Source: Clostridiales bacterium | GTDB taxonomy: Bacteria; Bacillota; Clostridia; Christensenellales; DTU072 | Reading direction: 5' to 3' | NCBI GenBank assembly: GCA_012800525.1 | Contig: JAAZJD010000019.1 | Coordinates: 1-51,324 of the forward strand | DNA length: 51,324 bases | In this document: positions 1-51,324 of the stretch, piece by piece | Layout: each line of letters opens with the position of its first letter | How positions within the stretch are numbered: the first letter of the stretch is position 1 | Program-made: the position numbers and the translations under genes | The notes under the pieces: generated by a model | Seen by the model: the letters and a program-made list of their open reading frames with translations, nothing else | What the model was told of the DNA's origin: nothing | Database searches by the model: none

Positions 1-152
1 AACACAAAAATTATGTTATCACAAATTTGTAAAAAATTAAACATTTTGTTTCATTTCATAACTATACCTTGTTGAGAATGCAAATATTTTAAGAAATTTA
101 GAGTGAAACCTAAATACTTCAAAACAACAAAAGTACGAGGACCTCTATTTTC

Positions 153-181
153 TTGATAACAAATACCTTTTTTGCTATAAT
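153..181 (+). promoter_or_regulatory. Sigma-70-type promoter of the H1-like gene
   Basis: TTGATA at 153-158 and a perfect TATAAT at 176-181 are separated by exactly 17 bases. The predicted transcript starts near 188. A strong GGAGG at 226-230 sits 7 bases before the ATG at 238. These elements predict good expression of the small basic protein. Confidence 0.8.
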
Positions 182-237
182 TGAGTCATAAGAAGACAAT
201 GTAACTATTCAAAAAATAAATTATTGGAGGAACAATT

Positions 238-549
238 ATGAAAACAATGAAAATAGAAGATTTACAAGTTCATTTAGACTTAAATAAATGGCATAAAAGC
301 CAAAATGAAGGGATGGATATGTGCCGTCATCTCGAATACTGCAGCTATTGCAAATGGGATGGAGATTTAAAATGTGCAAATGCATATCTAAGAATGATTG
401 AAGACCAAGAGAAAAAAGCTAAAAAAGCAGCTCCTGCTAAAAAGGCAACAACGGCTAAAGCAGCTCCTGCAAAGAAAACTGCAACTACCAAAGCTACAAC
501 TGCTAAAGCAGCTCCTGCTAAAAAAGCAACGCCAGCTAAGAAAAAGTAA
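238..549 (+). CDS. Small Cys-cluster protein with histone H1-like Lys/Ala/Pro tail
   Basis: This 103-residue protein has two parts. Residues 1-58 carry four cysteines (C29, C35, C38, C46; spacing CX5CX2CX7C) and could bind a metal; this half matches no family I recognise. Residues 59-103 are a low-complexity basic tail of repeated AAPAKKA and TTAKAAPAKKA units, like the tails of bacterial histone H1-like (HctA/AlgP-type) DNA-binding proteins. The likely role is binding DNA or RNA, but only the tail supports this. The gene is monocistronic, with a consensus promoter, a strong ribosome binding site and its own terminator. The lysine and alanine codons (aaa/aag, gct/gca) create an internally repetitive DNA tract at about 412-545. 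A tail of this kind can also arise in ribosome-associated proteins, so the chromatin role is inference. Confidence 0.75.
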   Translation: MKTMKIEDLQVHLDLNKWHKSQNEGMDMCRHLEYCSYCKWDGDLKCANAYLRMIEDQEKKAKKAAPAKKATTAKAAPAKKTATTKATTAKAAPAKKATPAKKK

Positions 550-574
550 TCCAACTATTTCAAGATTTTTTGCT

Positions 575-605
575 AACCTAGATTCATTTTGGATCTAGGT
601 TTTTT
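575..605 (+). terminator. Intrinsic terminator of the H1-like gene
   Basis: AACCTAGAT (575-583) pairs perfectly with ATCTAGGTT (593-601), closing a 9-base loop, and a T run follows at 600-605. It lies 25 bases after the stop codon. Confidence 0.85.
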
Positions 606-660
606 AATACTTTTATCAAACCTTATAAGCTTTTTACTGATAATAGCAAAACAAAAAAGT

Positions 661-757
661 GACTGTCAAGAAACATTTGAATAACTATAATGTATAAAAG
701 AATTTAGATTTCAGCTAACTATTCTTTCAATATGTTTGTACCTTGACAACAAAAAAA
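661..757. repeat. Degenerate partial copy of the dispersed inverted-repeat element
   Basis: GACTGTCAAGAAACATTTGA at 661-680 and the CTTGACAACAAAAAAA end at 742-757 match the left part of the element that follows directly at about 751-891. The middle has diverged, and the hairpin and right arm are missing. The arrangement looks like a decayed tandem copy. Confidence 0.6.
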
Positions 758-891
758 GGCTGTTAAGAAACGTTTAAATAACTAAAACATATAAATAGCT
801 TATGTCAAAATAGCACTTCTCTAAATTTGCTTGTGTTTCGACAACAAAAAAGCTGTTAAGATTTTTTTGAGTTTCTTAACAGCTCCCCTTT
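751..891. repeat. Dispersed inverted-repeat (MITE-like) element, copy 1, with terminator
   Basis: The element is bounded by GGCTGTTAAGAAAC (758-771) and GTTTCTTAACAGCT (871-884). A third arm, GCTGTTAAGA at 852-861, pairs with TCTTAACAGC at 874-883. Read on the minus strand this is a 10-bp hairpin followed by six U, lying just past the stop codon of the lipoprotein gene at 923. The 550-922 gap therefore holds a terminator, a decayed repeat copy and this element, and no gene that I can support. Two closely related copies occur near 44.8 and 49.8 kb. Confidence 0.85.
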
Positions 892-922
892 AAATGTAAA
901 TTTATCAAAAATCTTGTAATTC

Positions 923-3271
923 TTAACCTTTATTTTTTAAGAATAAATCAAAGATTCCTTTTAGTTTTTTAGCGTCAATTTTAACTTCTTTCTTCAAACT
1001 TTTTTCTAAAGTTACTTTATTATCTTTTTCATTTCTTGTTATTAATTTTGTGGGAACATGTTCTGTTGTAAAGTTTAAATATGCTTGTGTTTTCTTTTGA
1101 TCTTTGAGTTGCTTTTCAACATTTTTATAAATTGAATTTCCATTTACATCATATTCAGTTTTATAGTAAGCCTTTAGCTCTTCATCATTTTCAAATGACA
1201 AGTCCTCATTATTAGTTGCATCTTTAAATGGAACTGCACTTATCATAACAATGTGAAGTCCAAAAGAGGTATAAGCATATCCAATTTTTCCAGGGCTCAC
1301 AAAGGCATTGCCTACGGTAGGATTATAATCAAAAACCTCTTGAGATAACTCTAAAAACTCTTTAGCAAAGCCTTCTGTTTTGCCATAATAACCAGATGGC
1401 TTATTCATACAACCAGCATCATCGTTATATGAATACATGTAGCGTTCAAAAATTTCTATGTTAGCTCTTTGCTTTTCCTCTGCTGATTTAGTTTCATCAT
1501 TTTCTACCGCCACAAGTTCTGCTTCTAGTCTAGCCATGACATCTAGAATTTTTTCAGCATAATCTTCATCTACACCATTAATTTTTAATGTGCCGTCATC
1601 AGCAATTCTTCCATATCTTACAGATGGACAAATTTTACCATCCTTAATCCCTGTAGCATCTTCACTAAAAGAGCATGTTTCGCCTTCTTTGCCATCTTTG
1701 TGAAGTGGACATTCGTGCTCTTTATCATAATCTGGATTAGAAGCCTCCGTGGTTGTTGTAGGTGCAAGATATTCTCTATACCCCTTTACAACTTCTTCAG
1801 TGGTTCCAGTCAACACACCATTACCTGGAGTATGTTCTGATAAAAAGGCTTGATCTTCTTCAGAAAATTTAAATAGCAAATTCAAAACAAAAAACTGTTC
1901 TGTTGTATCATCCATTTTGGGATAATAGTAAACATTATCTAATTTTTCACTAATAGCTTTAACAAAATCTTTTTTATTTTTTTCAAGATCAGTACCATAT
2001 TGAGCTTTATTTTTTTCACGAAGATATTTAAGTTCAGCCATCGTATCTCTAGCCAAATCTTCATCTGAATAATCTTTTAATGCCTTTTGATAAATCTCAC
2101 TTTTGAAAGCATTAGAAACAGACAACTCAAATGCTGAATAATAATAGTAATCCATATTTTTATATGAAGCCTTCATTCTTTCAGTGACAACCCTATATCC
2201 TTCTACAAGATTTTCATCACTTGAAGTTTTCTTAATTTGCTCAGCCTCTTTTTCTAAATCTCTAATTTTATATAGCTTGGAAGTATCATCCGTTCCATCT
2301 AAATCAATGCCCTTATCTTTTAATTGAGCTTTATTATCATAACGACCTACAGTAATATCATTAATTTTGAATCTATCTAAAACTCCCTCAAGTTCATCTA
2401 TTTTGTCTTTCGTCGCACGAGACTTTTTGAGAGTGTACTCATGGCTTACTGTATGAGGAATAGGCTCATCATCAACATTGACGGGACTTTCATTAAATGT
2501 TATTTCAAAAGTCTTTTTAACTCCATCGTTTTCTTGTTCCCCAAAAGTTGTTGCGAACTCTTTAGTATAATTTCCTTTAGCTGGAATTAACTCCTCGCTT
2601 TTCCTGTTTACTTTTATTCCATCAGCACCATCAATTTCTTCATCATAAATAACAACAATTTTTATTTTATCAAAATCAATCTTATCATTTTCATAATATA
2701 TTTCCTTTAAATATTCTTTTGTTTCTGCCGTAAACTCTATGCCTTTTATTCCAGTCTTATCAGTTTTTCTCCAAACTTTATCAAGTTGAGTTTGATATGC
2801 ATTTTCTTTTGCAGCCTCTATTTGATCGTCAATACTCTTATTCACTGAATAAACAGCTTCTGCCCATTCTGCATAAGTCAATACATCTTCTAGTTTTACC
2901 TTTGCACCTTTGCCTTTCAAAACATTGTATCTAGTATCGCCAACTTTAGATTTATCTGTAAGATATACCATAGCATCTGTTAATAAATAAGTGTTTTTAA
3001 TTTTGCCTTCAATTGCGGCATCTAGAATTTGCTCAACAGTGAAATATCCATATTGTATATATTGTGCATTTTGGGAATATAAACTGTTGAAATAATCTAA
3101 GAAAGAATTTTTTGAAATTTCCAAAGTTATTCCATTTCTAGTAACGGTTGTTAAAACCTCATTGGCTTCTCTATCCTTATTCTTTACAATTAATGTACAT
3201 CCAGCAAAAGTTGATGCAAATATTGAAATTACAATCACAAATGCTACTAGTATTTTGATTTTTCTTTTCAT
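923..3271 (-). CDS. Large lipoprotein, probable PrsA/SurA-like peptidyl-prolyl isomerase foldase
   Basis: This 782-residue protein starts with a lipoprotein signal: basic MKRKIK, a hydrophobic stretch, then the lipobox TFAGC with the modified Cys at about residue 25. It is likely to sit on the outer face of the membrane. The N-terminal part after the signal (NSFLDYFNSLY... and a following helical region) resembles SurA/PrsA chaperone segments. Near residues 668-676 the stretch SFGLHIVMISAV matches the last strand of parvulin (PpiC) domains, usually FGYHIIKV. A weakly similar helical tail follows. A Cys-bearing stretch near residues 520-560 (CPLHKDGKEGETC...C) is unusual for the family. The ribosome binding site (GGAGA, 8 bases before the ATG), a consensus promoter and an operator-like palindrome are visible upstream. 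The lipoprotein call is firm. The foldase function is moderate, because the catalytic parvulin core is not clear by eye. Confidence 0.6.
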   Translation of the reverse strand: MKRKIKILVAFVIVISIFASTFAGCTLIVKNKDREANEVLTTVTRNGITLEISKNSFLDYFNSLYSQNAQYIQYGYFTVEQILDAAIEGKIKNTYLLTDAMVYLTDKSKVGDTRYNVLKGKGAKVKLEDVLTYAEWAEAVYSVNKSIDDQIEAAKENAYQTQLDKVWRKTDKTGIKGIEFTAETKEYLKEIYYENDKIDFDKIKIVVIYDEEIDGADGIKVNRKSEELIPAKGNYTKEFATTFGEQENDGVKKTFEITFNESPVNVDDEPIPHTVSHEYTLKKSRATKDKIDELEGVLDRFKINDITVGRYDNKAQLKDKGIDLDGTDDTSKLYKIRDLEKEAEQIKKTSSDENLVEGYRVVTERMKASYKNMDYYYYSAFELSVSNAFKSEIYQKALKDYSDEDLARDTMAELKYLREKNKAQYGTDLEKNKKDFVKAISEKLDNVYYYPKMDDTTEQFFVLNLLFKFSEEDQAFLSEHTPGNGVLTGTTEEVVKGYREYLAPTTTTEASNPDYDKEHECPLHKDGKEGETCSFSEDATGIKDGKICPSVRYGRIADDGTLKINGVDEDYAEKILDVMARLEAELVAVENDETKSAEEKQRANIEIFERYMYSYNDDAGCMNKPSGYYGKTEGFAKEFLELSQEVFDYNPTVGNAFVSPGKIGYAYTSFGLHIVMISAVPFKDATNNEDLSFENDEELKAYYKTEYDVNGNSIYKNVEKQLKDQKKTQAYLNFTTEHVPTKLITRNEKDNKVTLEKSLKKEVKIDAKKLKGIFDLFLKNKG

Positions 3272-3313
3272 TTATTTTCTCCAAATCACAAATATTGAAC
3301 TTTTCTCTCGCTT

Positions 3314-3331
3314 GTTATTAAGCTTAATAAC
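3314..3331 (-). promoter_or_regulatory. Perfect 18-bp palindrome at the lipoprotein transcription start
   Basis: GTTATTAAGCTTAATAAC is a perfect inverted repeat. It begins about 7 bases downstream of the -10 box, at roughly +1 to +18 of the predicted transcript. It could be a repressor operator or a 5' mRNA hairpin. Confidence 0.5.
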
Positions 3332-3338
3332 TTTCATT

Positions 3339-3367
3339 ATTATATATTAGGGATTAAATTTTTACAA
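3339..3367 (-). promoter_or_regulatory. Promoter of the lipoprotein gene
   Basis: Read on the minus strand: TTGTAA (3367-3362), 17 bases, then TATAAT (3344-3339). The lipoprotein can therefore be transcribed independently of mfd upstream. Confidence 0.7.
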
Positions 3368-3442
3368 CTAATGAAACATATGTTTAACTCTAAATCACAA
3401 AGAATTTAAGTATCTCAAGAAATTTTATGGTCAATTTATAAA

Positions 3443-6400
3443 CTAGATTCCTTCTGTTGCTTTTAACAAAAAATCTTTAGTGAAAGCCATTTTAGAATCT
3501 CCCAAACCTACTCTAGTTATTCTAATTGTGGGTGTTTCACTTGGCTCTAAGCTGACATTATCTTTATAAAATGATATAGCTTTAAATATGCTTTCAATTT
3601 TAAACATATCTTGGTCGTAAAATGTAATGACAACATTGTCTCTATCTTGCTGTATCGATTGAATTCCTATTTTTTGTGCCAGATTTTTAATTAAACCTAC
3701 GACCATTAATCTTTCTAAAGATTTAGGGATATCACCATAAGCCTCCTCTAGATTATTTTTTAAACTTAGAAAATCTGACTTGGAGAATAAGTCTGCTATT
3801 TTTCTATATGCAGAAATTCTAGCTTCTTGATTTTCGATATAGTCTTTATCTAAACTTATATCGCCTTCAAAACTAATGTCAATATCTCTTAATCTAACAA
3901 CTGGTCTCCCCTCAATCTCATCAATAGATTCATTTAATAATCTCATATACATCTCATAACCAACTTTACCCATGTTGCCATGTTGTTCTTTCCCTAAAAT
4001 ATTTCCAGCTCCTCTAATTTCGAGATCACGCATCGCTATTTTAATGCCAGAACCAAGCTCAGTATTTCTTAAAATCGCGTCAAGACGCTTAGTTGCATCA
4101 GGTGTTAAAGTTTTTCCTGGAGGAATAGTGAAATATGCATAAGCCAATAAATCACTCCTGCCAACTCTTCCTCTAATTTGATACAGTTCAGACAAACCAA
4201 GCTTATCACTATCTACTACAATTAATGTATTTGCAGAGGGTATATCTATACCATTTTCTATTATAGTTGTAGCAATCATCACTTGTGCTTTTCGAGCGTA
4301 AAAATCATTAACTCTATTTTCTAATTCCGATGTTGGCATTTGACCATGAGCATATATTACATTAATTTCATCACCCAATAATTTGACTACATACTTATAA
4401 AAATTTTCGATAGTTTTAACTCTATTATATAAAATAAAAACTTGCCCGCCCCTTGCAATTTCTCTAGTGCAGGCATCAACAATTAAACTATCCGTTTGTT
4501 CTACGACATATGTTTCAATTGGAAGACGATTTATTGGTGGAGTTTCTAAAAGTGAAATATCTCTAATTCCTGAAAGCGACATATGCAATGTTCTTGGTAT
4601 AGGAGTTGCAGACAAACTTAATACATTAATATTGCTTTTCAAAAGCTTAATTTTTTCTTTATGTTCTACCCCAAATTTCTGCTCTTCATCTAAAACCAGC
4701 AAGCCTAAATCATTAAAAGATACATCACTGCTAAGCATTCTATGTGTTGCAACTATAACATTAACTTTTCCAGATAATATATCTTTTAGGCTACTGTCTA
4801 TCTCACTTTTGCTTTCAAATCTTGATAGTTTTGCCACATTAATGCCAAAACCTTCAAATCGTTTCATAACCGTATCATAGTGTTGCTGACACAAAATAGT
4901 TGTTGGACACAAAAATGCAGCTTGCTTACCATCTAGCACTGTTTTGAATATGGCTCTTATCGCGACCTCAGTTTTACCAAATCCTACATCGCCGCATATC
5001 AATCTATCCATAATTTTTCCTTTTTCCATATCGGATTTTATATCTGATATAGCCATTAACTGGTCTTCTGTTTCTTCATATGGAAAACTTGCCTCTAGCT
5101 CTGCTTGCCATACTGTATCTTCCGAATATTTAAACCCTTTTTTTGAAGCTCTTTTCTTATACACGGCAACTAAATCTATTGCCATCTTTTTAACGGAATT
5201 TCTGACTTTTTCTTTGATGCTTTCAAATTGCTTGCCACCAAGCCTATGAAGTGTAGGCGTTCCACCGCCTGTATATTTTTCTATTTCATTTATATGGTCT
5301 ATGGGTAAATAAAGTCTATCTTTTTTTGCATATTCAACAATATAAAAATCTTTTTTGCCTTTTAAGGTATCGATTGTTTGAATACCCCCGCTAATTCCTA
5401 TTCCATGTCTATCATGAACAACATAATCTCCCTTGCTTGGAAGCACATATGATGAAGCTTTTTTGCGTCTACTTTTGCTAACAGTTTTGGTTTTTCTAAC
5501 GATATCATCATATCCAATAACTACTAATTTATATTTTGGGATGTTAAAACCTCTAGATATCGGATATCCAATTATATTAATTTCACCGCTTATGGTTGCC
5601 TTTAAACTTGCTTTTTCCATATTGAGATGTTTAACATATTGGGCTTTTGATATTACATTTGAAAAAATTTCATGCTCTTCTAAATACGAAGCTAAGGTTT
5701 TGGCACTTTCATCATCTCTAGCAAATATATACACTTTAGAACCAAAAACCAAATAACCCCTTAAATCTGCTATCAAAGCATTATAATTTGTCACATAATT
5801 TGGGATTGGAGTTGATTTAAAATTTTGAATATATTCTGGATAAAATATGGGATTATATCCTGTAGATTGCTGAAAACAAATTTGCGTAAATTCATCCATT
5901 GCTTTGTATATATCTTCTTTATCAAAAACAACATCCTCATGTGCTTTAGTTGATTCAGATGACTTAATAAAGGAAGCAACCCTGACATTATGAGCACTTT
6001 TATATAGTTTTAATTTATCATCAATTTTTGATGGTTCATCTATAAAAATTGCACTATCTTTTGGTATATAGCTAAAAATGTTGCCAAAAGCCTCTTTTAC
6101 ATATGGAACTATCCATAAAAGCGAAGGGTCTGAAGGGTTAATTTCTAATTTTGAAATGTTAGAAGATATAATTTCTGATAACTTTAAATCGCCTATTAAT
6201 TTTAATTTTTCAAGTCTTGAAATTAATGTCTCTTTTTGATTTGGAGAAATTAAAATATCACTATGAGGTGGAATGACTACACTGTTTATCTGGCTAGTAG
6301 ATAACATTGTATCTGGCGCAAAAACTTTCATTTGCTCGACACTATCTCCAAAAAAGTCAATCCTTACGGGAAGATCCATATCATTTGACCAAATATCTAA

Positions 6401-6925
6401 AATATCACCCCTTTGAGAAAACTCCCCTCTTGCTGAAATCGCATCTACCCTTACATATCCGCCAAAAATCAAACTATCAATAGCCTTGTATAGATCAAGA
6501 CTATCTCCTACTTTAATTTTTAATGTCGCATCTAAAAATGCACTAACTTCTGGAACATATTGCATTGATGCTTCTGAAGAAACAACAACTCCTCTAGCTT
6601 CCCCTAGAGCTATTTTTGCAAGAGCAGAAATTCTTGAAATAAGTTTAGCTGATGTATCAAATTTTAAATTAAGCAAAACCTCATCTTTTTCAGTTAAATA
6701 TACTATTTCACCATCAGAGTATTCGTTTAAAATTTTGTGTGCTTCTTTTGCTGCAATTCTATCTTGCGCCACATAAATAAAAAACTTTTCACTTTGGCTA
6801 GCTATTAAGTATCTTAGATTTTGAGTAGCATAAAAGAGGGCAATTTTTTTATGATGCCCCATTGCTTTTTGAAAATCGACATAATCTTTGCCAATATTTT
6901 GTAATTTAAATTGGTTTAACAACAT
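3443..6925 (-). CDS. mfd: Transcription-repair coupling factor Mfd
   Basis: The protein has 1160 residues, normal for Mfd. This ATP-driven DNA translocase removes RNA polymerase stalled at lesions and recruits UvrA. Domains in order: a UvrB-like N-terminal region (about 1-330); an RNA-polymerase-interacting CarD-like domain around 495-555 (GDYVVHDRHGIG); a RecG-like helicase core with Walker A GDVGFGKTE near 645 and a DEEQ box near 745; the motifs SATPIPRT and GRVGRS; and a C-terminal TRCF domain. All core motifs look intact. The ribosome binding site is weak, so the start rests on homology of the opening residues. It lies upstream of and in line with the lipoprotein gene, but each seems to have its own promoter. 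Confidence 0.97.
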   Translation of the reverse strand: MLLNQFKLQNIGKDYVDFQKAMGHHKKIALFYATQNLRYLIASQSEKFFIYVAQDRIAAKEAHKILNEYSDGEIVYLTEKDEVLLNLKFDTSAKLISRISALAKIALGEARGVVVSSEASMQYVPEVSAFLDATLKIKVGDSLDLYKAIDSLIFGGYVRVDAISARGEFSQRGDILDIWSNDMDLPVRIDFFGDSVEQMKVFAPDTMLSTSQINSVVIPPHSDILISPNQKETLISRLEKLKLIGDLKLSEIISSNISKLEINPSDPSLLWIVPYVKEAFGNIFSYIPKDSAIFIDEPSKIDDKLKLYKSAHNVRVASFIKSSESTKAHEDVVFDKEDIYKAMDEFTQICFQQSTGYNPIFYPEYIQNFKSTPIPNYVTNYNALIADLRGYLVFGSKVYIFARDDESAKTLASYLEEHEIFSNVISKAQYVKHLNMEKASLKATISGEINIIGYPISRGFNIPKYKLVVIGYDDIVRKTKTVSKSRRKKASSYVLPSKGDYVVHDRHGIGISGGIQTIDTLKGKKDFYIVEYAKKDRLYLPIDHINEIEKYTGGGTPTLHRLGGKQFESIKEKVRNSVKKMAIDLVAVYKKRASKKGFKYSEDTVWQAELEASFPYEETEDQLMAISDIKSDMEKGKIMDRLICGDVGFGKTEVAIRAIFKTVLDGKQAAFLCPTTILCQQHYDTVMKRFEGFGINVAKLSRFESKSEIDSSLKDILSGKVNVIVATHRMLSSDVSFNDLGLLVLDEEQKFGVEHKEKIKLLKSNINVLSLSATPIPRTLHMSLSGIRDISLLETPPINRLPIETYVVEQTDSLIVDACTREIARGGQVFILYNRVKTIENFYKYVVKLLGDEINVIYAHGQMPTSELENRVNDFYARKAQVMIATTIIENGIDIPSANTLIVVDSDKLGLSELYQIRGRVGRSDLLAYAYFTIPPGKTLTPDATKRLDAILRNTELGSGIKIAMRDLEIRGAGNILGKEQHGNMGKVGYEMYMRLLNESIDEIEGRPVVRLRDIDISFEGDISLDKDYIENQEARISAYRKIADLFSKSDFLSLKNNLEEAYGDIPKSLERLMVVGLIKNLAQKIGIQSIQQDRDNVVITFYDQDMFKIESIFKAISFYKDNVSLEPSETPTIRITRVGLGDSKMAFTKDFLLKATEGI

Positions 6926-6936
6926 GCCTGTTTGCT

Positions 6937-6958
6937 TTCTAGAAATTACCTTCTAGAA
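6937..6958 (-). promoter_or_regulatory. Paired TTCTAGAA palindromes in the mfd leader
   Basis: Two 8-bp palindromes TTCTAGAA lie at 6937-6944 and 6951-6958, with centres 14 bases apart. They sit between a TATAAT-like -10 (6972-6967, minus strand) and the mfd start. Paired sites of this kind could bind a dimeric regulator cooperatively. They could also form a hairpin in the leader. Confidence 0.35.
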
Positions 6959-6979
6959 TTAAATTGATTATAACTGAAC

Positions 6980-7011
6980 AAAAACAAAAACTCTACTATT
7001 TAGAGTTTTTG
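6980..7011 (-). terminator. Terminator of the GH31 gene
   Basis: CAAAAACTCTA (6985-6995) and TAGAGTTTTTG (7001-7011) form an 11-bp stem with a 5-base loop. On the minus strand it is followed by five T. It lies about 70 bases after the GH31 stop codon and before the mfd promoter. Confidence 0.8.
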
Positions 7012-7081
7012 CTTCAATAACTTTTAATTATTCAGTTAGACTTAACACTAGCTTTTAATTATCAATTTTAATTTAAATATT

Positions 7082-9277
7082 TTATTCAACATCTTCTTTT
7101 AGCTTAAACTCTAGCTTTGCTCCCTTACTTGGGTCTACACCAACTAAATTTACAAAGGAATCCTCAATCTCGACTTTTACACTCTTGCCATTTGCAATTG
7201 CAGATTCTAAGTTATACTTATCTAAATTATGAATTTCAAGTTTATAGTTTCTTGCTTTTGGTATCAGTGACAAGTCGCCTACTGCAGGTTTAATTTCAAA
7301 GGTCAAAGCATTGCCATCTTCTACTATTTCAAAATCAGTTATAACATTTTTATCTTTTAAATAATCTTGGTTTATAGAGCCATCTTCATATAATGAATAT
7401 ACATTATTTCCAGGATATGCTTTAACATGGAAACTTTCTGGATTATCCCACTCGTTATATTCTGTTATCGCCATAGGAATTATTGAACCTGGTCTTACAT
7501 AAACTGGCATATCTGCAAGTTTTTTGCCTATACGATGATATCCTGATTCAAATTCCTCTCCTGTAAAGAAATCTATATATTTTTCACCTTCAGGAACCCA
7601 TATATCCCTATATGCTTTTTGAGTATCCCTAACTTTTGAAGTTATGGGACAAACAACTAATTCTGAGCCAAAAGCATATTGATTTTTAATTTTATATGCC
7701 ATATCCTCAGCTGGATAATCATAGTACATAGGTTTGCAAATTGGCACACTGTTTTTATAGTTTTGATAATACGCAGTGTATACATATGGAATTAATGCGT
7801 GTCTCAAATTCAAATACCTTACTGCATCATCATATACTGATGGATGATTCCATGGCTCTTTTGAGATTGATGGAAAAAACCTTCCTCTATCTTTTGTGCT
7901 ATGTAGTCTACAAATTGGTGAGAATATACCAAATTGAATCCAACGCAAATAAAGCTCATCATCTTTAGAATTACCAAGCATATGTCCACAAATATCGTGT
8001 GACCAAGTAGTAAAGCCAACATTACTTGCTTGTGAAGTAAAATCTGGTTGTAAAGCTAAAGATTTCCATGTAACAAAAGTATCTCCAGAAAATCCTACTG
8101 GATATCTATGTGAACCAATACCTGCATATCTTGATAAAATCATTGGTCGCTTATCTAAATATGCATTATCTAAATAATGATAGTGATTGCAAGCCCAAAG
8201 TGGATCATATCCTTTCAACTTAGATTTAGTACCTTGTTGCCAGTCAATCCACCAAAAATCGACTCCATCTTTTTCATATGGTCTATGAAGATATTTAAAA
8301 TATGCGTTTAAAAACTTTGCACTTGTAATATCAAACTTTACAGTTTCTTTTGTTGCAGGATCAATTCCTACAGCTTTTGCCACATCTTTATATTGCACCT
8401 CAAAATATCTAACGCCTGCTGCAGGATGTAAATTTAGAGTTGTATGGAGATTTCTTTCTTTTAAATCTTTCAAAAATTGCTTGTAGTCTGGGAATAGATG
8501 CTTATTCCATGTATATCCTGTCCAACCTACAAAAATGGCATATATCCCTTCGATTCCCTTAAATCCAAATTCTTTTCTAACATCTGTTACATGCCAATCC
8601 ATATCAACAGTTGCTATTGTAAATTTAATACCTTCTTTTTTAAATCTATCCATTAAATCGAGATATTCTTGTTGTTCGTAAGCATAATACCTACTCCACC
8701 AGTTTCCAACAGCATATCTTGGAATCATAGGTGGTCTTCCAGTTATTGCATATAAAAGTTCTAGTGCTCTTTGAGGTTGTTTTGTTGCAAAAACATAATA
8801 GTCTTTTTGCTCTCTTCTAGCTTTAACCATACCATCTTCGCCCATAATCAAACTCTTATCTTCAAGTACAGCTGCCCCATATCTTCCAACTACACCATTA
8901 TCATATTTGGCCTTTCCGTTTGTTTGGTCTAGAGTTCTTGCTGTACCTTTCAAATTATGTTTATTTGGATCAATACTTTCTCCATCAATCACAACCTTAT
9001 CTACTTTTTCCGTTTTTAAATTAAAATAGAAAGTAGCAGCCGATGTTTTAATAATTGTATGAGTTTGCTCAAACTTTATATCAAATGGATACTCTCCTAA
9101 ATCTCTAAACCAAACAATTTGAGTTGGTTCGAAAGTAAATTCTACAGACTCAGAAATTTCCACCCTTAATAATTCTGGCGCAATTACAGTGAAACGATAT
9201 TTGCCAGAACAGTAAACTTGGCTTTCTCTAGCCACGCCATTTAGCGAAACGATTAAATGTTTATCTAATTTTCCCAT
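7082..9277 (-). CDS. Glycoside hydrolase family 31 (alpha-glucosidase/alpha-xylosidase type)
   Basis: This enzyme releases alpha-linked glucose or xylose from non-reducing ends by a retaining mechanism. With the start chosen here it has 731 residues. The GH31 nucleophile is in FWWIDWQQG (D near residue 345) and the acid/base in GFSGDTFVTW (D near 398). The family stretches RYAVGNWWSRYYAY and SHDICGHMLGN are also clear. An N-terminal beta-sandwich and a C-terminal beta domain (EGEKYIDFFTGEEFESG) complete the usual order. There is no signal peptide, so it should act in the cytoplasm. I chose the ATG at 9277 because AAAGGATGG lies about 8 bases before it; a longer frame opening at 9313 has no good ribosome binding site. 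Exact substrate specificity cannot be read from the sequence. Confidence 0.92.
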   Translation of the reverse strand: MGKLDKHLIVSLNGVARESQVYCSGKYRFTVIAPELLRVEISESVEFTFEPTQIVWFRDLGEYPFDIKFEQTHTIIKTSAATFYFNLKTEKVDKVVIDGESIDPNKHNLKGTARTLDQTNGKAKYDNGVVGRYGAAVLEDKSLIMGEDGMVKARREQKDYYVFATKQPQRALELLYAITGRPPMIPRYAVGNWWSRYYAYEQQEYLDLMDRFKKEGIKFTIATVDMDWHVTDVRKEFGFKGIEGIYAIFVGWTGYTWNKHLFPDYKQFLKDLKERNLHTTLNLHPAAGVRYFEVQYKDVAKAVGIDPATKETVKFDITSAKFLNAYFKYLHRPYEKDGVDFWWIDWQQGTKSKLKGYDPLWACNHYHYLDNAYLDKRPMILSRYAGIGSHRYPVGFSGDTFVTWKSLALQPDFTSQASNVGFTTWSHDICGHMLGNSKDDELYLRWIQFGIFSPICRLHSTKDRGRFFPSISKEPWNHPSVYDDAVRYLNLRHALIPYVYTAYYQNYKNSVPICKPMYYDYPAEDMAYKIKNQYAFGSELVVCPITSKVRDTQKAYRDIWVPEGEKYIDFFTGEEFESGYHRIGKKLADMPVYVRPGSIIPMAITEYNEWDNPESFHVKAYPGNNVYSLYEDGSINQDYLKDKNVITDFEIVEDGNALTFEIKPAVGDLSLIPKARNYKLEIHNLDKYNLESAIANGKSVKVEIEDSFVNLVGVDPSKGAKLEFKLKEDVE

Positions 9278-9423
9278 AATAACCATCCTTTTGTTGCAAA
9301 AACACCTTAGCAACTATGTTCATATATTAAATATTAACACACATTTATAAAATTTTATAGATGTAATATTTTTCTAGCAATTGGGGCTTATTAAAATGTT
9401 GCGCTTATTCTGAGAATTACCGT

Positions 9424-9438
9424 TTATACATTGTATAA
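9424..9438. promoter_or_regulatory. Palindrome TTATACATTGTATAA in the GH31/RNA intergenic gap
   Basis: TTATAC and GTATAA are perfect inverted arms around ATT. The site lies about 150 bp upstream of the GH31 start and about 160 bp before the structured RNA candidate. A 13-bp direct repeat ATTATTGTGATAA also occurs at 9487-9499 and 9578-9590. I see no convincing gene in 9278-9693. Confidence 0.3.
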
Positions 9439-9599
9439 GATAGACAAAGTTTAACACTAAATCAGATATTCAATTATGTGCATAAAATTATTGTGATAAA
9501 TAGCTTGATAAAAAACACATATTTAACACACCTAGATCTAAAGTGCATACTCATAGATAAACCTTGCAGCCCTTTGCATTATTGTGATAAGCTAAAATT

Positions 9600-9677
9600 A
9601 AGGCGAGAACCATGGGTCGTTTCGGACGTTGTCTTTAAGGAATCTTATTCATTAAAGACGTGGGTAAGCCTTTTTTT
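9600..9677 (+). ncRNA. Structured RNA candidate ending in an intrinsic terminator
   Basis: AAGGC (9600-9604) pairs with GCCTT (9668-9672), enclosing about 63 bases. Inside is a perfect 8-bp hairpin, GTCTTTAA (9631-9638) with TTAAAGAC (9652-9659), and a small GTCG/CGGAC hairpin near 9616-9628. Seven T at 9671-9677 follow the closing stem, so the element looks like the 3' end of a plus-strand transcript. It is richer in GC than its surroundings. No known riboswitch, tmRNA, SRP or RNase P motif was recognised. No coding start with a good ribosome binding site is visible. Confidence 0.4.
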
Positions 9678-9693
9678 ATGCAAAAAAACAAAA

Positions 9694-10617
9694 TCAAAGT
9701 AGATAATTGGGTGATGGATGGTGCTTTAGCATGTATTCCCTAATTTTGTAATTAGAAATTAGGCTATTTAAAATATTCTTAAAATCTTTTGAATGATTAA
9801 AAACTGCTAGATGGGAAATTTCATGAGCTAAAACTAGCTCTATGCAAATTAGAGGTTTCATAGCGATATATGTATTTAGTGAAATGATTTTTTTCTTAGC
9901 TTCACATTGGCCAAACCGTGCTTTATATTTTTTGATAATATATTTATCTGCCTTTACATTTAATTTACTTTCGTAAACCTTATATAGCAGTTTAGTAACC
10001 TTTTCTGTAGTTTTTTTGTATTCTGAAATAATTAAATTTTTAACATATTCATCGTTTAAATTAGGGGTTAAAACTAAAACCTCACCTATTGGTGCATCTA
10101 AATAAGTTTTCAATTTAAACCTATTTTTTAAATTTTCAATCTTGTTAATAGATAAAAAATCATCAATGGTATTTTCATTTTCTGAAAGTGGATTTAAAGA
10201 TGTTAAACTTGCAATCTCTGCTTTGGCAAGCAAGGTTGATGGCTTCCATAAAACTCTTTTTTCTTTAGATTTTACGACCTTCAACTGATATCTATAACCT
10301 AAGAAAAATATTACCTCACCATCTACAAAACTAACATTAGACTTTTTGTATTTTTCTTCTTTAATTTTAGAATTTTTTATTAACCATGAAAAGTTATCAA
10401 ATATTAATTTTTCAATAGTTTCACTGCTTGCATAATATGGTGCCATTATCTTTGCAGAACCATCATCTAAAACTTTTAGAGATGTCGTTTTCCTTCTAGA
10501 TTTAATTATTGGTATTTCATATAAAACTTTAGGCAAATGTTGACCATCTAACAAATGTAAAATGTTTTGATTATTTTTGAGTGCGTATTTACTTTGCCAG
10601 ACATTTTGTTTTTTCAT
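9694..10617 (-). CDS. YgjP/WLM-like zinc metalloprotein (DUF45, COG1451)
   Basis: The hallmark C-terminal motif is LAHEISHLAVFNHSKDF, an HExxH zinc site (H265, E266, H269) with a further His in the NHS segment. The preceding RFGQCEAKKKIISLNTYIAMKP matches the RWGSC...LN segment of YgjP-like proteins. It has 307 residues from the ATG at 10617; the central part (about residues 95-200) is longer and less conserved than usual. Family members are putative metallopeptidases, often found near restriction or helicase genes; the cellular role is poorly defined. There is no signal peptide. An in-frame GTG lies two codons earlier at 10623, but neither start has a Shine-Dalgarno. A TATAAT box at 10629-10624 would place the transcription start at or next to the ATG. 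Confidence 0.85.
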   Translation of the reverse strand: MKKQNVWQSKYALKNNQNILHLLDGQHLPKVLYEIPIIKSRRKTTSLKVLDDGSAKIMAPYYASSETIEKLIFDNFSWLIKNSKIKEEKYKKSNVSFVDGEVIFFLGYRYQLKVVKSKEKRVLWKPSTLLAKAEIASLTSLNPLSENENTIDDFLSINKIENLKNRFKLKTYLDAPIGEVLVLTPNLNDEYVKNLIISEYKKTTEKVTKLLYKVYESKLNVKADKYIIKKYKARFGQCEAKKKIISLNTYIAMKPLICIELVLAHEISHLAVFNHSKDFKNILNSLISNYKIREYMLKHHPSPNYLL

Positions 10618-10623
10618 GAACAC

Positions 10624-10652
10624 ATTATACTATAAAGCACAAAGTTAATGAA
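10624..10652 (-). promoter_or_regulatory. Promoter adjoining the YgjP-like start (leaderless transcript likely)
   Basis: TATAAT on the minus strand at 10629-10624, with a weak -35 (TTCATT, 10652-10647) at 17 bases. The ATG at 10617 is 7 bases past the -10 and no ribosome binding site exists, so the mRNA may begin at the start codon. Confidence 0.45.
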
Positions 10653-10868
10653 TTAACAGTTTGAAAATTAGCTAATTAGCCTTGTTTGTCAAAATTGAAA
10701 TTTTTAAAAAATCCTAAACTATACAAAAACATGGGCACTGTGTATAAAAACTTTTTTAAGCTTTTGCCCCTACAGTTACTTTTGAAATTAACAATTAACT
10801 CCGTTTCCAGTTTAAACAAGTGCATTTTAAGTGTCATTATGATATACTCAAAAAAGCACATTAACATA

Positions 10869-11010
10869 TTATACGCGTGCGTGAAGAGATTATACAGGTT
10901 ATAAAGCGATTAGCGGGTAATCCATTTTATACGCGTGCGTGAATGAGATCAAGCACTTGCAGAAGATGAAAGAGAGATTTATCCATGTTTATACGCGTGC
11001 GTGGATGATA
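10869..11010 (+). repeat. Three GC-rich direct repeats upstream of secA
   Basis: TTATACGCGTGCGTGRA(TGA) occurs at 10869, 10927 and 10989, spaced 58 and 62 bases apart. The core ACGCGTGCGT stands out in a very AT-rich context. The third copy is flanked by ATCCA...TGGAT inverted arms and the second by a degenerate version. The intervening sequences are unrelated. The rest of the 10624-11047 gap shows no gene I can support. Confidence 0.8.
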
Positions 11011-11047
11011 AAATATTGACATATTGTTAAAAATATAGAGGACTAAT

Positions 11048-14000
11048 ATGAGTATTACAGGATTTTTCGCAGAAAGGCAAAATAGAAAAAGTTTAAAAAA
11101 GCTCAACAAAATTGCAGATTTAGTTGATGCTCTAGAAGAAGATTTTAAAAAATTAAGCGATGATGAGTTAAAGAAAATGACACCCATTCTAAAGGAACGT
11201 TTAGCAAATGGGGAGACTTTAGATGATATTTTACCAGAAGCTTTTGCCACAGTAAGAGAAACTGCTGACAGAGTTTTGGGAATGCGTCACTATAGAGTTC
11301 AAATAGTTGGTGGGATTGCCCTACATCAAGGAAATATTGCAGAAATGAAAACTGGTGAAGGTAAAACCTTGGTAGCAACCCTACCTGCATATTTAAATGC
11401 ACTTGCTGGTAAAGGAGTACATATTGTAACAGTTAACGATTATCTAGCAAGACGTGATGCAAGCTGGATGGGCAGCATATATAAATTTTTAGGTTTGAGT
11501 GTTGGTGTAATTTATCAATATATGCCAGACGAAGATAAAGAAAATGCATATTTAGCAGACATTACTTATGCTACTAATAATGAAATTGGCTTTGACTACC
11601 TAAGAGATAATTTGCGTTTTACTAAAAAACAACTTGTTCAAAGGGGACATTTCTTTGCTATTGTCGACGAAGTTGATAGCATTTTAATTGATGAAGCAAG
11701 ATCTCCTTTAATTATTTCCGAAACACAACCTGGCGTAGATAAACTTGCAATAGAAGTTAATAGATTCATTTTAAGAAAAATTAAACCTGGATATTGGACT
11801 GAAGATGAAGATGGGCAAAAGGTTTTAGCAGATTTATATGATATGGATGAAAAAGAAACAAATATTTCTTTAAATGATGAAGGTACTAAGCTTGCTGAAG
11901 AAACTTTTACAAACATTGATTTTGCAGATCTTGAAGGTGCTGAGCTTTTGTCAAAAATAAATAATGCCCTTAGAGCTCACTACATTATGCATTTAGATCA
12001 AGACTACATTATAGAGGATAATGAAATTATTATCATAGACCAAAACACTGGTAGAAAAATGCCAGGCAGAAGATATTCTGAAGGCTTGCATGAAGCTATT
12101 GAAGCTAAAGAAGGACTACATGTTAGAAGTGGGAGCAAAACTGTTGCAACAACGACTTTCCAAAACTATTTTAGAATATATGAAAAATTATCTGGAATGA
12201 CTGGAACAGCTATGACTGAAGCTCCAGAATTTAAAGGAATTTATAATCTTGATGTGATATCAATCCCACCTAACCTACCAAGCCAAAGAATAGATGAACC
12301 AGATAAAATTTTTACAACGAAAGATTTAAAATTCGAAGCTGTTATAGAAGATATTTTAGATTGTGTAGAAAGAGGACAACCAGTACTTGTAGGTACAGCA
12401 AATATTGATACAAGTGAATACTTAAGCAAACTATTGACAAGAAAAAGAGTGAATCACCATGTGTTAAATGCTAAACAACACGATAAAGAAGCTCAAATTA
12501 TTGCACAAGCAGGAAGTTCGGGTGCAGTTACAATTTCTACCAATATGGCTGGTCGTGGAACAGACATTGTACTAGGAGGAAATCCAGATTTTCCTGCAAG
12601 AGAGCAAATGCGTATTGAAAATTACACGGATGATGAAATTGAAGCTGCAACAATACACACTGATACCAAAACTCCTGAAGAAGCTAGAGCCAGGAAAAGA
12701 TATTTAGAACTTGTTGAAATGCATTCAGTTGAAGCCAAAAAAGATAAAGAAAAAGTAATAGCTGCTGGTGGTCTTAGAGTTATCGGAACTGAAAGACATG
12801 AATCTAGAAGAATTGACAACCAGCTTAGAGGTCGTGCTGGTCGTCAAGGAGATATAGGAAGTTCTTGTTATTATGTTTCTGTTGAAGATGACTTGTTTAG
12901 AAAATTTGGTGGTGAAGGGGTAACTAACCTACTATCTCGCTTAATTGGTGGTCTTGAAGGTGGAGTTATCCAATTTGCTACCCTTTCAAAACAACTTGAT
13001 AAAGCTCAGCAAAGATGTGAAGAAAATAACTATGCTATTCGTAAGCAAATATTAAATTTTGATGATGTAATTAACAAACAAAGAGAATTAATATATCAAG
13101 AACGTGCTGAAATTTTAGATGGTGAAGATGTTCATTCTCAAGTTATAAAATATATTGAAGTTTTGTGTGAAAAAATTGTTACTGAAAACTTGGATTTTTC
13201 GGAAGTTGATGAGTTAACAATTGATTATATTTCATTAAACACTAAACTTTTACGCCATTTATTTCATCATTCCCCTACAGAAGAAGAAATCGATATAGCT
13301 TTAAAAGCAAAAGATCCCTTTGAATTAGTGGAAAGTATTTTAGCGGACGACAAAAGCTATTTAGAGCAAATGTCTGAAGCTGATTCGGAAATAATTTTGG
13401 AAGAAGATGAAGAAGATTCTGATAATGTATATATACAAGAAATTCAAGGACCGAATGGCGAAACTATTCAAATAGATGTTACAAAACTTTTTATTAATCC
13501 TAGAATATGCAAAAAAAGAAATATAAACTATATCATTGAAATTGTATATTTTATGTCTTTAATTCAATATGCAAAACGCATCAAAGCATATTCAGAAAAA
13601 ATAGAAAAACATAATGTGGAAAAACCTAGTGATTTTGCAATAGATGCAAAGAATAGAACTATCACAGGATCAAGTTACCAAGAAGCAATGGAGGTTTTAA
13701 AAGCTGAAATTGCTGACTCTTTTGAAAAACCTACATTTAAAGAAATAGAACAGCAAGTGCTTCTTTCCATAGTCAACAAATATTGGATGGATCACATTGA
13801 CAAAATGGATGCATTAAAAAAAGGAATATTCTTAAGAGGTTATGCTCAACATGATCCAATTTTAGAATATCGCCGTGAAGCTACCATAATGTTTGATGAA
13901 ATGGTGTATAACATCCAAATATTTACAGCTTACAATATGTTAAAAAACAATAACCTTGAAAAATATATTCAACACGAAGATGAAAGAGTTCACAAAATTG

Positions 14001-14119
14001 CATCAAGCTTTACTTTCGTGAAAAATGCTAGTAATAAAGAACAAAAAGTAGGAAGAAACGCTCCTTGTCCTTGTGGTTCAGGAAGAAAATATAAAAACTG
14101 TTGTGGCAAAAATGTTTAA
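11048..14119 (+). CDS. secA: Protein translocase ATPase SecA
   Basis: SecA drives preproteins through SecYEG using ATP. This one has 1023 residues, longer than the roughly 840 typical of Bacillus-type SecA. Visible features: Walker A MKTGEGKTLVA near residue 102; the DEAD-like VDEVDSILIDEARSPL near 206; GRGTDIVLGG; GTERHESRRIDNQLRGRAGRQGD; and a C-terminal SEC-C zinc motif CPCGSGRKYKNCC near 1007. The extra length lies mainly around residues 770-890 in the helical wing/scaffold region: an acidic patch (LEEDEEDSDN) followed by a segment not usual in Bacillus SecA. The ribosome binding site AGAGGA is 5 bases before the ATG. It probably starts a cluster with prfB and serS. It would export the two giant surface proteins and the lipoprotein in this window. 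Confidence 0.97.
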   Translation: MSITGFFAERQNRKSLKKLNKIADLVDALEEDFKKLSDDELKKMTPILKERLANGETLDDILPEAFATVRETADRVLGMRHYRVQIVGGIALHQGNIAEMKTGEGKTLVATLPAYLNALAGKGVHIVTVNDYLARRDASWMGSIYKFLGLSVGVIYQYMPDEDKENAYLADITYATNNEIGFDYLRDNLRFTKKQLVQRGHFFAIVDEVDSILIDEARSPLIISETQPGVDKLAIEVNRFILRKIKPGYWTEDEDGQKVLADLYDMDEKETNISLNDEGTKLAEETFTNIDFADLEGAELLSKINNALRAHYIMHLDQDYIIEDNEIIIIDQNTGRKMPGRRYSEGLHEAIEAKEGLHVRSGSKTVATTTFQNYFRIYEKLSGMTGTAMTEAPEFKGIYNLDVISIPPNLPSQRIDEPDKIFTTKDLKFEAVIEDILDCVERGQPVLVGTANIDTSEYLSKLLTRKRVNHHVLNAKQHDKEAQIIAQAGSSGAVTISTNMAGRGTDIVLGGNPDFPAREQMRIENYTDDEIEAATIHTDTKTPEEARARKRYLELVEMHSVEAKKDKEKVIAAGGLRVIGTERHESRRIDNQLRGRAGRQGDIGSSCYYVSVEDDLFRKFGGEGVTNLLSRLIGGLEGGVIQFATLSKQLDKAQQRCEENNYAIRKQILNFDDVINKQRELIYQERAEILDGEDVHSQVIKYIEVLCEKIVTENLDFSEVDELTIDYISLNTKLLRHLFHHSPTEEEIDIALKAKDPFELVESILADDKSYLEQMSEADSEIILEEDEEDSDNVYIQEIQGPNGETIQIDVTKLFINPRICKKRNINYIIEIVYFMSLIQYAKRIKAYSEKIEKHNVEKPSDFAIDAKNRTITGSSYQEAMEVLKAEIADSFEKPTFKEIEQQVLLSIVNKYWMDHIDKMDALKKGIFLRGYAQHDPILEYRREATIMFDEMVYNIQIFTAYNMLKNNNLEKYIQHEDERVHKIASSFTFVKNASNKEQKVGRNAPCPCGSGRKYKNCCGKNV

Positions 14120-14162
14120 CAAAACATTAAAATGACTTGTAAAGTGCTGCAAATAACTATCA

Positions 14163-15266
14163 ATGATTGATCTATATAACGAAAAATTAAAATTAGAAGA
14201 ATTAATCAAATCCGTGAAAACTTCTTCGCAAGCTTTAAACATCGAAAAACTGAAAGAAGATAAACTTAAGCTTCAAGAAGCACAACTTGATAAAGACTTT
14301 TGGCAAGACCAAGAAAATGCTGCAAAAGTTAACCAAAAGATTGCAAAAATCGAAAGAACTATTGCTAAAATTGAATCTCTAGAAAAAGAATGTACTAGCA
14401 TTTCAGAGCTTTTAGAGCTCACTGGCGATTTAGCTGAAGAGGAAATTGCTTTAGAAATTCAAAATGCATTAAATAACTTAGAAAAACAAGTTAATGCCCT
14501 ATTCATTGAAACTTTACTAAACGGAAAATATGATGCAAATAATGCTATTTTAACTTTACAATCTGGCGCTGGTGGAACAGAAGCTCAAGATTGGGTCGAA
14601 ATGTTATATAGAATGTATTTAAGATTTTCAGAAAGACAAAACTTTGATGTGCAAGAATTAGATTTACAACAAGGAGATGAGGCAGGAATTAAAAGTGTAA
14701 CTTTCTTAGTTAAAGGCACAAATGCATATGGCCTATTAAAAGCAGAAAAAGGAGTACATAGACTAGTTAGAATAAGCCCTTTTGATTCAAATAAAAGAAG
14801 GCACACGTCCTTTGCATCTTTAGAAGTTATGCCTGAAATTGAAGATGCGGAAGATATAGTAATTAATCCTGATGATTTAAAAATAGATACAATGCGATCT
14901 TCAGGAGCTGGCGGACAGCATGTCAATAAAACTGAAAGTGCCGTAAGAATTACCCACTTGCCTACTGGCATCATTGCTTTTTGTCAAAATGAACGTAGCC
15001 AAATTCAAAATAAGGCAACTGCTATGAAGATGTTAATTTCTAGACTCACTGAGCTTCAAGAAAGAGAAATAGAACAACAAAACAAAGAACTAAAAGGTGA
15101 AATTAAAAAAATTGAATGGGGTTCACAAATTAGATCATATGTGTTTTGTCCTTACACGCTAGTTAAAGATCATAGAACTAACTATGAAAATTCAAATGTA
15201 AATGCAGTTATGGATGGAGACATAGAAGATTTCATCTACGATTATTTAAGTAAAACTCATTGCTAA
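14163..15266 (+). CDS. prfB: Peptide chain release factor 2
   Basis: RF2 recognises UGA and UAA and triggers peptide release. The 367-residue protein carries the RF2 anticodon-like tripeptide SPF (RISPFDSNKRRHTSF, about residue 205) and the catalytic GGQ (SSGAGGQHVNKTESAV, about 250). The N-terminal coiled region is complete. Unlike most prfB genes it is read in a single frame from the ATG, with no CTTTGA slippery stop near codon 25, so the autoregulatory +1 frameshift is absent. It begins 43 bases after the secA stop. The Shine-Dalgarno is poor, so translation may depend on the upstream gene. Confidence 0.96.
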   Translation: MIDLYNEKLKLEELIKSVKTSSQALNIEKLKEDKLKLQEAQLDKDFWQDQENAAKVNQKIAKIERTIAKIESLEKECTSISELLELTGDLAEEEIALEIQNALNNLEKQVNALFIETLLNGKYDANNAILTLQSGAGGTEAQDWVEMLYRMYLRFSERQNFDVQELDLQQGDEAGIKSVTFLVKGTNAYGLLKAEKGVHRLVRISPFDSNKRRHTSFASLEVMPEIEDAEDIVINPDDLKIDTMRSSGAGGQHVNKTESAVRITHLPTGIIAFCQNERSQIQNKATAMKMLISRLTELQEREIEQQNKELKGEIKKIEWGSQIRSYVFCPYTLVKDHRTNYENSNVNAVMDGDIEDFIYDYLSKTHC

Positions 15267-15296
15267 ACAATCAAACTGCAAATTAAAATCAAATAA

Positions 15297-15338
15297 AATA
15301 ATGTTCTAACCCAAAGAGTTAAATTCCAAAACATTATT
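15297..15338 (+). promoter_or_regulatory. Leader hairpin just before the serS ribosome binding site
   Basis: AATAATGTT (15297-15305) pairs perfectly with AACATTATT (15330-15338), with an inner CTAAC/GTTA pairing possible. It ends at the edge of the GAGAG ribosome binding site. It lacks T-box hallmarks and a T run, so it may affect translation or RNA processing. Confidence 0.35.
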
Positions 15339-15350
15339 AGAGAGAAATAT

Positions 15351-16628
15351 ATGCTAAACATTAATTTAATTAGAACTAACCCAGAGTTTGTTCAAGCTGC
15401 TTTGAGCAAAAAGGGATGGCAAGGAAACTTTGATACCCTCCTAGAAAACGATGCAAAACGTAGAGCTTTACAAAGTCAAGTTGATAACCTAAAAGCTAAA
15501 AGAAACTTGGTCTCTGCCTCTATTCCTAAGCTTAAAAAAGAAGGTAAAAACGTCGAACCAATCTTTATAGAAATGAGAGAACTTGGTGAAGAGATAGCAA
15601 AACTTGATACAGAACTTAATATTTTGGATACCCAAATTAAAGATTTCTTGGCAGCATTACCAAATATGCCTGATGAAGATCTCGTATCTGGCGAAAAAGA
15701 AAATAATGAAGTTATAAAAATGATTGGTAAAAAACCGGAATTTAACTTTAAAGCCAAAAATCATTATGACATATGTGTCGATCTTGGACTTATAGACTAT
15801 GAAAGAGGGGTTAAACTTGGTGGTGCTGGTTTTTGGATTTATAAAGGTCTTGGTGCAAGACTTGAATGGGCCTTATTAAATTACTTTATCGATACACACC
15901 TAAACGATGGATATGAATTTGTTCTTCCACCACATATGCTAAACTATGCAGCTGGCTTTGGAGCAGGACAATTTCCTAAATTTCAAGATGATGTTTATTG
16001 GCTAGAAAATGAAGATAGAACAAAGGGTTCATTTATGCTTCCAACGGCTGAAACAGCTTTAGTAAACATGTATGCAAATGAAATAATTGAAGAAAACAAA
16101 TTACCTATAAAACTATTTGCCTATACGCCGTGTTATAGAAAAGAAGCTGGTAGCTATGGAAGTGAAGAGCGTGGAATGATAAGAGGACATCAGTTTAATA
16201 AGGTCGAAATGGTGCAAATAGCAAATCCAAGCAATTCAAAAGAAGCTTTTGAAGAGCTTGTAAACAAAGCAAGCACGTTAGTTGAAAGATTAGGATTGCA
16301 CTTTAGGGTCAGCAAACTAGCCGCTGGTGATTGCTCTGCTTCAATGGCAAGAACATATGATGTTGAAGTTTGGATTCCAAGTATGGGCATATATAAAGAA
16401 GTTAGTTCAGTTTCTAATGCAAATGATTATCAAGCTAGACGTAATATGACAAGATATAGAAATAGCGAAACTGGCAAGCCAGATTTTGTGCATACTCTAA
16501 ATGGCAGTGGACTTGCAACAAGTAGATTAATCCCTGCAATAGTTGAACAATTTCAAAATGAAGATGGCTCTGTAACTATTCCAGAAGTTTTAAGAAAATA
16601 TCTTGGCGGTCTTGATAAAATAAAATAA
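15351..16628 (+). CDS. serS: Seryl-tRNA synthetase
   Basis: This class II synthetase charges tRNA-Ser. At 425 residues it is the normal size. It has an N-terminal coiled-coil arm (about 25-105) that grips the long variable arm of tRNA-Ser. Motif 2 is around 262 (YRKEAGSYGSEERGMIRGHQF). The serine/adenylate region is EVSSVSNANDYQARR, and motif 3 is near 385 (GSGLATSRLIPAIVEQ). All core residues appear intact. It lies 84 bases after prfB on the same strand, behind a leader hairpin. Together with secA and prfB it forms a protein-synthesis and export group. Confidence 0.97.
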   Translation: MLNINLIRTNPEFVQAALSKKGWQGNFDTLLENDAKRRALQSQVDNLKAKRNLVSASIPKLKKEGKNVEPIFIEMRELGEEIAKLDTELNILDTQIKDFLAALPNMPDEDLVSGEKENNEVIKMIGKKPEFNFKAKNHYDICVDLGLIDYERGVKLGGAGFWIYKGLGARLEWALLNYFIDTHLNDGYEFVLPPHMLNYAAGFGAGQFPKFQDDVYWLENEDRTKGSFMLPTAETALVNMYANEIIEENKLPIKLFAYTPCYRKEAGSYGSEERGMIRGHQFNKVEMVQIANPSNSKEAFEELVNKASTLVERLGLHFRVSKLAAGDCSASMARTYDVEVWIPSMGIYKEVSSVSNANDYQARRNMTRYRNSETGKPDFVHTLNGSGLATSRLIPAIVEQFQNEDGSVTIPEVLRKYLGGLDKIK

Positions 16629-16649
16629 ATACAATTAATAAAAACCTAT

Positions 16650-16708
16650 AAAAACTGACCTCCTAAGTTAGATTGTTAGTCCAACTTTGTGGGGTTAGGA
16701 TAGTTTTA
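16650..16708. repeat. Inverted-repeat remnant resembling insertion-sequence ends, copy A
   Basis: AAAACTGACCTCCTAAGTTAG faces GTCCAACTTTGTGGGGTTAG in inverted orientation, and the arms AAAACT/AGTTTT pair. Both halves resemble the termini of IS3-family elements (TGACCCC..AAAGTTGGAC type). The right half recurs at 19085-19114 with 26 of 30 bases identical. No transposase lies between the arms. It may also end serS transcription. Confidence 0.35.
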
Positions 16709-16850
16709 TAATTTAAAAACACAAATGGATTGAAAGAAAAGCCGCTTTTAACATCAATTGAAATACAAATCCACTATACTATAGTTATTTCAAAACTTTA
16801 TAACCTTTTTTATAAGATTAAAAGCCATATAAAATTTTATATTCCAAGTG

Positions 16851-16859
16851 TGGTATACT
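16851..16859 (+). promoter_or_regulatory. Extended -10 promoter of the repeat-bearing membrane protein gene
   Basis: TGGTATACT is a TGn-extended -10 (TATACT at 16854-16859) with no good -35. A palindrome ACTATACTATAGT at 16773-16785 lies about 90 bases upstream. The ribosome binding site GAGG is at 16887-16890, 5 bases before the ATG. Confidence 0.5.
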
Positions 16860-16895
16860 ATATGTGTAAATTAGAATAAGATTAATGAGGAAAAA

Positions 16896-17966
16896 ATGGC
16901 AAGAGCAGGCGGTTGTTTAGCGGGTATTTTAGGAGGCTCAATTTTGCGAGGAATTGTTAAAGCTATTGGTATAATTTTTAAAGCTATTGTAAATATTTTG
17001 GTTTTTACAGGATTATGGATTCCTGGCATTTATGCTCTTGCTGGTCTTATTTTACGGCTAACGGGCACTTTAGATCCTTTAGGTAGTTCAATGGAATCAA
17101 TGCTTTTTAAGGCTGGTTTTGGGGTCACTGTCCTCATTGCAATTCTTATTACATTTAAAAATATATTTGCACCAAGTAAAAGAAGAAAACAAAAAAGAGA
17201 ATTAAAAAAACAAGAAAAGCAAGAAGTAAAAAAAGAGAGAAACAAAGAAAAAAGATCAACATACGATTACAATACAAAAGAACCAGAGAATATTGGCTTT
17301 GATAGTCCACCTGCACCATTTGATAATTATCCTTCAAAACTTTCAAGAAAAGAAAAAAGAAAAATCAAAAAAATTAGCAAGAAAGCAAAAAGTGAAGCCG
17401 TATTTTCAGATGATAATTTAAAGAATCCTATTGAATCTAATTTTGAAGAACCTAATATAAATTCACCTATATATGTAGCAACTGTACAAAATGGAAAAGT
17501 GGTATATACACCAATTGTTAATATGCCAACACCTCAGGAAATGCCTTTTAATCCCAATATGCATATGCCACCTCAAGAAATGCCTTTTAATCCCAATATG
17601 CAAAGGCCACCCCAGGAAATGCCCTTTAATCCCAATATGCAAAGGCCACCCCAGTCAATTCCATATGATAATACAATTAATATGCCCTATTCGCATATTC
17701 CATATCAACCCGAAACACACAATCTAAATCAAAATAATTCATACTATCAACAACAAAATACAAACTTAAATAATTATAATCGCATTAATCCTGAAAGTGG
17801 ATATACAAAACCGCATTCCACAAATAAAGAAGAACCTAAAATATATCTTTCTAAAGTTGAAAGCAACACCTTAATTCACGAGTATGAAGATAGGTTTGAA
17901 GTTTATAAAATGAAAGATGGGAAAGCGGTTAAAGATCGAGTAGAATATAAACGCAACTTTTCTTAA
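16896..17966 (+). CDS. Membrane protein with charged linker and 13-residue Pro/Asn/Met repeats, unknown function
   Basis: I do not recognise this 356-residue protein. A Gly-rich start is followed by two hydrophobic segments (about residues 22-52 and 69-88). A very basic Lys/Arg stretch follows (about 91-120), so the long C-terminal part should lie in the cytoplasm by the positive-inside rule. A second basic patch (RKEKRKIKKISKKAKS) is near 150-166. Around residues 208-250 there are about three copies of the 13-mer PPQEMPFNPNMQR plus degenerate ones, encoded by a near-identical 39-bp DNA repeat at about 17530-17650. A Gln/Asn-rich stretch and a short ordered tail (EDRFEVYKMKDGKAVKDRVEYK) end the protein. 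The layout suggests a membrane-tethered scaffold. Confidence 0.75.
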   Translation: MARAGGCLAGILGGSILRGIVKAIGIIFKAIVNILVFTGLWIPGIYALAGLILRLTGTLDPLGSSMESMLFKAGFGVTVLIAILITFKNIFAPSKRRKQKRELKKQEKQEVKKERNKEKRSTYDYNTKEPENIGFDSPPAPFDNYPSKLSRKEKRKIKKISKKAKSEAVFSDDNLKNPIESNFEEPNINSPIYVATVQNGKVVYTPIVNMPTPQEMPFNPNMHMPPQEMPFNPNMQRPPQEMPFNPNMQRPPQSIPYDNTINMPYSHIPYQPETHNLNQNNSYYQQQNTNLNNYNRINPESGYTKPHSTNKEEPKIYLSKVESNTLIHEYEDRFEVYKMKDGKAVKDRVEYKRNFS

Positions 17967-18054
17967 ATTCAAAATAACTAACCTAAGAAAAATGAAATTA
18001 GATAAAATATAAATTTCCTTAAACAAAACAACTGATTTAGAAAAATTAGATAAA

Positions 18055-18954
18055 ATGAAGCTTACAGCAGAACAAAAAGAGCAAAAGCGACAAAAACGAA
18101 TCGAGAAAATTAAAAACAGAGCATGGGAAATAGATGCTCTTAGAGGTCTTGCAATACTGCTTGTATTATGGGACCACCTAATGTTTGATGCTGCCTTTGT
18201 CTTTTCAGCGACATTTATTGAATCAGGACATCAAGGTCTTATTAGTTTTTCAGATTTTGCCTCGTCTTATTTCTATAGCTCTTTAAGACTTTATGCTAGA
18301 CCTATTTTTGTCTTTATCTTTTTCTTTGTGTCTGGACTTTGCATAATATTTTCAAGAAATAATATTATAAGAGGAGTAAAGCTTTTAGGCGTTGCTTATA
18401 TAGTAACACTTTTAACTTATTTAGCAGAATTAGCTTTTCAAACGGATGGCTTGCTTATCACTATGGGAGTTTTACATTGTCTTGGTTTTTGCATATTAAT
18501 TTGTGGCGGAATTGATGCAATCTTAAATTTAATTTTAAAAAACAAATCATATGCTAAATGGATAAAATTTGCTGTATATGCGCTATTTGCAATAATTCTT
18601 TTAATTTTAAATAGTTTCTACAATACAACATTATTCCAAAAATATGATATTTTCCCTGCACATAAAAATAATGTTGCTGGATTTTTCGTATTTTCGAGTA
18701 ACTGGGTGGGCTTTACAAATGACTATTTCCCACTACTGCCATTCTTGGGTTTTTTCTTTATAGGTGCTTCTCTCACGCAACTTCTATATTACAAAAAGAA
18801 AAGTCTTCTTCCAAAAGTTAATCAAAAAATATTTGCACCACTAACAATTCCTGGTAGATATTCGCTTATTATTTATCTTTTAGCACAAATCGTATTTTTC
18901 TTAATTTTAGGACTTGTATCATTGATTGCAGCTGGCACAGTTGGATTTATTTAA
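18055..18954 (+). CDS. DUF1624/HGSNAT-like membrane acyltransferase
   Basis: This is a 299-residue multi-pass membrane protein with about seven hydrophobic segments. After a basic N terminus it opens with WEIDALRGLAILLVLWDHLMFD, the signature of DUF1624 proteins (COG3503) related to the catalytic domain of heparan-alpha-glucosaminide N-acetyltransferase. Such proteins transfer acetyl groups across membranes to sugars. Further family-like stretches are RPIFVFIFFFVSGLCIIFSR and PLLPFLGFFFIGASL. A good Shine-Dalgarno is missing: the ATG sits inside the second copy of a 14-bp direct repeat (AAATTAGATAAAAT, 17995-18008 and 18043-18056). The substrate is unknown; its position beside sugar-nucleotide genes fits cell-surface glycan modification. 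Confidence 0.8.
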   Translation: MKLTAEQKEQKRQKRIEKIKNRAWEIDALRGLAILLVLWDHLMFDAAFVFSATFIESGHQGLISFSDFASSYFYSSLRLYARPIFVFIFFFVSGLCIIFSRNNIIRGVKLLGVAYIVTLLTYLAELAFQTDGLLITMGVLHCLGFCILICGGIDAILNLILKNKSYAKWIKFAVYALFAIILLILNSFYNTTLFQKYDIFPAHKNNVAGFFVFSSNWVGFTNDYFPLLPFLGFFFIGASLTQLLYYKKKSLLPKVNQKIFAPLTIPGRYSLIIYLLAQIVFFLILGLVSLIAAGTVGFI

Positions 18955-19048
18955 CAAAAAGAAACTTGGATATCTAAGTCTAGTTGAATGTAGAAACTTG
19001 AAATCAACCGCAACCGCGAATCCCCTAAGGGAATTAATAGCTAAATAA

Positions 19049-19083
19049 AATACCAGAAATGCACATCAATCATTTCTGGTATT
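19049..19083 (-). terminator. Terminator between the acyltransferase and galE
   Basis: AATACCAGAAAT (19049-19060) pairs perfectly over 12 bp with ATTTCTGGTATT (19072-19083), with an 11-base loop. The T-rich tail TTTATTT is on the minus strand, so it mainly serves galE. Confidence 0.7.
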
Positions 19084-19084
19084 G

Positions 19085-19114
19085 GTCCAACTTTATGAGG
19101 TTAGAATATTTTTA
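19085..19114. repeat. IS-end-like repeat, copy B
   Basis: GTCCAACTTTATGAGGTTAG and the following bases match 16679-16708 at 26 of 30 positions. It sits between the galE stop and its terminator hairpin. Confidence 0.4.
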
Positions 19115-19145
19115 AATCCTCTTTCCTATTGTATTATTTAAACAA

Positions 19146-20141
19146 CTATTTCTTATTAATTTGGAAATTCCAAAGATCTTTACACATATCTTCTAAAGTA
19201 AGCTTCGCTTCCCAATTTAGCAATTTTTTTGCCTTTGCGGGTGAGGCATAACAACTAGCAATATCACCTGCTCTTCTTTCTCTTATTTGATATGGCACAG
19301 ACTTTCCCGAAGCTTTTTCAAAAGCTTTTACCATATCAAGCACACTATATCCTTGACCTGTACCCAAATTAATTGCTTCCGCACCAGCTTTATCTATATA
19401 CTCTAAAGCTGCTACATGACCTTTTGCTAAATCTACAACATGAATATAATCTCTTACTCCAGTGCCATCGGGTGTATCATAATCATTGCCATAAACCTTC
19501 AAAAAAGGAAGTTCCCGAGCTGCAACTTTTGCAACATATGGCATCAAATTATTGGGTATACCTTTAGGATCTTCTCCAATAAGACCGCTACTATGAGCTC
19601 CAACTGGATTAAAATATCTTAAAAGCACAAAATGCCATTTTTCATTTGATTTGCTAATATCTCTTAACATATCTTCAATCACTAGCTTTGTTGCACCGTA
19701 AGGATTGGTTGTAGACAAAGCACACTCTTCATCAAGTGGTAACCGCTCTGGTGTTCCATAGACAGTTGCTGAAGATGAAAATATCAATTTATGTACGCCA
19801 AATTCTTCCATAACATTTAACAAATTTAATGTGCTTATCAAATTGTTTCTATAATATAAAAGTGGTTTTTCTACACTTTCTCCAACAGCTTTTAACCCGG
19901 CAAAATGTATTACTGCATCTATTTGATTTTCAGTAAAAACCTTATGTAATGTTTTTTGACAAACCACATCACCCTCATAAAATTTTATTTTTTTGCCAGT
20001 TATTTTTTCGACATTTTTTATAGATTCAATATTGCTGTTTGAAAAATTATCTATTGCAACAACCTCATGTCCTTGTTCTAACAAAACGACATTTGTATGA
20101 CTAGCGATGTATCCTGCTCCACCTGTAACTAATATTTTCAA
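19146..20141 (-). CDS. galE: UDP-glucose 4-epimerase
   Basis: GalE interconverts UDP-glucose and UDP-galactose (often also the GlcNAc forms) using bound NAD in the cytoplasm. The 331-residue protein has the Rossmann motif GGAGYIAS (residues 7-14), a catalytic Ser in FSSSATVYG and the YxxxK pair in NPYGATK near 146. The substrate-domain stretches GEDPKGIPNNLMPYVA and YDTPDGTGVRDYIHVVDLA are also present. It starts with TTG at 20141 behind a strong AGGAGGAGG (20155-20147); no ATG competes. It lies 86 bases downstream of the CBM9-like gene and the NahK-like kinase is further upstream, an order that suggests a galactose or lacto-N-biose type pathway. Confidence 0.96.
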   Translation of the reverse strand: MKILVTGGAGYIASHTNVVLLEQGHEVVAIDNFSNSNIESIKNVEKITGKKIKFYEGDVVCQKTLHKVFTENQIDAVIHFAGLKAVGESVEKPLLYYRNNLISTLNLLNVMEEFGVHKLIFSSSATVYGTPERLPLDEECALSTTNPYGATKLVIEDMLRDISKSNEKWHFVLLRYFNPVGAHSSGLIGEDPKGIPNNLMPYVAKVAARELPFLKVYGNDYDTPDGTGVRDYIHVVDLAKGHVAALEYIDKAGAEAINLGTGQGYSVLDMVKAFEKASGKSVPYQIRERRAGDIASCYASPAKAKKLLNWEAKLTLEDMCKDLWNFQINKK

Positions 20142-20227
20142 TTTATCCTCCTCCTAATATAATAGGTTTCAATTTTTAATTCTTTTGTATCCCAAACCCA
20201 TATATTATTAATAATTTTATCTCTTTT

Positions 20228-20755
20228 CTATATCAATTTTAGAAACCTATCTACCTCATGAAAGCTTAGAGTATATGTTGGATTTAACGCATATAGATTT
20301 AATGAATCTTGAAAATCCTGTCTATATATTGCAAAGTATGACTCATTGCTAAATCCGATTTTATATAAATTTTTTAGCCTAATTTTAATCTCTGATTCCC
20401 ATCCAAACGATGTTTTTGTCACTTCAGAAATCAATGGGAAATTAATCTTTTTTATGTCTAATTTTTTATCTATATTTTTTACAATTACGGTATATCTTAA
20501 ATTTTCAGGATTCACTTCGATTTCTAGATATTCATTTTTTGAACCAAGAGTTAATATTATCTCTATAATATCACCTTTATACAAATTATCGTTATGTTTT
20601 TTTCCAAATGCAAAAACATTATTGTCATAAACCTTAAAATTAAATATAAAAGTATCATCTTTAATATTCATTTTAAATAAGGTCTGATTTAATGGCTCTC
20701 CTCCAGTTATATTCTCTTTAAGAGCAGTCCATTCTTTGTATTTTTGTAATACCAT
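20228..20755 (-). CDS. CBM9-like (DOMON-type) carbohydrate-binding protein, no signal peptide
   Basis: This 175-residue beta-rich protein resembles family 9 carbohydrate-binding modules. The supporting stretches are GDIIEIILTL...EYLEIEVNPENLRYTVIV, then WESEIKIRLKNL, then YFAIYRQD and the end LNPTYTLSFHEVDRFLKL, which parallels the W.PT...FH.P..FG ending of CBM9-like folds. It lacks a signal peptide and any catalytic domain, which is unusual because CBM9 modules usually sit on secreted xylanases. It lies between the NahK-like kinase and galE on the same strand. A cytoplasmic sugar-binding or accessory role is inference. The ribosome binding site is a weak AAAGAGAAA. Confidence 0.6.
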   Translation of the reverse strand: MVLQKYKEWTALKENITGGEPLNQTLFKMNIKDDTFIFNFKVYDNNVFAFGKKHNDNLYKGDIIEIILTLGSKNEYLEIEVNPENLRYTVIVKNIDKKLDIKKINFPLISEVTKTSFGWESEIKIRLKNLYKIGFSNESYFAIYRQDFQDSLNLYALNPTYTLSFHEVDRFLKLI

Positions 20756-20860
20756 AAATTTTCTCTTTTTTTGTGGTGTAAATATATTATACCGTTTTTA
20801 TATATGAAAAATAAAGAGATATATAACTATTTGTTATCACTTGAAACAAGATTAAATAAA

Positions 20861-20921
20861 AACAGAACCTAGTCTATCTGGGATCTCCTACACAGGAAAA
20901 GAACCAGCCATCAGTTCTGTT
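20861..20921 (-). terminator. Attenuator-like structured terminator between kinase and CBM9-like genes
   Basis: On the minus strand AACAGAAC (20921-20914) pairs with GTTCTGTT (20868-20861), followed by TTTATTT. The 45-base interior folds further as CTGG/CCAG enclosing TCCT-gtgt-AGGA. The left arm AGAAC could instead pair with the earlier GTTCT in CTGGTTCTTTTCC, giving a competing hairpin. It would separate kinase transcription from the CBM9-like gene and galE. Confidence 0.5.
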
Positions 20922-20969
20922 AATTTAAAAATATCACTAACATATGACAATGTCAAGTTAGAGTATTTT

Positions 20970-22139
20970 CTATTTTGAATATAGCTTTTTATATTTATAA
21001 ACAATCTCATTCATTGTGGGCAAAACTTTTTCCATGTCTTCTACAAGTTTCATTTGTGTTCTTGCTCTATCTATATTATGGTTTTCTCTATGTACTCTAA
21101 AATATATGTCGTTTTGCAAATGATCTGTTAAAAACCTAAGACCACACTCATAAGTCATTAAAATTGCACTAAAAGCCAATAATTCAATTTCTTTATCTGT
21201 TAATCTATTTGCTAATTGACTCATAAAACCATCAACATATGCTTCAAATAGTTCTATAGAGAAATTAACCTTACTTAAGTCTTTCTCATCTTCTGCACCC
21301 GTTGTAGCGCCGGATCTTATGGAATCGCCAAAGTCATATAAAAGACTCCCTGGCATAACTGTATCTAAATCGATTACTGCAATTGGGTCTAATGTTTCTA
21401 AATTTATTAATACATTATTTAACTTTGTATCGTTATGTGTAACTCTAGTTGGTATTTTGCCACTTTCTAGTAAATCTACCACTCTATTTGCATATTTTTT
21501 CCTAGATTTATATTTTTCGATGTCATCTTTTACATCCTTCGCTCGATTTGCAACATCTTCACAAATTGCTTTTTCAAAGTTTTTAAATCTAATTACGGTG
21601 TTATGAAAATTTGGGATTGATTCATGTAAAACTGAAGCATCAAAACCATCTAAATATTTTTGAAATTTCGCAAAACCTAAAGCCGATGAACGAAATTGTT
21701 TTGCCGTTGCTTTGGTTTCAATACTAATTCCACTTTTGATAAAATTATATAACCTATAAAAATGCCCATCGTCTCCTTTTATACAATTAAAGCCAGGATA
21801 ATTTCCAGAGTTAAGTAGCTTATAAGACTCTCCTTTGTCTTGTAAAAATGCTTTACCTTCTTTTGTTTTAATAACTTTCAATGCTTCCGTGGTATCTTCA
21901 CCAAAATCTGTCATTTTTTTTACTATTTGATTGGTAACTGCTACAATATTTTCCATAAGATTTTTAACATTTTTAAATACATTATGGTTAATTTGCTGAA
22001 GAATATATTTAATTTCACCCTTTTCTGTTTGGCACTTCACTAAATATGTTCTATTTATATGTCCGTGTCCATATGGCTCTGCAAAAAACGGTTTCCCTTC
22101 TATTTTAAATTGAGATACAACTGATAATAATGGATTCAT
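20970..22139 (-). CDS. nahK: NahK-like sugar 1-kinase (APH-fold phosphotransferase)
   Basis: This 389-residue protein has the aminoglycoside-phosphotransferase kinase fold. The catalytic loop is RVTHNDTKLNNVLIN (about residues 233-247) and the metal site is VIDLDTVMPGSLLYDFGDSIRSG (about 255-277). This pair is characteristic of N-acetylhexosamine 1-kinases such as NahK (LnpB) of bifidobacteria, which phosphorylate GlcNAc or GalNAc at C1 with ATP. The N terminus (YGHGHINRTYLV) is the nucleotide-binding loop of this family. The gene sits near galE and galU, like the lnp gene cluster, though no lacto-N-biose phosphorylase or uridylyl/hexose transferase is in the window. ACGAGGT precedes the ATG. 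The family call is good; the precise sugar is inferred. Confidence 0.75.
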   Translation of the reverse strand: MNPLLSVVSQFKIEGKPFFAEPYGHGHINRTYLVKCQTEKGEIKYILQQINHNVFKNVKNLMENIVAVTNQIVKKMTDFGEDTTEALKVIKTKEGKAFLQDKGESYKLLNSGNYPGFNCIKGDDGHFYRLYNFIKSGISIETKATAKQFRSSALGFAKFQKYLDGFDASVLHESIPNFHNTVIRFKNFEKAICEDVANRAKDVKDDIEKYKSRKKYANRVVDLLESGKIPTRVTHNDTKLNNVLINLETLDPIAVIDLDTVMPGSLLYDFGDSIRSGATTGAEDEKDLSKVNFSIELFEAYVDGFMSQLANRLTDKEIELLAFSAILMTYECGLRFLTDHLQNDIYFRVHRENHNIDRARTQMKLVEDMEKVLPTMNEIVYKYKKLYSK

Positions 22140-22219
22140 AAAAACCTCGTTAAAAGTGATATTAAGTGCTATTTAAGCTCCTTGAAATATTCTAACACAC
22201 AAAGAATATGCTAGCAATT

Positions 22220-22409
22220 AAAAAGATTTTTCAAATGAGAAGACCTGTGTTAAATCTAATGTTAAGTATAATTGAATTTTGCAAGTGAGAGGTTTAGAAA
22301 TTGTTAAGTCTAATGTTAAATGCAACTGAATTTTACAAGTGAGAAGCTTAAGAGTTGTTAAGTCTAATGTTAAGCACAATTGAATTTTGCAAGTGATAGC
22401 CTTGGGAAT
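22220..22409. repeat. 54-bp tandem repeat array (about 3.4 units)
   Basis: Units begin at 22248, 22302 and 22356, exactly 54 bases apart, each opening TGTTAARTCTAATGTTAA and containing GAATTTTRCAAGTGA. A partial fourth unit covers 22220-22247. Because 54 is a multiple of 3, the minus strand stays open over 65 codons (22415-22218) and encodes an 18-residue repeat with LTCKIQL and LTLDLT, but there is no ribosome binding site. The array fills most of the 22140-22526 gap; the only other signal there is a TATAAT-like box just before galU. Confidence 0.85.
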
Positions 22410-22526
22410 TAACATAACACTTGGGAATTAGTAGATAGGCTTGAAACAAAGGCTCCCTTATCTATTGGCTAGAAAAAAGCATATATTTAGTCTATAATTA
22501 ATATATCAAAGATAAGGAAGTAAACT

Positions 22527-23369
22527 ATGAAAGTAAAAAAAGCAGTAATCCCCGCAGCTGGATTTGGAACTAGGTTTTTACCAATAACTAAAGGCGTGCC
22601 AAAAGAAATGCTCAATGTCGCAGTAAAGCCTGCTATTCATTATATTGTTGAAGAGGCTGTAGAAAGTGGCTTAGATGATATCTTAATAATAATAAATGAA
22701 GGTAAGGAATGCATAAAAAAATATTTTGATCCTAATATAACATATGAAAGTGCCGTTGCTAATGAAAATCTACAAGAATTAAATGCTTTACTAAAAAAAG
22801 CAAAAATTTCTTTCGCATATCAAAAGAATTTAAATGGAAATGGTGGAGCTATACTTGTTGCTGAAGAATTTGCAAACAATGAACCTTTTGTTGTTTTATT
22901 CGGTGATGATGTTATATATAACCCTACTAATCCTGTTTCCAAACAACTAGTTGAAGCATATCAAAAAACTGGCAAAACAATTTTAGGCGTACAGCATAGA
23001 CCAAAGCATGAAGCTATCAAATACGGTGTTATAGAAGGTCCTACTGATGGAAGATATACTAAGATCAAAAGACTTGTTGAAAAACCATCAATTAAAGAAA
23101 TTAAATCTACACTTTGCTCTTTGGGGAGATTTGTGTTAACGCCCAACATTTTTAAAGAACTAAAAAATACTCCTTTACAAAAAGGAGAAATTTATTTAAC
23201 AAATGCTATTGCGCAATTAATTGACACTGAGGGAGTTTTTGCTTATGAATTTGAAGGAAGAAGATTCGATCTTGGAGACAAGTTTGGTTTTCTAGAAGCA
23301 AATATAGAAATGGGACTTTTAATATACGGAGAAAAATTAAAAGAATATATATCAAACCTTCTTTACTAA
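22527..23369 (+). CDS. galU: UTP-glucose-1-phosphate uridylyltransferase
   Basis: GalU makes UDP-glucose from UTP and glucose 1-phosphate, supplying GalE and cell-surface glycan synthesis. The 280-residue protein has the nucleotidyltransferase loop PAAGFGTRFLPITKGVPKEML (residues 9-29), VEEAVESGLDDILIIINEGK, and FVVLFGDDVIYN with the metal-binding Asp. It ends normally with RFDLGDKFGFLEANIEMGL. The segment after KEML reads NVAVKPAIHYIVEEA, where most GalU have PIVDKPxIQYIVEEA, a mild deviation near the active site. AAGGAAG lies 6 bases before the ATG, and a TATAAT box is about 40 bases upstream. It stands alone on the plus strand between the minus-strand kinase and the giant protein gene. Confidence 0.95.
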   Translation: MKVKKAVIPAAGFGTRFLPITKGVPKEMLNVAVKPAIHYIVEEAVESGLDDILIIINEGKECIKKYFDPNITYESAVANENLQELNALLKKAKISFAYQKNLNGNGGAILVAEEFANNEPFVVLFGDDVIYNPTNPVSKQLVEAYQKTGKTILGVQHRPKHEAIKYGVIEGPTDGRYTKIKRLVEKPSIKEIKSTLCSLGRFVLTPNIFKELKNTPLQKGEIYLTNAIAQLIDTEGVFAYEFEGRRFDLGDKFGFLEANIEMGLLIYGEKLKEYISNLLY

Positions 23370-23394
23370 AAGAGAACAAAGTTTTATAACTAAC

Positions 23395-23425
23395 AAAAAA
23401 GATGTTACTGTTTAACATCTTTTTT
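23395..23425. terminator. Bidirectional terminator between galU and the giant gene
   Basis: AAAAAAGATGTTA (23395-23407) and TAACATCTTTTTT (23413-23425) form a perfect hairpin with a 5-base loop and A/T runs on both sides. It can end galU on the plus strand and the giant gene on the minus strand. Confidence 0.9.
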
Positions 23426-23462
23426 AAAGCCCAATATATAACATATCTTCTATTTCAAAGAT

Positions 23463-26400
23463 CTATTTGTATTTTTTCTTCTTGCGAATTAAGAAAAATA
23501 CAGAAGACAGTGCACCTAAACCAACTACTGAACCAAGAGTTATCCATATCCAATTAAGCTTTGCATCTTCTTTGATTAATAACTCAGCTCGATATTCTGT
23601 TGCTTCGTGTGTCTCGTCACCTAAATACTGAACTACCATTGTATATTTTCCTGCTTTTGTAGGCATCTTATCAAACATCTCACCGCTTGAAGAATAATAT
23701 TTGATAATTATATCATCAGAACCAACCATTCTTCCCTCTATTTCAGGGATAATAGAAATTGGTTTATTTAGATTTTGAGTTAACGGTCCTTTGAGTGTTA
23801 TTTTTGCTGGAGATTTTTGGACATTTAAATTCATTGTGCCTTTCACTATATAATTATTTTCAGCTAACCCTTCATATCTAGAATAGAATAAATCACTATC
23901 TGCTGGCACAAATACCCATTCATATTCTTCAACACGTGGGTCTAAAACCAAACCATCGACGAATTTAAATGTTCCTAAATCTGTACTTGCGGTAAGTGTT
24001 GGCATGTTTGCACCGAAAAACAATGTTTGAGTAATTGGGTCTGGCTCAATGTCAAATAAGGCCTTTTTAATAGTCATTTCAATAACTAGTCTTTGCTCTT
24101 TATGATTTAATTTAGAAATAACAGCCTCAACCATATATTTGCCAGGTTCAGTAAATAATGGAACCCCTTCATATCCTTCATAACTAAATGTATAAGTTGA
24201 ATCAAGCCCAGTTACATTTAGCAAATATCCTTCCCCTGTATAAGTTACAACTTTTTCAGCTTGTGTATATACTGGAAGCGTAGCTTTTTCAATTCTATAC
24301 CAAGGACTACTATTTACCATAATGTAATAGTTAGGATGATTTAAATTAATAAGCAATCTAAATCCGTTACCACTGTCTAGTGTCGCATTTATCCTATCTC
24401 CTTCAAAAGAAATAGTTGAGTTGGAACCTACTATTTGGTCAGTAGCTACGGTGCCTAAATATTCAAAATCAACTAATTTTATCCTACTATCATATACTAA
24501 ATACTCATCTGCATGGAAAATCACAAATACAACTGCTTTATCTATGTTATATTTAGTTTGCGATGTAGCTGTAACACTATAATTAGGGCCTGCCTGTATT
24601 CCAGCAATATTTATATTATGAATTCCTACATTATATTGACTTACATATATTCCACCTAAATAGAATTTATCACTAACATTTAATAGACCTGGTGATTTAA
24701 CATAAAGCTTTTTATTGTATACTATGTCTTCATCTACTGGTGTTGAACCACGGAATAACTTATATACTATTTTCTTAAAGTCAACTTCTATATTTTCTGT
24801 ATCATCTTCAAATTCTATTGTATTAGTTGCTGTATTTAATACACCTACTTCATTCATGAGATAAACATTTCTATTTGCAGTATTTATTATGTAAACAGTA
24901 CTTATCTCAATACCTCCAGCATCTTCATATGTATGATTATAGGTATATAATGATGGATACGGAAGTTGCACAAGGTTTGCTATTTGAACATATCCAATGT
25001 CTGATATAATAATTTCATGCTCGTTATAAACTGTATATTTTTGAGTATTATCAAGCCTTGCAAAAGATCTAGCTAAATCTATAACATAAGTCTTTCCGCC
25101 GATTATAGTTTTATATATATTTTGACCATAAACATTTTCTAATTCTGAAACATTAAATGTACGTGTGATTAAATCATCTGCGGTGAATACTAAAGTTTCA
25201 ACATTTAATCTAAACATTCTCTTTGTTTTATTAGAATTTGGTAAAACATTATATATAAATCCATCTGATGCAAATAGCATAAACAATGGAGTTTTACTAA
25301 CACCTTTAACTAAATCGTTATAATTGAAATACAAAGTTTCATATGCCCCATTGCCACCATCGATAGGCTTTCTTATCTCTCCTGCTGTTGTAAATATTTG
25401 ATATGTTGTTTGCAAGTTTTGAGTTTGCACAATCATTTGATCCAAATTAACTTTAAATGTTCTTTGTGAACCATCAATAACTACTTTATAGTCTCCATTT
25501 TGGCTTATATTTGCTGGATTAATTCTAATAGTATAAGTGTATCCGCTGTTATTCAATATACTAAAGAAATAGCCATCATTTATTTGACTAATTGCATAAT
25601 AATCTACTACTTCATTTTGCGTATAGGCTAGCATATTTATTGTATCTACAGTAAATAATCTCCTGGAGTTTTGAGCATATGCTTGATACACTGTTTCTTC
25701 GTTACCTACACTTACAAAATCATTTATCCCCACACCATTAGAAACATAGAAGAAACTATATTTTGTGGCATCTACCTTAAATGCTTTAAAATCTGGGAAG
25801 ACCATTTTTGAAGCAGTGTCTATTGTATAAGCAAAACCATTTTCTGTATAATACAATGAATTCGATAAATCATACTTGTCACCCTTAGCATTTCTCGCAT
25901 CAGAATAACCAAATATTTTAGCTCCCTCTTTTTCATATGAATAGTAGTATAGCAAAGATTTATCGTCAGCTCTAACACCATCAAAGGTCTTTCCTTGTCC
26001 ATACAATGCTTCAACCTCAATATCTAGCGCTTGAATTTTTATAGCCTTATTAAACACTTTTGTGTAAGATGAGAAGTTGTCATCTCCTTGTTTTTCTCTA
26101 TATTCAACTTGAACATCATATTCGCCAGCTGCAATTGGACGTTGTAATTTATATTCAATTTCTGTCGATTTTCTATATCTATATACTATCGTTCCTTTTG
26201 CCTCTCTCCCTTCAAGATTTGTAATAACAGCAACACTTGAAGGAACCTCTATCCCAGTATATGTATATGTAATACATGTAATATCTTCAGATAAACCTTC
26301 TAAGTTCAAAATAGGTCTTACATTTCGTATAATTAATCTTCCCACCTTTACCAAAGATACATTCGTATATATTGTCTCAGGTTCGGGCAAAATAGGTGCT

Positions 26401-29400
26401 TGGTAAGAAGCAAAGACTTCATACTCACCACTTTCTTCTGGATCTGTGACAATAACACCACCCGCTTTTTTATATTGTATACTTATGGCTTTGCCAGGTC
26501 CTTGATTATTATCTACAAGTGGAGGATTTTGGCCTCTACCAATTGCAACAACTTTAATAATTTGATGAACATTTTCACAGTCTTCATAAGCAATTGTAAT
26601 CGTTGAACCAGCAAATCCTTCGACTCTTAATTGAAGTGTTGGTTGAACTTTTTCAATAATCAATGCGCTTCCAATTTCATGCTCAAAATCATTGTAATTA
26701 TCCACAGCTTCTTGAGTATATGTCACTTTGACATCATAGGTACCCGGATATATTGGTAGAGTTCTTGCATAATCGCTTGAAGGTGCCCCAACCCCTTTAT
26801 AGTATAAAATGATATTTCCAGGCAAAGAATCTGTCTTCACGATTCCATTTTCCGTATAATTTTTGCCTACAAGATTAACTGTAACCCCTATACCACTTCC
26901 AGTAAATGGAGTTTGTTTTGTTTCATAAGTAGAAACTGTTGGATTTACCCTATTTATTATTAAGACATCATCATATATGATATCTTGGCTCATTTTGTAA
27001 TTATCATTTGTAGGAACATATTTTATGACAAGTTTATATGTTCCAGCATTTTTAGGCACCACAGGAGTTGCAGAACCCACAGGAATATATTGTGCAATAT
27101 ACTCACATTCGAGGGGTGGTTGGTGAGTATTTGGTTTTAGCAACCTAATTTCTGTTGAAAGAAAAGCTTTCGAATAACCATCATAATTTACTATTCTTGG
27201 CGAGGTGGTTGATGCAGCTAGCAAAGCCTCATCTTTATTATCATCATATAAATCATATTGCTCTATCGTTAGTAAGCCCAAGAAAGTTCTTGTTGTTTCA
27301 CGATAGTTTGAATCTGATGGGTCAAATGTAACTATAACATCATAAACTCCCACATTTATAGGGTGATCTACACTTACATCGCCTTTTTTATATGCGATGC
27401 TTATGTCATTTGCCTCTAATGTTCCTAGTTTCTCACTTGATGTATATCCTGTTATATCTCCAACTGGGTATGCCCAAGCTTGAGACCTATATGTATATAC
27501 CTTAGAAGTGGCCTCTATATAAACATCTTTTGGTGTTATTTCCAAAATGTCTAAAAATTCTTGCACCAAACTTGTATAATTACTAGTTGAATCTGCTGTA
27601 TATGTAATTTTTACATCATATCTATTCATTGATGTTGGCCATATTGAAGTATATGAACTAGGAGCACTTCCTGCTACCTTAAACTGGTAATCCGCTTTTC
27701 TAATTATTTCAGGATTGGGCATTGAACCTTCATCTATACCAAAAACTTGAGCACCAATACCTAAATCTGCTAAATCTAGCGGACCTTCTTTGTATTGCAC
27801 TTCGACACTGCCCATTTCTATTCTTGGTGCAACTTTTGTTATTTCAAGGATAAAATAGTCATCTATTGAAGGCATTTCTTCAGTCGTAGTTTTATAGTTA
27901 TCATTAATATCTGCCGTAAATGTAATCTCGACTTTATGCCTGCCGGCGTCGTCAGGAGCTCTCAAAAGCTTTGTTCCACCACTGCCATAATGCACATACC
28001 TAAATGAGAATTTTCCTGATACACCAGCATCAATTGGAACGCTCCCTCCCTCTAATCCTGAAACTTCTATACAAGCTAAATTAAAATATTCTTGTTTTGA
28101 TAAATCAATTTCTTTTCCAGTATAAACATGCTCCATTATATACTTGTCAGAACCAACTGTATTTCCAAAAGTAATTTGAACACTTGCTTTTGAGATTACA
28201 AGAGGAATAGTTATTTTAGGAATTACATAATTTACTGCATCACCTTCAGTAAGATTTACTAAATATGTGCCTACATCAGCAAATTGACCAACCAAATATT
28301 GAGTGGCGCCAGCATATGAGGGAGAATTTACCGATATATGTGGATTTATAGCAGTATTAGGTCCTGCAGAACCTAAAGTTCTATATGCATAGTTTATAAT
28401 TGGATGTTGATCTACGACACTCTTGTTGTCACTTCCAACAAAACCTCTATATTCTATCCTATATTTGAGACTTGGATTTTCTTCACCATAAGTTTTTTCA
28501 AGCTGACTAACCTCTATTTCTCCAACACTTAATACCACATAAGGTGTTAAGGTTTTTTTGGTAATTTGTATTTGCCCAAATTGATAACCTTCTGGAGCTG
28601 GGCTACCAGCTACTAGCCCGTTTAAAATGTTGTAGTTTGCGTATTTATCTCCTTGTTGAGCATCACTGAGTATCATGGGAATTGAAATCGAGCCAACCCC
28701 TGGCATTTCATCAGCAATAGTAAACGATAACCCAGATGAGAAGACATCTGTAGGCTCATCTTTATCTATGCGATTAGGATAAGCTAAGCCATCTACTATT
28801 TGAGCTCCAGAAGGACCATAAACCATTGTCTTATAGGTAAATAAAGGATGGAGCCGAACTAGAGTGTTTGTGTAATAAATACCATTATCTCCTCGGAAAA
28901 ATCCATATTCTAGTGAATGGTATATTTCTTGTGTCGTATCACCTTCTCTATAAAAACCACCAAACATTACAAATAAATCTCGTTTTTTAATGTTATATGT
29001 AACTTCCTTTTCAAAACTTACATAGGCCCTATCAATTTGCTCTGGATGCACAAAACCATCATGAGACATCGTAATGGTAACTGTTCCAGCATTCAATATT
29101 TTAAAATAATACGTGTTAGACCCAGCTACAAAACTTTCAAAATCTAATATAGCTGTATTTGATATTGCAATATTAAAATTATCGTTTCCATATGCTTGTG
29201 ATGCCAAATTTGGGAGAACATTAAAATTCGGATCACCGTATGTTTTCTCTAAATTGACTAATTGATTAGCACTGTCTTGACGCTTTAGGTAAACTCTTTT
29301 AGACTCAACCGTTGAACCTGCAGCTTGAGATATAGTTTTATAATTTCCATACATGTAGTACGGTAGACCTCCAACCAAGCCATCTTGTTGCCTTTCAGTT

Positions 29401-32400
29401 ATAATTCCTGCAGCATCATATTGTTCTGCAATTATTCTAATAACTCCATATTTATTTGATACAAATGAAATTTTAGCAGTTGTAATAGCATAGCCATCTT
29501 CTAAAACTACACTTTGATATACTATATTTTGATTTAAAGCTAAATCACTAGCAGCCCCTGTTTGTGGATTAACCACTCTAAATCTAACTTTTCTAGGCGT
29601 AGGGTATATTGCATTTGTCTTTCCTTTGACTATTATATGTCCTGGAGAAAAAGCATTAATTTCAAAATCAGCTCTTGCCGGAGCCTTTGTTTCAACTTTT
29701 AAGCTGGGATTATCACTTGATGGTGAAAGCAACAAATTAACGGTTTGCTCTGCAGGAACTATATTGAATGTGCGTATATAGTTTCCAGTGTAATTGCCTT
29801 TTCCTTCAATTGTAATTTTACCGCCTTTTAAAACTGAGACATTATAACCATTCTCATGTGGATCTGGGGCAAAATTTAAATAGTTAACTTGATAGTCTGT
29901 TCCTTCAACCAATACTGGGCTTCCTTCAAAAACCATGTTTTTCACTTCTAAAACTGCAGGGTTTATCGCCAATCCAGTATACCTATATCCAGTTCCTGTA
30001 TAGCCCGCCGTAGGAGTTTGATCTATTGTGACTTGGTATTCTGATGTCTTGTTAATATCTCTAGGTAAGATTGTAAATTTAAGCACATATTGTCCCGTGT
30101 AATTACCTTTTCCATGTATTGTCAACCTACCACCAGTATTTGGTTCTTCTTCATAAACTGGATCCCCCAAGAAATCAAACATGGGATCGCCGTTTTCATC
30201 TTCTTTTTGGATTAAAAGACCATTTGCATCTCTTTTTAATCCATCTCCAGCATTAATATTTGTTCCCCAACCAGTTATATAATAGTCACAAGGTGTAGCC
30301 TCTGAGCCAAGTACTAAAGTTTTAGCTGGAGTAACTACTTTTATCGTATTATTTGCATCAACTGGATGATTTGCCACTATTGAAAGATCATATATCTGAG
30401 AACCTATATATGTGACCGAATCTTTATATGCTCCCATAGTAGACCAATAAGTCTTTCCAATAATTTGAACATCTGGACTTGAAATATCCATTGGCAATAT
30501 TTCAAAAACCGCTTTTACTGTTCCAACAAAATTTCCGGAAATTATTCTAATTTTTATCCAGTTACCTTCCGTACCAGCTTCCATATTTGTGCCAGTATTT
30601 TCATCGCCTTCTAATATTTCAAATTGTGCCCTTGGATTACCATTTGGCCAATTCTCATCATAATCGGGATCTTCTGGATCTGACGGTCTAATAATATTTG
30701 AAATGGTAAAAGTTTTTGACTGCAAAGGAGCAGTATTGTCATAAGGATAGCCTGACATCCTTGGTATAGTGCTTGATATAAAAGTTATACTAAACTCATC
30801 AACTTCTGGAATTATTTTATTCCCAGTATATTCTTCTGAAGGTAAATAAATTGATGCGATGATATCATCGTTTACTTGTCTCCTTAGCACCTTAAAGTTT
30901 TCACTTATGTAACTAGAATAGTTACCAATACCAGTAACTGTCACAACAGCACCAGATGTAACATAGCCATCTTCATCAAAGCTAACCTCTTGATTGTTTG
31001 AATATGAAATTTGATAATCGACACCAGGAGATAAAGTATAACCGTCATCTGTCACTGTTACATTTGGAATTTCAAGTTGTGCTCCATTGTAAATTACATC
31101 AGATGGTATAAGTGGATTAGAGCCTTGAGTTCCTACTTTTGTTGAAGTAGAAAAAGCTTTAGGCGATATATCAAACCCTAAGCGTATCTGTCCCCTAAAC
31201 ATGTAGTTATATTTTTCGTCTGATAAACTTGCATTTGAATTAACTTGAAAAATCATGTAATTTCCAGGAGTGCTTGGATATGGAAGTGAATTTTTAGTCC
31301 AAGATGTAAGATCTGGGTATTCAAGAAGATTTCTTTGGATATAAGTTAAGTTATCCTTAACATGTATATTCGTACCTAAAGTATATGATGCAGAAGTGTC
31401 TTCAAAAAAACCATCATATAACGTCCCGCTTGGGGTATGGGAGTTTTTAGCAAATGTGTATACTCTTATTTCATCTACAGGCTGATACCTTATAAGTTCT
31501 TCATTCTCATAAATAGGCAACCAAGCTTTTACCACATCATAAACCTTTATTTCCGTTGGAATCACTATTTGAGGCTGTTGATTTGGGTTAAATATTTTGG
31601 CCATTGTTGTATATTTTGAAATCTCAGCCGTAGCGGTATTTAAATTTCTAGGAATTATCTCATATTTAACTGTAAATTGCCCTGAAAGATTTTGATTTGC
31701 CGCTATTTCGATTTGAAAAGTTCCATAAATCTTTTTATTAACACCATCTTGATACCATTTGTAAGAGTTATAATCAATTTTATATCTTGCCGCTACTGCC
31801 CAGTTAGAAGCCGTCTCTGGATTTGTTGAATCATTTTCTAAAGCAGCACTTAGCTCTCTATAGGCATCATAAGAAACGCCACTGTATGTCGCTCCAGTTG
31901 AAAATGGGGAGCTTACTCTATCCTCATTATACTGATCATTTTCTATCAAGAAAAATCTTTGATTCATTACACCAGCACCACTTGTAATCGAGTAATTGCT
32001 CCAACCAAGTCGTAAGTATGAAACATTTGGTCTAGGGAAATCACCAAGACCATAAAGACCCCCTGAAACATCTCTATCATACATTTGAGTATTATGAAAT
32101 GCCGCAATTTCAGTGGCAACTTTTTTACTTCCAGTTTCTCCCGCTCTTTCACCTACTTGCTCTAAAATATCATCGCTTCCACCACTTATTTGCAAGCAAT
32201 TAATGTTGAAGTAAGTCAAAGCATTTGCTGTGAAATTCTTAGTCCCAGATACCCTCAATGATGGCTGAGGGTTTCCAATATAATAAGCATTAACATTGTT
32301 TGAATATAAATATGAGGATGCTAAATAATCAGTACCTCTAGTGAGTTTATAACTTCTAGTTTGATCGCTAGTAGGTCTATTACCATCATAAAAATCGAAA

Positions 32401-34025
32401 TACAGTTCTGCTGGATCTGGTTTATGTTGCCTTCCATTATATTCATATACAAATGAACTCAAAGATTCATCATCGAATTGACCACTTGCCAAAGAAACTG
32501 GAGTAATTTGAAAATTCAACAACATGTTAGAACTAAGTAACTGTGCACTTGTAGTTCTATAACGTATTTGACTTAATAACCTATATTGCCCTACTTCACT
32601 AGGCTCATTGACTGTTGCACCAGTTGGTGAAGGTGTAGTATCGAATGGAGTAGCATCTAACTTGTATATATATGATTTATCCGGATCTCCAAATTCGACA
32701 TTTCCTGCAACAATTTTTTTAAATTTGCCATTTTCCCATACCTTAACTGCAGGGCCTTGAGGGACAGAAACAAAATTGTTTAGCTCATCTTGTTTATATA
32801 AAAACAAGTTTTTTTGAGAGGAGTGTGGCGGAGGCATTCCCTGCCATTCTGACCAAGTAATACTAATCTCTACAGTATCTGAACCATATGTATGAGTTCC
32901 AGCAGTCGTATTTGATGGTGAGAAAGAAATCAAAGTTAAGCCTTGATGATATGCGGGGTTTAGGGTATTTCCATCTCCTGTTTGAAAAGAGTCTCCTGGA
33001 TTTGCTGCAACATATGACCGAGTAAATTTATCAAAGATCATAAAAGATGTATCCATACTTGACTGCCAATTCGTTTTTACACCGATATTAAAAGATGAGC
33101 CAAAACCCATAGCATGTCCTGCTCCTAATAAATTTGCTTTTTGAGCGTCAGATAACCCTGAAATATTATATTCCAAACCAGCCTCTTTTTCAGGTCCAGA
33201 AAAGTCTGTAAGCTTCACTACAGGAGCTTGATAATTTACTTTAATTGAAGCACTACCAAAACTACTAGCTAATAAATTCGGATTTTGACCTGCCATACCA
33301 AAAGTACCTGTGGCAACTTTTCTAAATTGCAAGACATACCCAACAATAACTTCACCTTTATCCTTAAACCCGATAGTCCTATTAAATGTGTGGTTGAGTG
33401 TATTCGTAGCAACAGCGCCCTTAGTCATTGAAGATGTATTTTCGCTACTATTATATACCTCACATTGAGCACCTTGGATTATAGAGAGCAAAGCACCAGG
33501 CCCCAAGTTTTTAGGAATTATTAATGCAAAAGCCTTTACTCCCATTGTTCCAGTATTATAAATAAATTTTGGTTGCGAAACAGAAGCTGAAGTTGCACTA
33601 ACATTTATGCTGCTTATGTTACCCGCGGTCATTGCACTAATTATTTCATTTGACAATTTAAACCTAGCATATAGCAAATATGTATAATTTTGAGCTGGTT
33701 TAGATGCAGTAAATTCTTGATCAAGAGCCATTTCAGTGCCGCCTGCAAAATATATACCCATATTACTTGAAGTGCTTATCGGTTGAGTTACGGTTTGATC
33801 AACATTGACAATAGATGTTTGAGAACCTGCTCCCCCATTGATTGGTCTAAAATTTTCACCGCTATAACCTGAAACAATATTTTCAGGAAGTGTTGCAGCA
33901 TCAGCCTTTATTTCTGAATTCAAGCTAGCAAAAGCAACAAACATAACAAACAAAAGCAAAATAAAAATAACTGCCTTTGTTAGTTTTGCTCGGTTATTTA
34001 ATTGTGTCATAACTTTGTTTTTCAT
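23463..34025 (-). CDS. Giant membrane-anchored surface protein with Ig-like and MBG/YDG-like repeats
   Basis: This 3520-residue protein has a signal peptide (AVIFILLLFVMFVAFASL, cleavage near ADAA at about 43) and a C-terminal membrane helix (about 3490-3512) followed by RKKKKYK. There is no LPXTG motif, so it should be held by the membrane helix. Repeats in order: GxGNYxGxYxxxFxI units near 1035, 1310 and 1415; MBG-type units opening KTYGDPNF (about 1595) and KTYGEENPSLKY (about 1855). About seven more Ig-like units follow at about 2040-2680, each ending NY/NF...ILEITK-P or similar. A distinct stretch at about 2680-3065 has repeated Y-T-I-D-like motifs, and further Ig-like units precede the anchor. 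Such proteins usually bind host or bacterial surfaces. It lies 228 bp downstream of a second giant gene on the same strand. The Shine-Dalgarno is weak. Confidence 0.9.
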   Translation of the reverse strand: MKNKVMTQLNNRAKLTKAVIFILLLFVMFVAFASLNSEIKADAATLPENIVSGYSGENFRPINGGAGSQTSIVNVDQTVTQPISTSSNMGIYFAGGTEMALDQEFTASKPAQNYTYLLYARFKLSNEIISAMTAGNISSINVSATSASVSQPKFIYNTGTMGVKAFALIIPKNLGPGALLSIIQGAQCEVYNSSENTSSMTKGAVATNTLNHTFNRTIGFKDKGEVIVGYVLQFRKVATGTFGMAGQNPNLLASSFGSASIKVNYQAPVVKLTDFSGPEKEAGLEYNISGLSDAQKANLLGAGHAMGFGSSFNIGVKTNWQSSMDTSFMIFDKFTRSYVAANPGDSFQTGDGNTLNPAYHQGLTLISFSPSNTTAGTHTYGSDTVEISITWSEWQGMPPPHSSQKNLFLYKQDELNNFVSVPQGPAVKVWENGKFKKIVAGNVEFGDPDKSYIYKLDATPFDTTPSPTGATVNEPSEVGQYRLLSQIRYRTTSAQLLSSNMLLNFQITPVSLASGQFDDESLSSFVYEYNGRQHKPDPAELYFDFYDGNRPTSDQTRSYKLTRGTDYLASSYLYSNNVNAYYIGNPQPSLRVSGTKNFTANALTYFNINCLQISGGSDDILEQVGERAGETGSKKVATEIAAFHNTQMYDRDVSGGLYGLGDFPRPNVSYLRLGWSNYSITSGAGVMNQRFFLIENDQYNEDRVSSPFSTGATYSGVSYDAYRELSAALENDSTNPETASNWAVAARYKIDYNSYKWYQDGVNKKIYGTFQIEIAANQNLSGQFTVKYEIIPRNLNTATAEISKYTTMAKIFNPNQQPQIVIPTEIKVYDVVKAWLPIYENEELIRYQPVDEIRVYTFAKNSHTPSGTLYDGFFEDTSASYTLGTNIHVKDNLTYIQRNLLEYPDLTSWTKNSLPYPSTPGNYMIFQVNSNASLSDEKYNYMFRGQIRLGFDISPKAFSTSTKVGTQGSNPLIPSDVIYNGAQLEIPNVTVTDDGYTLSPGVDYQISYSNNQEVSFDEDGYVTSGAVVTVTGIGNYSSYISENFKVLRRQVNDDIIASIYLPSEEYTGNKIIPEVDEFSITFISSTIPRMSGYPYDNTAPLQSKTFTISNIIRPSDPEDPDYDENWPNGNPRAQFEILEGDENTGTNMEAGTEGNWIKIRIISGNFVGTVKAVFEILPMDISSPDVQIIGKTYWSTMGAYKDSVTYIGSQIYDLSIVANHPVDANNTIKVVTPAKTLVLGSEATPCDYYITGWGTNINAGDGLKRDANGLLIQKEDENGDPMFDFLGDPVYEEEPNTGGRLTIHGKGNYTGQYVLKFTILPRDINKTSEYQVTIDQTPTAGYTGTGYRYTGLAINPAVLEVKNMVFEGSPVLVEGTDYQVNYLNFAPDPHENGYNVSVLKGGKITIEGKGNYTGNYIRTFNIVPAEQTVNLLLSPSSDNPSLKVETKAPARADFEINAFSPGHIIVKGKTNAIYPTPRKVRFRVVNPQTGAASDLALNQNIVYQSVVLEDGYAITTAKISFVSNKYGVIRIIAEQYDAAGIITERQQDGLVGGLPYYMYGNYKTISQAAGSTVESKRVYLKRQDSANQLVNLEKTYGDPNFNVLPNLASQAYGNDNFNIAISNTAILDFESFVAGSNTYYFKILNAGTVTITMSHDGFVHPEQIDRAYVSFEKEVTYNIKKRDLFVMFGGFYREGDTTQEIYHSLEYGFFRGDNGIYYTNTLVRLHPLFTYKTMVYGPSGAQIVDGLAYPNRIDKDEPTDVFSSGLSFTIADEMPGVGSISIPMILSDAQQGDKYANYNILNGLVAGSPAPEGYQFGQIQITKKTLTPYVVLSVGEIEVSQLEKTYGEENPSLKYRIEYRGFVGSDNKSVVDQHPIINYAYRTLGSAGPNTAINPHISVNSPSYAGATQYLVGQFADVGTYLVNLTEGDAVNYVIPKITIPLVISKASVQITFGNTVGSDKYIMEHVYTGKEIDLSKQEYFNLACIEVSGLEGGSVPIDAGVSGKFSFRYVHYGSGGTKLLRAPDDAGRHKVEITFTADINDNYKTTTEEMPSIDDYFILEITKVAPRIEMGSVEVQYKEGPLDLADLGIGAQVFGIDEGSMPNPEIIRKADYQFKVAGSAPSSYTSIWPTSMNRYDVKITYTADSTSNYTSLVQEFLDILEITPKDVYIEATSKVYTYRSQAWAYPVGDITGYTSSEKLGTLEANDISIAYKKGDVSVDHPINVGVYDVIVTFDPSDSNYRETTRTFLGLLTIEQYDLYDDNKDEALLAASTTSPRIVNYDGYSKAFLSTEIRLLKPNTHQPPLECEYIAQYIPVGSATPVVPKNAGTYKLVIKYVPTNDNYKMSQDIIYDDVLIINRVNPTVSTYETKQTPFTGSGIGVTVNLVGKNYTENGIVKTDSLPGNIILYYKGVGAPSSDYARTLPIYPGTYDVKVTYTQEAVDNYNDFEHEIGSALIIEKVQPTLQLRVEGFAGSTITIAYEDCENVHQIIKVVAIGRGQNPPLVDNNQGPGKAISIQYKKAGGVIVTDPEESGEYEVFASYQAPILPEPETIYTNVSLVKVGRLIIRNVRPILNLEGLSEDITCITYTYTGIEVPSSVAVITNLEGREAKGTIVYRYRKSTEIEYKLQRPIAAGEYDVQVEYREKQGDDNFSSYTKVFNKAIKIQALDIEVEALYGQGKTFDGVRADDKSLLYYYSYEKEGAKIFGYSDARNAKGDKYDLSNSLYYTENGFAYTIDTASKMVFPDFKAFKVDATKYSFFYVSNGVGINDFVSVGNEETVYQAYAQNSRRLFTVDTINMLAYTQNEVVDYYAISQINDGYFFSILNNSGYTYTIRINPANISQNGDYKVVIDGSQRTFKVNLDQMIVQTQNLQTTYQIFTTAGEIRKPIDGGNGAYETLYFNYNDLVKGVSKTPLFMLFASDGFIYNVLPNSNKTKRMFRLNVETLVFTADDLITRTFNVSELENVYGQNIYKTIIGGKTYVIDLARSFARLDNTQKYTVYNEHEIIISDIGYVQIANLVQLPYPSLYTYNHTYEDAGGIEISTVYIINTANRNVYLMNEVGVLNTATNTIEFEDDTENIEVDFKKIVYKLFRGSTPVDEDIVYNKKLYVKSPGLLNVSDKFYLGGIYVSQYNVGIHNINIAGIQAGPNYSVTATSQTKYNIDKAVVFVIFHADEYLVYDSRIKLVDFEYLGTVATDQIVGSNSTISFEGDRINATLDSGNGFRLLINLNHPNYYIMVNSSPWYRIEKATLPVYTQAEKVVTYTGEGYLLNVTGLDSTYTFSYEGYEGVPLFTEPGKYMVEAVISKLNHKEQRLVIEMTIKKALFDIEPDPITQTLFFGANMPTLTASTDLGTFKFVDGLVLDPRVEEYEWVFVPADSDLFYSRYEGLAENNYIVKGTMNLNVQKSPAKITLKGPLTQNLNKPISIIPEIEGRMVGSDDIIIKYYSSSGEMFDKMPTKAGKYTMVVQYLGDETHEATEYRAELLIKEDAKLNWIWITLGSVVGLGALSSVFFLIRKKKKYK

Positions 34026-34079
34026 TCCAAATAAGTATCACTCTTAAATTTTATCTTTTATATATTTATAACATTTTAT

Positions 34080-34105
34080 ACGCGACAAGTCCATACGGAC
34101 TTTAT
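34080..34105 (-). promoter_or_regulatory. Small palindrome in the leader between the giant genes
   Basis: AAGTCC and GGACTT form a 6-bp hairpin with a four-base loop (around 34088-34103), next to CGCG. It lies about 60-80 bases before the start of the 3520-residue gene. AT-rich -10-like sequences follow on the minus strand. No long T run is present, so an operator or processing site is as likely as a terminator. Confidence 0.3.
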
Positions 34106-34141
34106 ATTTTCACTTTCAATTCAACATAAACTTAAAATACA

Positions 34142-34230
34142 ACGCATAAATATCTACATTCTCATAGAAAATAGCATCAAATAAACTTTTTCTAACATTA
34201 TGCAATCGTTTACAACATTAATTTATGCGT
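34142..34230. repeat. 10-bp inverted repeat after the 3132-residue gene
   Basis: ACGCATAAAT at 34142-34151 faces ATTTATGCGT at 34221-34230, just after the stop of the upstream giant gene. A similar TATATGCGTAA occurs in that gene's own promoter region (about 43725-43735). Confidence 0.35.
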
Positions 34231-34253
34231 CAACACTCCTTTTGCCAATTTAA

Positions 34254-37200
34254 CTAAGGTGAAGAAGGTGATTCTTCAGCTGGATAATTACCGATACGAT
34301 ATAACCTATTATCTAGTTGCGTACCATTTTTGTATATAATGCCTGCATCTAAAGGTCCTGCTTCAGGGGGTGCTTCTAAAGCCACTTCAAGTAAACCTAT
34401 CAAATATCCAGCGCTGACATATGAACCGTTTGCTACGGCATATGATACTGTTACAAATCTATTTGCAGAAGCTAATAAAAGTGAAACTCTATCCTCAGTT
34501 GCAATACCCATTATTCCACCCATAATAGTTTGATTTGCAAATATATTCAAAACCTCAATGTTTACAGTATTTGCCTTTACTTCCAATCCATAATTTTTCC
34601 CAACTATAGAGCCCGCTACTACAGTAGCATTAGGAGCGAATATACTTATTATGCCTGAAACAGTGACACCAATAATATAGCCTGTTGAGTAGTTTTCTTT
34701 AGCAACTGCTCCAAATAATATTAGGTTATCATCATCAGTTTCTAGCACATAGTTAACATCAAGTTGGAGATTAAAAACACTACCTGCATTGATATTAAAT
34801 AACGGAGCTGTTAAATTATTGATCCTTTTATTATTGCCGTTTAAGTATCCATTAAACGGCTTTTGGGAACCCAAAGAATTAAAATCATTATTATAACTAT
34901 CATCAATTACTCCATCTCCATCATAATCTCCAATGGTTATATCATTAGCTAACACAAAATAAGCATTCATATTATTTGCAATCGCCAAAAGATCTTTATA
35001 GTTTTTAATTTGATATGGATTTTCAGCAGTTCCAAGACCTTGGGTTAATCCGAAATTTGATATTCTCGCAAGATGCCTTTCCATAGTCATTGAATATTCA
35101 CCTATTGCAAAAATTGTAGTGGTTGTTTTCACTCTCTCTCTTGAAGTTTCTGTTAATGACAAAAATTCCTCATGAACTGCGCTATCAAATAAAGTTCCTT
35201 TATTTTCTTTTTTCCGAACGTTATTAACATACAAATCATCATTAATTAATCTAATTGCTCCTACCTCTATAGCACCTGACAAGCCTCTTCCTATAAACCT
35301 TCCAAATTTTGATGCAACAGTTGAGTTTATATTTAGGTTAGATGTAAATATTATAGAACTCATATTTGTAGCGCCTCTAACCTCAGCAACTAGCCCCCCT
35401 ATCAAAGACCTTTTTGAACTTAAAATATTTATCGCAATCGCACTAACAACATTGTTAATTTTTCCATTATCTGCTATGCCAACAACACTGCCAGCAATCG
35501 CATCTTCAGCTTCCTCTACTGTGATTATACCACCAATATGAACATTACTAATTTCCGCTCCTGGAAGCATTAAACCTGTTATTCCACCTATAATAACTTG
35601 TCCAGTATTAATAGATCTAAGGTTTAAGCCTTTGATTGTTAAATTGCGAACCTTTCCTCCCAAAATATTAAATAACCCTAAATATGTGGATTTACTTGTG
35701 AGAATACCGCTTAGATTTAAGGTAAAATTACCACCATCATAACCACCTACAAATGAACTAGACGTTAACAACGAAGCATACTCGCCGCCTGATTCACTTA
35801 AAGCGTATAAATCTAAATCTAAATTTCTAGTTTGTCTGTAATATGCCCATGGTATAAGTGAAACTATATGTAATTTACTTGCACTATCAATTATTAGTGG
35901 AGAACCTGATGTTCCATCCCCTACAAGCTCAAGACTTTCTTTTAATTGTACAATTCTATATAAAATAAGTTCAGCTACACTCTTGCTCCTAAAACTTGCT
36001 AAAGATCTTATAATTTGAGTTGTATCTATCATAAGTTCATCAATTGATTTTTCGCTAAAATCTAAACGTTTATCCGTTGATAGAGAATAGTCATTGCCTG
36101 TACTTAGTCCAGATTGAACCTGACCATTAATACTTGTGCTAAACTTTCTTATAAAGTTTTCAATCTTAATGATAGTTGGCATATTAAACTCTTGATATCC
36201 GATTAAGCCACCTATATAATTTTCAGGAGATGTGGCACCTTCTTCAGCAAGATTTAAAATATTTTCTGCCAATATTTGTCCGGCAAAATATGTATTTATC
36301 ATATAACTATCTTTTGATTTACCTATAATGCCACCGACTGAGCCAGTTCCTGAAACTTTATTTATAACTACATCGACCACACTGTTTGCTATTAAAGAGC
36401 TTTCTGCATAACCAATTAAACTACCAACATTCGATTCCACATTATTTATATTGATTTGACCTATAGCGTAAGAATATATAACCATGCTATCTTTAGCTTT
36501 TGCTGCAATATGTCCATAATTAATTATATCTTGTGATATCGAAACATTTAAATTTATCCTAACATTTCTAATTTTAGCTCCATCTAATTCTGTAAAAAAG
36601 CCACCATAAGATTCGTCCTGAATAAGTAAAACATTTCTATAGCCTAACTCAAAACCATCACCATCATAAACTCCCTTGAATACAAAACTTGCCCCACTTC
36701 CGTCTGAAACTAAATCTGTGCCTTCAGCATTTAAAAATTTACCAAGTTCTGGGAAAAGTCCAACTGGGAAAAGCAAATTTTGAGTTTGCCTAAAATATGC
36801 ATTATACCTTATGGCACCACCTACAGGATTTAAATAATTATATGGATCGTATGTATCGTAGTCTTCCTTATATTTCATATACAAACCTATAGAATAAAAA
36901 TCATTGACATTATTTATGAGATATGGCGAAGCATATGTGCCTTTTCCTGCAAAATAATTAACTTTAATGCCTTTTTTGGCAGAGTCTATGATAAAGTCAC
37001 TAGCTCCTTCAAAAGCATGTTCAAAGCTGATATAATAACTTCCAATTTCTGTTGGCAATTCTGATAAGTCGTTTTCATTTTCATCAAAATATTTAGTCTC
37101 TATTCTGATGCATGGTCCCTCATATGTTTCACCGACTAATTTTAGCGGTCCAAAAACTGATATAAAATCTAAATCCGTTGTTTCAAATCTTGTTTCCTGC

Positions 37201-40200
37201 AAATTAGAGCCATCTTGAATGTGTCTTTCAGGATTTATAATTGAAATAGGCAATAGCCTGTAATATTCAATGTTTAAAATAACATCTTCGCCTGTAATCT
37301 TAAAAGTCATGTCTGTCCCAATCTTGCCTATTTCTTTTGTTCCTTTTTCTTCATCGGCCTTTTCAAAAGTTTGATTTACCACATTTGGATCACCGTAGTT
37401 ATATGTAATAGACTTATAAAAATAATTGGGCTTTGGTGTTACAGAAATAAATGGAACACTAGCACCTCTTCTTACACTAAAGACATTATTTGTAAGTGTA
37501 GAATAAGCCGTCCCTTGAATACCTGAAACACTTTGAGTAATGCTTGCAACATATATTGCTTGATCAATTTTTATATGTAAAGCTGGTTCATCTTCATAAA
37601 TTTTGTTAAGTCCATTTGGTGCTTCAACTTTGATACTATACTTAAAGTCTGAACCACCTTTTGCACCTTGTGCATTTAAATCTGAAATATAAAACTTGCT
37701 AGACACTAAAGTTATAGGTTGCCATTCCCCATATTCACCAGCCTCTGGAGCTTTTTTACGCACATAATATTTGTATCCACTATAAAAATCAACATTACCT
37801 GGATTGGCAACTGTTAGTGTTATCGCTGCTCTTGTTAAATACCATCCATCAACCATTGGTTGATTTGCAAATTCAGGTGCTACAGAATACTGATAGAAAG
37901 GAGTGACTAAACTTTGCCAAACATTAAATATAGTGCTTTCCTCTTGTTTTCCTGTAGCATTTGTCACTATAATACTAAACCTTTTTTGTCTTAAAGTTCC
38001 AGCTGCAGGAAGCGAGACAGTTTTTGTGTCATTTATATCAGTCCACGTGCTTGGAACATTGTCCTCTCTGATTTGAATTGAAGTTATTGGACTTATGCTA
38101 CCCTCAGATTTAGAAAAGCTCAAAATGACTTCCTTATTTGTCCATTGACCAGAAAGATAGGATACATCTCCATCTACTACCCCTACAATTTGTGGAGATA
38201 TGTTATTTTTATCAATTTTAACTGTAAAGCCTGTGTTATAATATGTGGCTTTTGAAGGGACATGAAGACTTTCTAACTTAAAAAATGCCTTCTTATTTTG
38301 TGTTACATTTGCTCTATATGTAAAGTTTTGTGTTGCACTTGAAATAGTTCCTATTTCCACCCAATTCAAACCTTCAGCAAATTCATCAGCAAATGCAATA
38401 TATATACTTTTAGCACTAGGACCTGAAGACAAAGCAAGTTTTATGTCTACATCTTTATTAGTCCATGCACCAGTATATGAAACTGTATCACCTACGATAT
38501 TACCAGTGACATTAAAATTGACTACTTCGATATCTTTTTTAGCCTTGATATTAATTGAAAGTTCTTTATATACACCAGCACCAGTTGTTAGTCTTAATCT
38601 TGTATATGTCTGCACTTGACTTTCTGAAATGAGCATTTCAAATGTTTTTGCAGGCTCATCAATATTAAATTTTTGTTCGGTACCGTTTATAAGCAAAGCT
38701 CTACTATAATTTGCAAAACCTTGACGCATAAAATCAACATAAAGACCACTGGGGCCAAAAGCAGTCGCTCCGCTTAAATATGCATACTTAAGTTTTAAAG
38801 AAATAGATTCATCTTCTTCAAGCCAACGATCTGCATAAGGCGCATCTGGCTCTCCTTCTTTTTTTATAACACTTTCAAATTCAGAGATTTCAAAAGCATC
38901 AAATTTATCAATCATAGAAGTGAAGTCCTTAATAGCTTCGTTACCTGCTTTATCTATAACCATAATCCTATAACTATAGTATCCTTCAAAATCTATGAAT
39001 TTTAAACTTTCATTTGTTTCATGATTTTTTAATTCAACACTAGTTACATTAACAAAACTTGTATCTGGTGCTGTAACATCTTTCTTAAACAAATATATTT
39101 GATTAACTTTGGACAAATCATCGATAAAAGAAAGATCCATTCTGCTATTTGATGATGTCCAATTTGTGGTAAAATCAAAACTTACTCCATTAGAAGTTTT
39201 AGAAACTTCCATTATAGTTGGATTTGTTTTATCAATATTTACATATGCCGTGCCTTTTGCTTTAATAACATACTCAAAACCAGCACCCGTTTTTAAAACA
39301 AAACCTACATTTATACTCATAGCATCCATATAATATTTGCTGACAACTATTTTTCCTTGATTATAATGACCTGGGTTATAATTTGGATCAACATCACCTA
39401 TTTCAGATTCATCTTGAGCATATATGCTTGCTATCAATACATCGCTAGAAATAACACTGGTTTGATAAATAAATATTCCACTTGCAGGGATTTTATTAAC
39501 CCTAAACAATAACCTTACATATTCATTACTCCATTCATGTTGTCCAAAATTATATACTGTTGAAGGTACTACAGTTTGATCATATTCGTTATTTGGATTA
39601 CCTCCACCTTTATAGCCCTCAAAAGAAATGTTTTCACTGCCAAAATTAACACCATCTACTTTATATTTATTAAGTTCGCTTAAAGTATTAATTTCAGTTA
39701 TATTGCCAGCAACATCCACTGCCTTAACATATAACGGTAAGCTTGAAGTTACCGTAAATGTAAACTTATTACCTTCACCAGCCGTAGCCTTTGGAGTATT
39801 TATGTCTTCAATGTCAGGGAACTTCCCAAAATCATACCAAACATTTAAAATACCAGACCTATACAAACTATTTTCTGGTTGCTCAACCGTCATTTCCATA
39901 TTAATAGGAGAAGCAGACCATACATCTGTACCTGATGGAAGAGATATATTTAAGGGTGTTTTATCTATATCTATTCTTCCGTAGCTAAACTCTACAAAAG
40001 TGCCTAGCTTATCTGATGGGCTTACCATATATTGAAAAACTTCATTTATTATTCTAAAGCTGTATGTAGAACTTTCACCAGCAGGTGCCGTTGTTAGAGG
40101 GAAGGTTTTAGATAATGAATTTTTGCCAGTATAAATATCTAGATTACCTTCAAAAGATGTCATGAAATCCATCCATTCGCCTTCAGCTTTTTTATACTGA

Positions 40201-43200
40201 ACTTTTAGCTTTGATGTACCACCTAAAAGATTAAAATCAAATTGCAAATTTTTGTTTATCCAATTTTTTGTACTACCTGCCCCCGGATTATATACCTCAC
40301 GATTATTACCATCATCATAATACCAACCTTCGAAATCATCTGCAGAAATAGTTGTAGACAAATCAGTTTTATCTATGTTAATTGTAAAATTCTGTTTTGC
40401 AGATTCATTACCTGCATTATCTTTTACATAAACTTGATATTGCATCGAAGCGCCTTCATTTGTCGTGTTAAATTTTAAAATGTTATTTTCAATCAAAATT
40501 GATGCAGCATCATGACTTCCAGTGATAAAAACATTTGAAGTTGTAATCCCAGAACCAAGCTCATTAAGGCTAAAGCAAACTTGCACATCACTTTTATACC
40601 ATTTATTTGGTATATCTGTTCTAACGACACAAGTTGGTATCGACTTATCAACTTTCACATTATATGCATCATCCAATGTTTTCTCAACCTTTGTTCCACT
40701 TTGGATTTTGAAATAAAGATCTTTATCTAAAAATGTATTTTGTGGCACATTTATATAAATGTCATACTCTTTTCCGGTGCCACCTAAATTACCACCCACT
40801 AAACCACTAGCATCTTTATATGTACCAGATGCACCTTCTTTGTATAAAACCTTTATGCCAGAATCACCATGGTCAAGGGTTACTCTTATAGCAAAATTGC
40901 TATTTGTCCATTGACCCCATTGATGTGCACCAAGAGGAGTAAGAGTGACATTGCTTGGAGTTTTTTGATCTAATTTAGATGTATAAGCAATCTTACTTTC
41001 TGCAACAACTTTGTATTCTGTACCACCATAATTTTGCGTCTCCCCATATGTTGCATGAACAGCGATAAAATAATATATTTTAATTCTTGAAGTATCTGGA
41101 GTTACAGCGGGAGTAAATTGAATTTTACATCCTGTTGCATTTTGTATTGTCCCAGTAATTTCATTAAAAGTAGCTTTCTCATCATCTGAATAATAATATT
41201 TTGTTAATCCACCAGTTCCAACATTATTTGCGATTAAACCTACTATCTCACTAGACGAAAAACCAGTATCAGGATTCTTATTTTCCACATGCTCTTGTGT
41301 AGATACTATATTGGCTCTATTGACTTTAATGCTTAATGTCCTTTCACCAACTTCAAAGGTATCATCAGGGCTTGGAGAAAGTGTTAAATATATTTTGTAC
41401 TTTGCCTCATGTGTTCCTACTGCTATGGGTAAATTGGCTTGAGGGTCTCCTGTACCATTGACATAATATGCAGGAGCATCATTGGATATAAAGGCTCCAA
41501 CCATCGATTCATTGCTGTATCTAACCTCAATTGATCCTTGGTTACCAGTATAATCCATCACATACTCATTATAATCATCTGGCTCCTCTACGCCTAAATG
41601 CGCTGTAATATCACGAATAAAGTTTACCTCAAATTGTCCTCTAACTTCTTTTTCAACATCTAAATTTTCAGTAGTTTTGACATCTTTAAAATAATAATCA
41701 AAACTTTGATTTGAACCTCCAGAATTTCTGAAAAACTTTCTATCTACGCCATATTCAACTTGAGAAACTCCAAGGAAAAAATAATTTCCTGAAGTGTCTT
41801 CAAAATTGATATTTATTGAAAGTTTTAACACACCGTTTGTTAGTGTAGCCCCTTCCTCCAAATTATTAACGACAGTTGTATCGATTTCATCTGTATATGT
41901 AAATGAAAATTCTGCAGTCCTTTTAGGTATTAATTCTCCAGCATCATTATTTAAGACAACAAGACTCATGCCATCTACAATATTTAAATTGAAATAACCA
42001 TAAACTGTGTTGTAATTTTCAGTATCCGCAGGGACATATCTCACATATTGCCTATTTTGTCCAAGTGTTGAAACTTTTACATCGGGTTCCATCGTATCGG
42101 GTCTAATAAACACATCATCTGCTGAAACAATATCTGCTGAACCACTTGCACTTCTGACAAAATTAAAAACACCACCTGCTAGTACTGCCCCAAGATAGGT
42201 AGCCGATCTTTGCAGATTCAAAGAAGATAAAGATTTCCCAAAATACATTTCCGCAGAATTTGCAGATGTTAATATGACTTCTTCTCCACCCAAAAAAATA
42301 GAAAACTTTAGTTCAGGATTTGCCTTAACTATAGTAAATAATTTTGTCAAAATTATTGAAATTTTATTATCAGGATATCCTCCCCCAGCACTAGGAGAAC
42401 CTAAGGTAACTTGTACTTCATATTTATATTCCCCTACTTTTGTAGGTTTCAAACCAGCTTCTTGCCCTTGGCCATATAAAGTACCATCTTCTAAGTCTTC
42501 ATAAGTTTCTATTAAACCTACATGAAAACTTGTTGCAGACTTATCACTAGGCTGTACAAATAAAGCTGGCAGCAAAGGATTGGTAGGCCTATAGGCTATT
42601 TCCTCATAATTGTTTTGGAATGTTATCAGCCTATATGTTGCTCTATAATACACAGTTACCCCTGTTTGGACTTCTTCAAGAAAGTTTGAATAAAGATATT
42701 TTTGTTTAAAATCTCCTCCTCCGACATGGCCAGATAAAGAAGTCCAACCTATAAACAAGTATTCCCTATCATCAGATACACCTTTTTGAGCCTCAAATAT
42801 TGGTTTGTTTAAAATGTTATCAAAGAAATCTGGATCTCTTTGAGCGAATATGAAATCTATTTCAAAAGGTATACTTTGTCCAGTTGGAACATTATATGTT
42901 TGATCTTGGAATAAAATCTTCCCTGCACCAAGGTCCACTCCTGCTACCGCAATATTTACTTTAAGTTTTTCAAACTTTAGTTTAAACACTATACTTGTTA
43001 TGCTCGTTAAAATTTTAACGCCTGTTTCATGATTTCCTGGCATTGAAGGTTCTTTGATAGCAGAAGCACTTGAACTAACTTCAATTTTAAGTGAATTTTC
43101 GAGCATTAATGCATTATTTAATAGTAAATCAGAAACAATTTTATAATTTTCAAAATTCCCTTCTAAATTTGATAAATTTCTTGTCACATTATGACTTGGT

Positions 43201-43652
43201 ATTTTAAACTCAGATTTGACATTCGATTCTAGTACACTTGAAATCCCAAAATTTTGCGTCCAAACACCATTTTCTAAAATTTCAATTTTATTTGTTCCAC
43301 TTATTTCAATATCAACTTTTAGCCTTCTATTCCTTATCGCATTTTGCAATTGTGGGTCCGAGAAATTAACATTAGTTGAACCAGCTAGTGCCTTATACAA
43401 AGACAATGGATTTGCATCATTACTTTCCATAAGCTGAGAACCCTCAAGTTTTATAGTTGCACCACTTAATAAACCAGTAGTCCAACCAGCACTAAGTTTA
43501 TCTGTGTTTAATTCTCCATTAGTAAACTCTACCTCATTTGCAAACGCAACAAAACTAGAACTTCTAAAACTAACAAAAGCAATGATGAAAATTCCAATCA
43601 TTGCAATCATCAGTAAAATTTTATTTAATTTTTGCTTTCTTAAATTCGTCAT
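34254..43652 (-). CDS. Giant secreted protein with Ig-like domains and GLUG-like beta-helix end
   Basis: This 3132-residue protein has a signal peptide (ILLMIAMIGIFIIAFVSF, cleavage after AFA near 38) but no C-terminal membrane helix or sorting motif; it ends in an acidic Pro/Ser tail (PAEESPSSP). The first part includes an InlB-repeat-like segment near 305 (FIGWTSL...VYYRATYRL). Residues about 900-2000 hold many Ig-like units marked by VKDNAGNxS and INIDKTxP. From about 2238 come three modules opening GKGTYASPYLI, GDGTSGSPLII and GLGTAENPYQI (about 2238, 2580, 2870). Each is followed by GLUG-like repeats such as VGGIIGKS and IGGLIGY, typical of right-handed beta-helix adhesins. A DGDGVIDD stretch could bind calcium. 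It is transcribed before the membrane-anchored giant, suggesting a surface pair. The Shine-Dalgarno is weak. Confidence 0.9.
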   Translation of the reverse strand: MTNLRKQKLNKILLMIAMIGIFIIAFVSFRSSSFVAFANEVEFTNGELNTDKLSAGWTTGLLSGATIKLEGSQLMESNDANPLSLYKALAGSTNVNFSDPQLQNAIRNRRLKVDIEISGTNKIEILENGVWTQNFGISSVLESNVKSEFKIPSHNVTRNLSNLEGNFENYKIVSDLLLNNALMLENSLKIEVSSSASAIKEPSMPGNHETGVKILTSITSIVFKLKFEKLKVNIAVAGVDLGAGKILFQDQTYNVPTGQSIPFEIDFIFAQRDPDFFDNILNKPIFEAQKGVSDDREYLFIGWTSLSGHVGGGDFKQKYLYSNFLEEVQTGVTVYYRATYRLITFQNNYEEIAYRPTNPLLPALFVQPSDKSATSFHVGLIETYEDLEDGTLYGQGQEAGLKPTKVGEYKYEVQVTLGSPSAGGGYPDNKISIILTKLFTIVKANPELKFSIFLGGEEVILTSANSAEMYFGKSLSSLNLQRSATYLGAVLAGGVFNFVRSASGSADIVSADDVFIRPDTMEPDVKVSTLGQNRQYVRYVPADTENYNTVYGYFNLNIVDGMSLVVLNNDAGELIPKRTAEFSFTYTDEIDTTVVNNLEEGATLTNGVLKLSININFEDTSGNYFFLGVSQVEYGVDRKFFRNSGGSNQSFDYYFKDVKTTENLDVEKEVRGQFEVNFIRDITAHLGVEEPDDYNEYVMDYTGNQGSIEVRYSNESMVGAFISNDAPAYYVNGTGDPQANLPIAVGTHEAKYKIYLTLSPSPDDTFEVGERTLSIKVNRANIVSTQEHVENKNPDTGFSSSEIVGLIANNVGTGGLTKYYYSDDEKATFNEITGTIQNATGCKIQFTPAVTPDTSRIKIYYFIAVHATYGETQNYGGTEYKVVAESKIAYTSKLDQKTPSNVTLTPLGAHQWGQWTNSNFAIRVTLDHGDSGIKVLYKEGASGTYKDASGLVGGNLGGTGKEYDIYINVPQNTFLDKDLYFKIQSGTKVEKTLDDAYNVKVDKSIPTCVVRTDIPNKWYKSDVQVCFSLNELGSGITTSNVFITGSHDAASILIENNILKFNTTNEGASMQYQVYVKDNAGNESAKQNFTINIDKTDLSTTISADDFEGWYYDDGNNREVYNPGAGSTKNWINKNLQFDFNLLGGTSKLKVQYKKAEGEWMDFMTSFEGNLDIYTGKNSLSKTFPLTTAPAGESSTYSFRIINEVFQYMVSPSDKLGTFVEFSYGRIDIDKTPLNISLPSGTDVWSASPINMEMTVEQPENSLYRSGILNVWYDFGKFPDIEDINTPKATAGEGNKFTFTVTSSLPLYVKAVDVAGNITEINTLSELNKYKVDGVNFGSENISFEGYKGGGNPNNEYDQTVVPSTVYNFGQHEWSNEYVRLLFRVNKIPASGIFIYQTSVISSDVLIASIYAQDESEIGDVDPNYNPGHYNQGKIVVSKYYMDAMSINVGFVLKTGAGFEYVIKAKGTAYVNIDKTNPTIMEVSKTSNGVSFDFTTNWTSSNSRMDLSFIDDLSKVNQIYLFKKDVTAPDTSFVNVTSVELKNHETNESLKFIDFEGYYSYRIMVIDKAGNEAIKDFTSMIDKFDAFEISEFESVIKKEGEPDAPYADRWLEEDESISLKLKYAYLSGATAFGPSGLYVDFMRQGFANYSRALLINGTEQKFNIDEPAKTFEMLISESQVQTYTRLRLTTGAGVYKELSINIKAKKDIEVVNFNVTGNIVGDTVSYTGAWTNKDVDIKLALSSGPSAKSIYIAFADEFAEGLNWVEIGTISSATQNFTYRANVTQNKKAFFKLESLHVPSKATYYNTGFTVKIDKNNISPQIVGVVDGDVSYLSGQWTNKEVILSFSKSEGSISPITSIQIREDNVPSTWTDINDTKTVSLPAAGTLRQKRFSIIVTNATGKQEESTIFNVWQSLVTPFYQYSVAPEFANQPMVDGWYLTRAAITLTVANPGNVDFYSGYKYYVRKKAPEAGEYGEWQPITLVSSKFYISDLNAQGAKGGSDFKYSIKVEAPNGLNKIYEDEPALHIKIDQAIYVASITQSVSGIQGTAYSTLTNNVFSVRRGASVPFISVTPKPNYFYKSITYNYGDPNVVNQTFEKADEEKGTKEIGKIGTDMTFKITGEDVILNIEYYRLLPISIINPERHIQDGSNLQETRFETTDLDFISVFGPLKLVGETYEGPCIRIETKYFDENENDLSELPTEIGSYYISFEHAFEGASDFIIDSAKKGIKVNYFAGKGTYASPYLINNVNDFYSIGLYMKYKEDYDTYDPYNYLNPVGGAIRYNAYFRQTQNLLFPVGLFPELGKFLNAEGTDLVSDGSGASFVFKGVYDGDGFELGYRNVLLIQDESYGGFFTELDGAKIRNVRINLNVSISQDIINYGHIAAKAKDSMVIYSYAIGQININNVESNVGSLIGYAESSLIANSVVDVVINKVSGTGSVGGIIGKSKDSYMINTYFAGQILAENILNLAEEGATSPENYIGGLIGYQEFNMPTIIKIENFIRKFSTSINGQVQSGLSTGNDYSLSTDKRLDFSEKSIDELMIDTTQIIRSLASFRSKSVAELILYRIVQLKESLELVGDGTSGSPLIIDSASKLHIVSLIPWAYYRQTRNLDLDLYALSESGGEYASLLTSSSFVGGYDGGNFTLNLSGILTSKSTYLGLFNILGGKVRNLTIKGLNLRSINTGQVIIGGITGLMLPGAEISNVHIGGIITVEEAEDAIAGSVVGIADNGKINNVVSAIAINILSSKRSLIGGLVAEVRGATNMSSIIFTSNLNINSTVASKFGRFIGRGLSGAIEVGAIRLINDDLYVNNVRKKENKGTLFDSAVHEEFLSLTETSRERVKTTTTIFAIGEYSMTMERHLARISNFGLTQGLGTAENPYQIKNYKDLLAIANNMNAYFVLANDITIGDYDGDGVIDDSYNNDFNSLGSQKPFNGYLNGNNKRINNLTAPLFNINAGSVFNLQLDVNYVLETDDDNLILFGAVAKENYSTGYIIGVTVSGIISIFAPNATVVAGSIVGKNYGLEVKANTVNIEVLNIFANQTIMGGIMGIATEDRVSLLLASANRFVTVSYAVANGSYVSAGYLIGLLEVALEAPPEAGPLDAGIIYKNGTQLDNRLYRIGNYPAEESPSSP

Positions 43653-43700
43653 AACTTGCTAATTTTTATTATGAGCATTCTAGACACAATTCTCTAACAT

Positions 43701-43729
43701 ATTATATAAATGTGCACGTGCCCTTACGC
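43701..43729 (-). promoter_or_regulatory. Promoter region of the giant secreted protein with GCACGTGC palindrome
   Basis: TATAAT on the minus strand at 43706-43701. The 8-bp palindrome GCACGTGC (43714-43721) lies between it and the expected -35 position, which itself is poor (GCGTAA). A repressor or activator site at the spacer is plausible. The rest of 43653-43933 shows only AT-rich sequence and a short direct repeat TAAGCACAAA near 43833-43852. Confidence 0.4.
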
Positions 43730-43933
43730 ATATATAAAATATTATCATTATACACGAAACTAAGCAACAGCAATTTTTCAAATTTGCAAACCTTTGCCTT
43801 TAGTTTTCATAAAATTTACACAATGTATATTTAAGCACAAAGTAAGCACAAAAAAACCGTATTATGAAGATTTCTTATTTTATGTAACAAAAATTAAACA
43901 ATACAACAACAGCTTTAGTATCTATAGCTACAA

Positions 43934-44662
43934 TTATTTATAATCTAAGATTCCCCCGCTACCAAATTTAAACTTTCCCAGATCAGAACCAATCTCAAAG
44001 TGAAGTTTTCCAATACCTAAATTGCACAGGTTATTTGAAGTCTCTTTTGGCACTGTCATTGAAATTTCCCCATCTTTTTCTAGTACATGAAAATTTAGAC
44101 TATTATTTGCTGTCGGTGCTTTAGCTAATGCCTTGATTCCTTCCAAAAATTTTTCACTTGGATTTTCTGCTGTATACAAATCCCTTTCCTTTTTTGTCTT
44201 TATATGCGATAAATTATGAATAGCCTTTTCTCTAAATGATAATTCTTTATCAATATGACCTACGGTTATTACACCAAAAACCACAAGAGATGTATCTAAT
44301 GTTTTAAATATTTCATCATTTTTATCAAAAGAGCCCGAAACCCAGCAAGTCCCTAAACCCATTAGTGTTAGTTTTAAAACCAAAATTTCACCATAATATC
44401 CTAATTTTTCATATAAATTAGAGTCCGTAGCATCACCTGCAAGTACAACAACATTTCTTACATTTTTTAGCAGACCATAAGATTTTCGAAATCCATCAAA
44501 CATAGAAAAAGCATTTGTGTGTAAAGAAAAAGAAAGCCCAGAAACTCTATTTAACTCCTCAATTTCTTTATTGATCAAATCAATATGCTCGCTAGAAAGT
44601 GGTTTTTCGCTATATACCCTTCTTGATACTCTTATGTCTATAGCTTTTAATAAATCCTTCAT
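43934..44662 (-). CDS. Nitroreductase-family FMN protein (TM1586-like)
   Basis: This 242-residue protein opens with IDIRVSRRVYSEKPL, the FMN-phosphate-binding RxSxRxY type start of nitroreductases. YGEILVLKLTLMGLGTCWVSGSFD is the central family helix. KALAKAPTANNSLNFHV is a second half-domain resembling the TM1586 type, in which the two halves of the fold are encoded in tandem. It is likely to reduce nitro compounds, quinones or flavins with NAD(P)H. ACGAGGTG precedes the ATG. It lies downstream of nifJ on the same strand, separated by a repeat-borne terminator, so it is probably transcribed on its own from an AT-rich region at about 44.7 kb. The substrate is unknown. Confidence 0.85.
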   Translation of the reverse strand: MKDLLKAIDIRVSRRVYSEKPLSSEHIDLINKEIEELNRVSGLSFSLHTNAFSMFDGFRKSYGLLKNVRNVVVLAGDATDSNLYEKLGYYGEILVLKLTLMGLGTCWVSGSFDKNDEIFKTLDTSLVVFGVITVGHIDKELSFREKAIHNLSHIKTKKERDLYTAENPSEKFLEGIKALAKAPTANNSLNFHVLEKDGEISMTVPKETSNNLCNLGIGKLHFEIGSDLGKFKFGSGGILDYK

Positions 44663-44788
44663 AATATGACACCTCGTATAATAATGTTGTTTGAATTTAG
44701 CCAGTATAGATGGTTAGCAACACTAGTTGTATATATTCATTTTGAATCCCTTTCTTCTATAAATATATTATACAATGTTTATTTAAAT

Positions 44789-44931
44789 AAAAAGGGGCTG
44801 TTAAGAAACATTTAAATAACTACAACATATAAATAGCTAATGTCAAAATAGCACTTCTCTAAATGTGTTTGTGTTTCGACAACAAAAAAAAGCTGTTAAG
44901 ATTTTTTTGAGTTTCTTAACAGCCCCTTTTT
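44789..44931. repeat. Dispersed inverted-repeat (MITE-like) element, copy 2, with nifJ terminator
   Basis: The 143-bp element has perfect 21-bp terminal inverted repeats (44789-44809 and 44911-44931; core GGGGCTGTTAAGAAAC). A third arm GCTGTTAAGA at 44892-44901 pairs with TCTTAACAGC at 44914-44923. On the minus strand that hairpin is followed by eight U, about 60 bases after the nifJ stop. There is no open reading frame and no clear target duplication. It fills most of the 44663-44982 gap. Confidence 0.9.
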
Positions 44932-44982
44932 GCTTACAATTTGACTTTACAATTATTCTATTCTTGTTAATTTACACAGATC

Positions 44983-47900
44983 TCAAAACTCAGACATTTT
45001 CTTGTAATTTTCATAGCGTGCCTTGGCTTGCTCTTCATTTAATTTAAACAATTCTTCTGCAAGTGCTTCATCTTTTCTTAATAGTGAAGTATAGCGCACT
45101 TGGCCTCTTAGGAATGCTTGATAGTCAGTTGTTGGCTCTTTTGAATCAAGGACGAATGGATTTTTACCTTCTAATGCTAAATCTGGATTATAACGATATA
45201 ATTGCCAGTATCCTGAGGTAACTGCATTTTTCATTTCCGCAATTGAATTTGACATATTAATTCCATGGTTAATACATGGTGCATATGCGATTACTAGAGA
45301 TGGACCATTGTATGCTTCTGCTTCTTTCAAAGCTTTTAGAAGTTGATTCATATTTGCACCCATTGAAACTTGAGCTACATAAACATAACCATAACTCATT
45401 GCCATCATGCCAAGGTCTTTTTTCTTAGTACGTTTTCCCATTGCTGCAAATTTAGCGATAGAGCCTGTTGGTGTTGATTTTGAAGCTTGACCACCAGTAT
45501 TTGAATAAACTTCTGTATCAAGTACCAAAACATTAACATTTGCTCCACTTGCAAGAACATGATCTAAACCACCATAGCCAATATCATATGCCCAACCATC
45601 TCCACCAAAAATCCAAACTGATTTTTCGGTTAAAACATTTTTATTATCTAAAATTGCCTCAACTAGTGATTTCGTTTCTGTATCTTCAATATCTTTTACT
45701 GCTACTGACAATTTATCTACTAAAGCTTTTGCTGCAGCTTCATTTTCATCTACATTACCAAGTGTATTAAAATATGCTTCAATCAATGATTTACAGCCAT
45801 CACATTTTTCTGCTAGCTTTTTCAAGTTTTCTTGAGCGATAGCTCTACGTGCTTCTAATGCCAACTTCATACCAAAACCATATTCAGCATTATCTTCAAA
45901 TAAAGAGTTTGCCCAAGCAGGACCACAGCCAGCATCATTAGTTGTATATGGACATGTTGGAGAAGAACCGCCGTAAATTGAAGAACATCCTGTTGCATTA
46001 GCAATAATCATTCTCTCTCCAAATAATTGAGTAACCAATTTAACATATGGGGTTTCTCCACAACCTGCACAAGCTCCACTAAACTCAAATAGAGGTTTAG
46101 AAAATTGAGAGCCTTTAACTGTATTTGTATTGTATACTTTATCAGCTTCTGGTAAAGCAAAAGCAAATTCACTATTTTTAGCATCTGCTGCAATCGCATC
46201 AGCAATTGGAACAAGCTCTAAAGCCTTAGTTTTTGCTGGGCATGTGTTTACACAACTTCCACAACCTGTGCAATCATATGGACTAACTTGAATCCTATAT
46301 TTATACCCTTTAAATCCTACTGCATCTTTCATTTCAAATGAAGCTGGAGCAGAGGCTGCTTGTTCTTCGTTTAATAAAAATGGTCTTATAACAGCATGAG
46401 GACATACATATGAACATTGATTACATTGAATGCAATTGTCTTTGATCCACACTGGAACTGAAACTGCTACACCACGCTTTTCAAACTTAGTTGTACCTGT
46501 TGGAACAACGCCATCTGGTGTAAATGCTGATACAGGGAGCTTATCTCCTTCTTGAACTAAAATTGGATGTATTACATCTGAAAAATACTTATCCGCAGCA
46601 ACATTAACCATTGGAGCTCCGTCTTTTGTATTTGCCCATTTTTCTGCATCATATTTAACCTCTTTTAGCTCAGAGATTGCTCCATCTACTGCTCCAAAGT
46701 TCATTGCTACAACTTTTTCACCCTTACTTCCATATGTTTTTACTATCGCATCTTTCATATGCTTTTCTGCTTCTGCATAAGGAATTATATCGGATAGATA
46801 GAAAAATGCTGCTTGCATAACTGTGTTAAGTCCACGTCTTGCTCCAATTGATTCCAAGACCTTATTTCCGTCTAATGTATAAAATCTTGCTTTTTTCTTT
46901 GCTATTAAATTTTTAACAGTCGCTGGAAGCTCTTTATCCATTTCTTCTGGCTCCCAAATACTATTTAATAAAAATACTCCACCTTCTTTCAAATCAGAAA
47001 GCATATCATAACGATAGATATAACTTGGGGTATGGCAAGCGATAAAATCAGCTTGATCTATTACATATGAAGATTGAATTGGTTTATCTCCAAATCTTAG
47101 GTGAGAAATTGTGATACCACCGGACTTTTTACTATCATATACAAAATATCCTTGTACATACTTATCTGTGTTATCTCCAATAATTTTAATGCTATTTTTA
47201 TTTGCTCCAACTGTTCCGTCTGAACCAATTCCATAAAACTTACATGCTACAGTTCCCTTTGGCACAGTATTAATCTTTGTTTTAATTTCTAAAGATGTAT
47301 TTGTAACATCATCTACGATTCCTACTGTAAAGCCATTCTTTTTATCTGTTTTCATGTTTTCTACAACAGCATTAACCATACTTCCATTGAATTCTTTTGA
47401 AGCAAGTCCATATCTTCCACCAATTACTTCAATACCTTTACCTTTTAGTGCTGCTACAACATCTAAAAATAGAGGTTCACCTATTGAGCCAGCTTCTTTT
47501 GTTCTATCTAAAACTGATACAATCTTTGCTGTTTTGGGAAGAGCATTAACAAATGCCTTTACATCAAATGGACGATATAGCCTTACTTTAACTAAGCCAA
47601 CTTTTTCACCTTTGGCATTTAGATAATTTACGGTTTCTTCAGCTGCTTCTGCACCTGAGCCCATCATAACGATAACTTTATCAGCATCTTCTGCTCCTAC
47701 ATATTCAAACAAGGAATATTGTCTACCGGTAAGTTTAGCATATTTATCCATTGCTTTTTGAACAATCGCTGGAGTTGCATTATAAAATTTATTAGCAGCT
47801 TCTTTATTTTGGAAAAATACATCTGGATTTTGAGCTGTTCCCTTTTGTACTGGATGTGCAGGATTTAAGGCTCTAGATCTGAAATCTTCAATTAGCTTTG

Positions 47901-48486
47901 GATCAACTAAAGATTTAAATTCATCATATGTTGGTGCATCAATTTTGCTTATTTCATGACTTGTTCTAAAACCATCAAAGAAATGCAAAAACGGAACTTT
48001 AGCTTCTAACGTAGCTAAGTGTGCAATTGCACCCATATCTAATGCTTCTTGAACTGAATTTGAAGCCAATAGTGCAAATCCTGTTTGACGACATGCCATA
48101 ACGTCTGAATGATCTCCAAAAATACTTAATGCATGTCCTGCTACAGCTCTTGCAGAAACGTGAAACACACATGGCAATAATTCCCCTGCAATTTTATACA
48201 TATTAGGAATCATTAATAACAAGCCTTGGCTTGCTGTGTATGTTGTTGTCAAAGCACCTGCATTTAATGAGCCATGAACAGCTCCTGCAGCTCCTGCTTC
48301 TGATTGTAATTCAACAATTTTTAAAGGTTTGCCGAATATGTTTTTTACACCTTTAGCTGACCATTCATCAGCAACTTCAGCCATAGTTGTACTTGGCGTA
48401 ATTGGGTAAATTGCTGCCACTTCAGAAAAAGCATATGCTGAATATGATGCAGCGGTATTGCCATCAATTGTCATTTTTTTACTCAT
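44983..48486 (-). CDS. nifJ: Pyruvate:ferredoxin (flavodoxin) oxidoreductase, single chain
   Basis: This 1167-residue cytoplasmic enzyme oxidises pyruvate with CoA to acetyl-CoA, CO2 and reduced ferredoxin, the central step of anaerobic fermentation. The single chain joins all domains: the N-terminal pyruvate/TPP domain with YPITPSTTMAE (about 24-34); the gamma-type domain (about 415-620); two [4Fe-4S] motifs CIQCNQCSYVCP (about 683) and CTGCGSCVNTCP (about 740); and a third cluster ligated by CAGCGE (about 803) with later Cys. The TPP-binding end is GDGWAYDIGYGG...YSNTGGQASKSTP (about 965-1005). All cluster cysteines are present. A strong GGAGG precedes the ATG. It has an excellent promoter with an upstream palindrome and a repeat-borne terminator. 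Confidence 0.97.
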   Translation of the reverse strand: MSKKMTIDGNTAASYSAYAFSEVAAIYPITPSTTMAEVADEWSAKGVKNIFGKPLKIVELQSEAGAAGAVHGSLNAGALTTTYTASQGLLLMIPNMYKIAGELLPCVFHVSARAVAGHALSIFGDHSDVMACRQTGFALLASNSVQEALDMGAIAHLATLEAKVPFLHFFDGFRTSHEISKIDAPTYDEFKSLVDPKLIEDFRSRALNPAHPVQKGTAQNPDVFFQNKEAANKFYNATPAIVQKAMDKYAKLTGRQYSLFEYVGAEDADKVIVMMGSGAEAAEETVNYLNAKGEKVGLVKVRLYRPFDVKAFVNALPKTAKIVSVLDRTKEAGSIGEPLFLDVVAALKGKGIEVIGGRYGLASKEFNGSMVNAVVENMKTDKKNGFTVGIVDDVTNTSLEIKTKINTVPKGTVACKFYGIGSDGTVGANKNSIKIIGDNTDKYVQGYFVYDSKKSGGITISHLRFGDKPIQSSYVIDQADFIACHTPSYIYRYDMLSDLKEGGVFLLNSIWEPEEMDKELPATVKNLIAKKKARFYTLDGNKVLESIGARRGLNTVMQAAFFYLSDIIPYAEAEKHMKDAIVKTYGSKGEKVVAMNFGAVDGAISELKEVKYDAEKWANTKDGAPMVNVAADKYFSDVIHPILVQEGDKLPVSAFTPDGVVPTGTTKFEKRGVAVSVPVWIKDNCIQCNQCSYVCPHAVIRPFLLNEEQAASAPASFEMKDAVGFKGYKYRIQVSPYDCTGCGSCVNTCPAKTKALELVPIADAIAADAKNSEFAFALPEADKVYNTNTVKGSQFSKPLFEFSGACAGCGETPYVKLVTQLFGERMIIANATGCSSIYGGSSPTCPYTTNDAGCGPAWANSLFEDNAEYGFGMKLALEARRAIAQENLKKLAEKCDGCKSLIEAYFNTLGNVDENEAAAKALVDKLSVAVKDIEDTETKSLVEAILDNKNVLTEKSVWIFGGDGWAYDIGYGGLDHVLASGANVNVLVLDTEVYSNTGGQASKSTPTGSIAKFAAMGKRTKKKDLGMMAMSYGYVYVAQVSMGANMNQLLKALKEAEAYNGPSLVIAYAPCINHGINMSNSIAEMKNAVTSGYWQLYRYNPDLALEGKNPFVLDSKEPTTDYQAFLRGQVRYTSLLRKDEALAEELFKLNEEQAKARYENYKKMSEF

Positions 48487-48582
48487 TTGATAACCTCCAA
48501 ATATTATTTTGAGAAAATATATAAAATATTTTGTTTTTGATTTGATTTAGATTAAAAAATTTTAATTTTTAAGTCCAATGGT

Positions 48583-48611
48583 ATTATATATATTAAGAAT
48601 TTAATAGTCAA
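48583..48611 (-). promoter_or_regulatory. Promoter of nifJ
   Basis: Minus strand: TTGACT (48611-48606), 17 bases, TATAAT (48588-48583), predicting a start near 48576 and a roughly 90-base leader. It is one of the best promoters in the window, fitting high expression. Confidence 0.85.
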
Positions 48612-48620
48612 ACATAATTA

Positions 48621-48646
48621 TACTATAACTATATGTTGTTATAGTA
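48621..48646. promoter_or_regulatory. Inverted repeat between nifJ and the hydrolase gene
   Basis: TACTATAAC (48621-48629) and GTTATAGTA (48638-48646) are perfect arms around an 8-base spacer. The centre is about -57 from the nifJ start and about -125 from the divergent hydrolase start, a position typical of activator sites. It does not match the Rex or FNR consensus. Confidence 0.5.
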
Positions 48647-48721
48647 CATATATGTATTTTCTGACATCCAAAATTTTGGTTTATATAAATGCATGGGAGT
48701 AGCTAACTTTCATGGCTTTAC

Positions 48722-48751
48722 TTTACATTTTAGCAATAGACAATGTATAAT
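48722..48751 (+). promoter_or_regulatory. Promoter of the alpha/beta hydrolase gene
   Basis: TTACAT (48723-48728) with TATAAT (48746-48751) at 17 bases; TTTACA at 48722 gives 18. GGAGG at 48778-48782 precedes the ATG at 48788. Confidence 0.7.
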
Positions 48752-48787
48752 TTATCTAATTTGGAACATTAAAAGCTGGAGGATAAT

Positions 48788-49759
48788 ATGCAAATTGCTC
48801 TTATAACATCAATAACCGTATTAGCTGCACTTGGTATAATTGTAGGTGTGATGATTTTTGCAGGATTTTTAACATTTAAAAGATTTGTTGGCAGGCAAAA
48901 AAAGGAAGCTAATATGGCTGATATTCGATTTGTGCCACAACTTGGTGAAACATATAACGATTATGTAGCATTTACAAAAGATAAGCAAAATTATATAAAT
49001 ACACTAGAAAAAAAAGAGTACATAATAGATGGCATTGATGGAATTAAGTTAAAAGGCTTTTATTTCCCTGCAAAAGAAGATTCAAAAGTTACAATCATTT
49101 GTTCTCATGGACACAAATCTACATGCTTTAACGATTTCGCAGGCATTCTTCCATTTTTTAATCATAAAAATTACAATGTTTTGTTTACCATATCAAGAGC
49201 ACATCTTGGCAGTGAAGGTAAATATATGACACTTGGAAAAAAAGAAAGTAAAGATTTAGTCCGCTGGACTGAGTTTATAGACGACCAAAATCCTGGTCAA
49301 AATATATTTATATACGGAGCCTCTTTAGGGGCAGTAAACGCAATGATTCTAACAGGACTTGACTATATCCCATCTAGTATAAAAGGTGTTGTTTCTGATA
49401 GTGGATATTCAAGAGCATACGATTTTTTACTCTATCAAATGAGACATGAGTATAAACTATCACCATACCCTACAATTCCGATTGCTAACTGGTTTGCAAA
49501 AAGAATTGCAAAAGTTAATTTTAAAAAACCGTCTCCTATAGAAAGTGTAAAAGAATCAACTTTGCCTATACTTTTTATTCATGGAAATAAAGATCAATTT
49601 GTGCCAACATACATGGGTGATGCTTGCTATAGAGCTTGTAGCTCGCCTAAAAAACTTTTAACAATTGATAATGCCTCACACATGCAAGCATATTTTATAA
49701 ATCCAGAAAAATATGAAGAATCATTTGCTGATTTTGTAAGCGAATATTCTACAAAATAA
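48788..49759 (+). CDS. Membrane-anchored alpha/beta hydrolase
   Basis: The protein has 323 residues. Residues 5-30 form an N-terminal membrane helix (ITSITVLAALGIIVGVMIFA), then FKRFVGRQKK. The hydrolase fold follows: IICSHGHKSTCF (oxyanion strand), the nucleophile elbow YGASLGAVNAM with Ser179, VVSDSGYSRAYDFL, the acid in HGNKDQFVPTYMGD (Asp near 272) and the catalytic His in NASHMQAY (near 297). The triad is complete. Related proteins are esterases or peptidases of the YqkD/BAAT type. The catalytic domain most likely faces outside, because a single helix leads into it, but basic residues just after the helix argue for the opposite orientation. It is divergent from nifJ and convergent with mrp. 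The substrate is unknown. Confidence 0.88.
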   Translation: MQIALITSITVLAALGIIVGVMIFAGFLTFKRFVGRQKKEANMADIRFVPQLGETYNDYVAFTKDKQNYINTLEKKEYIIDGIDGIKLKGFYFPAKEDSKVTIICSHGHKSTCFNDFAGILPFFNHKNYNVLFTISRAHLGSEGKYMTLGKKESKDLVRWTEFIDDQNPGQNIFIYGASLGAVNAMILTGLDYIPSSIKGVVSDSGYSRAYDFLLYQMRHEYKLSPYPTIPIANWFAKRIAKVNFKKPSPIESVKESTLPILFIHGNKDQFVPTYMGDACYRACSSPKKLLTIDNASHMQAYFINPEKYEESFADFVSEYSTK

Positions 49760-49782
49760 TTTTTAATTTATTTGCAAAAAAC

Positions 49783-49923
49783 AAAAGAGGCTGTTAAGAA
49801 ATATTTAAATAACTACAACATATAAATAGCTAATGTCAAAATAACACTTCTCTAAATGTGTTTGTGTTTCGACAACAAAAAAGCTGTTAAGATTTTTTTT
49901 GAGTTTCTTAACAGCCCCTTTTT
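49783..49923. repeat. Dispersed inverted-repeat (MITE-like) element, copy 3, with bidirectional terminator
   Basis: It is nearly identical to the copy at 44.8 kb. The arms are GGCTGTTAAGAAAT (49789-49802) and GTTTCTTAACAGCCCC (49904-49919); the internal arm GCTGTTAAGA (49883-49892) pairs with TCTTAACAGC (49906-49915). Six U follow on the minus strand and five T on the plus strand after CCCC. It can therefore end both the hydrolase and mrp transcripts. Confidence 0.9.
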
Positions 49924-49967
49924 ATAAATTAAATCCTTTGAATTTACAAATATATCAAATTAACAAA

Positions 49968-50837
49968 CTATTTGTTGTCAGAGCTATTTGGCGTTGGCCA
50001 TTTGAACATAATTTTATATATCGTATTATCTAGATATGGAACTTCTAGTTTCTCAATTTCACCCTTATCGCAACTATTTGCAATATTATGATCTAGCGGA
50101 ATTTTGTCTAAAATTGGCATTTTATTTTCTTTTTCAGGATTAAATAGCCTAATGTCTTTATCACAATTTGGGCATTTAATATAACTCATATTTTCAACTA
50201 CTCCAATTAGAGGTATATCCATCATTTCTGCCATTTTTATTGCCTTTTTCACTATCATATTAACCAAATCCTGTGGTGATGTTACTACAATGATGCCATC
50301 TAAAGGAATTGATTGAAAAACAGTTAAAGAAACATCTCCAGTTCCAGGTGGCATATCTATGAACATATAATCTATATTATTCCAAACAACCTTAGTCCAA
50401 AATTGCTTTACCATACCAGCAATCAATGGTCCTCTCCAAACAATTGGATCATCTTCATTTTCAATTAAAAAATTTGAAGAAATTATAGAAACTCCACCTT
50501 CAGATATTCTTGGATATATTCCAGTGTCATCTCCCGTAACATAACCTTTTATTCCAAACATCTTAGGAATAGATGGCCCAGTAACATCAGCATCTAATAT
50601 AGCTGTTTTGTATCCACGTTTTGCTAATAAACTTGCAAGTAAACCTGAAACTAAACTTTTACCAACTCCACCCTTACCACTTAAAACACCAAAAACTCTC
50701 TTTACATTTGAAAGTTCATGAGTTTTTTCCAACAAACTTTTTGGCTCTTCTTTTTCTAAAACAGCAGTATTTTTATCAGAACAAGTAGTTGAAGAACAAG
50801 TTGAACAATCATGAGTACAATTATCTTTTTTCGTCAT
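49968..50837 (-). CDS. mrp: Mrp/NBP35-family iron-sulfur carrier P-loop ATPase
   Basis: This 289-residue cytoplasmic ATPase of the ApbC/Mrp type assembles or carries [4Fe-4S] clusters for target enzymes. The deviant Walker A is LSGKGGVGKSLVSGLLASLL (about 52-71). DADVTGPSIPKMFG, DYMFIDMPPGTGDVSLTVFQS and the CxxC pair of IKCPNCDKD (about 238-241), which holds the bridging cluster, are all present. The N terminus has an added cluster CTHDCSTCSSTTC (spacing CX3CX2CX4C), as in NBP35-like proteins with an N-terminal ferredoxin-like site, though with different spacing. AGGAGAAGG precedes the ATG. It lies downstream of a small Cys-rich membrane protein with the same Cys spacing. NifJ, nearby, is a likely client. 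Confidence 0.94.
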   Translation of the reverse strand: MTKKDNCTHDCSTCSSTTCSDKNTAVLEKEEPKSLLEKTHELSNVKRVFGVLSGKGGVGKSLVSGLLASLLAKRGYKTAILDADVTGPSIPKMFGIKGYVTGDDTGIYPRISEGGVSIISSNFLIENEDDPIVWRGPLIAGMVKQFWTKVVWNNIDYMFIDMPPGTGDVSLTVFQSIPLDGIIVVTSPQDLVNMIVKKAIKMAEMMDIPLIGVVENMSYIKCPNCDKDIRLFNPEKENKMPILDKIPLDHNIANSCDKGEIEKLEVPYLDNTIYKIMFKWPTPNSSDNK

Positions 50838-50926
50838 CTTTTACCTTCTCCTAAAAATTACAATTTTAATCTTGTATTAAGTATTTTAACACTTATTATA
50901 AAAATTTCCACTAAATACTTTTAAAA

Positions 50927-50958
50927 AACTAAAAAGCCACATATGCAGCTTTTTAGTT
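50927..50958 (-). terminator. Terminator of the small Cys-rich membrane protein gene
   Basis: AACTAAAAAGC (50927-50937) pairs with GCTTTTTAGTT (50948-50958), an 11-bp stem, followed by TTTT on the minus strand. It lies about 95 bases past the stop codon and before mrp. Confidence 0.75.
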
Positions 50959-51052
50959 AAGTAAGAAGATTATGTATATATATAGTATTATTTGGAGGCT
51001 AATACTACACACCTAAATTGAATGTATTAATTAAAAATCAATACTAATAACT

Positions 51053-51241
51053 TTACTCCTTTTCATCATTTTTAATTTTTGACGAACAAGATGCATTTGG
51101 ACAATTTGCACATGAGTATCCACATGATGTTATTTTTTTACCTGATTTTCTAGCTAAAACTCTACGCAATATAGCCCAACCTATTGTTAGTAAAACAAGA
51201 ACTGATGCTAAAACTATTACTATAATTTCAATTCTATCCAT
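51053..51241 (-). CDS. Small FeoB-associated-type Cys-rich membrane protein
   Basis: This 62-residue protein has a membrane helix at residues 6-25 (IIVIVLASVLVLLTIGWAIL), a basic RRVLARKSGKK stretch, then CGYSCANCPNASC in a short cytoplasmic tail. This architecture matches the FeoB-associated Cys-rich membrane protein family (PF12669), often found near ferrous iron transporters. The Cys spacing CX3CX2CX4C is exactly that of the Mrp N terminus encoded next. No feoA/feoB is in the window, but the upstream side is cut off by the window end. The ribosome binding site is a weak AAGGGA. A likely role is iron binding or delivery at the membrane, inferred from the family. Confidence 0.8.
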   Translation of the reverse strand: MDRIEIIVIVLASVLVLLTIGWAILRRVLARKSGKKITSCGYSCANCPNASCSSKIKNDEKE

Positions 51242-51324
51242 TTTTATATCCCTTACAAATCAAATACATTCTCAGATATTAAGCCCTTACTTACTTTGTA
51301 TCTTTTTATCCTTTGCAAATCAAA
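51241..51324. repeat. Direct repeat at the window end
   Basis: CCCTTACAAATCAAA near 51250-51264 and CCTTTGCAAATCAAA at 51310-51324 are about 60 bases apart and similar, including the preceding T-rich tract. On the minus strand they resemble a duplicated leader/ribosome-binding segment. The second copy is cut by the window edge. Confidence 0.4.

Follow-up and report, generated by a model that had tools for sequence, protein, structure and literature searches.

Fibrillar adhesins and fibrillar adhesin-like proteins, as the available parts of their descriptions present them (PMC8286594, PMC9210967), are very long surface proteins in which a stalk projects an adhesive end. The Giant1-5 cluster of Apilactobacillus kunkeei, which is carried by a small genome, is a run of consecutive genes for extracellular proteins of 3000 to 8000 amino acids with signal peptides and beta-solenoids; some neighboring giants co-diverge, and the proteins are thought to be loosely attached (PMC12863079). 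The Csc clusters (Siezen et al. 2006, PMC1534035) are Gram-positive clusters encoding secreted surface proteins only, anchored and unanchored, for which complexes have been proposed. In its general design, the locus that we describe here works like the fibrillar adhesins and resembles the other two systems. How unanchored giants are retained at the surface of Gram-positive bacteria that lack sortase is largely an open question.

The window, that is, the whole stretch of DNA analyzed (51,324 nucleotides), is an entire contig (C83) of a draft genome of 1.78 Mb that is 95% complete. An earlier, sequence-only reading had proposed that nearly 40% of it is spent on two giant open reading frames (ORFs) following each other in the same direction, here called P1 and P2. 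We recovered both, in that order on the minus strand and with the coordinates below; together they occupy about 20.0 of the 51.3 kb (39%).

34254..43652, minus strand: P1 gene; 3132 amino acids, 345 kDa, secreted, without a C-terminal anchor
43539..43652, minus strand: P1 signal sequence (residues 1-38) as read from the sequence, with AFA|NE as the likely cleavage site; A.A kept in the P1 alignment
41283..43652, minus strand: P1 N-terminal region (1-790), confined to P1s from the clade that carries P2
42318..42791, minus strand: P1 module, residues 288-445, common to the P2 N terminus (hhalign)
36993..41255, minus strand: P1 Ig-like stalk, residues ~800-2220; common to paired and solo P1s
34257..36980, minus strand: P1 C-terminal region, residues 2225-3132, with three right-handed beta-helix (GLUG-type) modules (AF2, Foldseek, profile match)
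34026..34253, minus strand: P1-P2 intergenic gap of 228 nt, lacking terminator-like sites when read from P1 to P2
23463..34025, minus strand: P2 gene; 3520 amino acids, 391 kDa, membrane anchored
33897..34025, minus strand: P2 signal sequence (residues 1-43) as read from the sequence, with ADA|AT as the likely cleavage site
32493..33122, minus strand: P2 module, residues 302-511, homologous to P1 288-445 (profile comparison)
23586..32168, minus strand: P2 stalk of tandem Ig/MBG-like domains (Pfam, alignment, AF2, fold matches)
23484..23555, minus strand: P2 C-terminal transmembrane helix and short basic tail (AF2 helix at 392-415 of the modeled segment; kept in 12 orthologues)
23394..23426, no strand: hairpin with A/T flanks between P2 and the convergent galU; -12.3 kcal/mol, z -4.3

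The first protein had been described as a secreted, anchorless beta-helix/Ig protein, and this description holds. P1 opens with a signal sequence that reads as Sec type; the window copy has a Big_13 Ig-like match at the curated Pfam cutoff, and its orthologue in G003 has an InlB-like Flg_new_2 match above the cutoff and a Glug motif below it. Our AF2 models cover the C-terminal regions, residues 2225-3132 of P1 and 3100-3520 of P2. The P1 model (15 sequences, pLDDT 75, pTM 0.66) consists of stacked beta-strand coils in three blocks, and the beta-helical structure 3n6z was matched by the same region both in profile comparison (E = 8.7e-14) and as the best Foldseek hit of the model (E = 2.8e-5). 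Tail hydropathy was 0.0 to 1.1 across all P1 homologues whose C terminus is seen, versus 2.0 to 2.9 for P2, so that P1 is without an anchor in every lineage, including those that have no P2. Pfam searches of the window copies and orthologues found no cell-wall-binding domain in P1, and an NCBIfam search gave no match above the cutoff. We also considered a frameshift concealing an anchor at the P1 end and rejected it, since no reading frame past the stop runs on into an anchor and P1 ends are conserved.

P2 likewise has a signal sequence of the Sec type, as read from its residues. The MBG_2 match of the window copy scores 19 bits, below the 25-bit Pfam cutoff, and that of the G016 orthologue scores 25.5 bits, above it. 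The AF2 model of residues 3100-3520 is a string of beta-domains with a helix at positions 392-415 of the segment. With the basic tail, these results bear out the earlier description of the second protein as an Ig/MBG protein with a membrane anchor. Anchoring of P2 by sortase was rejected: no LPXTG motif lies near its end, and searching the 95% complete genome for a sortase gene yielded none, with a control that was positive in three known genomes. Given this result, we take the P2 tail to be most likely a simple membrane anchor.

Co-transcription of the two genes is plausible, because a search between P1 and P2 in the reading direction found no terminator-like site and a strong hairpin, likely a bidirectional terminator, follows P2. 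Promoter-like sites near P1 and P2 were no more frequent than in shuffled sequences. Elsewhere in the window, a 54-nt unit is repeated 2.8 times at 22248-22396, in the gap between a phosphotransferase-like gene and galU, and a 39-nt in-frame repeat encoding PPQEMPFNPNMQR-type units lies at 17530-17654 in the gene of a putative membrane protein whose tail is long and hydrophilic.

We then looked into how well the pair is conserved, searching for P1 and P2 in relatives and in 40 genomes of the family, extracting the regions and calling their ORFs. In all 13 loci where the gene after P1 is visible, the window's included, P2 follows P1 on the same strand at a distance of 12 to 406 nt; these loci belong to genera g1, g2, g4, g5 and g11. 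Four of these loci (in G001, G026, G028 and G062) are seen in part, with P1 and/or P2 running off the contig, and G010, in which both genes lie at contig ends, was left out of the count. The outer neighbors vary by genus: g1 and g11 have a convergent galU, g4 has a sugar-isomerase-like gene downstream, and g5 has other genes. P1 and P2 orthologues align colinearly over their full lengths, with identities to the window copy of about 25 to 38% in the C-terminal regions compared. Because colinear orthologues at this level of identity keep the same order in 13 loci, the arrangement is not due to chance. The adjacency check proposed by the sequence-only reading thus came out in favor of the pair across five genera with changing outer neighbors.

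Distances among P1s and among P2s were also correlated after SecA was removed (partial r = 0.63 to 0.93, seven genomes, without a control surface protein). Segment-specific co-evolution, tried as a pointer to the interface, was uninformative, as all segments correlated alike in the seven genomes. Among 297 genomes of the order, only this family gave strong matches to P1 and P2, and among 391 genomes of the class the matches outside the family were partial ones to the P1 beta-helix (about 110 bits). The named relatives are metagenome-assembled genomes from sources that include sheep and goat colon, and Candidatus Stercoripulliclostridium merdipullorum. These results indicate that the P1-P2 linkage is well supported, that P1 and P2 form a co-inherited, probably co-transcribed surface pair, and that this system is restricted to a single uncultured family of clostridia, which includes Candidatus Stercoripulliclostridium. 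In one g4 genome (L176, G061:C26:20383-25509), P2 is split into two ORFs, likely by a frameshift or a gap.

P1 also occurs alone. Solo P1s were found in g6 (G005 and G013) and g9 (G014, G025, G027, G029 and G058), and P1 is without a following P2 in one genome each of g3 (G017) and g10 (G021). The sequence-only reading had held that homologues regularly found alone would refute a two-partner pair, and this applies in part: P1 stands alone in the genomes just listed, but elsewhere all 13 observable loci are paired. No P2 orthologue was detected in the g6 and g9 genomes, where the best matches were short MBG stretches of at most 67 bits, versus 448 to 616 bits in g1, g4, g5 and g11. Neighbors of the solo P1s include an rsmA-like gene, which adjoins P1 in G005, G013 and G029 and also in G008 and G020 (the downstream side of the last two is not visible), and a response regulator and histidine kinase, which P1 precedes in g6 and in G014 and G058. 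Like the paired ones, the P1s that lack a following P2 in g6, g9, g3 and g10 are unanchored. P1 is evidently maintained without P2 in g6 and g9, and P2 is therefore not required for P1 to exist.

In the P1 tree, the genera branch at the base in the order of the SecA tree (g9 first, g6 next, all others after), and the P2-bearing clade lies nested. Because the two trees agree in their basal order of genera, P1 looks vertically inherited, and the simplest reading of the sequences is that P2 would have joined it later; alternatively, P2 may have been lost in g6 and g9. Two observations stand beside this distribution. One locus (L171, G033:C102) has P1-like matches whose frames are broken, which may point to a decayed P1 or a faulty assembly, and g3 has several P2-like anchored giants (L078 and L079, G011:C68 and C81), two of them in tandem on C68.

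Paired and solo P1s differ at the front. In profile comparison, the homology of solo P1s to paired P1 starts at about residue 800 and runs colinearly through the end (E = 1e-107 for g9 and 1e-144 for g6), and the front region of about 790 residues is missing from the solo P1s; their own N termini did not significantly resemble P1N or P2N. The P1N model (residues 1-790) matched only the P1s of the P2-bearing clade and the P2 of G001, whose front aligns to model positions 7-503 (E = 1.9e-23). Within this region, P1 288-445 and P2 302-511 are homologous to each other (hhalign probability 98.5, E = 1.8e-15; second run 98.4, E = 5.7e-15). In the window's genome, the profiles of this module matched nothing but P1 and P2, and across the family they matched these two best; they also matched some other giants in g2, g3, g4, g7 and g10, with hardly any matches in g6 and g9. 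The module is thus not exclusive to the pair and may be a general N-terminal domain. The co-occurrence of the N-terminal region with P2 amounts to one evolutionary contrast, not many independent ones. As judged from these comparisons, the N-terminal module common to both proteins offers the best clue as to how P1 and P2 might associate. The P1 tail, which had earlier been put forward as the contact site, is not favored, as it is also conserved in solo P1s, whereas the N-terminal region tracks P2.

The anchored protein had been suggested to display the unanchored one. The parts of this suggestion that stand are that the pair is kept, that P1 is unanchored and P2 anchored throughout, and that P1 has the P2-related module only in the lineages that have P2; against it are the solo P1s, which are unanchored too. 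Our tentative proposal, which we consider quite possible though short of probable, is that P1, a beta-helix protein without an anchor, acquired an anchored partner together with a related front region, whereby P2 may hold P1 on the surface. Both proteins would be exported by Sec, and P2 would be retained in the membrane by its C-terminal helix and would project a long Ig/MBG stalk, placing its N terminus far from the cell. The N-terminal region of P1, with its P2-like module, would bind noncovalently at the distal part of P2, leaving the P1 beta-helices directed outward, for glycans, host material or other cells. We infer from sequence the P1-P2 contact, its geometry, the ligand, the adhesive function and the co-transcription. 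A fuller version, a two-piece stalk, seems to us rather unlikely: a new adjacent anchored giant would have recruited a formerly free beta-helix protein to the surface, P1 would have acquired an N-terminal region akin to the tip of that partner, and the two 3000-residue proteins would assemble tip to tip via homotypic modules.

The main rival to display by P2 is that P1 and P2 are two independent giant adhesins that are co-expressed, sharing a locus through common regulation, with the module a common domain of this family's surface proteins. We regard this as possible, if doubtful. It is in keeping with the further giants with related domains in the window's genome, with the presence of the module in some other giants, with the tandem giant genes known in A. 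kunkeei (PMC12863079), and with a third giant downstream of P2 in some g4 genomes. This third giant, on the same strand in L054 (G012), L058 (G018), L175 (G060) and L176 (G061), has open frames of about 3070 to 3420 amino acids and a transmembrane tail in G060 and G061, where the end is seen. However, independence fits less well with a P1-P2 order held at about 30% identity while the outer neighbors differ, and with a P1 N-terminal region that tracks the presence of P2.

P1 could instead be a released or matrix protein that P2, with a surface role of its own, does not retain. This would suit a protein that is unanchored in every lineage, P2-less ones included, in a genome where no sortase was found and with no cell-wall-binding domain by Pfam, and the giants of A. 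kunkeei do occur in cell-free supernatant and are considered loosely attached (PMC12863079). Yet release leaves both the conserved adjacency and the P2-linked N-terminal region unexplained, and we think it unlikely. A single ancestral giant broken into P1 and P2, or an assembly or frameshift artifact behind the stop between the two, is suggested by their adjacency, single direction and related N termini. Each has its own signal sequence, however, and there are stops in the gap; moreover, 13 assemblies show the two-ORF layout and conserve the P1 end, and solo P1s end at the same place, which makes this reading extremely improbable.

The family offers a natural comparison, in that sister genera have the same P1 with or without an anchored neighbor and a single defined front region sets the two forms apart; the partner-binding hypothesis is therefore directly testable with fragments. 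More generally, this uncultured gut and digester family spends a large share of its small genomes on giant surface proteins. In the same genome, outside the window, an uninterrupted frame of 11286 codons (L219/L220, G000:C85:33559-67416, minus strand) takes up about 1.9% of the genome; its product has a signal-like N terminus and no C-terminal transmembrane tail, and query A1 matched a GLUG-like stretch near its end.

Broad GLUG-motif and MBG-domain searches of open-access full text returned no account of the pair, and we compared it with known systems feature by feature. Two-partner secretion (TpsA/TpsB) does not describe it: P2 is an Ig/MBG string with a transmembrane tail and without a POTRA or barrel match in Pfam, and the relatives are Clostridia. 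Nor does the LPXTG class of sortase-anchored surface proteins, given the P2 end and the genome described above. Csc clusters differ in using WxL domains and cell-surface anchors of their own (PMC1534035), and P1 and P2 had no Pfam match to WxL or Csc-family domains up to E = 1 (window copies) or 0.1 (orthologues). With the GLUG beta-helix proteins (3n6z, IgA1-protease-like), P1 has the helix alone in common; the HExxH site of the IgA1 metalloprotease is absent from P1 and P2, and a protease role for P1, considered on account of the resemblance, was rejected for that reason. As the defining features of these four groups were tested and found absent, we did not file the pair under any of them.

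The closest solved folds to the Ig-like string at the P2 C terminus are the GhpA grappling-hook protein of Aureispira and the Sap S-layer protein, at low TM-scores of about 0.2 to 0.3 that denote a general Ig-string resemblance, not membership. By architecture, the A. kunkeei giants have an N-terminal SRRP-like solenoid, long rods and an SH3b-like C terminus (PMC12863079), whereas P1 has Ig stalks and C-terminal GLUG beta-helices and P2 has a transmembrane anchor. Pfam identified no known adhesive domain in P1 or P2 (window copies and orthologues), and the beta-helix is no more than a candidate. As far as the available parts of the accounts of fibrillar adhesins go, the tandem stalk domains in a very long secreted protein that mark fibrillar adhesin-like proteins are present here, as Ig/MBG-type domains in proteins of 3132 and 3520 amino acids; P2 fits the stalk part, and P1 combines a stalk with a putative binding end. 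The differences from these adhesins, within the same accounts, are that P1 is without an anchor and that two proteins form a fixed pair; P2 does have a surface anchor, its transmembrane tail. The P1-P2 system is a variant of giant fibrillar surface proteins rather than a new class.
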